From Deroplatys truncata (lineage: Eukaryota > Arthropoda > Insecta > Mantodea > Mantidae): a stretch of DNA of 64,000 nt. Shown here in pieces: positions 1 to 64,000 of this stretch. How positions within the stretch are numbered: position 1 is the stretch's first letter; each line of letters starts with the position of its first letter. The stretch covers positions 179,740,096-179,804,095 of the forward strand of contig CM060985.1 of NCBI GenBank assembly GCA_030765065.1. Reading direction: 5' to 3'. The translations under genes and the position numbers were made by a program. Under the pieces are notes generated by a model. The model searched no databases, had not been told where the DNA came from, and saw nothing but the letters and a program-made list of their open reading frames with translations.

Positions 1-1645
1 TTAGAGTCGCTACAGGGGCCTTTCCAACTAGCCCCGTGCCCAGTCTTTACGCTGAGGCTGCAGAGCCTCCGCTGTCTTTCAGGCGTGAGATGCTCTTATG
101 TAGCTATGCTTGTCGGCTCTCAAGCTTGCCTAACCACCCGTCCTTCGATGTATTTTACGAGGATTCGCTAGATCGACAATATTTCGTTAGCTCCTCTGCA
201 TTGCTCCCCCCAGGGGTTCGATTTCGACTGCTACTTCGGCATTTGGACGTTACGCCAGCGCCGGCCCTTACCCGAGGGGAAACGCGCTTTCCTCCATGGT
301 CGCGCGCTGGGGCCCACATCCACCTTGGGCTAACGTCGATGCCGAAAAATGCGACCCCTGCTCCTGTTCTTAGATCGGCCTTTTTAGAACTACAGGCGCA
401 GTTCTGGGACTGTCATTTTATATATACTGATGGGTCTAAGACTGATGTTGGTGTAGGATGTGCCTTTGTTTTTGGTGTACGGAGTTTTACTTTTCGTTTA
501 CCTCAACAATGTTCAATTTTTACCGCCGAACTTTTTAGCATTTATCAATCTGTTTTATTCATTCAGCGGCACGACTTACGGCACTGTTTTATTTGTACGG
601 ACTCTCTGAGTGCCCTTCAGGCTATTCATGCGCTGTACAATTACCACCCACTCGTACAGCGCATACATGACCTGCTCCACTCGCTCGGTGTCTGGCATCA
701 GCGTCTCCTTCATGTGGATTCCAGGTCATGTGGGCATCTCAGGTAACGAGTCTGCCGACGCCGCTGCGAAATCGGCGATTTTATTACCCAGATTTTTTAC
801 CTCTGTAGTTCCCTCGTCAGATTCGTGTGCTCTTTTACGTCGCCGCATCCTCTCGCGCTGGCGCGATGAGTGGACGGCCCTCCGGGGGAACAAGTTGCGG
901 GAGGTTAAGCCTCTCCCGTTAATCTGGGGTACCTCTTCTCGTTCTTCACGTCGGGAGGAGGTACTTTTAGCCCGCTTACGAATTGGACATTGTGTTTTTA
1001 GTCATAGGTATTTGCTCAGTGGTGACCCCGCACCACTCTGTGGGCAGTGTGACGTGCCCTTAACGGTGCGTCACATTTTAACAGTGTCAGGTTTTAGCTG
1101 CATTGCGTGCTCGTGTAGGTCTGCCTGTTGGCTTAGCCAACGTTTTGGCAGACGACACGCATGCTGTGGAATGTGTTTTACGTTTTATTCATGACAGTGA
1201 TTTTAATCTGCGCATTTAATGCGTTGAGCGTCTTTTAGCTTATTACTTTTATTCTGTCAGTTTTTATGGGGACTCTATTCCCCAGTGGACATATGGCGCT
1301 CATGTCCCTCGCATTCCATAGTTCTTGACACGTTTTAATCGTTTATTGCCTGTGCTTTTAGTGTGTTGGTTTTTTCAGATATTTGTATTGTTATTGTTGT
1401 TGTTATTGATTTTATTGTTGTTATTGATTTTATATTGTTATTCTTGTTATTTTTATTCTTGTTGTTATTGTTATTGTTATGCTATTGTTAGTTTTAACTT
1501 TTTGGACATCGCGGGTTTGTGTCCCGTTTTTTAATTATGCGGTTTTTTTACCTTTTATATTTTGACCTTATATTTTACACATTGTAAGGGCGCTGATGAC
1601 CCTAGCAGTTTAGCGCCCTTAAACCGCATATCATCATCACCACCA
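1..1645 (+). mobile_element. I-type non-LTR retrotransposon, 3' part (cut by window edge)
   Basis: The window opens inside ORF2 of an I-type element, just before the RNase H domain. The RNase H motifs IYTDGSK, FTAELF and FICTDS are readable, followed by the C-terminal Cys/His finger, a stop near 1219 and a 3'UTR. The frame is broken twice by loss of two bases compared with the intact copies: a CT near 690 and an AG near 1082. The 3'UTR holds a TTATTG-type microsatellite (about 1380-1490), a terminal hairpin (1586-1594 pairing with 1612-1620) and a CATCATCACC tail. It cannot encode a full protein. The left end may continue as a longer copy outside the window. Confidence 0.9.
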
Positions 1646-2161
1646 TATACCCCATCACCCGAGCGGCACATCCCCTACCCCAACCAATCACGCGGGCGGG
1701 ATTTAGACCTATGGAAGGTACGCGACCGGCGTATAGGAACAATACACACTCTCCCACCTATACACAGGGGAACCAATCACACGGCAGAGATTTAGACAAG
1801 TCACAATGAGGGGGCGGGAATGTAGTCACCGTATAGGAACAATACACACTCTCCCACCTATTCACAGGGAACCAACCAGAACACAAAGGGGAGGGAGAGT
1901 ACGCACCCAGCGCATGGGGGAGGGAGGGGGGCGGGCCACCGGCACGTGACCAGACCACATGGGGGAGGGGGAGGACCTGACGACACAGACCCAGTCGGCA
2001 TTAGGTGAGGCCACAAAGGGAGGGGGCGGGGCTAGCGGCACGCGACCAGGGCGGCATGTGAGCTCTCAAAGGAGGGGGCGGGGCTTGTCGGAATAGACCA
2101 AAGAAGCTTATCAGATGTCGGCATATCCTTTGTGGGCTCAAGTCGCTATATATTATCTACT
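1646..2161. other. G-rich non-coding spacer with a 100-bp duplication
   Basis: No gene is supported here. A segment starting GTATAGGAACAATACAC occurs at 1731 and again at 1831, so there is a 100-bp tandem duplication. The right half is rich in GGGGGCGGGG-like strings (about 2015-2095), which resemble GC boxes but are not tied to any visible transcript. Short open frames on both strands carry no recognisable motif and look like chance. Confidence 0.6.
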
Positions 2162-3808
2162 CACGTCCATCTGTGTTACGTCGATTGAATGCCATTCACC
2201 ATCGTGGCATAAGAGTCGCTACAGGGGCCTTTCCAACTAGCCCTGTACCCAGTCTGTACGCAGATGCTGCTGAGCCTCCGCTGTCCTTCCGGCGTGAGAT
2301 GCTTTTGTGCAGCTATGCTTGTCGGCTCTCAAGCTTGCCTAACCACCCGTCCTTCGATTATTTTACGAGGATTCGCTTGATCGCCAATATTTCGTTAGCT
2401 CCTCTGCATTGCTCTCTCCAGGGGTTCGATTTCGACTGCTACTTCGGCATTTGGACCTTACGCCAGCGCCGGCCCTTACCCGAGGGGAAACGCGTTTTCC
2501 TCCATGGTCGCCCGCTGAGGCTCACCTCCACCTTGGGCTAATGTCGATGCCGTAAACTGCGACCCCTGCTTCTGTTCTTAGATCCGCCTTCTTAGAACTA
2601 CAGGCGCAGTTCGGGGACTGTCATTTTATATATACTGATGGGTCTAAGACTGATGTTGGAGTAGGATGTGCCTTTGTTTTTGGTGTACGGAGTTTTACTT
2701 TTCGTTTACCTCGACAATGTTCAATTTTTACCGCCGAAATTTTTAGCTTTTATCAATCTGTTTTATACATTCAGCGGCACGACTTACGGCACTGTTTTAT
2801 TTGTACGGACTCTGAGTGCCCTTCAGTCTATTCATGCGCTGTACCATTACCACCCACTCGTACAGCGCATACATGACCTGCTCCACTCGCTTGGTGTCTC
2901 TGGCATCAGCGTGTCCTTCATGTGGATTCCAGGTCATGTGGGCATCTCAGGTAATGAGTCTGCCGACGCCGCTGCGAAATCGGCGATTTTATTACCCAGA
3001 TTTTTTACTTCTGTTGTTCCCTCGTCAAATTCGTGTGTTCTTTTACGTCGCCGCATCCTCTCGCGCTGGCGCGATGAGTGGACGGCCCTCCGGGGGAACA
3101 AGTTGCGGGAGGTTAAGCCTTTCCCGTTGCTCTGGGGTACCTCTTCTCGTTCTTGTCGTCGGGAAGAGGTAATTTTAGCTCTTCTACGGATTGGACATTG
3201 TGTTTTTAGTTATAGGTATTTGCTCAGTGGTGACCCCGCACCACTCTGTGGACAGTGTGACGTGCCCTTATCGGTGCGTCACATTTTAACAGAGTGTCAG
3301 GTTTTAGCTGCATTGCGTGCTCGTGTGGGTCTGCCTGTTGGCCTAGCCAACGTTTTGGCAGACGACCCGCGTGCTGTAGAATGTGTTTTACGTTTTATTC
3401 ATGACAGTGATTTTAATCTGCGCATTTAATGCGATGAGCGTCTTTTAGCGTAGTAATTTTATTCATTCTATTTTTTATGGGGACTCTAATACCCAGTGGA
3501 CAAAAGGCGCCCATGTCCTTCGCATTCTACAGTACTTGACACGTTTTAATCTTTTATTGCCTATGCTTTTAGTGTGTTGGTTATTCAGATATATTTATTG
3601 TTATTATTGTTGTTATTGTTTTTATTGTTATTATTGTTATTGTTATCCTATTGTTATTTTTAACTTTTTTGACATCGCGGGTATGTGTCCCGTTTTTTAA
3701 TTATGCGGTTTTTTACCTGTCTTTTATATTTTGACCTTATATTTTACACATTGTAAGGGCGCTGATGACCGCAGCAGTTTAGGGCCCTTAAACCGCATAT
3801 CATCATCA
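2162..3808 (+). mobile_element. I-type element, 5'-truncated copy
   Basis: Homology to intact ORF2 begins at CACGTCCATCTGTG and runs through RNase H (around 2630-2990), the C-terminal finger and the stop at 3427-3429 to a 3' hairpin (3755-3763 with 3781-3789) and a CAT-rich tail. It has a one-base loss near 2359 and a two-base loss near 2812, so only 2668-3429 reads as a long frame. The right arm of the hairpin has a mutation (AGGGCCCTT instead of AGCGCCCTT). It abuts an R1-like element of opposite orientation, so one was probably inserted into or beside the other. Confidence 0.9.
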
Positions 3809-3814
3809 TCATCC

Positions 3815-5076
3815 TCATCAACATTCTCATCATCTGGTAATAGCTTCCCCAAAAGGTATATGATTGATTCATACCAATCTTTAATATATTCTCCGTTATC
3901 TTTCTTCAAAGTTGAAATTATTTCAGGATTTCTTACTTTATCCATTACTACCCTGTATGGAACTCCCCATACATTGGTTTGTAGATTCTTGGCTACAAAA
4001 TCTTCCCACGATTTATCCCTAACCTCCTTAATTCTTATTTTATATTTTTGTTTTATTTCCCTATATATTTTTAGATTTTGTGCTCTCTCTACCTCAATAA
4101 CACTCTTTTGGTAAATCCTCCTTGCTTTTCTAACTCTAGTTCTTAGAACTTTTAATTCATTAGTCCATCCATAATTTTTGTTCCTCTTGGGACTATATTT
4201 TCTTAATCGTTTTTCCATAAATTGTTTGATAGCGTCTGTTAGCTGCTCTGCCTTTGCATCGACATTGTCACCTGTTTTAATCTTACTTGGCATTTTAAAA
4301 CTTTGCCTTAGTTTACACCAATCCACATTTCTTAAATCATATCTTATCTGTCTTTTTTCATACTGTAAAGATTCCCCTTCTTCTTTTATGACGAGTTTGA
4401 AATAAATTATGTTATGGTCGCTTGTAAGATTCTGTCCTACCTTCCAGTCTCTTATTCTATTAAAGATATTCTTGGTTGCTACTGTTACGTCAATATTTTC
4501 TGAGGCTCCAGCTCTATTATGAAAAGTTTTGGGATTATTAGGTTTATTTATAATTTCCAATTGTAAAGTAGCCAAAAGTTCAAGTTTTTCACCTCTTTCG
4601 TCTGTAGTAGAACTAAACCACCATCTTGATTTGGCATTTACATCTGCCATGTATATCAAGGATCTTCCACTGAACTCGGTCACAATCGTAGACATTATTT
4701 CTAAATGCATTTCTATATTGTCTTTATATTGAAAATAATGATTCACCACAATACAGTTAATTCCCCTATACGTTAGTTCAATTACATTAACGTGACTACT
4801 TGTATATTGTGAAATTCGGACAATCTGGATTTCACTATTGCAAACCAAAATAGCAGCCATAGGAAAGTCTCCTTCTAAAATTACTCTAGCCTTTGAATTT
4901 TTATAGATAAACTTTTTTCCCACTGTGTATGGTTCTTGTATGCAAAGAAGATCGATGTTCATTTCATCAACCAGCCTCCTCAGTTCTTGGTGAACCAGTC
5001 TACTTCTCTGAGCGTTTATTTGTGCAATCCTTAAATTGTTGATTATTTTGGTCTCTTGTTTTCTAAAACTGTCCAT
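3815..5076 (-). pseudogene. R1-like ORF2, endonuclease domain only
   Basis: The frame starts at ATG 5076, 47 bases after the end of ORF1. It shows an apurinic-type endonuclease: QINAQRS near residue 20, CIQEPY near residue 45, a YMADVNAKSRWW block and a TSDHNIIYF block near residue 220. These hold the usual catalytic Asn, Glu, Asp and His. A linker follows and the protein ends before any reverse-transcriptase motif, because the element is cut near 3815. The last 30 codons of the open frame (down to 3724) are translated from the neighbouring I-type 3'UTR and are not part of this protein. Confidence 0.8.
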
Positions 5077-5122
5077 AGTCTGTCTTCATAACAGTTCTGT
5101 CCCACGCCATTTTATAGGAAAA

Positions 5123-6145
5123 TCACTGCTCTTTTTTGCCATTGCATGCTTGATTCCTCCGCCAACACGGAATACATTGTACTCCGGGTTGGTCCTTTTT
5201 GCTACAATCCTTTGATTCATGATCCTGTTCACCGCATTTCCCACATGTGTGAGTCTTAGCTTTACATGTTTTAGCTGCATGTCAAAACGTATGGCATTTC
5301 ATGCATTTGGTAACGGAGATGAAGTCCTTAACGTTGACTGCTTGGAAACCGATAAACAGTTTACCCTTATCAATCATAATTTTCCTTATCCTTGGTGTTA
5401 CTTCCAAGACATGATGAACAGTCCTCCTTTCTTTCGGCCCTGTCTTAAATCTAAACGTTACTTCCTTATCAAAGTCCTCCTTTCGTATTAACTTCTCAAA
5501 ATTGTGATGAAAAATATAATCCTTAATTACTTCTTCTTTATCTCCTTTAATCACATCATATAATTTCACGAAAGGATTCCTTTTTCTTGGTAATTCTATA
5601 ATGAGTTCTTTATCCTTCAGATTTGCACTTGACATTACCTTCACTATATCTTCTTGGGTCTCAGTCTCCACAATAACTGCATCTTCCGTTGCCCTTACAT
5701 TTCTTATTTTAATCATTTCTTTCGCTGGTTTTAGACTCATTGTTACTATCTTTTCTATCTCTCTGGTTGTACATCCCTTTTTATTTGATGTCACAAAAAC
5801 AATGGGTCCACTTTTTCCCATTGATTTAGTAAGTTTATCGACTCTTTCCGGCATTTTAGGTCTTGCCGCAATCCCTGCATAGGAGATCTTACTACTCTGT
5901 AATGTGGCATTCATTTCTCTCATAACATTCACCTCGGTTTCGAGTTTCACATTTGCAATCCTTACGCTGTCGTATTCCGCTTTCATTTTGTAGATCAGAG
6001 AAAGACATCTTTCCTGAAATTTAACTGGTACCTTCTCTTTCGTAATCAAAATATTCAGTTCCTCCATCATTTTATCATAGCTACATCCTCCTCTTTCCAC
6101 TGATGTCTCCGTCCCTTCTGTTGCCTCATCCTCAGGTTTCCCCAT
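5123..6145 (-). pseudogene. R1-like ORF1 (Gag-like, zinc-knuckle protein), one nonsense codon
   Basis: An open frame of about 287 codons starts at ATG 6145 and meets a TGA at 5282-5284. The same frame continues beyond it to another TGA at 5123-5125. The first TGA lies inside a zinc knuckle: C-x2-C precedes it and the His and last Cys follow. A second CCHC knuckle and a further Cys-rich piece lie downstream, so a glycine-codon-to-TGA change is the simplest reading. Family knowledge: R1-type ORF1 proteins bind the element's RNA and assist integration. The N-terminal third is Glu/Lys-rich with a helical look. It is inactive as it stands unless the stop is a sequencing error. Confidence 0.75.
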
Positions 6146-6334
6146 TTTGATACGTGTACTCTGTCTTTTCCAGCTGCTCTTAGCCAGCAGAATTTAATCT
6201 GCCGCCCGGGGTCGGGGGACAAGGACCCGGCAGCAAGTCCGGCAGATTGCGAGCCGCGTACTCACGCAAGACGCTCTTTATAATCACTATTATCAGTTCT
6301 CTTTTGGCAGGGGGCATCTGCCGAACTTCCGACC

Positions 6335-7869
6335 GAGTCGCTACAGGGGCCTTTCCAACCAGCCCTGTTCTTAGCCTGTATGCTGAAGCTGCAGAGCCTC
6401 CGCTGTCCTTCAGGCGTGAGATGCTCTTGTGCAGCTGTGCCTGTCGACTCTCAAGCTTGCCTGACCACCCGTCCTTCGAGTTGTTTTTCGAGGAGTCACT
6501 TGATCGTCTCTATTTTATTAGCTCCTCTGCTTTGCTCCCACCAGGGGTTCGCTTTCGACAGCTCCTTCGGCATTTAGACGTTCCGCCAGCGCCGGCCCTT
6601 CCACGGGATGAAACGCGTTTTCCTCCATGGTCGTGCGCTGAGGCCCACATTCACCTTGGGCTGACGTCGATGCCGAAAAATGCGACCCCTGCTTCTGTTC
6701 TTAGATCCGCCTTTTTAGAACTACAGGCGCAGTTCGGGGACTGTCATTTTATATATACCGATGGGTCTAAGACTGATGTTGGAGTAGGATGTGCCTTTGT
6801 TTTTGGTGTACAGAGTTTTACTTTTCGTTTACCTCGACAATGTTCAGTTTTTACCGCCGAACTTTTTAGCATTTATCAATCCGTTTTATACATTCAGCGG
6901 CACGACTTACGGCACTGTTTTATTTGTACGGACTCTCTGAGTGCCCTTCAGAGTATTACTGCGCTGTACAATTACCACCCACTCGTACAGCGCATACATG
7001 ACCTGCTCCACTCGCTTGGTGTCTCTGGCATCAGCGTGTCCTTCATGTGGATTCCAGGTCATGTGGGCATCTCAGGTAATGAGTGCCGACGCCGCTGCGA
7101 AATCGGCGATTTTATTACCCAGATTTTTTACCTCTGTTGTTCCCTCGTCAGATTCGTGTGTTATTTTACGTCGCCGCATCCTCTCGCGCTGGCGCGATGA
7201 GTGGACGGCCCTCCGGGGGAACAAGTTGCGGGAGGTTAAGCCTCTCCCGTTAATCTGGGGTAACTCTTCTCGTTCTTCACGTCGGGAAGAGGTACTTTTA
7301 GCCCGTTTACGAATTGGACATTGTCGTTTTAGTCATAGTTACCTGCTCAGTGGTGATCCCGCTCCGCTGTGTCAGCAGTGTGACATGCCCTTAACGGTGC
7401 GTCACATTTTAACTGAGTGTCAAGTTTTAGCTCCACTGCGCGTTCGCCTGGGTCTGCCTGTTGGCATAGCCAATGTTTTGGCAGACGACGCGCATGCTGT
7501 AGAATGTGTTTTACGTTTTATCACTGACATTGGTTTTAGCCGTCGCATTTGATGCGCTGAGCGCGTTTTAGTTGTTTGATTTTACGTTATCTTTTAATGG
7601 GGGCACTCCTCCCCAGTGGATATTTGGCGCTCGTGTCCTTCGCATTCTACAGTTCTTGACACGTTTTATACTGTTGTTGACCATGATTTTAGTGTGTTGA
7701 TCTTAATAATTGGTCTGTTGTGTTTTTTAGTGTTTATGACCAAGCTGTTTGTGTGTGGATTTTTAATTTTATAGCTTTTACTGTTCCTATTTTACACATG
7801 GTAAGGGCGCTATTAACCTTAGTAGTTGAGCGCCCTTAAGCCCCACATCATCATCATCATCATCATCAT
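6335..7869 (+). mobile_element. I-type element, 5'-truncated copy (older 3'UTR subfamily)
   Basis: The copy enters ORF2 at GAGTCGCTACAGGGGCC and runs to the stop at 7550-7552. RNase H motifs are intact up to 7080, where two bases are missing (GAGTGCC instead of GAGTCTGCC), which breaks the frame. The C-terminus reads GFSRRI and the 3'UTR differs from that of copies C and D: it lacks the TTATTG microsatellite. The same 3'UTR type occurs at 12346-12918, so these two belong to one subfamily. A hairpin (about 7804-7838) and a long CAT tail close the element. Confidence 0.9.
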
Positions 7870-8106
7870 TCACAATACTTTACTTACTCTAAGCACCCGA
7901 ACCTGTACGGAGACGTCCGAGCACCACCGAGCAATACATTATCGTTGCAATACTTTGCTCACTCGCTCTATGCACGCGAAGCTATACGAAGACCTATGAA
8001 TACAGGAAATCGCACATAAACACCGCTGACCGCCTCTCTAAATACTCGAACATGCAGGAAGACATACGGTCATGTGCTTGTCAGAACCCATAATCAGATC
8101 GGAATG

Positions 8107-8245
8107 ATAGGCTTTAATGTAGATATTTATTTACAACCATAACAAGAACACATTACATTTAAACAAGGTCTTAGACAGGAACTTTCTCTATAAGACACGT
8201 TATGTATACTATTCGCTTGTTTATATTCAATGTTTTTATCCGTGA
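8107..8245 (-). pseudogene. Decayed third copy of the small acidic gene (last exon region)
   Basis: Read on the minus strand this stretch aligns by eye with the last-exon region of the genes at 18071-18154 and 39591-39635. Shared pieces are an upstream ATAAACA and ATACAT block, a GTGTCTTATAGAG segment in place of the exon start, GTTCCTGTC, and a downstream GGTTGTAAATAAATA. The acceptor AG of the paralogs is lost and the frame meets TAA within about nine codons. It shows that the family has at least three members in this window. The alignment is short, so the call is tentative. Confidence 0.45.
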
Positions 8246-8406
8246 AAGGTAGAGGCCCTGTCCCCTTCCCTTTGACTGTCACACGTCGTCGCCTTGCTTG
8301 ACAACGTCGTCACACTACGCTACTAAGTCGTCACGCTACCTAACAACATTCAGAAGGTTCCTGATCATCAACATACAGGTGACAGAGACGCGGCACGAGT
8401 TGGAAA

Positions 8407-8590
8407 GTTTCCAGATCTCGGATCGTTCCAGCTAGTTGCGCGCTTCTACCACCTAACTTCTAAAGTAAAGTTTGTTGGCTGGTTTAGATCTGTACAGCAT
8501 GCATTGCGCTGGATGTCCCTAACGTTTCCAGATCTCGGCTCGTTCAGGATAGTTGCGTACTTCTACCATCTACCTTCTGAAGGTAATAGA
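8407..8590. repeat. 117-bp direct duplication
   Basis: Two units share GTTTCCAGATCTCGG, a CGTTC block, TAGTTGCG, CTTCTACCA and CT.CTTCTGAAG-like stretches, starting at 8407 and 8524. They are diverged, so the duplication is not recent. No function is visible. Confidence 0.6.
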
Positions 8591-9153
8591 TTGTCGATAT
8601 GTAGAATGCAGAGTCATGTAACCAGGCTGAGACCTAGCGTTGTCGGATGACGAATGTTCGCGGAGAGCATCCTCTTCCTCTGCTCACAGTATCCATTTTC
8701 TGGTTACATGGATATGTAACAAACTGCTAGGACGGTTCTGGAAGCGTAACAGACAAAGGACTGGATCCCTAGCTTTTAAAGATTTTAACCGTTAGTCTGC
8801 CCGAACAAACCCAAGTCAAGTTTGCCTTTCTGGGTGACAAATGTTTCCAGAGAGCATCCTTTGTCCCTTCTATTTTAAGCTTCATAGAGCAAGATATTAT
8901 ACTGATTCGACTCTCCTACACTCGAGACTCGTGTAGGTAAGGAATCGGCATACAACGGAAGTCGCTTGAATTGGAAGTCTTCATATGATGATGATGAGTC
9001 AATGACATGGAGCTTGCTGAGAGAAATGGTGCATTCTAATTTCGAGAGCATCCATATAATTCTTATCGGCTGCATCATAATTATCTTCAGGATCGTGAAC
9101 ATTACACAAACTCTTATTCTCCAGCCCTACAACATACATACTAAAGGAAAGGA

Positions 9154-9315
9154 ATGGGGAATGTGATAAAAGGTGTCTTCTATGTAGATGAACTAAAAAA
9201 GACATATTTAGTAGAAAAGGTTATACGTAAACGCTGAAAGAAAGTTCTTGTAAAGTGGTGTGGTTTTGCAGATACTGAATGGATTGATAAAAAGGGATTT
9301 TGGTGTAATGTATGA
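9154..9315 (+). pseudogene. C-terminal chromodomain of a Polinton/Maverick-type integrase (relic)
   Basis: The frame from 9154 reads GNVIKGVFYVDELKK, then YLVEKVIRKR, a TGA stop at 9235-9237, then KKVLVKWCGF and EWIDKKGF before another TGA at 9313-9315. The order G-x-FY-x2-EL-x-K, VEKVI-x-(K/R), VKW-x-G(F/Y) and WIDKK matches the linker and chromodomain that end the DDE integrases of Polinton/Maverick elements. These bind chromatin and guide integration. The catalytic core upstream is missing or unrecognisable, so this is only a broken tail. It lies tail-to-tail with the spliced gene that ends at 9387. A Gypsy-type chromodomain is less likely because the WIDKK ending is not its usual form. 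Confidence 0.6.
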
Positions 9316-9362
9316 AGACTTAATAAAGACAAGTTTTTATGGTTGTAAAAAACAAGAGTATT

Positions 9363-9368
9363 TTTATT
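9363..9368 (-). promoter_or_regulatory. Polyadenylation signal AATAAA for the exon-array gene
   Basis: On the minus strand AATAAA lies about 18 nt after the TAA stop at 9387-9389, at the expected distance for a short 3'UTR. It supports the gene model ending here rather than further left, where the opposite-strand integrase relic begins. Confidence 0.6.
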
Positions 9369-9386
9369 TTTAAAATCCTTCATTTT

Positions 9387-10334
9387 TTAATGTCTATTGT
9401 TTTTTTGTTTTTTGAGGCCTTGCTTATACCTCCTAACAACTTCACTTGTCCTCTTCACTCGTCTGTGGTATGCCTGGCTGTTGAAGGTGGTAGTACTACA
9501 GTGAGCGATGTTGGGAAAGGCAGTATGGAATTGAGGGATGTCGGGGGTTTCATCTGTTTGCTGTGATTTAGCAACCCCTGATAGGGGAGTTGCTAAATTT
9601 CTAATCTGAGAGGGTGTGGACGATGTCAGTGATGTGGATAGGAATGGAGGGTTAACGACGATAGGTGGCGGTGTAACTTCAAATATTCTTAAGGTTGAAG
9701 CTGAAGAAAGGGTAGGAGAGGGGATTGAAGATGAGGTAGATGCGGATCGCTGTGAATGTTGTTGCGGTACGCTTAAGTCCCCTGGGAAACCGGAGTGCGT
9801 AGGCGACCCGTGAGTGACTCCATCAAAATAATGACCAAAATCTGAAAATAATAATAAAAATAATAATAATAGTATAGCACGTGTAAAACAAGAACTTCAT
9901 TAAATATTGAAAAATTCTTACCGCTCAGTGGTTGGCGAGTACTTGACCCTCCTGGGAAACCGGAGGGCGCAGACGACTTGTCGCTGTCTTCATCAAAAAA
10001 ATAAAGACCGAAATTTGAAAATAATAATAATAATAGTATAGCACGTGTAAAACAAGAACTTCATAAAATATTGAAAAAAATCTTACCGCTCAGTGGTTGG
10101 CGAGTACTTGACCCTCCTGGGAAACCGGAGGGCGATGACGACTCGTCGCTGTCTTCATCAAAATCTGAAAATAATAATAATAATAATAATAATGATAATA
10201 GTATAGCACGTGTAAAACAAGAACTTCATAAAATATTGAAAAAAATCTTACCGCTCAGTGGTTGGCGAGTACTTGACCCTCCTGGGAAACCGGAGGGCGA
10301 TGACGACTCGTCGCTGTCTTCATCAAAATCTGAA

Positions 10335-10366
<32 letters not shown>

Positions 10367-12025
10367 TAATAGTATAGCACGTGTAAAACAAGAACTTCAT
10401 AAAATATTGAAAAAAATCTTACCGCTCAGTGGTTGGCGAGTACTTGACCCTCCTGGGAAACCGGAGGGCGCAGACGACTCGTCGCTGTCTTCATCAAAAA
10501 AATAAAGACCGAAATCTGAAAATAATGATAATAGTATAGCACGTGTAAAACAAGAACTTCATAAAATATTGAAAAATTCTTACCGATCGGCGGATGCTAA
10601 TAATAATAATAATAATAATAATACTACTAATAGTAGTATAGCATTTGAAAAACAGGAACTTCATAAAATACTGAAAAATTCTTACAAATCGGTAGTTGCT
10701 GATCGCTTGACCAGGGAAAACCGGAGACTCCGACGCCTCGAGGGCGTCTTCCTCAAAATTAAAGACGCCAGTAATTTACACGTTAGATTTTATTTATTTA
10801 TTTACTTAGTTTTTAATAGAAAAGTTATATATTATTAAGTTATTTTACTTTATTGCGAATAGCTTATACAGGGAAAATGTCAATGTATTTTTTTTTAAAC
10901 ACCTGAGAAATTTCTATTGCAAAAAAATAAAGCACTTGTATTTCTCGACACAGTCATGGAAAATATCTCTTTTAACATGATGGTAACAGGCTGAAAGTTT
11001 TTACTAAATAAATGCGCGAGAGGAATGAAACATTCACAGTGAATGTTCGACCAATGCATGCAAACAGGAAGTCCACGGATCGATTACCACCGGTTACCAT
11101 CGGAAGAATCTTTATACAGAACATTTTTATTCGATTCGTTGAGGTTTTCAAGTAATTGTATTTCTCTAGAAAGGAATATAATTCACTTGGTGAAAACACG
11201 TATTTAAATACCCGGAATAATAATTACTCAACACGATGAATACTTAACTAAACTGTTCACATTTTTTTTTTTTTTTTTTTTGAGAATTCAGCCAGCTAGA
11301 TATTAACAGTAGAAGTTCAGCTATTCGCATATAAATGCCCAACATTAAAAACAAGAACGCAAATATAAGTTAAATGTACAGAGTAATAATTTAACTTTTA
11401 AAGTAAATGAAGTGTTTTTACATAAAGAAAGTTATATTATTAAGTTAATTTACTTTATTGCGAATAGCTTATACAGGGAAAATGTCGATGTATTTAACAA
11501 TCAAGGAATTTCTATTACAAATAAAGCACGTGTATTTCTCGACACAATCATGGAAAATATCTCTTTTTAACGTGATGGAAACAGACTGAAAGTATTTACT
11601 AAATAAATGCGTGAGAGGAATGAAACATTAACTGATGAATGTTCGATCAATGCATGCAAACAGGAAGTCCACGGATCGATTACCGTCGGTTACCCTCGGA
11701 AGAATATTTATACAGAACATTTTTATTCGATTCGTGGGGGTTTTCAAGTAATTGTATTTTCTCTAGAAAGGAATATAATTCACTTGGTGAAAATACGTAT
11801 TTAAATACCCGGAATAATAATTACTCAAAAAGATGAATACTTAACTAAACTGTTCACATTTTTTTTTTTGAGAATTCGCGCAGCTAGATATTAACAGTAG
11901 AAGTTCAACTATTCGCATATAAATCCCGACATTAAAAACAAGAACGCAATTATAAGTTAAATGAACTGAGTAATAATTTAACTTTTAAAGTAAATGAAGT
12001 GTTTTTTTTACAACTTACCAGACAT
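9387..12025 (-). CDS. Spliced gene with a tandem array of acidic repeat exons (unknown function)
   Basis: Model (minus strand): exon 1 coding 12025-12019 (ATG TCT G, donor GTAAGT); exon 2, uncertain, 10751-10686; exons 10515-10423 (93 nt), 10329-10252 (78 nt), 10164-10087 (78 nt); last exon 9841-9387 ending in TAA. From the third exon on, acceptors are TATTTTCAG, donors GTAAGA, and all junctions are phase 1. The sum is 777 nt, about 258 residues. Each middle exon encodes a module like DFDEDSDESSSPSGFPGG followed by Ser/Thr/Arg/Gln/Pro residues; the last exon starts with a diverged module, then a long Ser/Thr/Pro-rich stretch and a basic tail (YHRRVKRTSEVVRR). I do not recognise the family. 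The acidic Ser repeats and basic tail suggest a nuclear or nucleic-acid-linked protein, but that is inference. The frame through a 453-nt terminal exon plus promoter and poly(A) signals makes a chance model unlikely. Confidence 0.65.
9922..10014 (-). pseudogene. Repeat exon with destroyed acceptor (probably skipped)
   Basis: This 93-nt unit is nearly identical to the exon at 10423-10515, but its acceptor reads TTTTCAA instead of TTTTCAG. Its donor GTAAGA is intact. One Glu codon of the acidic run is changed to Lys (GACAAG). Because the exon is phase 1 at both ends, skipping it leaves the reading frame unchanged. Confidence 0.65.
10584..10596 (-). other. Possible 13-nt micro-exon
   Basis: Between TTATTAG and GTAAGAATT lie 13 nt. 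If the preceding exon is read in its acidic frame, it ends in phase 0 and these 13 nt would return the frame to phase 1. If exon 2 instead starts at GAAGAC after TTTTGAG, the micro-exon is not needed. The sequence does not decide between the two. Confidence 0.25.
10823..12012. repeat. 605-bp tandem duplication inside intron 1
   Basis: Two copies (about 10823-11426 and 11427-12012) share many blocks, for example TACAGGGAAAATGTC at 10867 and 11472. They differ by scattered substitutions and small indels, including a long T run near 11262-11280 in the first copy. Neither contains a plausible exon on the minus strand. They lie between exon 1 and the repeat exons, so the duplication lengthened the first intron. 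Confidence 0.8.
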
Positions 12026-12090
12026 GATGTTCGATGAAATTTAAAGTTGAATGAGAAAAGTTTGTAGAGGTCTTAGCTCGTTGATGATAG

Positions 12091-12200
12091 CTGAGAAACT
12101 GTAAGAATTTCTGGTGAAACAGTCTTTTATAGTGCTCTTTTGCAATACAAAAATGTATGCGGGAAAGTTTAAGATATATAATACAACGATTTTGATTGGC
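12091..12200 (-). promoter_or_regulatory. CCAAT/TATA promoter of the exon-array gene
   Basis: On the minus strand there is AGCCAATCA (CCAAT core 12195-12199), then CTATAAAAG (TATA 12131-12126), then ACAGTTTC, whose A at 12100 lies 31 nt from the first T of the TATA box, like an arthropod initiator. The leader is about 75 nt to ATG 12025, which has A at -3. The spacing is what a core promoter needs; the transcription start itself is predicted, not observed. Confidence 0.6.
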
Positions 12201-12345
12201 TACTCCAAACCTTCGAGTAGAAGTAGAGGGAAATGCTAGCCTCGCACAGGGGCACTTCGTAAGCAAGCCTAAACCTGTTATGGGGAAATCCGACATCACG
12301 CCAGCTCTCCTTAAGGGAATGCTTCTGCATATGACGCTAGGAAAT

Positions 12346-12918
12346 ACGTCGGGAAGAGGTGATTTTAGCTCGTCTACGAATCGGACGCCTTTTTAGTCTT
12401 AGATACCTGCTTAGTGGTGATCCCGCTCCGCTGTGTCAGCAGTGTGACGTGCCCTTAACGGTGCGTCACATTTTAACTGAGTGTCAAGTTTTAGCTCCAC
12501 TGCGCGTTCGCCTGGGTCTACCTGTTGGCATAGCCAACGTTTTGGCAGACGACGCGCATGCTGTAGAATGTATTTTACGTTTTATCACTGCCATTGGTTT
12601 TAGCCGTCGCATTTGATGCGCTGAGCGCGTTTTAGTTGTTTGATTTTACGTTATCTTTTAATGGGGGCACTCCTCCCCAGTGGATATTTGGCGCTCGTGT
12701 CCTTCGCATTCTATAGTTCTTGACACGTTTTATTCTTTTAGTGACCATGATTTTAGTGTGTAGATTTTAGTCTTTGGTGTGTTGTGTTTTTTAGTGTTTT
12801 GACCAAGCGGGTTTGTGTGTGATTTTTTAGTTTTTTGACTTTTCAATTTTATATTTCATACATTGTAAGGGTGCTAATAACCAATGTAGTTGAGCGCCCT
12901 TAAGCTCCACCTCATCAT
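12346..12918 (+). mobile_element. I-type element, short 5'-truncated copy with target duplication
   Basis: Only the C-terminal end of ORF2 (finger CQQCDVPLTVRHILTEC, stop near 12616) and the 3'UTR remain. The last hairpin (about 12868-12902) and a short tail are present. The flanks are an exact 11-bp duplication, CGCTAGGAAAT at 12335-12345 and 12919-12929, which is direct evidence of target-primed insertion and fixes both ends. The 3'UTR type matches the copy at 6335-7869. Confidence 0.95.
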
Positions 12919-13094
12919 CGCTAGGAAATAAAAATATATTTTATTTTTTACATGTACCGCTAAAATTCATTGTTAATTATTGTTACATTACCGAAATAAT
13001 CGCAGAGTGAAATTAAGGTATTGTTTCTGTTGATATAATTTTCCTTGTAAGGCTACACACGCGGTTATAAAAATCGTTAAGGGTTCTAAAGTCG

Positions 13095-13165
13095 GGTAGG
13101 GTAGTCACCGGGAATCGAACCTATGAACTCTCCTGTTCAAACCTCGCACGTTACCCATGTTAAAT
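13095..13165 (-). other. tRNA-like segment with A and B box matches
   Basis: On the minus strand TGGGTAACGTG resembles a pol III A box and GGTTCGATTCC is a perfect B box, at tRNA-like spacing. No matching acceptor stem is visible, so it is more likely a tRNA-derived SINE head or relic than a working tRNA gene. A similar B-box remnant lies near 20372-20390. Confidence 0.35.
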
Positions 13166-13406
13166 AAGGCTGTTATTCATTAAATATTTCATTCATCTAT
13201 AAACTATATCGTAAATAACAGGCTAGCTTCAAAGAACAATTGTGAAAATCTATCAGATACATTCGATCACTTAATTTTGAATTCAATCTCTCCCATTTTT
13301 AATGCCATACTCTTCATATCACCCTCTACAAATCATATTTATTTGTTTAGGATTCCATAAAAAATTAGTTTAATTGTCGATATCTCGCAAAAAAATACGA
13401 TATAAG

Positions 13407-13925
13407 TTGTTTAAAACGTTCTCGTCCTATGTTTACTAAGAGAATAAGCCAACCTTTTTAAATGGAATAAAACTTGATTGCCTCTGAGAAGGAAATAATA
13501 CTTGGAGATAAATGTAATAGTCACGAATGCTTACTGAGACAATCTATACACTACGCGTGAAAAAATACATGTTTTAAACAGAGTCCATTCCTATAATCTA
13601 TATGGGCAGGGGTTTTTTCCTGTAAGATCGCTATGCTTTTGATGGTTCGATCTCTCTCTCTGCTGGAATATTAAAAAAATATCTCTCGAAGGGAGGGTTG
13701 TTTAAAACGTTCTCGTCCTATGTTTACTAAGAGAATAAGCCAACCTTTTTTAAATGGAATAAAACTTGATTGCCTCTGAGAAGGAAATAATACTTGGAGA
13801 TAATTGTAATAGTCACGAATGCTTACTGAGACAAGCTATACACTACTCGTGAAAAAATACATGTTTTAAACAGAGTCCATTCCTATAATCTATATGGGCA
13901 GGGTTTTATTTTTCCTGTAAGAACG
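13407..13925. repeat. 291-bp direct repeat, two units
   Basis: The units begin GTTGTTTAAAACGTTCTCG near 13407 and 13698 and run about 225 bp with few differences, separated by 65 bp of unrelated sequence. High identity suggests a fairly recent duplication. No coding content is seen. Confidence 0.75.
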
Positions 13926-14839
13926 TTATGCGTTTAATTATAATTTCAGAGTAAAAAGAAAATATCGCTTCTCACCGTTTAATTTTCCTAACGCTAAGAG
14001 TCATTCAATATTTTATTGAAAGAAATAAGAGATATGAAACTTAATCATTAATAATCTTCATGTAGAATTTAAATTACTTATTGGAGGAAAAAAATGTTTT
14101 AGCAGGCTTGTAATTGTCTGGTTTAGGATTTTCCTGTCTGCACGGGTGACCTACGCAGAGCAATTAGGAAGCCTTTCAAGCTGGGCATTAACGGTATGAC
14201 AGACGTCAATTGTATCCTTAAAGGTTACTTCCCCAGCGGTCGGGGTTTTTTTTCCGTCAAGGGTGTACAAAATTTCCTTTACATCGGGGTTTCTTTTTCA
14301 GTTTAGCGAAGAGTAACAAGGATTGTGTCTTGTTTAGGATAGGCTCCATATTTCATTATTTATTTAGAATTAAACAAATGTTATTAGTCGTAATAGTTAT
14401 ACACGCGTAATAATCAACTTAACACCCGAACACATGCGACAGCAACCAAAATGCGCAAGTCAATTCATATACAATTAATTAATAAAAATATTTAATTGTA
14501 TTCATCGATCAGCGGGACTGTTATTTATTTTTAATAACGTATGGAATATTTAACTATAATGTTAAACGTATTTATTTCGCTGATGAGGGTATACAGGACC
14601 CAGTATGCATTCTTAAAGTCTCTTAAGATGTTTAATGTAGTGGAAACGTCTGCCATTGCCCGCTAATGGGGGTATACATGGACATTTCTTCCGAGAACAC
14701 CGTATGCGTTCTTCAGGGGTGTACAGCATATTTCTTTCAATCAGGGTACGCACGTGAATAATTCGTCGAATTTCTCAAAGATCGCTACGTCTTTAGAAAG
14801 AACATTTAAAAATCGAATATCAAATTTATATTTGATGTT

Positions 14840-15350
14840 TCGAATTTCTTGTAAGGAGAGGGATAGAGAGAGAGCTTGTATGATGGACACAGTGTCTGTT
14901 TTGAAAGATCCCTGCAGAAAGTAATGCATGTTTTGAAGGTTCTGTAAGGAGAGGGAGAGCTTACGTGTTGGACACGATATCTGTTTTGAAAGTAATGCAT
15001 GTTTTGAAGGTTCTGAAAGGAAAGGGAGAGAGCCTACGTCTCGGTCACAATGCACGTTTAGAAGTCCTCTCTCCATGTTATTACCTCATTTCGCGATACT
15101 TTTATATCTACTAAGAAAGGTATGCCTGTTTTGAAGGCTGTGTAAGGGGAGAGAGAGAGAGCTTGTATGATGGAGACAATGTCTGTTTTGAAACTTCCCT
15201 GTATGTTTTGAATGTTTTGAAAGGAAAGGGAGAGAGCCTACGTCTCGGTCACAATGCACGTTTAGAAGTCCTCTCTCCATGTTATTACCTCCTTTCGCGA
15301 TGATTTTATATCTAAGAAAGGTATGCCTGTTTTGAAGGCTGTGTAAGGGT
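14840..15350. repeat. Tandem repeats with GAGAG and GTTTTGAA blocks
   Basis: A larger unit of about 203 bp is repeated (CCTACGTCTCGGTCACAATG at 15033 and 15236). Inside it are shorter 60-70 bp units containing GTTTTGAAGGTTCTG and AGGGAGAG. Because the units carry few stops on the minus strand, two open frames there begin with the same 20 residues; I regard them as repeat artefacts. Confidence 0.7.
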
Positions 15351-16194
15351 AATTATTGCTTCTCTCGAGTGAGAAGAGACATAGCGGTCTTATATTTTTT
15401 AACATCAGTTGGAGCGTGCCCCCGCATGTGGCGTGATGGATACCCCTAGCCATTAAGAGCAGGTACCGGGGAAAAACCCTAGCGTCCTGGTTTAACCACT
15501 TCTTAAGCTTCATTGTATTAGACGATGCACAGCGGTCGCATGCGTCTTGTTTTTCGTAAAGGGTTCTCGTGTTAACGTCTCACACTAGCTATTTACAACG
15601 TCCTTTTCAGTCGCTTTTTTAATTCGTCTAAGCAATGTAATATTTTTATAAGCCCTCCGCTCAAAAGAAGAATTATACAAATTTTATTAGTTGTAATAGT
15701 TATACATGCGTAATACTCACACATATACGAGAACAACCAGGTGCGCGAGTCAATTCATATACAATTAATTAATAAAAAAACTTAATTGTTTTCATTGATT
15801 GACGTGCCGCGTTTAATTTCAAATGCGATGTCATTAGTAGGTGAAAAATGGGTGCTCTAGGTGCGCAAGTCAATTACATTAATCAATCAATAATACTTAA
15901 TTGGTCGACGAGCAGCGTTTAATAACCTCACCCCTTTAGAGGCATGATGGCCTGACATTAGCAGTATATAAACATTGATTCTTTTTTTTTCAATATCGCA
16001 TTACCTAATTGATTGACACAATTATCTCATCAAATCGTTAACATGTTTTACCGACGCCGACAGAATGGAGCCTGGCTAGTCTACACATCGAGACTTGTTA
16101 GTGACGTCACGCACACAGTCGTGGAGTGTGGGTGAAACTGGTTATTATTAGACCGAAGTCGGCTGGCGGGTTTTTCATTACATGTCGGACTGTT

Positions 16195-16400
16195 GCCGGA
16201 GAATGTATGCGTGTATGTGCATGAGTGTGTATGCGCGCGTGTGTGTGTACATGAGTGTATGTGTGTGTGTTGTGTGCGTGAGTGTGTAAATCCATGTTTG
16301 CATGCGTGCCTGTGCGAGTGTGTAAGTGTACGAGTGTATGTGTTTGTATACGTATGAGGTGTATGAATGCATGTGTGTATGAGCAAGTATATTGGTATAT
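16195..16400. repeat. TG-rich low-complexity tract
   Basis: Imperfect (TG)n with TGTGTATG and GAGTGTATG variants. Three overlapping His/Thr-rich frames on the minus strand arise from it and are not genes. Confidence 0.85.
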
Positions 16401-16404
16401 ATAT

Positions 16405-16787
16405 TCATTCATTCATTCATTATCTGTTTACCCTCCTCTTATGCAGGACTTATACCCCCCAGGACTTACAGGCGGGTGCCTGGGGTCAGAGGCCCGTCGA
16501 GGAGCAGACACTCATGGATCAGACAGAACGTCCAGGATGGGTGATCAGCCCGATGCCTGGTATGGGATGAAGGAAGTAGATGAAGCGAAATGTTGGTGAA
16601 ATGGATGAAAGGAAAGGTGATGATGGAGCAGTTGGTGGAATGAATGGCGGGGGAAACCGGAGATCCCGGAGAAAACCCGCCCAGACGCCGCTTCGTCCAC
16701 CACAAATCCCACATGCAGGTCCCTGGGATTGAACCCGGTCCGCCTCGGTGGGAGGCGAGCGGTCTAACCACTCGGCCACGGCGCCGC
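16405..16787 (-). mobile_element. tRNA-derived SINE
   Basis: On the minus strand the element starts GGCGCCGTGGCCGAGTGG at 16787, with an A box (TGGCCGAGTGG), an anticodon-like stem-loop and a B box GGTTCAATCCC, i.e. the shape of a tRNA head. The 3' side of an acceptor stem is absent, so it is not a functional tRNA. A body of about 300 bp follows, and the element ends in an ATGA-repeat tail (plus-strand ATTCATTCATTC near 16407-16425). It sits inside a TA/TG microsatellite. SINEs depend on a LINE for movement; its tail does not match the I-type tail, so the partner is unknown. Confidence 0.75.
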
Positions 16788-16790
16788 CTC

Positions 16791-16841
<51 letters not shown>

Positions 16842-17000
16842 AATGGCTATGTGCATGAGTGTATATGTATGTGTAAGTGTGTGTGTACGTGCACTGATGT
16901 ATGCCTATGCCTGCAGGCGTATTCGTGTGTGTATGGGTGTGTGCATGAGTGTATATGTATGTGTAATGGTTCTGTGCATGTGTACATATGAATGCATGGA
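16788..17000. repeat. TA then TG microsatellite
   Basis: A (TA)n run at 16792-16832 is followed by GT-rich repeats to about 17000. It continues the low-complexity tract interrupted by the SINE. No coding meaning. Confidence 0.85.
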
Positions 17001-17880
17001 TGTATGCATGTCAAGAAGAAAGAGATACATAAATATATGATAAATGATAGATAGAAAGAGGGAAAAGGAAGAAAAACAGACAAGAAGAAAGAAAAAGAAT
17101 CGTGTCTAGGCATCGGAATATATAAATAATTATATTTGTTAAATACATTTAATCTGACCGTGCATACTCTGATAGTTTAATATTTATTAAGCATTACAGT
17201 TTCGCGGGGTAAGATTCGAACTAGGAGCTCTGCGTATCCGTTAACTTATTTCATTAATCTGGGTAATGATATCATATTATCAAAGCATCAATTTCTTATT
17301 AGCAATTAAAGCATTTAATTTTTTGTTTGCAGTAAGAATTGAACACCGATCTATGGATATCTAAGTATACACAGAGGTTTAATATAGATAATGATATATA
17401 TTAAGCACGCTTTTTTGATAACGCTGCTTGAAAAGAGCCAAACAGGGAGCTTGTATAACCGTTCGGGTATATCCGTTGGACTTCGTGAAGACAGAACTGG
17501 GCTCGGGGCAAAGCCAACGCCATGGTGGAGGGGGGTGGGGTGGAATTTAGCGTCTAGCAGGTAAACTGACCTCTGTCTTTCCCATCGGTCAAACAAAGAC
17601 AGGGCAAGTATAAAGCCTCCACGAGTTTCTTTTGTTCTATATACACCTAACACGCACGTGTCCGGACAATGGAAAGAGATACAATAGAATCTGTTCCTTT
17701 GTTAGCAGGCTTCAGGTTCCTGTTTTGTTATAAAACCCAATTTATCATGGTCTTTGTTCATTTTGGCAGGTGAAGGGCAAGCTATGTTCTTTTGTTATAG
17801 GGCTGTGGAAGCAGGGTGCTACACGGGTTGTCTTTCTAACGAAGCCTTGCTCTAGACAATAGAAAGGGATACATTTCTGA
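17001..17880. other. Non-coding, two tRNA-like remnants
   Basis: No gene is supported. Near 17206-17260 and 17325-17380 are two sequences with degenerate T-arm-like blocks (AAGATTCGAACTAGG and AAGAATTGAACACCG), about 125 bp apart, perhaps old tRNA-derived units. A minus-strand frame at 17351-17653 has no recognisable motif. Confidence 0.4.
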
Positions 17881-18070
17881 GAATGGAACTTGAGACATAA
17901 GTAATATGCACGTGGCTGGGACAGGATTGATGTATTTCCATTCCAGTTGATTTCTTTTCAAACAAAGCGTAATTCCCATCTTTTATATGCCGAATCTCCG
18001 ACAGAACAGTATCATACAGTATTTCATGTATGCATTTATAATTTTACTTAAAACCATAAACAAATACACA

Positions 18071-18513
18071 TCATAAGTAATCAGTTTCGAAGGCTAGATA
18101 TACAAATTTTTCAAGTTCAATGTCTTCTTGAACAGGAGCTTCTTCTTTAGGACACTGTGTATGCTGTTCATCTGTTTATGCTCAACACGGGCCCTAAATT
18201 TAAATCGTACAATGTATTTTGATTTCGTAAAAGTTCTTATTTTAAAATGTTTGTTATGGTTGGTAAATAAAATAATGTACGCATGTTGTGGATCGTGTTT
18301 GTTTATATACTGGAATTTTTATCACGTAGGTTGTGATGAAAACCTTTCCTCTCGTAAAAATATCCCATTTAAGCCACAAATTAAATAGAGCTTAAGTTAT
18401 ATACTTACACTTTCTTCTACTTTAGCTGCCACAAGTTGAGGTTCTGGATCAGGTCCAGGCTGCGTTTCTTCTGCCTGTAGAAAAGAAACCAAACTAAAGC
18501 ATTCTATGTTCAT
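18071..18513 (-). CDS. Small spliced acidic gene, copy 1 (unknown function)
   Basis: Minus strand. An exon at 18474-18409 (66 nt, phase 0 both ends) follows the acceptor TTTTCTACAG and ends at donor GTAAGTATA. It encodes a Glu/Pro-rich stretch (TQPGPDPEPQLVAAKVEES). A last exon at 18154-18071 follows acceptor CATACACAG, encodes CPKEEAPVQEDIELEKF plus a short hydrophobic end, and stops at TGA 18073-18071. The intron is 254 nt. The paralog at 39591-41745 keeps both splice junctions with in-frame length change (66 versus 57 nt), which argues for coding selection. The start is unclear: ATG 18513 could read straight through into the first exon without splicing (18513-18475 open, with ATAAAA upstream near 18558), or the true first exon lies further right, beyond or under the I-type copy at 18984. 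Confidence 0.55.
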
Positions 18514-18983
18514 TGAAGTCTAAATCGATAAAATCTCCTACTTCTGTTTCCTGTTTTATGACAAAGTCTGTCAAAAGCACATAAAATGCAGGGCTCAGCT
18601 GAAGACCGTGCTAATCTTTATTTTCATTGAAAGTGTAATATCAACACCATGCGTTAGCAATTGTTCTTAAACTGAAACATAGCATTCATGTTTTCCACAA
18701 GGTAGCTCTGGATTCAGTTTTGCACTATTTGTCAACAATATTTTAGGAACGAAAGAATACCATTGTGGCATGGCTGGATTGCCAGTAAATTAAGTTACCA
18801 CACCAAGAGCGCAAGTTGTTCAACAGTTTGTGGGACGATTCCAAAACCACATTTAGTTCAGGGGTTGGACTCTGGCAATGGTACTAAGATATCATTTAGC
18901 TTAGAATATTCCAGTCCTCCAGACAGAGGTATTTGGATTTTAACTGTACTTGGTAGAGTGTGAGAAGATGCTATGGTAATAGA

Positions 18984-20046
18984 CCCTCTCGTATAGCGCA
19001 TACATGATCACCACTCGCTGGGTGCTTCTGGCATCAGCGTCATGGATACGTCATGTGGGCATCTCAGGGAACGAGTCTGCCGACGCCGCTGCCAAATCGT
19101 TAATTTTATCACCCAGATGTTTTACCTCTGTTGTTCCTTCCACGGATTTTTCTTGTTTTTACGGCACCGTTTCCTCTCGCTTTAGCGCGATGAGTGGACG
19201 GTCTTCCAGAGGAACAAGTTGCGTGAGGTTAAACCTTTCCCGTTAGTCTGGGGTATCTCTTCACGTCGGGAAGAGGTAATTTTAGCTCGCCTACGTATCG
19301 GTCATTGCCTTTTTAGCCATAAGCACCTGCTCAGTGGTGACACCGCACCGCATTGTGAGTGGTGTGATGCGCCCTTAACGGCGCGTGTAATTTTACGTCG
19401 TATCCTCTCACGTAGGCGTGACGAGTGGAGGCCCTTAGGGGGAATATGTTGCGGGAGGTTAAAACTCTGCCGGTTGTCTGGGCCACCTCTTCTCGTGCTT
19501 CCCGTCGGAAGAAGTAATTTTAACAGAACTTCGTATCGGACATTGCCTTTTTAGTTCATAGACACTTGCTTAGTGGTGACCCCGCACCACTATGCAGTGT
19601 GCGGCACCCTTAACGGTGCGTCACATTTTAACAGAGTGTCAGGCTTTAGTCCATTGCGCGTTCGCGTGTCTGCCTGTTGGTTTGGCCAACGTTTTGGCAG
19701 ACGACGCGTATACTGTAGAATGTCTTACGTTTTAGCAGTGACATTGGTTTTACTCGGCGCATTTGATGCGCTGCGCGTGTATTAGTTTTATGACTTTATA
19801 TTGTCTGTTTTAATGGGGAGATATGGTGCTCTTGTTCCTTGCGTTCTACAGTTCCTGACATGTTTTTACTCTTTTGTTTTGTTTACCATGTTAGTGTGGT
19901 GGTTTTAGAATTTGTTGGCTCTTTTTTTAGTGTTTTTGACTGCTGTTTTTGTCCCGTATTTTAGTCTTTGGATTTTACATTATTCACTTTGTAAGACGCT
20001 AATGACCTTCGATGTTTAGCGCCCTTAACCCCCATATCATCATACA
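18984..20046 (+). mobile_element. I-type element, old 5'-truncated copy with internal duplication
   Basis: Fragments of RNase H (HVGISGNESADAAAKS, near 19050) and the C-terminal region are readable but heavily mutated. A stretch of about 230 bp (about 19160-19393) is repeated, diverged, at 19394-19635, so the finger region occurs twice. The 3' hairpin (about 19993-20025) and CATATCATCATACAC tail remain. It interrupts the sequence that the small acidic gene copies share on their upstream side. Confidence 0.85.
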
Positions 20047-20589
20047 CAATTTAAATCTAACGCACCTTTAAGCGTACCAAATAAATGTAAACAGAATTTT
20101 GGTTAATCGTGTCAAATTTGCGGCACCAATTGATGCCACAAACGTACTGATTGTAGCTTAATTGTCGTGGAACGAAATGGCTTATCACATGTGCTTAGGG
20201 TTGCGCCAAGCGAGAATCCTGAATTCTTGTTTATCAGTAAATCGTTTGTTAAGTAACCGGTAAACCTCCCCACCTCACACACACATATAAGTACTCTCAG
20301 ATACAAACACTAGACTCTTTAGCATACCGTGAAATTATTTTGTTTAAAGACGTTTTCTGGATTCCAGCCGAGAATCGAACCCGGAACGCTTCATAATAGA
20401 AAGTAGTTTCTCTAGAGGATGAGTTTTGGGAATAACAATAGTTTTAAGTGTTCATTTGCAAGCATTGGAGTTCAGTGGTCTTCTCTGGCGGTATGGAATC
20501 CCCTTTACAGTTCTGCTAAGGCAAACCTTGTGGCATCCGTGCTATCCGGTATAAACTAACTACAACTAAGCACGGCTTGTATGAGTCAC
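20047..20589. other. Non-coding, tRNA-like remnant
   Basis: No gene is supported. On the minus strand GGGTTCGATTCTCGGC (about 20371-20388) resembles a tRNA T arm or pol III B box, without a convincing acceptor stem. Nothing else is recognised. Confidence 0.45.
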
Positions 20590-21380
20590 TTAGTACACGT
20601 GGACACGTATCAAAGCTGCAATCTGCCCGGCACCTGCGAGAGCAAGAATCACTTGCTGTACACATGCCTCTGTGGACATGTGTCAAGTCTGCCCTCTCCC
20701 CGGCACTTGTGGGAGCAGAGGTACTGAAGTTGTATACATGGCTCTGTGGACATGTGTCGAGTCTGCCCTCTCCCCGGCACGTGTGGGCGCAGAGGTACTG
20801 ATGTACACATGTATCCGCGGACAGGTGTCGAGTCCTGCATCTCCACTGCACGTGTGGGAGCAGAGATATTGATGTACACATGTATCCGCGGACAGGTGTC
20901 GAGTCCTGCATCTCCACTGCACTTGTGGGAGCAGAGGTACTGAAGTTGTACACATATGTCTGTGGACATGTGTCGAGTCTGCCCTCTCCCCGGCACGTGT
21001 GGGCACAGAGGTACTGATGTACACACGTGTCTGTGGACATGTGTCGAATCTGCCATCTCCCCGGCACGTGTGGGCACAGAGGTACTGATGTACACACGTC
21101 TGTGGACATGTGTCGAATCTGCCATCTCACCGGCACGTGTGGTAGCAGAGGTACTGATGTACACACGTGTCTGTGGACATGTGTCGAATCTGCCATCTCA
21201 CCGGCACGTGTGGGAGCAGAGATATTGATGTACACATGTGTCTGTAGACATGTGTCGAGTCTGCCATCTCCCCGGCACGTGTGGTAGAGATATTGATGTA
21301 CACATGTGTCTGTAGACATGTGTCGAATCTGCCATCTAACCGGCACGTGTGGAAGCAGAGATATTGATGTACACATGTGT
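20590..21380. repeat. 71-bp minisatellite, left part (about 11 units)
   Basis: Units contain TGTACACATGTGTC, GGACATGTGTCGAGTCTGCC and CCGGCACGTGTGGG. Unit length is mostly 71 bp with shorter and longer variants; this part is more heterogeneous than the right part. It ends exactly where I-type copy A begins, and resumes at 36475, so one array was split by the insertion. Every unit carries the palindrome CACGTG or a near match. Confidence 0.95.
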
Positions 21381-23159
21381 CCCCTCAGGGGCTCACCTTA
21401 TGTGAGTACGGGTTTTTGGCGCACCCGGGGGTTCCCGAGCCAATCATCGCCACCTTCATCCCCTCACCCCCATCCGGTCGAGGTGGGTTCTTCAAGTGAC
21501 CGGTGGACCCAAGGTAGGCTCTTGTGCGTTCTTTGCATTCCATACATACCGCACCTCACCATCGTTTCTTTCTTCCCTAATCACTTTCCGGCCATTTCGT
21601 ACCACGACATTCGCATATCTCTTTTTCTTCCCCGCCGGCCTACCTTGCGTGCGAAACGCCCACACAGTTTTAGTTTCTTTTATCTTTTTATTTAAATCCT
21701 CCGTGGACACAGCCTGACGGATACCCGCGCACCGCGTGCGCAGCTGGGTGAGTGGGTAATGGCGTCATCCCCACCACCCGGGGTCGTCATGTAGGGTTGT
21801 TCGTATCCGCTGTTCAACTGCAGTCCCGCGGGGGGCCATTGCATGAGCTGCTGGCTTCCGACGGCGATTGGGTCCCTCTGTCTATGTTCTGGGAGGTGTG
21901 ACCCTGGGGTGAGCTAGGTATAGATAGGCCACTCACCCAAGCCGGGGTAACGCCCAGGAAGTCAGAGCCCGAGGTCGGAGACGGTTGCAATGGTGGAGGA
22001 TTTTTTTCGCTATGGAGCACCCTTTCTCCATTATAAACAACAAGCGCCGTAAAACTTTAGTAACAGAAGTAGCACCGCCAACAGCTGGTTGTTACTTAGT
22101 GATTACCCGTACAGAGGAAGGACAATCATTCGAGAAGGTGAACCCTTTTATCATCCAGAAGGGCATTGACTCAATTGCTGGTCCGGTTCTTTCCTGCACT
22201 CGGCTTCGTAATGGTTCGTTGTTAGTGCAAAGCAAATCCGAGGCACAAAGTAAGTCCTTGTTGAGCGCCACGCTTCTCCACGGTTATCCTATCCGTGTTG
22301 AGAAGCACCGCACCTTGAATTCTTGTAGAGGCGTTGTCACCACGCATAGTCTCGATGGTATCTCTGACGAAGACCTGGTGGAATATCTTGCAGACCAGAG
22401 GGTGACAGCGGTTCATCGAGTGCAGGCCAAACGCGACGGCGTGTTGGTACCCACTCGTACCCTGTTTATTACATTTGATGGCGTCGATCTGCCTACGAGC
22501 AGTACCACGAGTAGATGCCGAAACTCAGACCTGGACCTTGACTGGATTAACCGCCACTACCATCCGGCCGTCTATTAAGGCTACAGTTACCAAGCCGTAT
22601 AAACCTGGTCCCAAGTCAATGAAGTCGCAAGCCGTTGAAAAGAAGCCCAAGCAGAAACTACGTAGGGAAGATTTTTTGAAAGACCCTCCGCGTGCGCGCG
22701 GTAACAAAAGTTCACCTTCTCCTCCTCGGAGGTCGCTGTCCCAGGAAGGTCCTGGGACAAGCCGCGCTCAGCGGCACCCTTCACCCATCGCCACCCAGAA
22801 CCGATTCACGGCGCTTGAATTGGTTTCTGGCACTGAGCGCGTGGGCCCTCCCTCCGAGGAAGCTATGGAGTCTGACCAACTCCATACAAAAAGCCCGAGC
22901 CCAAAGGTTAAACAAAAGGTAATTTTAAGCCGCCCTTCTAAATAGACAGTTTATCCCCTTATTTTTAATGGCTGTCCTGACCTGGAATGTACGTGGTGTA
23001 CGATCGCATAGGGCGGAACTGCAGCTTTTATTGCGTTCCCATTCACCTATGGTCGTATGTTTGCAGGAGACTAAGCTTCGCCCTCACGATCCGTTTGATC
23101 TCCGAGGATATACTCCGGTTCGCTACGACCTTGAACCGGAGGAGGGTACTCGTGCTCAT

Positions 23160-26100
23160 CCCCTCAGAGGCTCACCTTATGTGAGTACGGGTTTTTGGCG
23201 CACCCGGGAGTTCCCGAGCCAATCATCGCCATATTCATCCCCTCACCTCCATCCGGTCGAGGTGGGTTCTTCAAGTGACCGGTGGACCCAAGGTAGGCTC
23301 TCGTGCGTTCTTTGCATTCCATTCATACCGCACCTCACCATCGTTTCTTTCTTCCCATATAACTTTCCGGCCATTTCGCACCACGACATTCGCATAACTC
23401 TTTTTCTTCCCCGCCGGCCTACCTTGCGTGCGAAACGTCCACACAGTTTTAGTTTCTTTTATCTTTTTATTTAAATCCTCCGTGGACACGGCCTGACGGA
23501 TACCCGCGCACCGCGTGCGCAGCTGGGTGAGTGGGTAATGGCGTCATCCCCACCACCCGGGGTCGTCATGTAGGGTTTGTGTTCGTATCCGCTGTTCAAC
23601 TGCAGTCCCGCGGGGGGGCCATTGCATGAGCTGCTGACTTCTGACGGCGATTGGGTCCCTCTGTCTATGTTCTGGGAGGTGTGACCCTGGGGTGAGTCTG
23701 GTATAGATAGGCCACTCACCCAAGCCGGGGTAACGCCCGAGAAGTCAGAGCCCGAGGTCGGAGACGGTTGCAATGGTGGAGGATTTTTTTCGCTATGGAG
23801 CACCCTTTCTCCATTATTAACAACAAGCGCCGAAAAGTCATTGTAACAGAAGTAGCACCGCCGTCATCTGGTTGTTACTTGGTCATTTCGAGAACAGAAA
23901 AAGGACAAAACTTTGAGAAGGTGAACCCTTTTATAATTCAGAAGGGAATAGATGCTATTGCTGGTGCGGTTCAATCATGCACTCGTCTACGGAATGGTTC
24001 CTTATTGGCACAAACTAAGTCCGATCAGCAAAGTAAGACCTTGTTGCGCGCTACGCTTCTCCACGGTTACCCCATCCGTGTTGAGAAGCACCGCACATTG
24101 AACTCCTGTCGGGGCGTCGTTACCACCCATAGCCTCGATGGTATATCGGACGAGGATCTCGTAGAATATCTATCTGATCAAAAGGTCACTGCAGTGCATC
24201 GAGTGCAGGCCAAACGCGACGGCGTATTGGTACCCACTCGTACCCTGTTTATTACATTTGATGGCGTCGATCTGCCCACGAGCATTTCCGCAGGGTACGA
24301 ACGGATTTCTGTGAGGCCTTATATTCCTAGACCTCTGCGTTGTTTTAAATGCCAACGTTTTGGGCATACGCAAGTCTCCTGTAAGAGTGCCGTTAACATC
24401 TGTGCAACATGTAGCCAGCCCTCACACGAAGGTACCTGTTCAACAGCCCCCGTCTGCGTTAATTGTAAAGGGTCACATTCTCTTCGTTTGCCGACTGTCC
24501 GCGGTATTTGGACGAGAAGGCGATCCAGGAGATCCGGGTAAAGGAAAAACTCTCCTTCGCTGAAGCCCGGAGGCGTTTCCATGCGCGCCAACCTTCACTC
24601 CTGCGATCTGGCACATTTAGTTCTGTTGTTGCCTCGCCAGTACCACGAGTAGATGCCGAAACTCAGACCTGGACCTTGACTGGATTAACCGCCACTACCA
24701 TCCGGCCGTCTATTAAGGCTACAGTTACCAAGCCGTATAAACCTGGTCCCAAGTCCATGAAGTCGCAAGCCGTTGAAAAGAAGCCCAAGCAGAAACTTCG
24801 TAGGGAAGATTTTTTGAAAGACCTTCCGCGTCCGCGCGGTAACAAAAGTTCACCTTCTCCTCCTCGGAGGTCGCTGTCCCAGGATGGTCCTGGGACAAGC
24901 CGCGCTCAGCGGCACCCTTCACCCATCGCCACCCAGAACCGATTCACGGCGCTTGAATCGGTTTCTGGCACTGAGCGCGTGGGCCCTCCCTCCGAGGAAG
25001 CCATGGAGTCTGACCAACTCCATACCAAAAGCCCGAGCCCAAAGGTTAAACAAAAGGTAATTTTAAGCCGCCCTTCTAAATAGAAAGTTTATCCCCTTAT
25101 TCTTAATGGCTATCCTGACCTGGAATGTACGTGGTGTACGATCGCATAGGGCGGAACTGCAACTTTTATTGCGTTCCCATTCGCCTATGGTCGTATGTTT
25201 GCAGGAGACTAAGCTTCGCCCTAACGATCCTTTTGATCTCCGAGGATATACTCCGGTTCGCTACGACCTTGAACCGGAGGAGGGTACTCCTGCTCATGGA
25301 GGTGTCATGTTCTTAGTGCGTAACGACGTTCATTTTACACCTGTCACACTTACATCCGACTTGCAAGCTGTTGCCTTTCGCCTTCACTTACCCGGCTTTT
25401 TGTTTTCTGTTTGCTCTGTATATTCAACTCCATCGTCTCCCCTCGCTCCCGCGGACATTCGAGCTCTCCTGTCCGCTCTCCCAACACCATTTCTTCTGTT
25501 GGGAGATTTTAATGCCCATCACCCACTATGGGGTTCGCCAAGGGCTTGTGCGAGGGGAACTCTTCTTTCCGACATTTTTTATCAGTTCAATCTTTCCATC
25601 CTCAATACAGGTGCACCTACTTTTATTTCTGATTCTTCTGGTACATTCTCTCACCTGGACCTTGCCGTTTGCTCACTCCAGCTTGCTGATCGTCTTCAGT
25701 GGAACGTCGTCGCTGACACCTACTCCAGCGACCATTACCCCTGTATCGTTTCTCTTCTGTCGCACCACGTACAGCATTCCAGAGTACCTACCTGGACATT
25801 CGCAAAAGCCGACTGGAGCTTGTATTCCAGCCTTGTGCATTTTGTCGACCAGCCCTTCTCCGACATTAATCAACTAGTGCAGCACCTTACGTCTATTATT
25901 TTCTCAGCCGCCGAACGTGCAATACCCCGCTCATCCTCCCAACCTCGGCGGCCACCTGTTCCGTGGTGGAACGAGGATTGTCGGGACGCCGTTCGTGCCC
26001 GTAGGACTGCACTTAGGGTGTTTCGGCGCCACCCTACACTTGATAATTTGGTGACTTTTAAACAATCGCGCGCCAGGGCTCGTCGCATTATTCAGGATAG

Positions 26101-26461
26101 CAAGAAGGCATCTTGGGCTCGTTTTGTCGAGTCTTTTAATCGTTTTACGCCTTCATCCGTTGTTTGGGATAAACTTCGTCGCTTCTCAGGTAAAGTGTCA
26201 CATTGTACTGTTTCTGGCCTTCAGGTTTCTAATGCCACCATAGTGGATCCGGCTGCCATCGCTAACACTCTGGGTTCTGCCTTTGAGGCGGTTTCCAGTT
26301 CAGACCATTATTCCGCCGGCTTTCGCTCTATTAAAGACCGGCAGGATTCCGCATCATATACTTTTCGGTCTGCTAATGATGAATGCTATAACAACCTATT
26401 CACAATGAGGGAGCTGGAGCACGCTCTTCATTGCTCTCGGCACTCCGCTCCCGGGCCGGAC
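23160..26461 (+). mobile_element. I-type copy B, 5' half, inserted in copy A
   Basis: B begins CCCCTCAGAGGCTCACC at 23160, right after ACTCGTGCTCAT (23148-23159) of copy A. A's matching sequence ACTCCTGCTCAT resumes at 32521, so B plus C lie between a 12-bp target duplication with one mismatch. ORF1 (ATG 23795) is frameshifted by one base near 24478, just after the zinc knuckles. ORF2 (25106) is open through the endonuclease until 26461, where copy C begins; no 3' half of B follows C. Confidence 0.9.
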
Positions 26462-27098
26462 CCCCTCAGGGGCTCACCTTATGTGAGTACGGGTTTTTGG
26501 CGCACCCGGGGGTTCCCGAGCCACTCATCGCCACATTCATCCTCTCACCCCCATCCGGTCGAGGTGGGTTCTTCTCGTGACCGGTGGACCCAAGGTAGGC
26601 TCTCGTGCGTTCTTTGCATTCCATCCATACCGCACCTCACCATCGTTTCTTTCTTCCCTTATCACTTTCCGGCCATTTCGCACCACGACATTCGCATATC
26701 TCTCTTTTTCTTCCCCGCCGGCCTACCTTGCGTGCGAAACGCCCACACAGTTTTAGTTTCTTTTATCCTTTTATTTAAATCCTCCGTGGACACAGCCTGA
26801 CGGATACCCGCGCACCGCGTGCGCAGCTGGGTGAGTGGGTAATGGCGTCATCCCCACCACCCGGGGTCGTCATGTAGGGTTGTTGTTCGTATCCGCTGTT
26901 CAACTGCAGTCCCGCGGGGGGGCCATTGCATGAGCTGCTGGCTTCCGACGGCGATTGGGTCCCTCTGTCTATGTTCTGGGAGGTGTGACCCTGGGGTGAG
27001 CTAGGTATAGATAGGCCACTCACCCAAGCCGGGGTAACGCCCGGGAAGTCAGAGCCCGAGGTCGGAGACGGTTGCAATGGTGGAGGATTTTTTTCGCT

Positions 27099-28388
27099 AT
27101 GGAGCACCCTTTCTCCATTGTTAACAACAAGCGCCGCAAAGTTTTTGTAACAGAAGTAGCACCGCCAACAGCTGGTTGTTACTTAGTGATTACCCGTACA
27201 GAGGAGGGACAATCATTCGAGAAGGTGAACCCTTTTATTATCCAGAAGGGCATTGACTCAATTGCTGGTCCGGTTCTTTCCTGCACTCGTCTTCGTAATG
27301 GTTCGTTGCTAGTTCAAAGCAAATCCGAGGCACAAAGTAAGTCCTTGTTGAGCGCCACGCTTCTCCACGGTTATCCTATCCGTGTTGAGAAGCACCGCAC
27401 CTTGAATTCTTGTAGAGGCGTTGTCACCACGCATAGCCTCGATGGTATCTCTGACGAAGACCTGGTGGAATATCTTGCAGACCAGAGGGTGACAGCGGTT
27501 CATCGAGTGCAGGCCAAACGCGACGGCGTGTTGGTACCCACTCGTACCCTGTTTATTACATTTGATGGCGTCGATCTGCCCACGAGCATTTCCGCAGGGT
27601 ACGAACGGATTTCTGTGAGGCCTTATATTCCTAGACCTCTGCGTTGTTTTAAATGCCAACGTTTTGGGCATACGCAAGTCTCATCTAAGAGTGCCGTTAA
27701 CATCTGTGCAACCTGTAGCCAGCCCTCACACGAAGGTACCTGTTCAACAGCCCCCGTCTGCGTTAATTGTAAAGGGTCTCATTCTGCTTCGTTTGCCGAC
27801 TGTCCGCGGTACTTGGACGAGAAGGCGATCCAGGAGATCCGGGTAAAGGAAAAACTCTCCTTCGCTGAAGCCCGGAGGCGTTACCATGCGCGCCAACCTT
27901 CATTCCTGCGATCTGGCACATTTAGTTCTGTTGTTGCCTCGCCAGTACCACGCGTAGATGCCGAAACTCAGACCTGGACCTTGACTGGATTAACCGCCAC
28001 TACCATCCGGCCGTCTATTAAGGCTACAGTTACCAAGCCGTATAAACCTGGTCCCAAGTCAATGAAGTCGCAAGCCGTTGAAAAGAAGCCCAAGCAGAAA
28101 CTACGTAGGGAAGATTTTTTGAAAGACCCTCCGCGTGCGCGCGGTAAGAAAAGTTCACCTTCTCCTCCTCGGAGGTCGCTGTCCCAGGAAGGTCCTGGGA
28201 CAAGCCGCGCTCAGCGGCACCCTTCACCCATCGCCACCCAGAACCGATTCACGGCGCTTGAATCGGTTTCTGGCACTGAGCGCGTGGGCCCTCCCTCCGA
28301 GGAAGCTATGGAGTCTGACCAACTCCATACAAAAAGCCCGAGCCCAAAGGTTAAACAAAAGGTAATTTTAAGCCGCCCTTCTAAGTAG
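27099..28388 (+). CDS. ORF1 protein of I-type copy C (Gag-like, CCHC knuckles)
   Basis: 429 codons from ATG 27099, chosen because the open frame upstream of it has only a TTG. The N-terminal half begins MEHPFSIVNNKRRKV and contains a region like an RNA-recognition fold; near residue 190 is a knuckle RCFKCQRFGH whose last Cys is Ser (TQVSSK), then CATCSQPSHEGTC and a CVNC-type third motif. The C-terminal third is Lys/Pro/Ser-rich and basic. Known role of such proteins: RNA binding, particle formation and chaperone activity. The Cys-to-Ser change probably weakens zinc binding in the first knuckle. It ends 20 bp before ORF2. Confidence 0.9.
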   Translation: MEHPFSIVNNKRRKVFVTEVAPPTAGCYLVITRTEEGQSFEKVNPFIIQKGIDSIAGPVLSCTRLRNGSLLVQSKSEAQSKSLLSATLLHGYPIRVEKHRTLNSCRGVVTTHSLDGISDEDLVEYLADQRVTAVHRVQAKRDGVLVPTRTLFITFDGVDLPTSISAGYERISVRPYIPRPLRCFKCQRFGHTQVSSKSAVNICATCSQPSHEGTCSTAPVCVNCKGSHSASFADCPRYLDEKAIQEIRVKEKLSFAEARRRYHARQPSFLRSGTFSSVVASPVPRVDAETQTWTLTGLTATTIRPSIKATVTKPYKPGPKSMKSQAVEKKPKQKLRREDFLKDPPRARGKKSSPSPPRRSLSQEGPGTSRAQRHPSPIATQNRFTALESVSGTERVGPPSEEAMESDQLHTKSPSPKVKQKVILSRPSK

Positions 28389-28408
28389 ACAGTTTATCCC
28401 TTTTATTC

Positions 28409-31400
28409 ATGGCTATCCTGAGCTGGAATGTACGTGGTGTACGATCGCATAGGGCGGAACTGCAACTTTTATTGCGTTCCCATTCACCTATGGTCGTGTG
28501 TTTGCAGGAGACCAAGCTTCGCCCTCACGACCCTTTCGATCTCCGAGGGTACACTCCGGTTCGCTACGATCTTGAACCGGAGGAGGGTGCTCCTGCTCAT
28601 GGAGGTGTCATGTTGTTGGTGCGTAATGACGTTCATTTTCATCCTATCACACTTACGTCCGACTTGCAAGCTGTTGCCATTAGACTGCAGTTACCCGGTT
28701 TTTTCTTTTCTGTTTGTTCTGTGTATACACCTCCATCGTCTCCCCTCGCTCCCGCGGACATTCGATCTCTCCTGTCCGCTCTCCCAACACCATTTCTTCT
28801 GTTGGGAGATTTTAATGCCCATCACCCACTATGGGGTTCGCCAAGGGCTTGTGCGAGGGGAACTCTTCTTTCCGACATTTTTTATGAGTTCAATCTTTCC
28901 ATCCTCAATACAGGTGCACCTACTTTTATTTCTGATTCTTCTGGTACTTTCTCTCACCTGGACCTTGCTCTTTGCTCAATCCAGCTTGCACGTCGCCTTC
29001 AGTGGAACGTCGTCGCTGACACCTACTCCAGCGACCATTTCCCCTGCATCGTTTCTCTTCTGTCGCACCACGTACAGCATTCCAGAGTACCTACCTGGAT
29101 ATTCGCAAAAGCCGACTGGAGCTTGTATTCCAGCCTCGTGCATTTTGACGACCAGCCCTTCTCCGACATTAATCAACTAGTGCAGCACCTTACGTCTATT
29201 ATTTTCTCAGCCGCCGAACGTGCAATACCCCGTTCATCCTCCCAACCTCGGCGGCCACCTGTTCCGTGGTGGAACGAGGATTGTCGGGACGCCGTTCGTG
29301 CCCGTAGGACTGCACTTAGGGTGTTTCGGCGCCACCCTACACTTGATAATTTGGTGACTTTTAAACAATCGCGCGCCAGGGCTCGTCGCATTATTCAGGA
29401 TAGCAAGAAGGCATCTTGGGCTCGTTTTGTCGAGTCTTTTAATCGTTTTACGCCTTCATCCGTTGTTTGGGATAAACTTCGTCGCTTCTCAGGTAAAGTG
29501 TCACATTGTACTGTTTCTGGCCTTCAGGTTTCTAATGCCACCATAGTGGATCCGGCTGCCATCGCTAACACTCTGGGTTCTGCCTTTGAGGCGGTTTCCA
29601 GTTCAGACCATTATTCCGCCGGCTTTCGCTCTATTAAAGACCGGCAGGATTCCGCATCCTATACTTTTCGGTCTGCTAATGATGAATGCTATAACGAATT
29701 ATTCACAATGAGGGAGCTGGAGCACGCTCTTCATTGCTCTCGGCACTCCGCTCCCGGGCCGGACGGCATTCATGTCCTGATGTTAAAGAACCTTTCAGCC
29801 GACAGTAAACTATTTCTCTTACAGGTCTATAACCGTATTTGGCAAGACGGCATTTTTCCTTCCGTTTGGCGCGAAGCCACCATTGTCCCCATACTTAAGC
29901 CTGGGAAGGATCGCCAACTACCTTCCAGCTACCGCCCTATCTCTCTCACCAGTTGCATTTGCAAGGTGATGGAGCGCATGATCAACGGGCGGTTGACATG
30001 GTGGCTTGAGTCTCAGAAACTTCTAGCGAACGCTCAGTGCGGGTTTCGTCGCTATCGCTCTACCGTCGACCATCTGGTGTCCTTGTCGACGCATATTATG
30101 AATGGATTTCTGAGAAAGTGTCAAACCGTGGCTGTATTTTTTGACCTGGAGAAAGCTTATGACACTTGTTGGAGGGGCGGCATTTTACGTACACTTCACG
30201 ATTGGAATATCCGCGGTCGTCTTCCCATATTTCTTCGGGAGTTTATGACGGACCGCGTCTTTCGTGTACGTGTGGGCTCGGTTTTATCTCGTCGTTTTAT
30301 TCAAGAGAACGGAGTACCGCAGGGCTCTGTACTCAGTGTCACACTTTTTGCGATTGCTATCAACCCCATTGTTGATTGTATTCCACCTGGCATTTCATCG
30401 TCCCTTTTTGTTGACGATTTCGCTATTTATTGCAGTTCACGGCGGACCTGTCTACTCGAACGCCGTCTCCAGAGCTGTATCGACCGTCTCTACGCCTGGA
30501 GTAACGCCAACGGCTTTAATTTCTCCGCCGAGAAATCCGTCTGCATCAACTTCTGGCGCCGGAAGTATTTCCCTCCGCCCTTTCTCCATCTTGGGCCAGG
30601 GATACTTCCGTTTGCAGACGAGGCGAAATTTTTGGGGTTGATTTTTGACAGGAAGTTGTGTTGGACCTCGCACGTTTCCTTTTTAAAAGCAAAGTGTGAC
30701 CGTTCTCTTAATATTTTACGTGTTTTAAGTGGCACATCCTGGGGAGCTGATCGGACCGTCCTTCTTCGCCTTTATCGCTCTTTGGTCCGATCCAAACTTG
30801 ATTACGGGTGTATAGTTTATTCGTCGGCACGTCCATCTGTGTTACGTCGTTTGAATCCCATTCATCATCGTGGTCTTAGAGTCGCTACAGGGGCCTTTCC
30901 AACTAGCCCCGTGCCCAGTCTTTACGCTGAGGCTGCAGAGCCTCCGCTGTCTTTCAGGCGTGAGATGCTCTTATGTAGCTATGCTTGTCGGCTCTCAAGC
31001 TTGCCTAACCACCCGTCCTTCCATGTATTTTACGAGGATTCGCTAGATCGACAATATTTCGTTCGCTCCTCTGCATTGCTCCCCCCAGGGGTTCGATTTC
31101 GACTGCTACTTCGGCATTTGGACGTTACGCCAGCGCCGGCCCTTACCCGAGGGGAAACGCGTTTTCCTCCATGGTCGCGCGCTGAGGCCCACATCCACCT
31201 TGGGCTAACGTCGATGCCGAAAAATGCGACCCCTGCTTCTGTTCTTAGATCCGCCTTTTTAGAACTACAGGCGCAGTTCGGGGACTGTCATTTTATATAT
31301 ACTGATGGGTCTAAGACTGATGTTGGAGTAGGATGTGCCTTTGTTTTTGGTGTACGGAGTTTTACTTTTCGTTTACCTCAACAATGTTCAATTTTTACCG

Positions 31401-32098
31401 CCGAACTTTTTAGCATTTATCAATCTGTTTTATTCATTCAGCGGCACGACTTACGGCACTGTTTTATTTGTACGGACTCTCTGAGTGCCCTTCAGGCTAT
31501 TCATGCGCTGTACAATTACCACCCACTCGTACAGCGCATACATGACCTGCTCCACTCGCTCGGTGTCTCTGGCATCAGCGTCTCCTTCATGTGGATTCCA
31601 GGTCATGTGGGCATCTCAGGTAACGAGTCTGCCGACGCCGCTGCGAAATCGGCGATTTTATTACCCAGATTTTTTACCTCTGTAGTTCCCTCGTCAGATT
31701 CGTGTGCTATTTTACGTCGCCGCATCCTCTCGCGCTGGCGCGATGAGTGGACGGCCCTCCGGGGGAACAAGTTGCGGGAGGTTAAGCCTCTCCCGTTAAT
31801 CTGGGGTACCTCTTCTCGTTCTTCACGTCGGGAGGAGGTACTTTTAGCCCGTTTACGAATTGGACATTGTGTTTTTAGTCATAGGTATTTGCTCAGTGGT
31901 GACCCCGCACCACTCTGTGGGCAGTGTGACGTACCCTTAACGGTGCGTCACATTTTAACAGAGTGTCAGGTTTTAGCTGCATTGCGTGCTCGTGTAGGTC
32001 TGCCTGTTGGCTTAGCCAACGTTTTGGCAGACGACACGCATGCTGTGGAATGTGTTTTACGTTTTATTCATGACAGTGATTTTAATCTGCGCATTTAA
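28409..32098 (+). CDS. ORF2 protein of I-type copy C (endonuclease, RT, RNase H)
   Basis: 1229 codons, uninterrupted. Endonuclease: WNVRGVRSH, LQETKL, GDFNAHHPLWG (about 131) and SDHFPCI (about 205). RT: SSYRPISLTS, CGFRRYRST, FFDLEKAYDT, NGVPQGSVLS and the catalytic FVDDF (about 665). RNase H: IYTDGSK (about 963), FTAELF, FICTDS and the GNESADAAAK end. The C-terminal finger is CGQCDVPLTVRHILTEC. The RNase H domain places the element in the I group rather than Jockey or R1. Family role: nick the target, copy the element RNA and remove RNA from the hybrid. All expected catalytic residues are present, but its ORF1 has a damaged knuckle. Confidence 0.95.
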   Translation: MAILSWNVRGVRSHRAELQLLLRSHSPMVVCLQETKLRPHDPFDLRGYTPVRYDLEPEEGAPAHGGVMLLVRNDVHFHPITLTSDLQAVAIRLQLPGFFFSVCSVYTPPSSPLAPADIRSLLSALPTPFLLLGDFNAHHPLWGSPRACARGTLLSDIFYEFNLSILNTGAPTFISDSSGTFSHLDLALCSIQLARRLQWNVVADTYSSDHFPCIVSLLSHHVQHSRVPTWIFAKADWSLYSSLVHFDDQPFSDINQLVQHLTSIIFSAAERAIPRSSSQPRRPPVPWWNEDCRDAVRARRTALRVFRRHPTLDNLVTFKQSRARARRIIQDSKKASWARFVESFNRFTPSSVVWDKLRRFSGKVSHCTVSGLQVSNATIVDPAAIANTLGSAFEAVSSSDHYSAGFRSIKDRQDSASYTFRSANDECYNELFTMRELEHALHCSRHSAPGPDGIHVLMLKNLSADSKLFLLQVYNRIWQDGIFPSVWREATIVPILKPGKDRQLPSSYRPISLTSCICKVMERMINGRLTWWLESQKLLANAQCGFRRYRSTVDHLVSLSTHIMNGFLRKCQTVAVFFDLEKAYDTCWRGGILRTLHDWNIRGRLPIFLREFMTDRVFRVRVGSVLSRRFIQENGVPQGSVLSVTLFAIAINPIVDCIPPGISSSLFVDDFAIYCSSRRTCLLERRLQSCIDRLYAWSNANGFNFSAEKSVCINFWRRKYFPPPFLHLGPGILPFADEAKFLGLIFDRKLCWTSHVSFLKAKCDRSLNILRVLSGTSWGADRTVLLRLYRSLVRSKLDYGCIVYSSARPSVLRRLNPIHHRGLRVATGAFPTSPVPSLYAEAAEPPLSFRREMLLCSYACRLSSLPNHPSFHVFYEDSLDRQYFVRSSALLPPGVRFRLLLRHLDVTPAPALTRGETRFPPWSRAEAHIHLGLTSMPKNATPASVLRSAFLELQAQFGDCHFIYTDGSKTDVGVGCAFVFGVRSFTFRLPQQCSIFTAELFSIYQSVLFIQRHDLRHCFICTDSLSALQAIHALYNYHPLVQRIHDLLHSLGVSGISVSFMWIPGHVGISGNESADAAAKSAILLPRFFTSVVPSSDSCAILRRRILSRWRDEWTALRGNKLREVKPLPLIWGTSSRSSRREEVLLARLRIGHCVFSHRYLLSGDPAPLCGQCDVPLTVRHILTECQVLAALRARVGLPVGLANVLADDTHAVECVLRFIHDSDFNLRI

Positions 32099-35000
32099 TG
32101 CGTTGAGCGTCTTTTAGCTTATTACTTTTATTCTGTCAGTTTTTATGGGGACTCTATTCCCCAGTGGACATATGGCGCTCATGTCCCTCGCATTCCATAG
32201 TTCTTGACACGTTTTAATCGTTTATTGCCTATGCTTTTAGTGTGTTGGGTTTTTCAGATATTTGTATTGTTATTGTTGTTGTTATTGATTTTATTGTTGT
32301 TATTGATTTTATATTGTTATTCTTGTTGTTATTTTTATTCTTGTTATTGTTATGCTATTGTTAGTTTTAACTTTTTGGACATCGCGGGTTTGTGTCCCGT
32401 TTTTTAATTATGCGGTTTTTTTACCTTTTATATTTTGACCTTATCTTTTACACATTGTAAGGGCGCTGATGACCCTAGCAGTTTAGCGCCCTTAAACCGC
32501 ATATCATCATCATCATCACTACTCCTGCTCATGGAGGTGTCATGTTCTTAGTGCGTAATGACGTTCATTTTCAAACTATCACACTTACGTCCGACTTGCA
32601 AGCTGTTGCCATTAGACTGCAGTTACCCGGTTTTTTCTTTTCTGTTTGTTCTGTGTATACACCTCCATCGTCTCCCCTCGCTCCCGCGGACATTCGAGCT
32701 CTCCTGTCCGCTCTCCCAACACCATTTCCTCTGTTGGGAGATTTTAATGCCCATCACCCACTGTGGGGTTCGCCGAGGGCTTGTGCGAGGGGAACTCTTC
32801 TTTCCGACATTTTTTATCAGTTCAATCTTTCCATCATCAATACAGGTGCACCTACTTTTATTTCTGATTCTTCTGGTACATTCTCTCACCTGGACCTCTC
32901 CATTTGCTCACTCCAGCTTGCACGTCGTCTTCAGTGGAACGTCGTCGCTGACACCTACTCCAGCGACCATTACCCCTGCATCGTTTCTCTTCTGTCGCAC
33001 CACGTACAGCATTCCAGAGTACCTACCTGGATATTCGGAAAAGCCGACTGGAGCTTGTATTCCAGCCTTGTGCATTTTGACGACCAGCCCTTCTCCGACA
33101 TTAATCAACTAGTGCAGCACCTTACGTCTATTATTTTCTCAGCCGCCGAACGTGCAATACCCCGATCTTCCTCCCAACCTCGGCGGCCACCTGTTCCGTG
33201 GTGGAAGGAGGATTGTCGGGACGCCGTTCGTGCGCGTCGGACTGCACTTAGGGTGTTTCGGCGACACCCTACACATGCTAACTTGGTGACTTTTAAACAA
33301 TCGCGCGCTAGGGCTCGTCGCATTATTCAGGATAGCAAGAAGGCATCTTGGGCTCGTTTTGTCGAGTCTTTTAATCGTTTTACGCCTTCATCCGTTGTTT
33401 GGGATAAACTTCGTCGCTTCTCAGGTAAAGTGTCACATTGTACTGTTTCTGGAATTCAGGTTTCTAATGCCACCATAGTGGATCCGGCTGCCATCGCTAA
33501 CACTCTGGGTGCTGCCTTTGAGTCGGTTTCCAGTTCAGATCACTATTCCGCCGGCTTTCGCTCTCTTAAAGACCGGCTGGATTCCGCATCATATACTTTT
33601 CGGTCTGCTAATGATGAATGCTATAACAACCTATTCACAATGAGGGAGCTCGAGCACGCTCTTCATTGCTCTAGGCACTCCGCTCCTGGGCCGGACGGCA
33701 TTCATGTCCTGATGTTAAAGCACCTTTCAGCCGACAGTAAACTCTTTCTCCTACAGGTCTATAACCGTATTTGGCAAGACGGCCTTTTTCCTTCCGTTTG
33801 GCGCGAAGCCACCATTGTCCCTATTCTTAAGCCTGGGAAGGATCGCCAACTACCTTCCAGCTACCGCCCTATCTCCCTCACCAGTTGCATTTGCAAGGTG
33901 ATGGAGCGCATGATCAACGGGCGGTTGACATGGTGGCTTGAGTCTCAGAAACTTTTAGCGAACGCTCAGTGCGGATTTCGTCGCTATCGCTCTACCGTCG
34001 ATCATCTGGTGTCCCTGTCGACGCATGTTATGAATGGATTTCTGAGAAAGTGTCAAACCGTGGCTGTATTTTTTGACCTGGAGAAAGCTTATGACACTTG
34101 TTGGAGGGGCGGCATTTTACGTACACTTCACGATTGGAATATCCGCGGTCGTCTTCCCATATTTCTTCGGGAGTTTATGACGGACCGCGTCTTTCGTGTA
34201 CGTGTGGGCTCGGTTTTATCTCGTCGTTTTATTCAAGAGAACGGAGTACCGCAGGGCTCTGTACTCAGTGTCACACTTTTTGCGATTGCTATCAACCCCA
34301 TTGTTGATTGTATTCCACCTGGCATTTCATCGTCCCTTTTTGTTGACGATTTCGCTATTTATTGCAGTTCACGGCGGACCTGTCTACTCGAACGCCGTCT
34401 CCAGAGCTGTATCGACCGTCTCTACGCCTGGAGTAACTCCAACGGCTTTAATTTCTCCGCCGAGAAATCCGTCTGCATCAACTTCTGGCGCCGGAAGTAT
34501 TTCCCTCCGCCCTCTCTCCATCTTGGGCCAGGGATACTTCCGTTTGCAGACGAGGCGAAATTTTTGGGGTTGATTTTTGATAGAAAGTTGTGTTGGACCT
34601 CGCACGTTTCCTTTTTAAAAGCAAAGTGTGACCGTTCTCTTAATCTTTTACGTGTTTTAAGTGGCACATCCTGGGGAGCTGATCGGACCGTCCTTCTTCG
34701 CCTTTATCGCTCTTTGGTCCGATCCAAACTTGATTACGGGTGTATTGTTTATTCGTCGGCACGTCCATCTGTGTTACGTCGTTTGAATCCCATTCATCAT
34801 CGTGGTATTAGATTCGCTACAGGGGCCTTTCCAACTAGCCCCGTGCCCAGTCTTTACGCTTAGGCTGCAGAGCCTCCGCTTTCTTTCAGGCGTGAGATGC
34901 TCTTATGTAGCTATGCTTGTCGGCTTTCAAGCTTGCCTAACCACCCGTCCTTCGATGTATTTTACGAGGATTCGTTTGATCGGCAATATTTAGTTAGCTC

Positions 35001-36474
35001 CTCTGCATTGCTTCCCCCAGGGGTTCGATTTCGACTGCTACTTCGGCATTTGGACGTTTCGCAAGCGCCGGCCCTTACCCGAGGGAAAACGCGTTTTCCT
35101 CCATTGTCGCGCGCTGAGGCCCACATCCACCTTGGGCTGACGTCGATGCCGAAAAATGCGACCCCTGCTTCTGTTCTTAGATCCGCCTTTTTAGAACTAC
35201 AGGCGCAGTTCGGGGACTGTCATTTTATATATACCGATGGGTCTAAGACTGATGTTGGAGTAGGATGTGCCTTTGTTTTTGGTGTACAGAGTTTTACTTT
35301 TCGTTTACCTCGACAATGTTCAATTTTTACCGCCGAACTTTTTAGCATTTATCAATCCGTTTTATACATTCAGCGGCACGACTTACGGCACTGTTTTATT
35401 TGTACGGACTCTCTGAGTGCCCTTAAGAGTATTACTGCGCTGTACAATTACCACCCACTCGTACAGCGCATACATGACCTGCTCCACTCGCTGGGTGTCT
35501 CTGGCATCAGCGTGTCCTTCATGTGGATTCCAGGTCATGTGGGCATCTCAGGTAATGAGTCTGCCGACGCCGCTGCGAAATCGGCGATTTTATTACGCAG
35601 ATTTTTTACCTCTGTTGTTCCCTCGTCAGATTCGTGTGTTATTTTACGTCGCCGCATCCTCTCGCGCTGGCGCGATGAGTGGACGGCCCTCCTGGGGAAC
35701 AAGTTGCGGGAGGTTAAGCCTTTCCCGTTGATCTGGGATACCTCTTGTCGTTCTTGTCGTCGGGAAGAGTTAATTTTTGCTCGTTTACGGATTGGACATT
35801 GTGTTTTTAGTCATAGGTAATTGCTCAGTGGTGACCCCGCACCACTCTGTGGGCAGTGTGACGTGCCCTTGACGGTGCGTCATATTGTAACAGAGTGTCA
35901 GGTTTTAGCTGCATTGCGTGCCCGCGTGGGTCTGCCTATTGGCCTAGCCAACGTTTTGGCAGACGACACGCGTGCTGTAGAATGTGTTTTACGTTTTATT
36001 CATGATAGTGATTTTACTCTGCGCATTTAATGCGTTGAGCGTCTTTTAGCTTAATACTTTTCTTCTGTCAGTTTTTATGGGGACTCTAATCCCCAGTGGA
36101 CAATTGGCGCTCATGTCCCTCGCATTCTATAGTTCTTGACACGTTTTAATCGTTTATTGCCTATGCTTTTAGTGTGTTGGTTTTTTCAGATATTTATATT
36201 GTTATTATTGTTGTTATTGATTTTATTGTTGTTATTGATTTTATTGTTGTTATTGATTTTATAGTTGTTATTGATTTTATTGTTGTTATTATTGTTGTTA
36301 TTGTTATCTTATTGTTATTTTTAGCCTTTTGGACATCGCGGGTTTACGTCCTGTTTTTAATTATGCGGTTTTTTTTACCTGTTTTTATATTTTGACTTTA
36401 TATTTTATACATTGTAAGGGCGCTGATGACCTCAGTAGTTTAGCGCCCTTAAGCCGCATATCATCATCATCACT

Positions 36475-38870
36475 ACACATGTGTCTGTAGACATGTGTCG
36501 AGTCTGCCATCTCACCGGCACGTGTGGGAGCAGAGATATTGATGTACACATGTGTCTGTAGACATGTGTCGAGTCTGCCATCTCACCGGCACGTGTGGGC
36601 GCAGAGGTACTGATGTACACACGTGTCTGTGGACATGTGTGGAGTCTGCCATCTCCCCGGCACGTGTGGGCGCAGAGGTACTGATGTACACACGTGTCTG
36701 TGGACATGTGTGGAGTCTGCCATCTCCCCGGCACGTGTGGTAGCAGAGGTACTGATGTACACACGTGTCTGTGGACATGTGTGGAGTCTGCCATCTCCCC
36801 GGCACGTGTGGGAGTAGAGGTACTGAGTTGTACACATGTGTCTGTGGACATGTGTCGAGTCTGCCCTCTCCCCGGCACGTGTGGTAGCAGATGTACTGAT
36901 GTACACACGTGTCTGTGGACATGTGTGGAGTCTGCCATCTCCCCGGCACGTGTGGTAGCAGAGGTACATATGTACACACGTGTCTGTGGACATGTGTGGA
37001 GTCTGCCATCTCCCCGGCACGTGTGGTAGCAGATGTACTGATGTACACACGTGTCTGTGGACATGTGTGGAGTCTGCCATCTCACCGGCACGTGTGGTAG
37101 CAGATGTACTGATGTACACACGTGTCTGTGGACATGTGTGGAGTCTGCCATCTCCCCGGCACGTGTGGGAGTAGAGGTACTGAGTTGTACACATGTGTCT
37201 GTGGACATGTGTCGAGTCTGCCCTCTCCCCGGCACGTGTGGTAGCAGAGGTACTGATGTTGTACACATGTATCCGCGGACAGGTGTCAAGTCCATCTCCC
37301 CGGCACGTGTGGTAGCAGAGGTACTGATGTACACATGTATCCGCGGACAGGTGTCGAGTCCTGCATCTCCACGGCACGTGTGGGAGGAGAGATATTGATG
37401 TACACATGTGTCTGTGGATATGTGTGGAGTCTGCCATCTCCCCGGCACGTGTGGGAGCAGAGGTACTGATGTACACATGTGTGAGTCTGCCATCTCCCCG
37501 GCACGTGTGGGAGCAGAGGTACTGATGTACACATGTGTGAGTCTGCCATCTCCCCGGCACGTGTTGGCGCAGAGGTACTGATGTACACATGTGTCTGTGG
37601 ACATTTGTGGAGTCGGCCATCTCCCCGGCACGTGTGGGAGTAGAGGTACTGATGTACACATGTGTCTGTGGACATGTGTGGAGTCTGCCATCTCCCCGGC
37701 ACGTGTGGGAGTAGAGGTACTGATGTACACCTGTGTCTGTGGACATGTGTGGAGTCTGCCATCTCTCCGGCACGTGTGGGAGTAGAGTTACTGATGTACA
37801 CATGTGTCTGTGGACATGTGTGGAGTCTGCCATCTCCCCGGAACGTGTGGAAGTTGAGGTACTGATGTACACATGTGTCTGTGGACATGTGTGGAGTCTG
37901 CCATCTCCCCGGCACGTGTGGGAGTAGAGGTACTGATGTACACATGTGTCTGTGGACATGTGTGGAGTCTGCCATCTCCCCGGCACGTGTGGGAGTAGAG
38001 GTACTGATGTACACATGTGTCTGTGGACATGTGTGGAGTCTGCCATCTCCCCGGCACGTGTGGAAGTTGAGGTACTGATGTACACATGTGTCTGTGGACA
38101 TGTGTGGAGTCTGCCATCTCCCCGGCACGTGTGGGAGTAGAGGTACTGATGTACACATGTGTCTGTGGACATGTGTGGAGTCTGCCATCTCCCCGGCACG
38201 TGTGGGAGTAGAGGTACTGATGTACACATGTGTCTGTGGACATGTGTGGAGTCTGCCATCTCCCCGGCACGTGTGGGGGTAGAGGTACTGATGTACACCT
38301 GTGTCTGTGGACATGTGTGGAGTCTGCCATCTCCCCGGCACGTGTGGGAGTAGAGGTACTGATGTACACATGTGTCTGTGGACATGTGTGGAGTCTGCCA
38401 TCTCCCCGGCACGTGTGGGAGTAGAGGTACTGATGTACACATGTGTCTGTGGACATGTGTGGAGTCTGCCATCTCCCCGGCACGTGTTGGCGCAGAGGTA
38501 CTGATGTACACATGTGTCTGTGGACATGTGTGGAGTCTGCCATCTCCCCGGCACGTGTGGGAGCAGAGGTACTGATGTACACATGTGTGAGTCTGCCATC
38601 TTCCCGGCACGTGTGGGAGTAGACGTACTGATGTACACATGTGTCTGTGGACATGTGTGGAGTCTGCCATCTCCCCGGCACGTGTGGGAGCAGAGGTACT
38701 GATGTACACATGTGTGAGTCTGCCATCTCCCCGGCACGTGTGGGAGCAGAGGTACTGATGTTGTACACGTGTGTTTGGACATGTGTGGAGTCTCATCTCC
38801 CCGGCACGTGTGGGCGCAGAGGTACTGATGCACACATGTGTCTGTAGAAAGGTGTCGCAGCAATACGGAA
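36475..38870. repeat. 71-bp minisatellite, right part (about 33 units)
   Basis: Highly regular 71-bp units between about 37,600 and 38,570, with 61- and 52-bp variants that lack part of the TCTGTGGACATGTGTG segment. Each unit has ACACATGTGT-type palindromes and CCCCGGCACGTGTGG. No unit carries a stop codon on the minus strand in any frame, and 71 is not a multiple of three, so three long overlapping minus-strand frames (750, 542 and 432 codons) arise; I treat them as artefacts. The array is continuous with 20590-21380 apart from the I-type insertion. Confidence 0.97.
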
Positions 38871-39400
38871 TGGTACAGAGATAGGACTTGGAATGCTAAC
38901 TGACTGCTGCACACCTAGCCACGTGTTATCTCCTCACAGATCCGTTGAGATACAACTACGTAGTTGAAAACACGTAGAACAACAAATGGAACAATATACT
39001 GTCTGCAACGCTAGCTCTATATAGCGTTATCCGTGCTGTTTGGTTTGTTCCAATTATGCCTTATAAAATCTTATGCAACTTCCCGACTGTGAGCCGAATT
39101 TTGTAAGTGGTCATCATTCGGTTCTTTCTTGCAACTATTGGATAGTTTATTGATATCAGTCAGTATACTGCTACCCGCTTTCAAAATTTTGAAAGATCGC
39201 TTCGGTTACCTCTACGCAACTTGTGTGTACAGCAAAATGTATAATGAAACTTTCTGAAAACAGATCGATTAGTAGAAAAAATACATTTTTGTAAGAATAA
39301 TTTGTAGACCATATATCGAAACAAACCATAATGGATAGAGATAGTCGCGTTAGTATAACTCGTCGAGGTTTTATCGCTAAATGTGCATTTCTTTGAGAGC
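38871..39400. other. Non-coding, nothing recognised
   Basis: Moderately A/T-rich sequence between the minisatellite and the small acidic gene copy 2. No repeat, RNA or coding motif is evident. Overlapping minus-strand frames at 39171-39537 lack any recognised motif. Confidence 0.5.
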
Positions 39401-39590
39401 GGGATTTGAGAAACACAACCAACATGCATATGGCTGGGACAGGATTGATGTGTTTCCTTTCCAGATAAAGCATAACGCTCATCTTCTGTATACCGAATCT
39501 TCGACAGAACAGCATCATGCACTATTTTTTTGCGCATTTATGATTTTATTTACAACCACAATCAGTTTCGATTGTGAGATATGCAGAGTT

Positions 39591-41745
39591 TTAAAATTCA
39601 ATCTCTTCTTGAACAGGATCCTCCTCTTTAAGATACTATGTATGCTTTTCAGCAGTTTATGCTCTACACGGATCCTAAACATATGACGTACATTATATAT
39701 TGTTATTTTGAGTTGGTAAAACTGTTAATTTTAAAAATTTTGTTACGGTTTGTAAATAAAAGAATGTGCGCATGCTGTAGATCGTGTTTGTTTTTATACT
39801 GCTGGAATTTTCATTGGGCATCTCGCGATGAAAATACTTCTCTTGTAAAAATATCCCACTTCAGCCACGAGTTACAGCGGCCACCTTCACCCATTGCCAC
39901 CCAGAACCGATTCTCGGCGCTTGAATCGGTTTCTGGCACAGCGCGTGGGCCCTCCTTACGAGGAGCCTATGGAGTCTGACCTACTCCATATAAATAGCCC
40001 GAGCCCGAAGGTTAAGCAAAAAGTTATTTTGTACCGCCCTTCTAAGTAAGAAGTTTATCCCTTTTATTCATGGCTATCCTGACCTTGGAATTTACGTGGT
40101 GTACGATCGCATAAGGCGGAACTGCAAATTTTATTGAGTTCCCATTCACTATGGTCGTGTGCTTGCAGGAGACTAAGCTTCGCCCTCACGATCCTTTTGA
40201 TCTCCGAGGGTATACTCCGTTTCTCTACGATCTTGAACCGGAGGAGGGTACTCCTGCTCATAGAGGAGTCATGTTATTCGTGCGTAACGACGTTCATTTT
40301 CAAACTCTCACTCATACGTCTGACTTGCAAGCTGTTGCCGATAGACTACAGTTACCCGGCTTTTTCTTTTCTGTTTCCCTGTGTATTCACCTCCATCGTC
40401 TCCCCTCGCTAACGCGGACATTCGAGATCTTTGGTCCGCTCTCCCAACACCACTGTGGGAGATTTTAATGCCCATCACCCCGTGTGGGGTTCGCCAAGGG
40501 CTTGTGCGAGGGGAATCCTGCTTTCCAACGTTTTTTCTCAGTTCAACCTCTCCATCCTCAATACAGGTGAACCTAGTTTTCTGTCTGATTCTTCTGGTAC
40601 CTTTTTTTTTTTTTTTGGTCAATGTAGTTTTACCTTTCTTTATCTGGGCAATGTTCGATTTTTACCGCCGAACTTTTTAGTATTTATCAATCTGTTTTAT
40701 ACATTCAGCGGCGACTTACGACATTGTGTTGTTTGTACGGACTCTGAGCGCCCTTCAGAGTATTAACGCGCTGTACCATTACCATCCACTCGTACAGCGC
40801 ATACATGACCTGCTGCACTCGCTTGGTGCCTCTGGCATCAGCGTCTTTCCTGTGGGTTCCAGGTCATGTGGGCATCTCAGGGAACGAGTCTGCCGACGGC
40901 GCTGCCAAATTGGCGATTTCATCACGCAGATGTTTTACCTGTGTTGTTCCCTCCTCAGATTCTTATGTCATTTTATGATACCACGTCTCGCGTTGGCGCG
41001 ATGAGTGAGCGGCGCTTAGGGGGAACAAGTTGCGGGAGGTTAAATCTCTCCCGGTTGTCTGGGTCACCTCTTCTCGTGCTTCTCGTCGGGAAGAGGTGAT
41101 TTTAACACGATTTCGTATCGGACATTGCGTTTTTAGTCATGGACACTTGCTTAGTGCCAGTGTGCGGCACCCTTAACGGTGCGTCATATTTTAAGAGTGT
41201 CAGGTTTTAGCCCAATTGCGCACTCGTGTGTCTTTGCCTGTTGGTATAGCCAACGTTTTGGCAGACGACGCGCATACTGTGGAATGTCTTTTACGTTTTA
41301 TCAATGACAGTAGGTTTAGTCGACGCACTTAATGCGCTTAGCGTGTTTTGGTTTTGTGAATTTATATTATCCGTTTTAATGGGGGGCTGTTCTCCTCTGT
41401 GGACATGGCGATCTGGTCCCTTGACTTCTACAGTTCCTGACATGTAATTTAATGCTTTATTGTTTTATTTACTATGTCTTTAGTGGTTGTGTTTTAGTCT
41501 TTGACATGTTTTTATTGAGTAGACTAAGCGGATTTTTGTCAGGTATTTTAATTTCTGGATTTTAAATTTTATGCATTGTAAGGGCGCTGATGACCATAGC
41601 TGTATAACGCCCTTAACCCCTATATCATCATCACAGCCAAGAGTACGTGTATAACTTAGAAAATGTAGAGCTTAAAATTTATACTTACACTTTCTTCTAT
41701 TGTAGCTGCTACAGGTACAGGTTCAGGATCAGGTTGCACTTCTAT
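39591..41745 (-). CDS. Small spliced acidic gene, copy 2, with I-type insertion in intron
   Basis: Minus strand paralog of the gene at 18071-18513. An exon at 41745-41689 (57 nt, phase 0) follows acceptor TCTCTACAG and ends at donor GTAAGTATA; it encodes IEVQPDPEPVPVAATIEES. The last exon 39635-39591 follows CATACATAG, encodes YLKEEDPVQEEIEF and stops at TAA 39593-39591; AATAAA follows in the next 60 nt. The intron holds an I-type copy (39873-41633). Compared with copy 1 the first exon is nine bases shorter, the last exon ends 13 residues earlier, and the Cys is replaced by Tyr. Flanking non-coding DNA is also similar for about 1 kb, so this is a segmental duplication. Upstream exons were not found. 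Function unknown. Confidence 0.5.
39873..41633 (+). mobile_element. I-type element with large internal deletion
   Basis: Flanked by CAGCCACGAGT (39862-39872) and CAGCCAAGAGT (41634-41644), an 11-bp target duplication with one mismatch. It begins in the 3' end of ORF1, crosses into the endonuclease of ORF2, and at about 40603-40618 a T run joins the endonuclease directly to RNase H, so the rest of the endonuclease, the whole RT and part of RNase H are missing. Two-base losses occur near 40742 and 41192. It then runs to the normal 3' hairpin and tail. It cannot encode RT. Confidence 0.9.
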
Positions 41746-42319
41746 CTGTAGAGAAGAAACAAAAGTGAAATATCTATGTTCATCGAAGTGCAAATCGAAA
41801 AAAGTCCTACTTATGTTTCCTGTTTTATAACAGAAAGTCTGAATCAAAAGTGTACAAATCGCACAGCTCAGCTGAACACATTTCTAATCTTTGTTTTCAC
41901 TGAAAGTGTAACAGCAACACCATATCTTGGCAAATATTGTTCCTAAACTAAAACATAACTCTGGTTTCATGTTTTCCCCTAGATACCTATGGATTTAGTT
42001 TTGCACTATTTGTCTCGTCTGTTAAAATCAACAATGTTAGGAAAAAAGCGATGCCAACAAACATTGCGGTATGGCTGGACCGAAAAGGAAATTAAGTAGA
42101 CACACTGAAAGCACAACCTTTTAAACAGTTGTGGGGCGGTTCTATAACCAGATTTAGGACAGGGGCTGGACTCTATGCAATGGACTAACGTGGGTAAATA
42201 TGACACGGTGCGTGAGAACATGTATTTGGTATTTTAGTTAGTACTTGGGAGAGTGTGAGAAGAAGCTATAGTAATAGACAGAATCTTATAATCGTAGTCA
42301 GGCGGCCTGAAGACACTCG

Positions 42320-42740
42320 ATAACAATTCGTGTGAGTTCAACTGTCCTGGATAATGAAGCAGAAGATAAAGGTGCTAAGGTGGGAACTGAGGAACCTCTT
42401 GTTGGATATGATCCAGCATCGGGGCTTCACGGTTAAACTGGCTATAAGAGAAACAAGAAATACTAGAACTCATACGTAGGTTCAGGCAGTCCAAATCTCT
42501 CATAAAGAGGTTGGACGTAAGCAGCCCTCGAAGCTTGATAAATTAAACATGAAAAACTTCTAGGTACAATTATTGGCCTCTTTACAGGACACTGTCCTCT
42601 TAGAGGGTACCTGCACCGAGGGGACAGCAAGTGATTTCTGCCCGCCGAGAGTACCAAAGGGCAGACACACCGCCTATGGTGTTTTGCGAGTGTCCAGCAT
42701 TTTTCTCTCCAAATAGCCCTCGGTTTTGAGGGTAAATTTT
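42320..42740 (+). pseudogene. Relic of RNase H and C-terminal region of another retrotransposon
   Basis: The frame from about 42330 reads STVLDNEAEDKGAKVGTEEP, which resembles the end of an RNase H domain (G-x-x-x-NE-x-AD-x-x-AK). After stops and shifts, pieces like a GLLTGHC motif (seen as a degenerate YRTLSS/GHC region near 42575-42600), RADTPPMVFCECPA near 42660-42700 resemble the Cys/His tail that follows RNase H in insect non-LTR pol proteins. It is not the I-type family of this window. Many breaks; the family is not assigned. Confidence 0.45.
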
Positions 42741-42896
42741 CAAAATCGCAAAAGCTTTCAACAGATTAGATAGGTTTTAAAACGTATATGATATCTCTAC
42801 GAAATACAATATAATTTTGAATAATAACCTACATTTAAGAGTAACTGGAAGTTTGAACTCTACTTGCACAGATTTGGTTTTGTTTAGTAGCCATCC

Positions 42897-45800
42897 CCCC
42901 CCCAGGGGCTCACCTTATGGGAGTACGGGTTTGGCTACCATTTTCACCCCTTCATCCCCGTCCGGTCGAGGTGGTTCGTTGTCGTGAACGGGGGACACAA
43001 GGTAGGCTCTCTTGCCTTCTTTACATTTCGTTCCATGCCGCCCCTCGCCATCGTTCTTTCTTGATCTCTCTATTTACGAACATTTCGCACCACGACCATT
43101 CATTCTTACATCCCTTTTCCTTCCTCGCTGGCCTACCTTTCGTGCGAAACGCCCACACACTTTTGTTCTTTTAACTTTTTCTTTTAATCCTCCGTGGACA
43201 CAGCCTGACGGATATCCGCGCAGCTGGGTGAGCGGGTAATGGCGTCATCCCCACCACCCGGGGTCGTCATGTAGGGTATGTGTTCGTATCCACTGTTCAA
43301 CTGCAGTCCCGCGGGAGGGCCATTCCATGAGCTCCTGACTTCCGACGGCGATTGGGTCCCTCTGTCTATGTTCTGGGAGGTGTGACCCTGGGGTGAGTCT
43401 GGTATAGATAGGCCACTCACCCAAGCCGGGGTAACGCCCGGGAATTCAGAGCCCGAGGTCGGAGACGGTTGCAATTGTGGAGGATTTATTTCGCTATAGA
43501 GCACCCTTTCTCCATTACTACCACCAAGCGCCGAAAAGTTTATTTAACCGAAGTAGCACCGCCGACATCTGGTTGTTACTTGGTAATTAGTCGAACAGAG
43601 GAAGGCCAATCCTTTGAGAAGGTGAATCCTTTTATTATACAATTGGGGATTGACGCTATTGTTGGTTCTGTTCTTTCCTGAACCCGACTTCGGAATGGTT
43701 TTTTGTTAGTTCAAAGCAACTCGGACCAACAAAGTAAGTCCTTGTTACGCGCCACGCTTCTCCACGGTTATCCCACCCGTGTTGAGAAGCACCGCACCTT
43801 GAATTCCTGTAGAGGCTTTGTCACCACTCGCAGCCTCGATGGAATGGCGGATGATGAACTGGTCGAATATCTTACCGACCAAAAGGTAACAACAGTTCCT
43901 CGACTGCAGGCTATACGCGACGGAGTATTGGTACCAACTGCTACCCTGTTTCTCACGTTCGATGGTGTCGATCTGCCCTCTAGTATTTCGGCAGGGTACG
44001 AGCGTATTGCGGTGAGGCCCTATATTCCTAGACCTCTGCGTTGGGCATACGCAAGTCTCATGTAAGAGTGCCGTTACCATCTGTGCAACATGTATCCAGC
44101 CCGCACACGAAGGTACCTGTTCAACAGCCCCCGTCTGCGTTAATTGCAAAGGGTCTCATTCTGCTTCATTTGCCGACTGTCCGCGGTATTTGGACGAGAA
44201 GACGATCAAGGAGATCCGGGTAAAGGAGAAACTCTCGTTTGCCGAAGCCCGGAGGCGTCACCATGCGCGCCAACCTTCGCTCCTGCGATCGGGAACAATC
44301 AGTTCCGTTGTTGCCTTGCCAGTACCCCGGAAGGATGCAGATATTCAAACCTTGACCATGACTGCATTGACCGCCACTAGCATCCGGCAATCCATTTCAG
44401 CTACAGTTATCAAGCCGTCTAAACCTGGTCCAAAGGTTATGAAGTCACAAGGCACTGAAAAGAAGTCGAAGCAGAAATTTCGTAATGAAGATTTTCTGAA
44501 GGACCTTCCGCGTGCGCGCGGTAACAAGACTTCACCTTCTCCTCAAAGGTCGCAGTCCCTGAAAGCTCCTGGGGCAAAAAAGAAGGCCGAGATCTTGCTC
44601 TTCAGCAAGACCTGGGCCTCCTTTATTTGGGTAGTCTGTTTCCTATTCTAAACACCAGACTATGATCCCACTATTGTTTTCCTCTTGATACAGTTTCTTA
44701 CAGTTTTATGTACTTAGGAGACTAATTCTATTTTATTTTTACAGTTAACACTTTACTTAATTTATTTACTCTATATTTGGTTTTCCCGTACATTTAAATA
44801 TGATGTTACAATTTATACTTAATTACATGAATTGCCTATAAACTAACTTAGAATTAATTAATTAAATATTACGAGGTATTTACAAGTCACAGTTGGTGTT
44901 GGTTGTCTAGTTATGTTGTATCCCGCACAGGTATCTCGTGCTTGGCTTTGAAGAGAAGGTGTTGGTGCATTTATATAAGTGTGTCCATAGTCGCCTATGA
45001 CGAACTATGTCGTATATTTGTCTATCCTGTAGGTAGGAGAGCGTCGTGATTCTATCCGTGATGGTCATGGGACACTCCCAAATGGCGTGTTCCGGCGTCT
45101 CTCTTGCTCCACACCTGCAATCTGCTGTTTGCTTTAGCTCAAATCTGTGCAGGTAGTTGGAGTAGGGCCCATGTCCCGTAAGGTAGTTTGTAAGTCCTCT
45201 GTTCGGCTGTAGATGTTTCATTTTGAGACGCTCCTCTATGCTTGGTAGTATTTCATAGGTTCTTCTCCCGGTCTGGCTTGGATCCCACTTCTGCTGCCAT
45301 TCTTGGATGAGGTGTTCTATTATTTCCAGTTCTTCCCTTACCGCTGCTCCTGGCAGTTGTGCTGCTCTTACTGGATTGTCCTTTCTCAGCCAGTAGGTTG
45401 CTGCTCTTCTTCGGATTTCCAAGTCAATGGGTAGGAACCCGAGCACGACCAGGAGGGCATCTAGGTGTGGTGGAGAACGCTCCTGTGAGCATTAACAGGA
45501 TTTTGCGTTGTGTTCTCATTGTTCTTTTTGCTGTTAGGTGTAGTCGGTGTGCCCATGCGCTAGCCGCATGGCCCACGATGGAACTTAGTTGGTTATTGTG
45601 GAAGAGTTTGATTGCGTGGTACGGGATGTTATTGTAGTTTCTGCTGAGTCGAGCTATTTTTGCCAAAATGTTGAATGCTTTGTTCATGATGTCTACGTGT
45701 TTTTTGAATAGTAGTCCTTCTAGGGTTACGCCCAGATACTTGGATTCTCGAGTCCTTTGGATTGTCTCTTGGCCCATTCTAATGCAGGGGTCTCTTCTCA

Positions 45801-48296
45801 ATTTTCTTTGTAGCTGTAAATTGTTTTTGTACAGGATATGTCTAGTTTGACATTATTGCACTTGTTTTAGGAAGTTTAGTGCGCTTGTGCCCTTCCTTTC
45901 TATTTCTCTTCTTGAGTCGCCTCTTATTATCAGTATTACGTTGTCAGGCATATGCGGCATGTGTGTGGATTTCCTTCATAGTTGCCAGTCTCCGAAGGAT
46001 TGGCGCAAGTCCGATGTCCCACAACATGGGTCCGCACACTGAGACCAGTGGGCAATCTTTCGTCAATACTCTGTCAATTTGGTCTCTTACATTGGAGTAT
46101 TGGACCTTTCTGTTTATGCAGTAGTCTTGCAAGGTCTTGTACAAGTTTCTTGGGCAGTTTATATTCTTTAATTCCTTGAATAGTGCCGCGCACCACAGGT
46201 TGTTGAATGCACCCTTGATGTCAACAAAGATACCTATTATATATTTTGAGGGAATGTCGTCTATGCTATCCATTACGTAGGTGATTGCGTCCCCGCACTA
46301 CCTGTTCCGACGATATGCGAATTGTGTTAGAGTTAGTCCAATGAGTTTCCTGGAGGTTTCCAATCGCTTGCAGAGGTGTTCTTGTAGCTTCGCCAGGGTG
46401 TTTGGCAGGGCAGTAGGTCTATACGAATGTGGGTCTTTTGGGCCCTTTTCTGGGCCTTTCTTTAGGATAACCATGTTGGCTTCCTTCCATGCATTGGGCA
46501 CCCTTCGTTGCCTCAAGGCCTCATTCATTATATTCTGGAGAGTAGGGGTGATGGAGTTGCTTAAGGCTTGAAGTACTTCATTCGTGATCTTATCTGGTCC
46601 AGGTGCCCGGCGACGTTTTAGCTGGTTTATTGCTTCTGCAACCTCTGCAATTGTGAAGGGAGAAGCTTTTTCTGTGTGATGGTACGGTTGTTGGGAAATT
46701 CGTCTAGTCTCTTCGTGGAGAGGAAGTTCTCCCTCTTCATTGTCCTGAGGAATCAAGGTGTCCAGCAGTACCTGCGCGGTGTCTTCCCACGTTTTGGTTG
46801 TTGTCCCATCAGGCGTAGTTAGGGTTGTTGTAGGAGAGTGCGTCAGTTTTTCCCTCAGTATCCGGTATGGGAGGCCCCGTGGGTCCTTTTGTAGACAGTC
46901 CTCGACGAACGTTCTCCAGCTTGAACTGCGTGTCGAGTTCAGAAGGTTTTCATACGTTGTTTTCCTCCCCCGGTATATGGTGAGGCGTATTTCTCTTTCG
47001 ACTGCAGTCTTTGCCCGTTGATAGACCCTTCTTGCTAGTGTTGCGTTCCTTCGAAAGCGCTTCAGCATGTCATTCCATATGTTAGTGATCATAGTCGCTC
47101 TTTCCCACATAACAGGAATGGAATCTTGCTTAGTGATTCGGATGGACTGTGTTAAGTTTTCTACCGCCTTGTCGATGTCAGCTTCTTCCTCGATGTGGGG
47201 GGAGGCATGAATGATTCTCGACGAATGATGTCCAGTTTGCCCTACGGTAGTTAAATCTACAATTCCTCTTACCCGGTGGTTTTGGTTTATCGATTCTGAA
47301 GTAAATGGCGTTGTGGTCGCTAGTTGATTGTTGATCCATGACCTTCCAGTCGTGGATCAGTGTGGCGGCCCGAGAGTTTGTCAGCGTCACATCAATATTT
47401 ACATCCACACCAATCCTCGCCACGTAAGTGGGAGGATTGTTGGGCTTGTTCACTGCTTGTAGATTCTATTCCATCATTAGTTCCTCTGGGATCCTTCCTC
47501 TGTCGTCTGTTATGTTGCTGTTTCACAGGGGAGATTTTGCGTTGCCATCTGCAGTGTAGATGATAGGTACCTGGGGCATTTCCATCTGGATACGCCGAAT
47601 CCCTCTCAGCTGTCTCTGGATGTCATGACTTGTTTGGAAGTACGCGTTGACTAAGAGGAAGGTGAGGTCTCGTTAGTGGGTTTCTGCACAACTGATGTGG
47701 GAGATGTATTTGTGTAGGATGGTACTGTGGATGTTGCGATTTAAAATGATGGTAGCTGCCATGGCGTTTTCCTTAGCCATTATGGTGTTCGCCGAGATTG
47801 GTAGATATGGGATCAGGTTGTTGTGGACATAAGGTTCCTGTATGCATAGGATGTCCAACTTCCATTCTATTGTTAGTTGGCATATTTCTTGTGTTACCAG
47901 TCTGCTCCGTGCTGCATTTATTTGCAGGATTTGTATAGAACACTCTTCTTCTTGACTTAGGTCAATCCCGCCTTAGAGGTCTTTGATGACTATGGACCAC
48001 AAGCCGCGCTCAACGGCCACCTTCACCCATTGCCAGCCAGAACCGCTTCTCGGCGCTTGAATCGGTTTCTGGCTCTGAGCGCGTGGGCCCTCCTATCGAT
48101 GAGCCTATAGAGTCTGACCAACTCCATACTAAAAGCCCGAGCCCAAAGTTTAAGCAAAAAGTGATTTTGAGCCGCCCTTCTATGAGGTTTATCCCTTTTA
48201 TTCATGTCTATCCTGACCTGGAATTTACGTGGTGTACGATCGCATAGGGCGGAACTGCAACTTCTATTCCTTTCCCTTTCAACTATGGTCGTGTGC
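42897..48296 (+). mobile_element. I-type copy H (old), interrupted by an R1-like element
   Basis: H starts near 42897 with a diverged CCCCAGGGGCTCACC and an 11-bp-shorter 5'UTR. ORF1 has ATG changed to ATA at 43496, a TGA near 43680, and a deletion at 44042 that removes the first zinc knuckle. The sequence breaks off at about 44577 in CCTGGGGCAA and resumes near 48003 with ACAAGCCGCGCTC, so the R1-like element between is an insertion. H then ends at 48296, soon after the start of ORF2, at a junction with an inverted I-type fragment. Confidence 0.85.
44578..48002 (-). mobile_element. R1-like non-LTR element inserted in copy H, inactive
   Basis: Minus strand. Its ORF2 begins with QINAARSRLVTQE and CIQEPYV (47960-47800). 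The endonuclease continues in broken frames to 47178; the RT is in 47110-46298 (RRAPGPDKITNEVL, SYRPTALPNTLAK) and 46273-45944. The catalytic box is ruined: an extra base and an Asp-to-Asn change give YADN in place of YADD near 45942-45957. The C-terminal part (45446-44907) has the finger CRCGARETPEHAIWECP. No ORF1 is present. A hairpin at 44585-44618 lies at the 3' end. It is a different lineage from the R1-like copy at 3809-6334. Confidence 0.8.
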
Positions 48297-48566
48297 TGAA
48301 AGTATAAAACACATTGATATATACTAAAAATTTCGGCGGTATAAATCGGACATTGTCCAGGTAAACGAAAAGTAAAACTCTGTGCACCAAAAACAAAGGC
48401 ACATCCTACTCCAACATCAGGCTTAGACCCATCGTATATATAAAATGACAGTCCCCGAACCCTACAGGCGGCTGAAAATAACTTTTTGCTTAACCTTGGG
48501 GCTCGGACTTTTTGTATGGAGTTGGTCAGACTCCATAGCCTCCTCGTAGGAAGGGCCCACGCGCTC
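48297..48566 (-). mobile_element. I-type copy E, distal part (ORF1 end joined to RNase H)
   Basis: Reverse complement of I-type sequence. From right to left it holds the 3' end of ORF1 (to about 48476), then jumps to the RNase H region (48475-48297), skipping nearly all of ORF2. The junction reads GCCGCC then TGTAGG then GTTCGGGGAC. It is the continuation of 54618-56173, from which it is separated by the full-length copy D. Confidence 0.85.
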
Positions 48567-49205
48567 TCCCCCTCAGGGGCTCACCTTATGTGAGTACGGG
48601 TTTTTGGCGCACCCGGGGGTTCCCGAGCCAATCATCGCCATATTCATCCCCTCACCCCCATCCGGTCGAGGTGGGTTCTTCAAGTGACCGGTGGACCCAA
48701 GGTAGGCTCTCGTGCGTTCTTTGCATTCCAACCATACCGCACCTCACCATCGTTTCTTTCTTCCCTTATCACTTTCCGGCCATTTCGCACCACGACATTC
48801 GCATATCTCTCTTTTTCTTCCCCGCCGGCCTACCTTGCGTGCGAAACGCCCACACAGTTTTAGTTTCTTTTATCTTTTTATTTAAATCCTCCGTGGACAC
48901 AGCCTGACGGATACCCGCGCACCGCGTGCGCAGCTGGGTGAGTGGGTAATGGCGTCATCCCCACCACCCGGGGTCGTCATGTAGGGTTTGTGTTCGTATC
49001 CGCTGTTCAACTGCAGTCCCGCGGGGGGGCCATTGCATGAGCTGCTGACTTCTGACGGCGATTGGGTCCCTCTGTCTATGTTCTGGGAGGTGTGACCCTG
49101 GGGTGAGTCTGGTATAGATAGGCCACTCACCCAAGCCGGGGTAACGCCCGAGAAGTCAGAGCCCGAGGTCGGAGACGGTTGCAATGGTGGAGGATTTATT
49201 TCGCT
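48567..49205 (+). promoter_or_regulatory. 5'UTR / presumed internal promoter of copy D
   Basis: Shared by copies A, B, C, D, H and, in part, E. It begins with a palindrome CCCCTCAGGGG and a hairpin CTCAC-CTTAT-GTGAG, with an ATG directly followed by TGA (48588-48593), i.e. a start-stop element. Long frames exist on both strands but begin only with GTG. Non-LTR elements must carry their own promoter, so transcription control is expected here; no TATA box is seen. Confidence 0.6.
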
Positions 49206-50495
49206 ATGGAGCACCCTTCCTCCATTACTACTAACAAGCGCCGAAAAGTCTATGTAACAGAAGTGACACCACCGACAACTGGTTGTTACTTGGTCATTTC
49301 ACGAACCGAAGAAGGACAAAGCTTTGAGAAGGTGAACCCTTTCATCATTCAAAAGGGCATTGATGCAATTGCTGGTGCGGTTCAGTCCTGCACTCGTCTA
49401 CGGAATGGTTCCTTATTAGCCCAAACGAAATCCGATCTGCAAAGTAAGACCTTGTTGCGCGCTACGCTTCTCCACGGCTATCCTATCCGTGTCGAGAAGC
49501 ACCGCACATTGAATTCCTGTCGAGGCGTTATTACCACCCATAGCCTCGATGGTATATCGGACGAGGACCTGGTAGAATATCTTGCAGACCAGAAGGTGAC
49601 AGCGGTCCATCGAGTGCAGGCCAAACGCGACGGCGTATTGGTACCCACTCGTACCCTGTTTATTACATTTGATGGCGTCGATCTGCCCACGAGCATTTCC
49701 GCAGGGTACGAACGGATTTCTGTGAGGCCTTATATTCCTAGACCTCTGCGTTGTTTTAAATGCCAACGTTTTGGGCATACGCAAGTCTCATGTAAGAGTG
49801 CCGTTAACATCTGTGCAACATGTAGCCAGCCCTCACACGAAGGTACCTGTTCAACAGCCCCCGTCTGCATTAATTGCAAAGGGTCTCATTCTGCTTCGTT
49901 TGCCGACTGTCCGCGGTACTTGGACGAGAAGGCGATCCAGGAGATCCGGGTAAAGGAAAAACTCTCCTTCGCTGAAGCCCGGAGGCGTTACCATGCGCGC
50001 CAACCTTCACTCCTGCGATCTGGCACATTTAGTTCTGTTGTTGCCTCGCCAGTACCACGAGTAGATGCCGAAACTCAGACCTGGACCTTGACTGGATTAA
50101 CCGCCACTACCATCCGGCCGTCTATTAAAGCTACTGTTCCCAAGCCTTATAAACCTGGTCCAAAGTCAATGAAGTCGCAAGCCGCTGAAAAGAAGCCCAA
50201 GCAGAAACTACGTAGGGAGGATTTCTTGAAAGACCCTCCGCGTGCGCGCGGTAGCAAAAGTTCACCTTCTCCTCCTCGGAGGTCGCTGTCCCAGGAAGGT
50301 CCTGGGACAAGCCGCGCTCAGCGGCACCCCTCACCCATCGCCACCCAGAACCGATTCACGGCGCTTGAATCGGTTTCTGGCACTGAGCGCGTGGGCCCTC
50401 CCTCCGAGGAAGCTATGGAGTCTGACCAACTCCATACAAAAAGCCCGAGCCCAAAGGTTAAACAAAAGGTAATTTTAAGCCGCCCTTCTAAGTAG
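49206..50495 (+). CDS. ORF1 protein of I-type copy D (Gag-like)
   Basis: 429 codons from ATG 49206. It has the same plan as ORF1 of copy C: N-terminal RNA-binding-like half, then a complete first knuckle CFKCQRFGHTQVSC near residue 190, a second motif CATCSQPSHEGTC, a third CINCKGSHSASFADC, and a basic Lys/Pro/Ser-rich tail. The last codons are followed after 20 bp by the ORF2 ATG, so ORF2 is presumably translated by reinitiation or a similar mechanism. Known family role is binding of the element RNA. All Cys and His of the three knuckles are present. Confidence 0.93.
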   Translation: MEHPSSITTNKRRKVYVTEVTPPTTGCYLVISRTEEGQSFEKVNPFIIQKGIDAIAGAVQSCTRLRNGSLLAQTKSDLQSKTLLRATLLHGYPIRVEKHRTLNSCRGVITTHSLDGISDEDLVEYLADQKVTAVHRVQAKRDGVLVPTRTLFITFDGVDLPTSISAGYERISVRPYIPRPLRCFKCQRFGHTQVSCKSAVNICATCSQPSHEGTCSTAPVCINCKGSHSASFADCPRYLDEKAIQEIRVKEKLSFAEARRRYHARQPSLLRSGTFSSVVASPVPRVDAETQTWTLTGLTATTIRPSIKATVPKPYKPGPKSMKSQAAEKKPKQKLRREDFLKDPPRARGSKSSPSPPRRSLSQEGPGTSRAQRHPSPIATQNRFTALESVSGTERVGPPSEEAMESDQLHTKSPSPKVKQKVILSRPSK

Positions 50496-50515
50496 ACAGT
50501 TTATCCCTTTTATTC

Positions 50516-53500
50516 ATGGCTATCCTGAGCTGGAATGTACGTGGTGTACGATCGCATAGGGCGGAACTGCAGCTTTTATTGCGTTCCCATTCACCTATGG
50601 TCGTATGTTTGCAGGAGACTAAACTTCGCCCTCACGATCCTTTTGATCTCCGAGGATATACTCCGGTTCGCTACGACCTTGAACCGGAGGAGGGTACTCC
50701 TGCTCATGGTGGTGTCATGATTTTGGTGCGTAATGACGTTCATTTTACACCTGTCACACTTACATCTGACTTGCAAGCTGTTGCCGTTCGCCATCACTTA
50801 CCCGGCTTTTTGTTTTCTGTTTGCTCTGTGTATACACCTCCATCGTCTCCCCTCGCTCCCGCGGACATTCGATCTCTCCTGTCCGCTCTCCCAACACCAT
50901 TTCTTCTGTTGGGAGATTTTAATGCCCATCACCCACTATGGGGTTCGCCAAGGGCTTGTGCGAGGGGAACTCTTCTTTCCGACATTTTTTATCAGTTCAA
51001 TCTTTCCATCCTCAATACAGGTGCACCTACTTTTATTTCTGATTCTTCTGGTACATTCTCTCACCTGGACCTTGCAATTTGCTCACACCAGCTTGCACGT
51101 CGTCTTCAGTGGAACGTCGTCGCTGACACCTACTCCAGCGACCATTTCCCCTGCATCGTTTCTCTTCTGTCGCACCACGTACAGCATTCCAGAGTACCTA
51201 CCTGGATATTCGCAAAAGCCGACTGGAGCTTGTATTCCAGCCTCGTGCATTTTGACGACCAGCCCTTCTCCGACATTCACCAACTAGTGCAGCACCTTAC
51301 GTCTGTTATTTTCTCTGCCGCCGAACGCGCAATACCCCGTTCATCCTCCCAACCTCGGCGGCCACCTGTTCCGTGGTGGAACGAGGATTGTCGGGACGCC
51401 GTTCATGCCCGTAGGACTGCACTTAGGGTGTTTCGGCGCCACCCTACACTTGATAATTTGGTGACTTTTAAACAATCGCGCGCCAGGGCTCGTCGCATTA
51501 TTCAGGATAGCAAGAAGGCATCTTGGGCTCGTTTTGTCGAGTCTTTTAATCGTTTTACGCCTTCATCCGTTGTTTGGGATAAACTTCGTCGCTTCTCAGG
51601 TAAAGTGTCACATTGTACTGTTTCTGGCCTTCAGGTTTCTAATGCCACCATAGTGGATCCGGCTGCCATCGCTAACACTCTGGGTTCTGCCTTTGAGGCG
51701 GTTTCCAGTTCAGACCATTATTCCGCCGGCTTTCGCTCTATTAAAGACCGGCAGGATTCCGCATCATATACTTTTCGGTCTGTTAATGATGAATGCTATA
51801 ACGAACTATTCACAATGAGGGAGCTGGAGCATGCTCTTCATTGCTCTCGGCACTCCGCTCCCGGGCCGGACGGCATTCATGTCCTGATGTTAAAGAACCT
51901 TTCAGCCGACAGTAAACTCTTTCTCTTACAGGTCTATAACCGTATTTGGCAAGACGGCATTTTTCCTTCCGTTTGGCGCGAAGCCACCATTGTCCCTATA
52001 CTTAAGCCTGGGAAGGATCGCCAACTACCTTCCAGCTACCGCCCTATCTCCCTCACCAGTTGCATTTGTAAGGTGATGGAGCGCATGATCAACGGGCGGT
52101 TGACATGGTGGCTTGAGTCTCAGAAACTTCTAGCGAACGCTCAGTGCGGGTTTCGTCGCTATCGCTCTACCGTCGACCATCTGGTGTCCTTGTCGACGCA
52201 TATTATGAATGGATTTCTGAGAAAGTGTCAAACCGTGGCTGTATTTTTTGACCTGGAGAAAGCTTATGACACTTGTTGGAGGGGCGGCATTTTACGTACA
52301 CTTCACGATTGGAATATCCGCGGTCGTCTTCCCATATTTCTTCGGGAGTTTATGACGGACCGCGTCTTTCGTGTACGTGTGGGCTCGGTTTTATCTCGTC
52401 GTTTTATTCAAGAGAACGGAGTACCGCAGGGCTCTGTACTCAGTGTCACACTTTTTGCGATTGCTATCAACCCCATTGTTGATTGTATTCCACCTGGCAT
52501 TTCCTCGTCCCTTTTTGTTGACGATTTCGCTATTTATTGCAGTTCACGGCGGACCTGTCTACTCGAACGCCGTCTCCAGAGCTGTATCGACCGTCTCTAC
52601 GCCTGGAGTAACGCCAACGGCTTTAATTTCTCCGCCGAGAAATCCGTCTGCATCAACTTCTGGCGCCGGAAGTATTTCCCTCCGCCCTCTCTCCATCTTG
52701 GGCCAGGGATACTTCCGTTTGCAGACGAGGCGAAATTTTTGGGGTTGATTTTTGATAGGAAGTTCTGTTGGACCTCGCACGTTTCCTTTTTAAAGGCAAA
52801 GTGTGACCGTTCTCTTACTATTTTACGTGTTTTAAGTGGCACATCCTGGGGAGCTGATCGGACCGTCCTTCTTCGTCTTTATCGCTCTTTGGTCCGATCC
52901 AAGCTTGATTACGGGTGTATTGTTTATTCGTCGGCACGTCCATCTGTGTTACGTCGATTGAATGCCATTCACCATCGTGGCATAAGAGTCGCTACAGGGG
53001 CCTTTCCAACTAGCCCTATACCCAGTCTGTACGCAGAAGCTGCAGAGCCTCCGCTGTCCTTCCGGCGTGAGATGCTTTTGTGCAGCTATGCTTGTCGACT
53101 CTCAAGCTTGCCTAACCACCCGTCCTTCGATGTATTTTACGAGGATTCGCTTGACCGGCAATATTTAGTTAGCTCCTCTGCATTGCTCCCTCCAGGGGTT
53201 CGATTTCGACTGCTACTTCGGCATTTGGACGTTACGCCAGCGCCGGCCCTTACCCGAGGGGAAACGCGCTTTCCTCCATGGTCGCGCGCTGAGGCCCACA
53301 TCCACCTTGGGCTAACGTCGATGCCGAAAAATGCGACCCCTGCTTCTGTTCTTAGATCCGCCTTTTTAGAACTACAAGCGCAGTTCGGGGACTGTCATTT
53401 TATATATACTGATGGGTCTAAGACTGATGTTGGAGTAGGATGTGCCTTTGTTTTTGGTGTTCAGCGTTTTACTTTTCGATTACCTCGACAATGTTCAATT

Positions 53501-54205
53501 TTTACCGCCGAACTTTTTAGCATTTATCAATCTGTTTTATACATTCAGCGGCTCGACTTACGGCACTGTTTTATTTGTACGGACTCTCTGAGTGCCCTTC
53601 AGGCTATTCATGCGCTGTACCATTACCACCCACTCGTACAGCGCATACATGACCTGCTCCACTCGCTTGGTGTCTCTGGCATCAGCGTGTCCTTCATGTG
53701 GATTCCAGGTCATGTGGGCATCTCAGGTAATGAGTCTGCCGACGCCGCTGCGAAATCGGCGATTTTATTACCCAGATTTTTTACTTCTGTTGTTCCCTCG
53801 TCTGATTCGTGTATTATTTTACGTCGCCGCATCCTCTCGCGCTGGCGCGATGAGTGGACGGCCCTCCGGGGGAACAAGTTGCGGGAAGTTAAGCCTTTCC
53901 CGTTGATCTGGGATACCTCTTCTCGTTCTTGTCGTCGGGAAGAGGTAATTTTAGCTCGTCTACGGATTGGACATTGTGTTTTTAGTCATAGGTATTTGCT
54001 CAGTGGTGACCCCGCACCACTCTGTGGGCAGTGTGTCGTGCCCTTAACGGTGCGTCACATTTTAACAGAGTGTCAGGTCTTAGCTGCATTGCGTGCTCGT
54101 GTGGGTCTGCCTGTTGGCCTAGCCAACGTTTTGGCAGACGACACGCGTGCTGTAGAATGTGTTTTACGTTTTATTCATGACAGTGATTTTAATCTGCGCA
54201 TTTAA
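50516..54205 (+). CDS. ORF2 protein of I-type copy D (endonuclease, RT, RNase H)
   Basis: 1229 codons, no stop. Domains by residue: endonuclease 1-230 (WNVRGVRSH, LQETKL, GDFNAHH about 132, SDHFPCI about 208); RT about 470-760 with FFDLEKAYDT, GVPQGSVLS and FVDDF near 666; RNase H about 955-1080 with TDGSK, TAELF, TDSLSAL and GNESADAAAK; a C-terminal finger near 1170 (CGQCVVPLTVRHILTEC). It differs from copy C at scattered positions. Expected to nick target DNA and prime reverse transcription from the 3' hairpin and tail of its own RNA. Nothing in the sequence predicts loss of function. Confidence 0.96.
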   Translation: MAILSWNVRGVRSHRAELQLLLRSHSPMVVCLQETKLRPHDPFDLRGYTPVRYDLEPEEGTPAHGGVMILVRNDVHFTPVTLTSDLQAVAVRHHLPGFLFSVCSVYTPPSSPLAPADIRSLLSALPTPFLLLGDFNAHHPLWGSPRACARGTLLSDIFYQFNLSILNTGAPTFISDSSGTFSHLDLAICSHQLARRLQWNVVADTYSSDHFPCIVSLLSHHVQHSRVPTWIFAKADWSLYSSLVHFDDQPFSDIHQLVQHLTSVIFSAAERAIPRSSSQPRRPPVPWWNEDCRDAVHARRTALRVFRRHPTLDNLVTFKQSRARARRIIQDSKKASWARFVESFNRFTPSSVVWDKLRRFSGKVSHCTVSGLQVSNATIVDPAAIANTLGSAFEAVSSSDHYSAGFRSIKDRQDSASYTFRSVNDECYNELFTMRELEHALHCSRHSAPGPDGIHVLMLKNLSADSKLFLLQVYNRIWQDGIFPSVWREATIVPILKPGKDRQLPSSYRPISLTSCICKVMERMINGRLTWWLESQKLLANAQCGFRRYRSTVDHLVSLSTHIMNGFLRKCQTVAVFFDLEKAYDTCWRGGILRTLHDWNIRGRLPIFLREFMTDRVFRVRVGSVLSRRFIQENGVPQGSVLSVTLFAIAINPIVDCIPPGISSSLFVDDFAIYCSSRRTCLLERRLQSCIDRLYAWSNANGFNFSAEKSVCINFWRRKYFPPPSLHLGPGILPFADEAKFLGLIFDRKFCWTSHVSFLKAKCDRSLTILRVLSGTSWGADRTVLLRLYRSLVRSKLDYGCIVYSSARPSVLRRLNAIHHRGIRVATGAFPTSPIPSLYAEAAEPPLSFRREMLLCSYACRLSSLPNHPSFDVFYEDSLDRQYLVSSSALLPPGVRFRLLLRHLDVTPAPALTRGETRFPPWSRAEAHIHLGLTSMPKNATPASVLRSAFLELQAQFGDCHFIYTDGSKTDVGVGCAFVFGVQRFTFRLPRQCSIFTAELFSIYQSVLYIQRLDLRHCFICTDSLSALQAIHALYHYHPLVQRIHDLLHSLGVSGISVSFMWIPGHVGISGNESADAAAKSAILLPRFFTSVVPSSDSCIILRRRILSRWRDEWTALRGNKLREVKPFPLIWDTSSRSCRREEVILARLRIGHCVFSHRYLLSGDPAPLCGQCVVPLTVRHILTECQVLAALRARVGLPVGLANVLADDTRAVECVLRFIHDSDFNLRI

Positions 54206-54557
54206 TGCGTTGGGCGTCTTTTGGCTTAGTACTTTTATTCTGTCTGTTTTTATGGGAACTCTTATCCCCAGTGGACATATGGCGCTCATGTCCCTCGCAT
54301 TCTACAGTTCCTGACACGTTTTAATCTTTTATTGCCCTTGCTTTTAGTGTGTTGATTTTCAGAACTTTATATTGTTGTTATTGTTATTCTTGTTGTTCTT
54401 GTTATTGTTGTTATTGTTATTGTTATTGTTGTTATTGTTATTTTGTTATTGTTCTGTTGTTAGTTTTAGCCTTTTGAACATCGCGGGTTTGTGTCCCGTT
54501 TTTAACTATGCGGTTTTTTACCTGTTTTATATTTTGAACTTATCTTTTATACATTGT

Positions 54558-54613
54558 AAGGGCGCTGATGACCGTAGCAGTTTAGCGCCCTTAAACCGCA
54601 TATCATCATCACA
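54558..54613 (+). other. 3'-terminal hairpin and CAT tail of copy D
   Basis: AAGGGCGCT (54558-54566) pairs with AGCGCCCTT (54584-54592) around a GATGACCGTAGCAGTTT loop; AAACCGCATATCATCATC follows. The same hairpin ends all other 3' ends in the window with compensating or mild changes. It is the likely RT recognition signal. Confidence 0.8.
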
Positions 54614-54617
54614 ACAA

Positions 54618-56173
54618 CCCACGCGCTCAGAGCCAGAAACCGATTCAAGCGCCGAGAATCGGTTCTGGGTGGCGATGGGTGAGGGGTGCCGCTGAGCGCG
54701 GCTTATCCCAGGAGCTTCCTGGGACTGCGACCTCCGAGGATGAGAAGGTGAACTCTGCTTATTGTGAACACGCGGAGGGTCTTTTAAAGTCTTCTCTTCG
54801 AAATTTTTGCATCGGTTTTTTCTCTGTGGCTTGTGACTTCATAGACTTTGGACCAGGTTTAGAGGGCTTGGTAACAGGAGCTGAAATGGACGGCCGGATG
54901 GTAGTGGCGGTCAAGGCAGTTATGGTCCAAGTTTGGGTCCCAGCATCCTTCCAGGGTACTGGCGAGGCAACAGCAGAACTAAATGTGCCAGATCGCAGGA
55001 GCGAAGGTTGGCGCGCATGGTAACGCCTCCGGGCTTCAGCGAAGGAGAGTTTCTCCTTTACCCGGATCTCCTGGATCGCCTTCTCGTCCAAATACCGCGG
55101 ACAGTCGCCAAATGAAGCAGAATGTGAGCCTTTGCAATTGACGCAGGCGGGAGCTGTTGAACAGGTACCTTCGTGTGAGGGCTGGCTACATGTTGCACAG
55201 ATGTTAATGGCACTCTTAGATGAGACTTGCGTATGCCCAAAACGTTGGCATTTAAAACAACGCAGGGGTGTAGGAATATAAGACCTCACAGAAATCCGTT
55301 CGTACCTGCGGAAATGCTCGTGGGCAGATCGACGCCATCAAATGTTAGAAACAGGATACGAGTGGGTACCAATACGCCGTCGTTTTTGCCTGCACTCGAT
55401 GCACTTCGGTCACCTTTTGATCGGAGAGATATTCGAGCAGGTCCTCGTCCGATATACCATCGAGGCTATGGGTGGTAATAACGCCTCGACAGGAATTCAA
55501 TGTGCGGTGCTTCTCGACACGGATGGGATAGCCGTGGAGAAGCGTAGCGCGCAACAAGGTCTTACTTTGCTGATCGGATTTCGTTTGAGCTAATAAGGAA
55601 CCATTCCGTAGACGAGTGCAGGACTGAACCGCACCAGCAATAGCATCAATGCCCTTTTGAATGATGAAAGGGTTCACCTTCTCAAAACTTTGTCCTTCTT
55701 CGGATCTTGAAATGACCAAGTAACAACCAGTTGTCGGTGGTGTCACTTCTGTTACATAAACTTTTCGGCGCTTGTTGGTAGTAATGGAGGAAGGGTGCTC
55801 CATAGCGAAATAAATCCTCCACCGTTGCAACCGTCTCCGACCTCGGGCTCTGACTTCCCGGGCGTTACCCCGGCTTGGGAGAGTGGCCTATCTATACCTA
55901 TCTCACCCCAGGGTCACACCTCCCAGAACATAGACAGAGGGACCCAATGGCCGTCGGAAGTCAGCAGCTCATGCAATGGCCCCCCCCGCGGGACTGCAGT
56001 TGAACAGCGGATACGAACACAAACCCTACATGACGACCCCGGGTGGTGGGGATGACGCCATTACCCACTCACCCAGCTGCGCACCCTGTGCGCTAGTACC
56101 CGTCAGGCTGTGTCCACGGAGGATTAAAAGAAAAGATAAAAGAAATAAAACTGTGGGCGTTTCGCACGCAAGG
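54618..56173 (-). mobile_element. I-type copy E, proximal part (5'UTR and ORF1), broken
   Basis: Reverse complement of I-type sequence from the middle of the 5'UTR (56173) through ORF1 towards its end (54629), where copy D is inserted. ORF1 begins at ATG 55803, is open to about 55390, then frameshifted; another stretch (55289-54759) contains the knuckles, the first with Ser in place of the last Cys (TQVSSK), as in copy C. E is cut at 56173, where a plus-strand I-type fragment starts head-to-head. Confidence 0.9.
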
Positions 56174-56174
56174 T

Positions 56175-56537
56175 AGCTCTCCTGTCCGCTCTCACAACAC
56201 CATTTCTTCTGTTGGGAGATTTTAATGCCAATCACCCACTGTGGGGTTCGCCAAGGGCTTGTGCGAGGGGAAATCTTCTTTCCGACATTTTTTACCAGTT
56301 CAATCTTTCCATCCTCATTACAGGTGCACCTACTTTTATTTCTGATTCTTCTGGTACATTCTCTCACCTGGACCTTGCCATTTTTTCACTCCAGCTTGCT
56401 CATCGTCTTCAGTGGAACGTAGTCGCTGACACCTACTCCAGCGACCATTACCCCTGCATCGTTTCTCTTGTGTCACACCACGTACATCAATCCAGAGTAC
56501 CTACCTGGATATTCACAAAAGCCGACTGGAGCTTGAA
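56175..56537 (+). mobile_element. I-type ORF2 fragment (endonuclease)
   Basis: Plus-strand fragment covering GDFNANHPLWG to the SDHYPCI block and KADWSL, about 120 codons, open but without start or end. It lies head-to-head with copy E. The order is not that of classic twin priming, because this segment lies downstream of ORF1 in the element RNA; a later inversion or separate insertion is as likely. Confidence 0.85.
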
Positions 56538-56545
56538 TAGTAATA

Positions 56546-56686
56546 GTCCCGGATGAGCCAATTGGATTAACGATAATCCTGCCGCTAGGGGCGCTAGTGT
56601 CGCCGTGGATTAAGAGCGACGGCGGTAAGTTTGAAAAGCGCCATGAGCGGAAGGATTATCGTTATCGCAATTGGCTAATCCGGGAC
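56546..56686. mobile_element. Fold-back (MITE-like) element with 40-bp inverted ends
   Basis: The left end GTCCCGGATGAGCCAATTG and the right end CAATTGGCTAATCCGGGAC are inverted repeats, continuing inward as ACGATAATCC and GGATTATCGT. Pairing covers about 40 bp with a few mismatches, leaving a 60-bp centre. No clear target duplication is seen. It could be a small non-autonomous DNA element or a terminal palindrome of a larger one. Confidence 0.65.
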
Positions 56687-56689
56687 GAG

Positions 56690-59110
56690 ATAAAAGAATT
56701 GAGGATTAGGGAAAGATGAACGAAAAACAGGAAGTGACGTGGAGGGTTTTGATTCTTAAAAATAAGACGAAATGTGATTGGTTCGTTAATTCGGGTGGAA
56801 GATGAAGGAAGGAAGATAAGAGTATGGAGGACACGTGATGGAGAGGAGCGGAGCGGCGAGGTGTTGTCTGCGGAGGTCGGGACTGAAAGAGGGAAAAGAT
56901 GGCGAACGAGGGATAAAAAGTATAACAGAAAGTGACGTGTGAAGTTGTGATTGGTGGGAATAAGAAGTGATGTTATTGTTGGAAAGGAACAAATGAAAGT
57001 TGTTGATTGGTAAGTATAAGAGAGATTATGATTGGTGGAAAGAAAAAGGTGTGGGAGTGGGGTATGTTGGAGGTGATGGGAAAGGTAAGTTTTCCTACCA
57101 ACAAGATTTGCAAAAGCCTCTCCAGAACTAATCAGCAATTTTTGAACGTTGGATGGTAGTTTTCTTGAGTGGATATAGAGATGGGGCGATATGAGACGCG
57201 GTGGCAAAAATGGGAACTAAACAAGATGGCGGAGACAAGAGGTCTAAGGACGAGGAAATTTCGAGGTTAGTGGTCAACATGGCGGACGCAAGAGGTGGGG
57301 GCAAGGAGACGCGGTGGTGAGAATGGGAACTAAAAGAAGATGGCGGAAGTAAGAGCTTAGAAGAGCAGATTTGGAGGTTAAAATAGTGGGAACTAAAAAT
57401 GGCGGAGGGCCGGCGACAAGGAGATGCGGTGTCCAACGTGAGAACTAAACAAGATGGCGGACGCAAGAGGAGGGTAAGGAGATTTGAGGTTAAGATTTTT
57501 AGGTTCAAACAGGACGTAAGCATGGGAACGAAATCCAAGATGGCGAAGGCAATGGTGTGGACGAGATGTGAGGCGCGGTGGCGAAATGGGAATTAAACAA
57601 GATGACGAAGACAAAAAGTCTAAGGACGAGGAGATTTCGAGGTTAGTGGTCAACATGGCGGTCGCAAGAGGTGGGGGGCAAGGAGATTTGAGGTTAAGAT
57701 TTTTAGGTTAAAAGAGGACGTAAGAAGGGGAACTAATTCCATGATGGCGGAGGCAAGGGTGGGACGAGATGTGAGGCGCGGTGGTAAAAATGGGAACTAA
57801 ACAAGATGGCGGAGGCAGAATTCAGGTTAAAAATATGAAGTAAACGTGGAGAACTTAAACCAAGATGGCAGTGGCGTAGTGGTGAAAATGGGAACTAAAC
57901 AAGATGGCGGAGGCAAGAAGTCGAGGGACGAAGAGATTTGAGGTTAGGGTCAACATGCGAAAGATGCCGAACGCAACAGATGGTGACGAGGAGATTTGAT
58001 GTTTTGAAAACTAAACAAGATGGCGGACGTGCGTGGTGAAGAAGATTTCACAAAAGAAAAAATAAATATCATACCTTGAACGAGAATGGAAGCAGCCAAG
58101 TATTTCACACGAAAGTTGAAAACACAAAAGAGCACAGAAATATAATACTTGTGTAAAAAGGAAGGCAGGAAGTGACTTGGCATGTTATGATTGCAGAAAA
58201 TAAGACGATTTGTGATTGGTGAAAATAAAACGTGATTGGATTGGACAAAGGAATAAATAAGGCGAAGTGAAGGTGATTTGCGGCGGTATTGACGATAGCC
58301 GTGATCGTTAACGCATCTGTTGGGATTGAAACCCAGTACCAAAACCCAACACATTAAAAAGTCACTCTTTTAACCTTCGTTTTGAATGTGACATCACAAC
58401 TTCGAATTAAACGTGAACTTTAACGGTATTTTAAATAGGAATGTTGGTGGAATGTGGACTTCTTTTTTACTTTGGGACTCAAACCCGGTACCAGAACACT
58501 AAACCATGTATTTCTACCGCAACGCTATTTTAAAATGTGGTGGAATGTGGAGTTTGTAGTTTGGGACTCAAACCCAGTACCAAAACACCAAAGGATATAT
58601 TCCTACGCCAAGCAGGCCCGAAAAATAATTATGCGTGTGGTACTTACCTCTTACTGGTGTTGATGCGTTACCAAAAGCGCAGCAGCTTCACGCGACGCGG
58701 AAAAATAAAAGCAAACTGTTTTTGAAAATGCTTAACCAGCTTTAAGATCAACCAACATCACTACGCACTGATATACCTAGGTTTTTTAAAGCGGTACAGA
58801 CGCCCTTTGCACAGACGTAATTTAACTATACCAAAAACCTGGTACTGGACCATCGTAATGGTCGCTAGCGTACGTAGGAGCAGGGTTCTCATTGCCGGTC
58901 GAAAGCGGTCAAAAAAGTGTACGACGCAGGTGTTCACAGTAGCTACTGTCGAAGTCAACCGTCGAGGTGTGAATGAACGAAATCGGTTCTTGCCGGCAAT
59001 CTAGCTCGGAGATGTGAGGAGCGGTGGCAAAAATGGGAACTAAAGAAGATGGCGGAGAAAAGAAGTCAAGAACGAGGGGATTTGAGGTTAGTGGTCAACA
59101 TGGCAGACGC
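56690..59110. repeat. Diverged repeats rich in ATGGCGG and ATTGG motifs
   Basis: A module of the form AACTAAACAAGATGGCGG, GAGGAGATTTGAGGTTAG, GGTCAACATGGCGGACGC recurs with gaps from about 57,210 to 58,030 and again at 59,035-59,110. At least a dozen AAGATGGCGG or AACATGGCGG sites occur; they match the YY1/Pho core. The left part (56,750-57,060) and 58,200-58,240 also contain several TGATTGG strings (inverted CCAAT). Open frames on the minus strand here are repeat-derived and show no motif. The area may be regulatory or sub-terminal DNA of the Polinton-like element to its right, but that is inference. Confidence 0.6.
58446..58620. repeat. 85-bp tandem repeat, two diverged units
   Basis: Both units contain TGGTGGAATGTGGA, a TTTGGGACTCAAACCC block and GTACCA.AACAC. 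A third partial block (AAACCCAGTACCAAAACCC) is near 58,329. GGGACTCAAACCC resembles a tRNA T arm read backwards, but no tRNA is present. Confidence 0.6.
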
Positions 59111-59355
59111 AAGAGTGGTAATCAGCAGTCGATGTGCGTCACGATATGGCCGCCGCGATTAAAGAGCTGCAAACTGCGCGATAACTTGAAAAATGACTGT
59201 GTGAACGGGTGCTGATTAGAATACATGAATTATACAACAACAACAACAACGAGCGTGATACAACTTAACGCAATAATATGGCAATACGTTTTGGCATAAG
59301 TTTTTTGCATTAATTTTGTATAATGGACTGCGAAAATGGAAGTTTCTATTTGTAT

Positions 59356-59720
59356 TTATGGCAATTCCAACTGCAAATTCAGCGCCACTTCATTAGACAG
59401 CGGAATATGAGGATCCACAATGAGTGCATTGTTCATGAATGATCTGAGATCGCCGCCATTTAGATAGTACATAGTAGGATCCACGGGGCCGGGGACACTG
59501 GGTTCCGCGGAACTTCCACCTACCATGGTTTGAGTAGCCATGGAATGATCTACCTGGCCGTGCTGTTGTGCAGCGGAAGAAGTGGGGGGGGGGGGTGACA
59601 AAAGTTGGTTGGAAACTTCGCCCGGCGGCCATGTTGTTGTGGAGGGAGGTGGCTTCCGGCATCTTAACCAGGCTTTTTCCTGCTACCATGCTGTTGCTGA
59701 TGGTGCGGTTGGCGGCCATA
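59356..59720 (-). pseudogene. Minus-strand reading frame with a poly-C frameshift (unknown protein)
   Basis: On the minus strand an ATG at 59720 opens a frame beginning MAANRTISNSMVAGKSLVK. At 59584-59595 there is a run of 12 C. Before it this frame is Met/Ser/Asn-rich; after it a different frame carries the better sequence (MVGGSSAEPSVPGP, SNEVALNLQLELP) down to TAA 59356-59358. A change of run length would join the two. Size would be about 120 residues. I do not recognise the protein. Its position 1.5 kb before a Polinton-type polymerase on the other strand suggests a minor gene of that element, but this is inference. Confidence 0.4.
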
Positions 59721-60519
59721 TTCGACAGTTTATTGCAATGCGTGCAACAAGGGCACACAGCCAGTTGTTGCTCGCGTCGAAAGTTTGTGCGTGATTTTTC
59801 TCAGGTTTTATGCACCGCACAACACAAAATCACTACACACGACACTGATAGTTTTAAATATTTGACACTGATGTTGAAGTTGAGGCGGGGCACTGTTTTT
59901 AACTCCACACACACTTAATAAATCACATAGCCGTACGGAAATACTTAACTTTCCGCGAAAAGCTCTAGTGGGAGTGCAAGCTCAACCACTATTAGCAACA
60001 TGTAGCAAGCGTTATAGTTCTGCTCACGTTAGTCTCGGAGAAAACAGTAAAAGAACGATTCTCATGCGCAGCGGAAGCAGCAGCAGTACGTGAATGACCG
60101 TGTGAACGGGTGCTTGGCGGCCATATTCGACAGTTTATTGCAATGCGTGCAACAAGGGCACACAGCCACTTGTTGCTCGCGTCGAAAGTTTGTGCGTGAT
60201 TTTTCTCAGATTTTATGCACCGCTCAACACAAAATCACTACACACGACACTGATAGTTTTAAATATTTGACACTGATGTTGAAGTTGAGGCGGGGCACTG
60301 TTTTTTAACTCCACACGCACTTAATAAATCACATATCCGTTCGGAAATACTTAACTTTCCGCGAAAAGCGCTAGTTGGAGTGCAAGCTCAACCACTATTA
60401 GCAACATTAGCAAGCGTTATAGTTCTGCTCACGTTAGTCTCGGAGAAAACAGTAAAAGAACGATTCTCATGCGCAGCGGAAGCAGCAGCAGTACGTGAAT
60501 GACCGTGTGAACGGATGCT
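59711..60519. repeat. 405-bp tandem duplication upstream of the minus-strand frame
   Basis: GGCGGCCATATTCGACAG starts at 59711 and again at 60116, and the copies remain nearly identical to GCAGTACGTGAATGACCGTGTG at their right ends. The left copy covers the presumed leader of the minus-strand frame at 59356-59720. On the minus strand each copy has GCATAAAACC, a weak TATA-like string. High identity points to a recent duplication. Confidence 0.85.
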
Positions 60520-60900
60520 GATGAAGCAGTCGATGTGCGTTACAATATGGCCGCCTCGATTTAAGAGCTGCAAACGGCGCCATAACTTGAAAAATGACCG
60601 TGTGAACGGGTGCTGGTGGAGCAGCCGATGTGCGTCACAATATGGCCACAGAGATTACAGATCTGCAAACTGCGCGATAACTTTAAAAATGGCCGTGCGA
60701 ACGGATGCTCATTAGCGAGAAAATCTTTTAAATGTGGTTTTATGGTCGATGGTAGGAAAAAGTGCAGCGGTGGATGGATGGTGTGACCGGAAGTGCACCG
60801 GAAATGGCTGCGATTACAACTTGGCAAGTTGTGGCGCCAGGATTTTTAATGAGGCATTTAACTCGACGCGCATGCTGAAACTGCGGTTGCGATAACCGAA

Positions 60901-60940
60901 CTTATAAAAACCCAGTGCCAAGAGCAGCCGGCCGTAGTGA
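60901..60940 (+). promoter_or_regulatory. TATA box before the DNA polymerase gene
   Basis: CTTATAAAAACC at about 60901-60912 lies roughly 300 bp before ATG 61202. A start near 60932 would leave a leader of about 270 nt. Predicted from spacing only. Confidence 0.45.
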
Positions 60941-61201
60941 GAAACGGGGGCGATAGTAGATTTTGCTGTAAAATCGTGCTATTTGACGTGGTATAAGTTT
61001 TAGAGCAATACGCGCACATGTGCGGGTGTTTTCATCGATCGGTATTGACCATCGCCCTAGTGATAGCAGAACATACGCCGCAGCAGTTGTTCCCATAGTG
61101 CTAAAGCGGAGAAAAATAGTTTAAAATAAAAACAAAATAGCAGAAATACACAGCAGCAGCACTTTGCAGGTAAAGAGCGATCGGTGCATTCGGACGATAA
61201 G

Positions 61202-64000
61202 ATGGAGCCGCAACCCGGGGGAAGTCGCGATGACACCTTGGAGCCTACGTTCGAAATTATAGGGCACAAGCAGAGAACGCTGCCAAGGCTTTTTTCCGGC
61301 TTTACAGAGTCGCAAATTACCGTAAACCCGGTCTCCAGAGATGTTAAACCGGAGCAATGGGTATCGCATTTGTTTAACGATATTCTAAACTTTGCGAAAG
61401 AGAACCTGTTAGAAAACGAACCCGGATATTTAGGCATATCCATATCAGACGAAAAGGAGGCGTCTAAAACCTTCAATATGTGCGTGAGGCGCGTAGAGCA
61501 ATTGAATGCGGATGTCATTGTTCGAAGCATCGAAAAAGTAATGCAAAGTAACCAACAATTCTTGCTAAGCGGTCCTCTTCATGTAACGTTTGTGTGGACC
61601 AAGGAGGTCTCGGGTTCGTGCCACCAACCTTGCGATGCCTGTAGGGACAATAAAGACATTGTCGAAATAGCCAACAAAGACAACTTGTGTTTAGCAAGAG
61701 CCATTGTTGTAGTTAAAGCCAAAGTGGATCGCGACGTCAACTATAAAACGATGACGCGCTCCGACAATCTGCAAAAATCGAAGGCCGTAGCCTTGTGTGC
61801 GAGCATGGTCAAGGCCACGACAGCTGTACGATAGATGACGTCAGACGCTTTGACGCTGCGTTAAAGGGCTACGCTGTGACGGTGTTTGGCGATCATACGG
61901 GGAAGCACGTGCTGTACGCGCCGGATAAGAAATGCGATAAATACATCGACGTCATGCTCCACGCCGGGCACTTTAATGCTATCGTGAACCTTCACAAGTG
62001 CTTTAAATGCAAATGGTATTGCCGCCAGTGTCATCACTCGGCACACAAAAACGAATTTCATAGGTGCGACGCCAGGTGTGCTAAATGCCATCAGCAGTGC
62101 GATGCGCGATTTGACGCCTACATACGCTGCGCCGAGTGCAACAGAGATTTTAAGGGACCGACATGCTTTGCAAACCACGCAAAGAATGGCGTTTTTTACC
62201 CAAAGGCGCTGTCGGTGTGCGATGTAGAAAAGGTGTGCACGTCTTGCAATAAGCTCGTGAATGCGAGGTACAGAAAAACCGCGCACGAGTGCGGGGAAAA
62301 GTACTGCTATCATTGCAAGACACACGTGGATTCTAGCCACATGTGCTATATGCAGCCGTATGCCGCAAAGAACAAAAGAAACCGGTACGTGTTTATGTTT
62401 ATCGACTTTGAATGCACGCAAAACATTCCATATACCGGCAAAAAGGACACATACGAGCATGTACCTAACTTGTGCGTGTTGTACCAAGCCTGTCCGCTCT
62501 GCATCGACGAACGCCATAAGACGGCATACTGTACCGAATGCGGTTGCAAAGAATGGGTGTTTATGGACGAGCCCGTGAAGCAGCTTTTCGAACACATCGC
62601 GCAGGCGAGGTTCGAAGCCTGGGACGTCTACGTCGTGGCGCATAACCTCAGAGCTTACGACGGGCAGTTCTTATTAAAGTACATGGTGGTGCACTTAGAC
62701 TATGCGCCGGAGCTTATCATGAACGGGAGCAAGCTCTACAGGATGAGGTACGGTGACGTCACATTTCTAGACTCGCTCAACTTCATACCCATGCCACTCT
62801 CCCGCTTTTCCAAGACCTTCGAATTGAAGGAATGCAAAGGTTATTTCCCGTACCTGTTTAACACGAAGGAAAACGAGCAGTACGTGGGTTCGATTCCCGA
62901 CAAAAGGCATTACTGTCCGGAGGGCATGTCGGCGGAGGGACGGAAAGCCTTCGAGCAGTGGCACGAAGAAAAGGCGTCCTCCGGGTACGTCTTCGACATG
63001 AGGGCGGAAATGGTGACGTATTGCAAGATGGACGTATTTCTTCTCAGTCAGGGAGTTTCCAAATTCAGAAGGGAATTCTTGGACGAGAACGGAATAGACC
63101 CGTTCAGAGAATGCGTCACCATCGCGCAGGCGTGCATGTGCGTGTAAAGAAAGCGCTTCATGCCGCTTGAAAAAATTGCCCTCTTGCCAGCGGACGGGTA
63201 TCGACTAGCGGACCGGCAGTCTCGCGCCGCATGCATATGGCTAACTTGGCTAGAGATGCAAAACCGCATCGTCATCCAGCACGCCATGCGAGGACGCGAA
63301 GTTAAAATCGTGGGGCACAAGGTGGACGGGTACAGAGAGGCTGTAAAAACCGCGTACTTTTTCCCGGCTGCTTTTACCACGGCTGCAGGCGGTGCTTTCA
63401 CATTCGCCATGCGGTGATATACAACTCGGGACACGAAACCATGACCTCCAGGTTAGAGAGCACCGAGGTCACGGCCAAGATCAAGGCCGCCGGCTACGCC
63501 GTGGTGGAAATGTGGGAGTGCGAGTTCAACGCCGCGATGAAGGCCAACCAGGACCTCGCGCGCCACGCAAGGGACTTTGCGGTACCGGAACCCCTGAACC
63601 CCAGAGACGCCTTCTACGGAGGTCGCACCAACTGCACCAAGACGTACTGCGAGGCGAAGGGGGATAGCAAGATCTACTACTACGACGTATGCAGCCTGTA
63701 CCCGTACGTGAATAAGACGGAACCCTACCCCGCGGGTCACCCCAAGATCCACGTGGATCGATTCCCGCGCTTGGAAGACGTGAATCAGTTCTTGAAGATC
63801 AAGACCGAAGCCTCCGGCTTGCCCTCGGATTGCGACGACCCTGCCGCAAAGCAGCAGTACGTGGAGCAATTCTTCGAGCACGAAGGCGTCGCCCTGGATC
63901 CCCAGGCCGTCGCCACCAACCCCGGCAGGCGGGAGCTGGCCAAGCTGATGCTCAACAGCTTCTGGGGCAGAGGGAAAACCTCCCCTCGTGCGAGCTGGTG
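61202..64000 (+). pseudogene. Protein-primed family-B DNA polymerase, Polinton/Maverick-like, broken
   Basis: ATG 61202 is preferred to the earlier GTG. After an N-terminal region comes a Cys/His-rich zinc-binding part (61990-62360), then a 3'-5' exonuclease: FIDFECT (Exo I, about 62400), HNLRAYDGQFLL (Exo II-like) and YCKMDVFLLSQ (Exo III). The polymerase part has DVCSLYPYV (about 63680) and KLMLNSFWG (about 63941). This is the type-B polymerase of self-synthesizing elements, which copies element DNA from a protein primer. Breaks: two extra bases near 61796, TAA at 63145-63147, a one-base loss near 63365, and another shift near 63975. The window ends before the last catalytic block. Inactive as read, unless the shifts are sequencing errors. 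Confidence 0.85.

Follow-up and report, generated by a model that had tools for sequence, protein, structure and literature searches.

A candidate spliced gene of tandem in-phase exons in a non-autonomous Maverick copy of the mantis Deroplatys truncata

The window analysed here is a stretch of 64,000 nt from contig CM060985.1 of the mantis Deroplatys truncata (GCA_030765065.1). Its minus strand had been predicted, from the letters alone, to carry a spliced gene that grows by duplication of whole exon–intron units. Comparison with related copies, designated below by locus numbers, indicates that the observation was largely right but that the Maverick setting of the locus was missed. The features are listed in the direction of the gene:

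12919..16121, no strand assigned: upstream sequence with blocks homologous to both inverted arms of the element at L018, in shuffled order
12346..12919, plus strand: 5′-truncated LINE, a later insertion into the element, its family also represented by other LINEs in the window
12026..12345, minus strand: promoter and 5′ leader, with homology to the upstream sequence of polB in ordinary copies
12131-12125, minus strand: TATA box TATAAAA, within the promoter and leader block
12019..12025 (read 12025-12019), minus strand: exon 1, ATGTCTG (7 nt), followed by the donor GTAAGT
10809..12006, minus strand: two tandem copies of a ~600-bp unit, making up most of intron 1
10686..10766, minus strand: decayed module, GTAAG donor retained, AG acceptor absent
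10584..10596, minus strand: 13-nt module stub between TTAG and GTAAG, not a multiple of three
10423..10515, minus strand: exon M1, 93 nt, DFGLYFFDEDSDESSAPSGFPGGSSTRQPLS, between CAG and GTAAG, phase 1
10252..10329, minus strand: exon M2, 78 nt, DFDEDSDESSSPSGFPGGSSTRQPLS, phase 1
10087..10164, minus strand: exon M3, 78 nt, peptide identical to that of M2, phase 1
9922..10014, minus strand: module M4, 93 nt, its acceptor changed by mutation to CAA (TTTTCAA)
9387..9841, minus strand: last exon X, 455 nt, 150 codons and TAA, no Met
9363..9368 (read 9368-9363), minus strand: AATAAA, inside Maverick sequence
9120..9288, plus strand: relic of a Maverick integrase C-terminus, convergent with the gene
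9011..9121, minus strand: relic of a fibre-like Maverick protein, inverted relative to L010 and L012

The gene at this locus appears to be spliced from short repeated exons. A minus-strand promoter, a seven-base first coding exon and a 150-codon last exon had all been predicted, and each is present as listed. For the repeated exons of 93 and 78 nt the prediction stands for three usable ones (93, 78 and 78 nt); the fourth (M4) is probably skipped in this copy, since its acceptor is absent. In the same way, the predicted phase-1 junctions and lengths divisible by three hold for the usable exons, but not every junction works. The two modules upstream of M1 (10766-10686 and 10596-10584) are older wrecks. 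Joined together, the usable exons give a reading of 236 aa. The expected poly(A) signal is present as AATAAA but is not the gene's own, as it lies in sequence found in L010 between the integrase and the C-terminal piece of polB. The intron 1 duplication (12006-11414 and 11419-10809, 90%) is a single unit in L051. Window X is short of 48 in-frame nt found in most other copies; an intron within the last exon, read from a ~49-nt gap in the DNA alignment, was rejected, the gap being this missing coding stretch.

Judged by its sequence, the locus is a worn, shortened, non-autonomous and rearranged copy of a Maverick/Polinton, a transposon of virus-like type, rather than a host orphan gene or an isolated gene. 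An intact core gene set was not found in the window copy, which has relics of the integrase and the fibre-like gene alone and no polB of its own. The stretch at 12919..16121 is probably terminal-inverted-repeat sequence of a Maverick, given its homologous blocks in both L018 arms, and no Maverick terminus or outer end of this copy was found within the window. The LINE is flanked by an 11-bp repeat, ATTTCCTAGCG, at 12345-12335 and 12929-12919, and its insertion site is uninterrupted in other copies.

The family is dispersed, with at least 40 places by DNA (best 40 of 97 candidates) and, by protein, at least 132 matches, including at least 94 places at E ≤ 1e-3 (best 150 of 185 candidates). Twenty-one copies were read, namely the window copy and 20 loci; divergent copies from the protein search lie outside this set. 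Integrase pieces occur near X in 19 of the 21, a polB C-terminal piece in four (L010, L012, L013 and L015), and one or the other adjoins X in all. An L010 ORF matches the Pfam rve integrase (4e-9), and another comparison of an L010 ORF, with Pox_A32, gave a weak match (E = 2.9e-4, 20.8 bits against a curated cut-off of 22.8 bits). Around L018 a complete element of 11,237 bp was delimited, with AGTAGT...ACTACT ends, inverted repeats of ~4 kb and a perfect 6-bp target duplication, CATGTC; though complete, it has neither the promoter nor exon 1. The X product matches no known protein family, and none had been recognised in the original prediction: Pfam and PHROGs returned 0 families, nothing in PDB was convincing (best E = 0.18), and one scan of viral contigs (IMG/VR) found no relatives.

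The promoter, exon 1 and intron 1 of the window copy match the 5′ end upstream of the presumed polB of ordinary copies, including L051. We take the polymerase of this lineage to be polB from the motifs KKMNNAVYG and YMDTDS. A 619-aa piece of it (L049) gave no convincing match in Pfam, PHROGs, NCBIfam or PDB and matched the window's Pfam-confirmed polB at no better than E = 0.040; one scan of viral contigs found no relatives of the piece. Frames of polB type in relatives reach 1,362 aa (best 150 of 12,332 candidates). Ten promoter matches have a polB C-terminus match no more than 40 kb away, nine of them being 5.2–6.4 kb upstream of it on the same strand and one at 18 kb, a count that took in 56 of the 150 C-terminus matches. 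Searches with L051 exon 2 and with the GLYF exon gave 143 matches without a stop (best 150 of 1,557 candidates) and 141 (best 150 of 4,191), respectively, the best matches being selected for intact frames. The median distance in 24 exon 2–polB pairs, read by eye, is 4.64 kb, and seven loci, also read by eye, have promoter, exon 2, GLYF exon and polB C-terminus on one strand in that order. Tandem phase-1 exons with splice sites precede the presumed polB in L051, L010 and L028, which suggests that its 5′ part runs through such exons in ordinary copies. The presumed polB may start instead at a Met inside its large exon (residue 12 in L028), and may therefore not need splicing. The (TTA)n tract singled out in the original prediction is part of the repeated unit; introns bearing such a tract, set between tandem phase-1 exons, already occur in ordinary Maverick copies. 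Comparison of the copies shows X, a short exon with its own stop codon, in the place of the polymerase-coding exon.

A promoter, introns and poly(A) site that look real, and copies that in some cases lie 5–40 kb apart, could also belong to a multi-copy family of host genes that spread through segmental duplication, with Mavericks nearby by chance. This is scarcely credible, because every one of the 21 copies read has integrase or polB pieces next to X, ordinary Maverick copies share the promoter, exon 1 and the array, and the L018 copy lies inside a complete 11.2-kb element with a 6-bp duplication. It is also improbable that the array is a decaying tandem repeat whose splice-like sites arose by chance and which yields neither spliced transcript nor protein, even though 12 of the 22 last exons are broken, the acceptor of window M4 is lost and the upstream modules are ruined. 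Lengths are multiples of three in 55 of 62 measurable module exons but in 15 of 41 introns (42 minus one false interval of 5,277 nt); ATGTCTG followed by GTAAG was matched as a pattern in 17 of the 21 copies, with exon 1 also seen in L051; variants shared among 93-nt modules fall 8/8/19 at codon positions 1/2/3, a third-position excess; and many X copies about 50% identical have kept a frame free of stops (protein search, best 150 of 185). Modules are present in 20 of the 21 copies, 64 in total, with the acceptor CAG retained in 56/64 and the donor GTAAG in 59/64. The introns (GT-AG, 67–130 nt, with a T-rich (TTA)n tract) appear to be spliceosomal in type. Mean dN divided by mean dS is 0.55 for X; pairwise values among ten open copies range from 0.31 to 1.22, near 1 in some close pairs, with ancestry in common between pairs. 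Synonymous variants show a modest excess of shared over private (39:64 vs 24:68), and the same variant comparison in nine window-like copies gives 13:10 vs 20:47. Met is missing from X in six of ten open copies and present in 7 of 53 in-frame modules of copies elsewhere.

A further explanation, which we regard as unlikely, holds that X is the polB 5′ region cut by a deletion that left a stop, and then spread as junk in non-autonomous elements. Both share the promoter, exon 1, intron 1 and GLYF exons, and in L010 and L012 X precedes the polB C-terminus on the same strand. However, X aligned with the polB N-terminal exon does not score clearly above shuffled sequence (its score was equalled or exceeded in 9 of 150 shuffles), leaving X as a diverged polB N-terminus unsupported, and the many stop-free X copies at about 50% identity also speak against junk. 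Another idea, that X is a foreign gene newly inserted into polB after the DTDS motif, drew on two kinds of junction: polB is joined to the X promoter in L011, and X to polB in L010 and L012, at almost one position (1,496 vs 1,499 of the empty copies). It was dropped, as L051 has the promoter and exon 1 upstream of polB; given this arrangement in ordinary copies, the best reading of the L011 junction, though unproved, is a rearrangement in which a promoter block was duplicated.

We therefore favour, with a probability of roughly 75%, a degraded non-autonomous Maverick with a spliced 5′ end of polB type, X in place of the polymerase exon, and exchange between units. The host spliceosome would splice the transcript in the nucleus, giving a protein made up of MS, n acidic, aromatic modules (DFGLYFFDEDSDES...) and X, with a basic tail. 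Unequal exchange between ~165-bp units would gain or lose modules with the frame intact, because each unit consists of an in-phase exon and its own intron. Module identity is 95.4% within copies vs 86.6% between copies, and copies have 1–6 modules (60 of 64 modules counted); the predicted growth by whole exon–intron units is thus supported by comparison between copies. Enzymes from the many polB-carrying Mavericks would have moved the X elements, and X would have been under selection in the source elements.

More tentatively, and with considerable doubt, X elements may be short Maverick satellites with very long inverted repeats, whose only remaining gene, a spliced one, combines the polB promoter and first exons with the new protein X; exchange of exon units would tune module number, and X would help to exploit full Mavericks through their replication or capsids. 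X copies on opposite strands form nine pairs no more than 20 kb apart, and all nine face inward (0 outward); five are 6.8–8.0 kb apart, the two members being alike in identity. These pairs fit the satellite reading, as do the stop-free X frames at about 50% identity.

Schistosome micro-exon genes have short symmetric exons in multiples of three, like the modules here; unlike these, they are host genes without a mobile element context. Host tandem exon duplication likewise produces head-to-tail exon copies, tied in one report to mutually exclusive choice (PMC9013439), whereas here the in-phase units appear to add up and are carried by a mobile element. With vertebrate Mavericks as described (PMC8097293), the elements share the rve integrase, the presumed family-B polymerase and perhaps, by a weak match, an A32-like ATPase, as well as the AGTAGT...ACTACT ends, 6-bp target duplication and inverted repeats. 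Intact vertebrate Mavericks are reported there to be intronless, so the splitting of the presumed polB 5′ part and X into what appear to be tandem phase-1 exons is unexpected; inverted repeats of ~4 kb in one complete short derivative are a further difference from that description. Introns within genes of related virus-like elements are known from Polinton-like viruses; there they are self-splicing group I introns (PMC12220804), and those here are GT-AG and of spliceosomal type.

Thousands of polB candidates occur in this one 4.29-Gb genome. Mavericks have been assigned a position close to the root of several eukaryotic DNA virus groups. If the favoured reading is true, a Maverick lineage with a spliced, exon-multiplying polB leader can depend on the host spliceosome, and therefore on nuclear expression, and such elements can lengthen proteins by whole exon–intron units. 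ORF scans overlook genes of this kind, and gene predictors may record them as host orphans; in the window a scan returns, as had been noted, an antisense shadow alone, the plus-strand ORF at 10005-10505 (166 aa from stop to stop, without Met).

The original prediction of a spliced gene on the minus strand at 9363-12200 stands in its outline, but the acceptor of the fourth module is mutated. The features concerned are as follows, modules being the short acidic exons between exon 1 and the 150-codon last exon, X:

12346-12919: LINE insertion, 11-bp repeat at both ends
12131-12125, minus strand: TATA box, upstream of ATGTCTG
12025-12019, minus strand: exon 1, ATGTCTG, then a GTAAGT donor
10766-10686 and 10596-10584, minus strand: two wrecked upstream modules
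between exon 1 and X, minus strand: three usable modules (93, 78 and 78 nt), TTTTCAG acceptors, GTAAG donors
10014-9922, minus strand: fourth module, CAA in place of the acceptor
9841-9387, minus strand: last exon X, 455 nt, TAA ending at 9387
9368-9363, minus strand: AATAAA
9120-9288: integrase relic
9011-9121: fibre-like gene relic

The usable exons are in phase 1, as had been proposed, and give a joined frame of 236 aa; the proposal fails at the junction of the fourth module, which, given its CAA acceptor, is probably unused in this copy. Within intron 1 a stretch of 600 bp is duplicated in tandem, and the LINE is not present at that point in other copies holding the site. The feature is real and its outline was recognised correctly: a candidate gene, it is a worn copy of a putatively spliced gene with repeated exons that belongs to a Maverick lineage.

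The genome (4.29 Gb, 818 contigs) was searched with X as DNA (40 places scored of 97 candidates, identity 72-100%) and as protein (132 rows from 150 scored of 185 candidates). Among the protein matches listed, 94 X places had E<=1e-3, and 63 of these were no more than 62% identical. Twenty other copies (9.0-9.9 kb each), taken from the better matches found by DNA, were examined; the promoter, the first exon and its intron, the modules and the last exon are found again among them, although not every copy has every part. X is crowded on contig C16 (707 Mb), which makes up 16.5% of the genome and holds 49 of the 94 places (binomial p about 2e-15), and matches to the C-terminus of polB, the presumed polymerase gene of Maverick (Polinton) elements, are less crowded there (42 of the best 150 rows, by eye). 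Our guess is that C16 is a sex chromosome or a low-recombination region. Near one X copy (L014, gene orientation, minus strand 545-1273) lies a piece of a piggyBac-type transposase (DDE_Tnp_1_7, 1.8e-19).

Modules, 64 in number, were found in 20 of 21 copies, with CAG kept in 56/64 and GTAAG in 59/64. Length could be measured for 62: 55 of these are 78, 90 or 93 nt long, and seven are off by one. Introns number 41 once a spurious 5,277-nt interval is set aside; they span 67-130 nt, and their lengths leave a remainder of 0, 1 or 2 on division by three in 15, 19 and 7 cases, respectively. Of the 22 last exons, ten stay open as far as an A-rich end, where the stop position varies, and 12 are broken. 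Met is absent from X in six of the ten open copies and occurs once in each of the other four, at residues 72-128; lacking an early Met, the whole of X would be translatable only from a start supplied upstream. The window modules contain no Met, and seven of 53 in-frame modules do (in L025, L026 and L027). Synonymous- to nonsynonymous-type counts in X were 39:64 for variants in at least two copies versus 24:68 for private ones, a higher synonymous share among the shared variants, and the contrast was clearer in nine window-like copies (13:10 versus 20:47); across 42 modules that are 93 nt long, the shared variants numbered 8, 8 and 19 at codon positions 1, 2 and 3, all these counts coming from related copies and not from independent events. 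Mean dN divided by mean dS for X was 0.55 (open-copy pairs, 0.31 to 1.22).

Module identity was 95.4% inside a copy (86 pairs) versus 86.6% across copies (1,684 pairs), with 60 of the 64 modules compared; in this set the number per copy ranges from 1 to 6. The repeated unit is the whole exon plus intron, about 165 bp, and includes the (TTA)n tract, itself variable. The higher within-copy identity, the variable number and the whole-unit repeat point to change of the array by unequal exchange or slippage of in-phase units.

At two other loci, L010 and L012, the strand opposite the gene carries an integrase (rve, 4e-9), an unnamed protein, a fibre-like protein (PHROG tail fibre, 6.4e-7) and an A32-like ATPase (2.9e-4, under the cut-off), and a polB C-terminal piece lies on the gene strand immediately 3' of X. 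Integrase pieces adjoin X in 19 of the 21 copies, the window counted, and the remaining two (L013, L015) have a polB piece. The L018 copy, which is without promoter and exon 1, sits in a complete short element of 11,237 bp (C16:593318188-593329424) that starts with AGTAGTCATATCC (C16:593318188), and ends with GGATATGACTACT (C16:593329424). The inverted arms of this element measure about 4.0-4.1 kb, three alignments of them giving 97.2, 98.4 and 95.3%, and CATGTC is duplicated perfectly at its flanks. For vertebrate Mavericks, PMC8097293 names (AGT)2//(ACT)2 as the most frequent end motif and describes 6-bp duplications. No element terminus was found in the window. Judged from sequence, the candidate X gene belongs to Mavericks. 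A second, different Maverick/Polinton is present in the window at 61184-63147 on the plus strand, as a polB fragment (DNA_pol_B_2, 7.8e-19).

The 5' half of the putative X gene is common to polB. With a 356-bp promoter/exon-1 query (2,033 candidates, best 40 scored), six of the best 40 matches lay within 4 kb of an X match and ten within 40 kb of a polB C-terminus match (56 of the best 150 polB rows compared); of these ten, nine stand upstream of polB on its own strand, at a distance of 5.2-6.4 kb, and the tenth is 18 kb away. None of the X matches (150 scored of 185 candidates) came within 40 kb of those nine ordinary promoter-polB loci, which argues that X marks a minor lineage. In L051, an ordinary (polB-carrying) copy, the order is TATA, ATGTCTG/GTAAG, a single intron unit of 600 bp, three exons (117, 129 and 195 nt) and the polB N-terminal exon, all in phase 1; the 195-nt exon has one stop and the polB exon is frameshifted. 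L010 has three GLYFG-type exons (129, 120, 120 nt), then four acidic 93-nt modules (one with CAA), then X. In L028, GLYFG-type exons run into the polB N-terminus, one being 121 nt and off frame and another having a stop. Exon 2, mostly an open frame of 51-68 codons, was stop-free in 143 of the best 150 of 1,557 candidates, and the GLYFG exon in 141 of the best 150 of 4,191, sets that as best matches are biased toward intact frames. In 24 pairs (by eye), exon 2 lies 3.4-5.0 kb upstream of the polB C-terminus (median 4.64). Among the matches listed, the GLYFG exon is doubled in five loci (spacing 200-214 bp), and promoter, exon 2, GLYFG exon and polB C-terminus follow one another on one strand in seven (by eye).

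Exon 2 also occurs in inward-facing pairs ~8.6-8.9 kb apart (C3:170392958+/170401575-, C6:172981830+/172990444-, C16:407950161+/407959102- and others), perhaps short Maverick derivatives with polB 5' exons inside long inverted repeats. polB breaks off at almost identical positions, after TTCATTTT, on the left side in L011 (gene orientation 377-1330) and on the right in L010/L012; insertion of one promoter-X block may account for both breaks.

The gene that we take to be polB is so named from its motifs (KKMNNAVYG and YMDTDS) and its position convergent to the integrase. A 619-aa stop-free piece (L049) gave nothing convincing against Pfam, PHROGs, NCBIfam and PDB, and in a single comparison with the second, Pfam-confirmed polB of the window its match was weak but colinear (E=0.040). 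Because the naming comes without a convincing profile match and the comparison is weak, our confidence that the window locus is a degraded non-autonomous Maverick/Polinton is slightly lowered, to about 0.75.

The predicted product would run from MS through acidic-aromatic modules and a Ser/Thr/Pro-rich stretch to a basic tail, and the modules, in our judgement, may be activation-domain-like sequence. No relatives of the X product were found in Pfam, PHROG, PDB or IMG/VR. Among the matches listed, X occurs on opposite strands within 20 kb in nine pairs, every one of them facing inward; in five the distance is 6.8-8.0 kb, and a pair separated by 19 kb has promoter matches beside both members. 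X thus paired appears to lie within long inverted repeats, an arrangement that fits small satellite-like elements and is not proof of them.

Group I introns are reported for polinton-like viruses in parts of PMC12220804, and general features are described in parts of PMC5718144 and PMC2836005. The words 'intron' and 'spliced' are absent from the main text of PMC11071308, and among the open-licence papers listed no title or abstract start was found to report a spliced Maverick polB. Elsewhere in the window are two near-complete LINEs (27072-32098 and 49179-54205), possibly young insertions, in both of which ORF1 (438 aa) and ORF2 (1,229 aa) are open, and two arrays, apart from each other, of a tandem satellite with a 71-bp unit (20616-21381 and 36474-38845).
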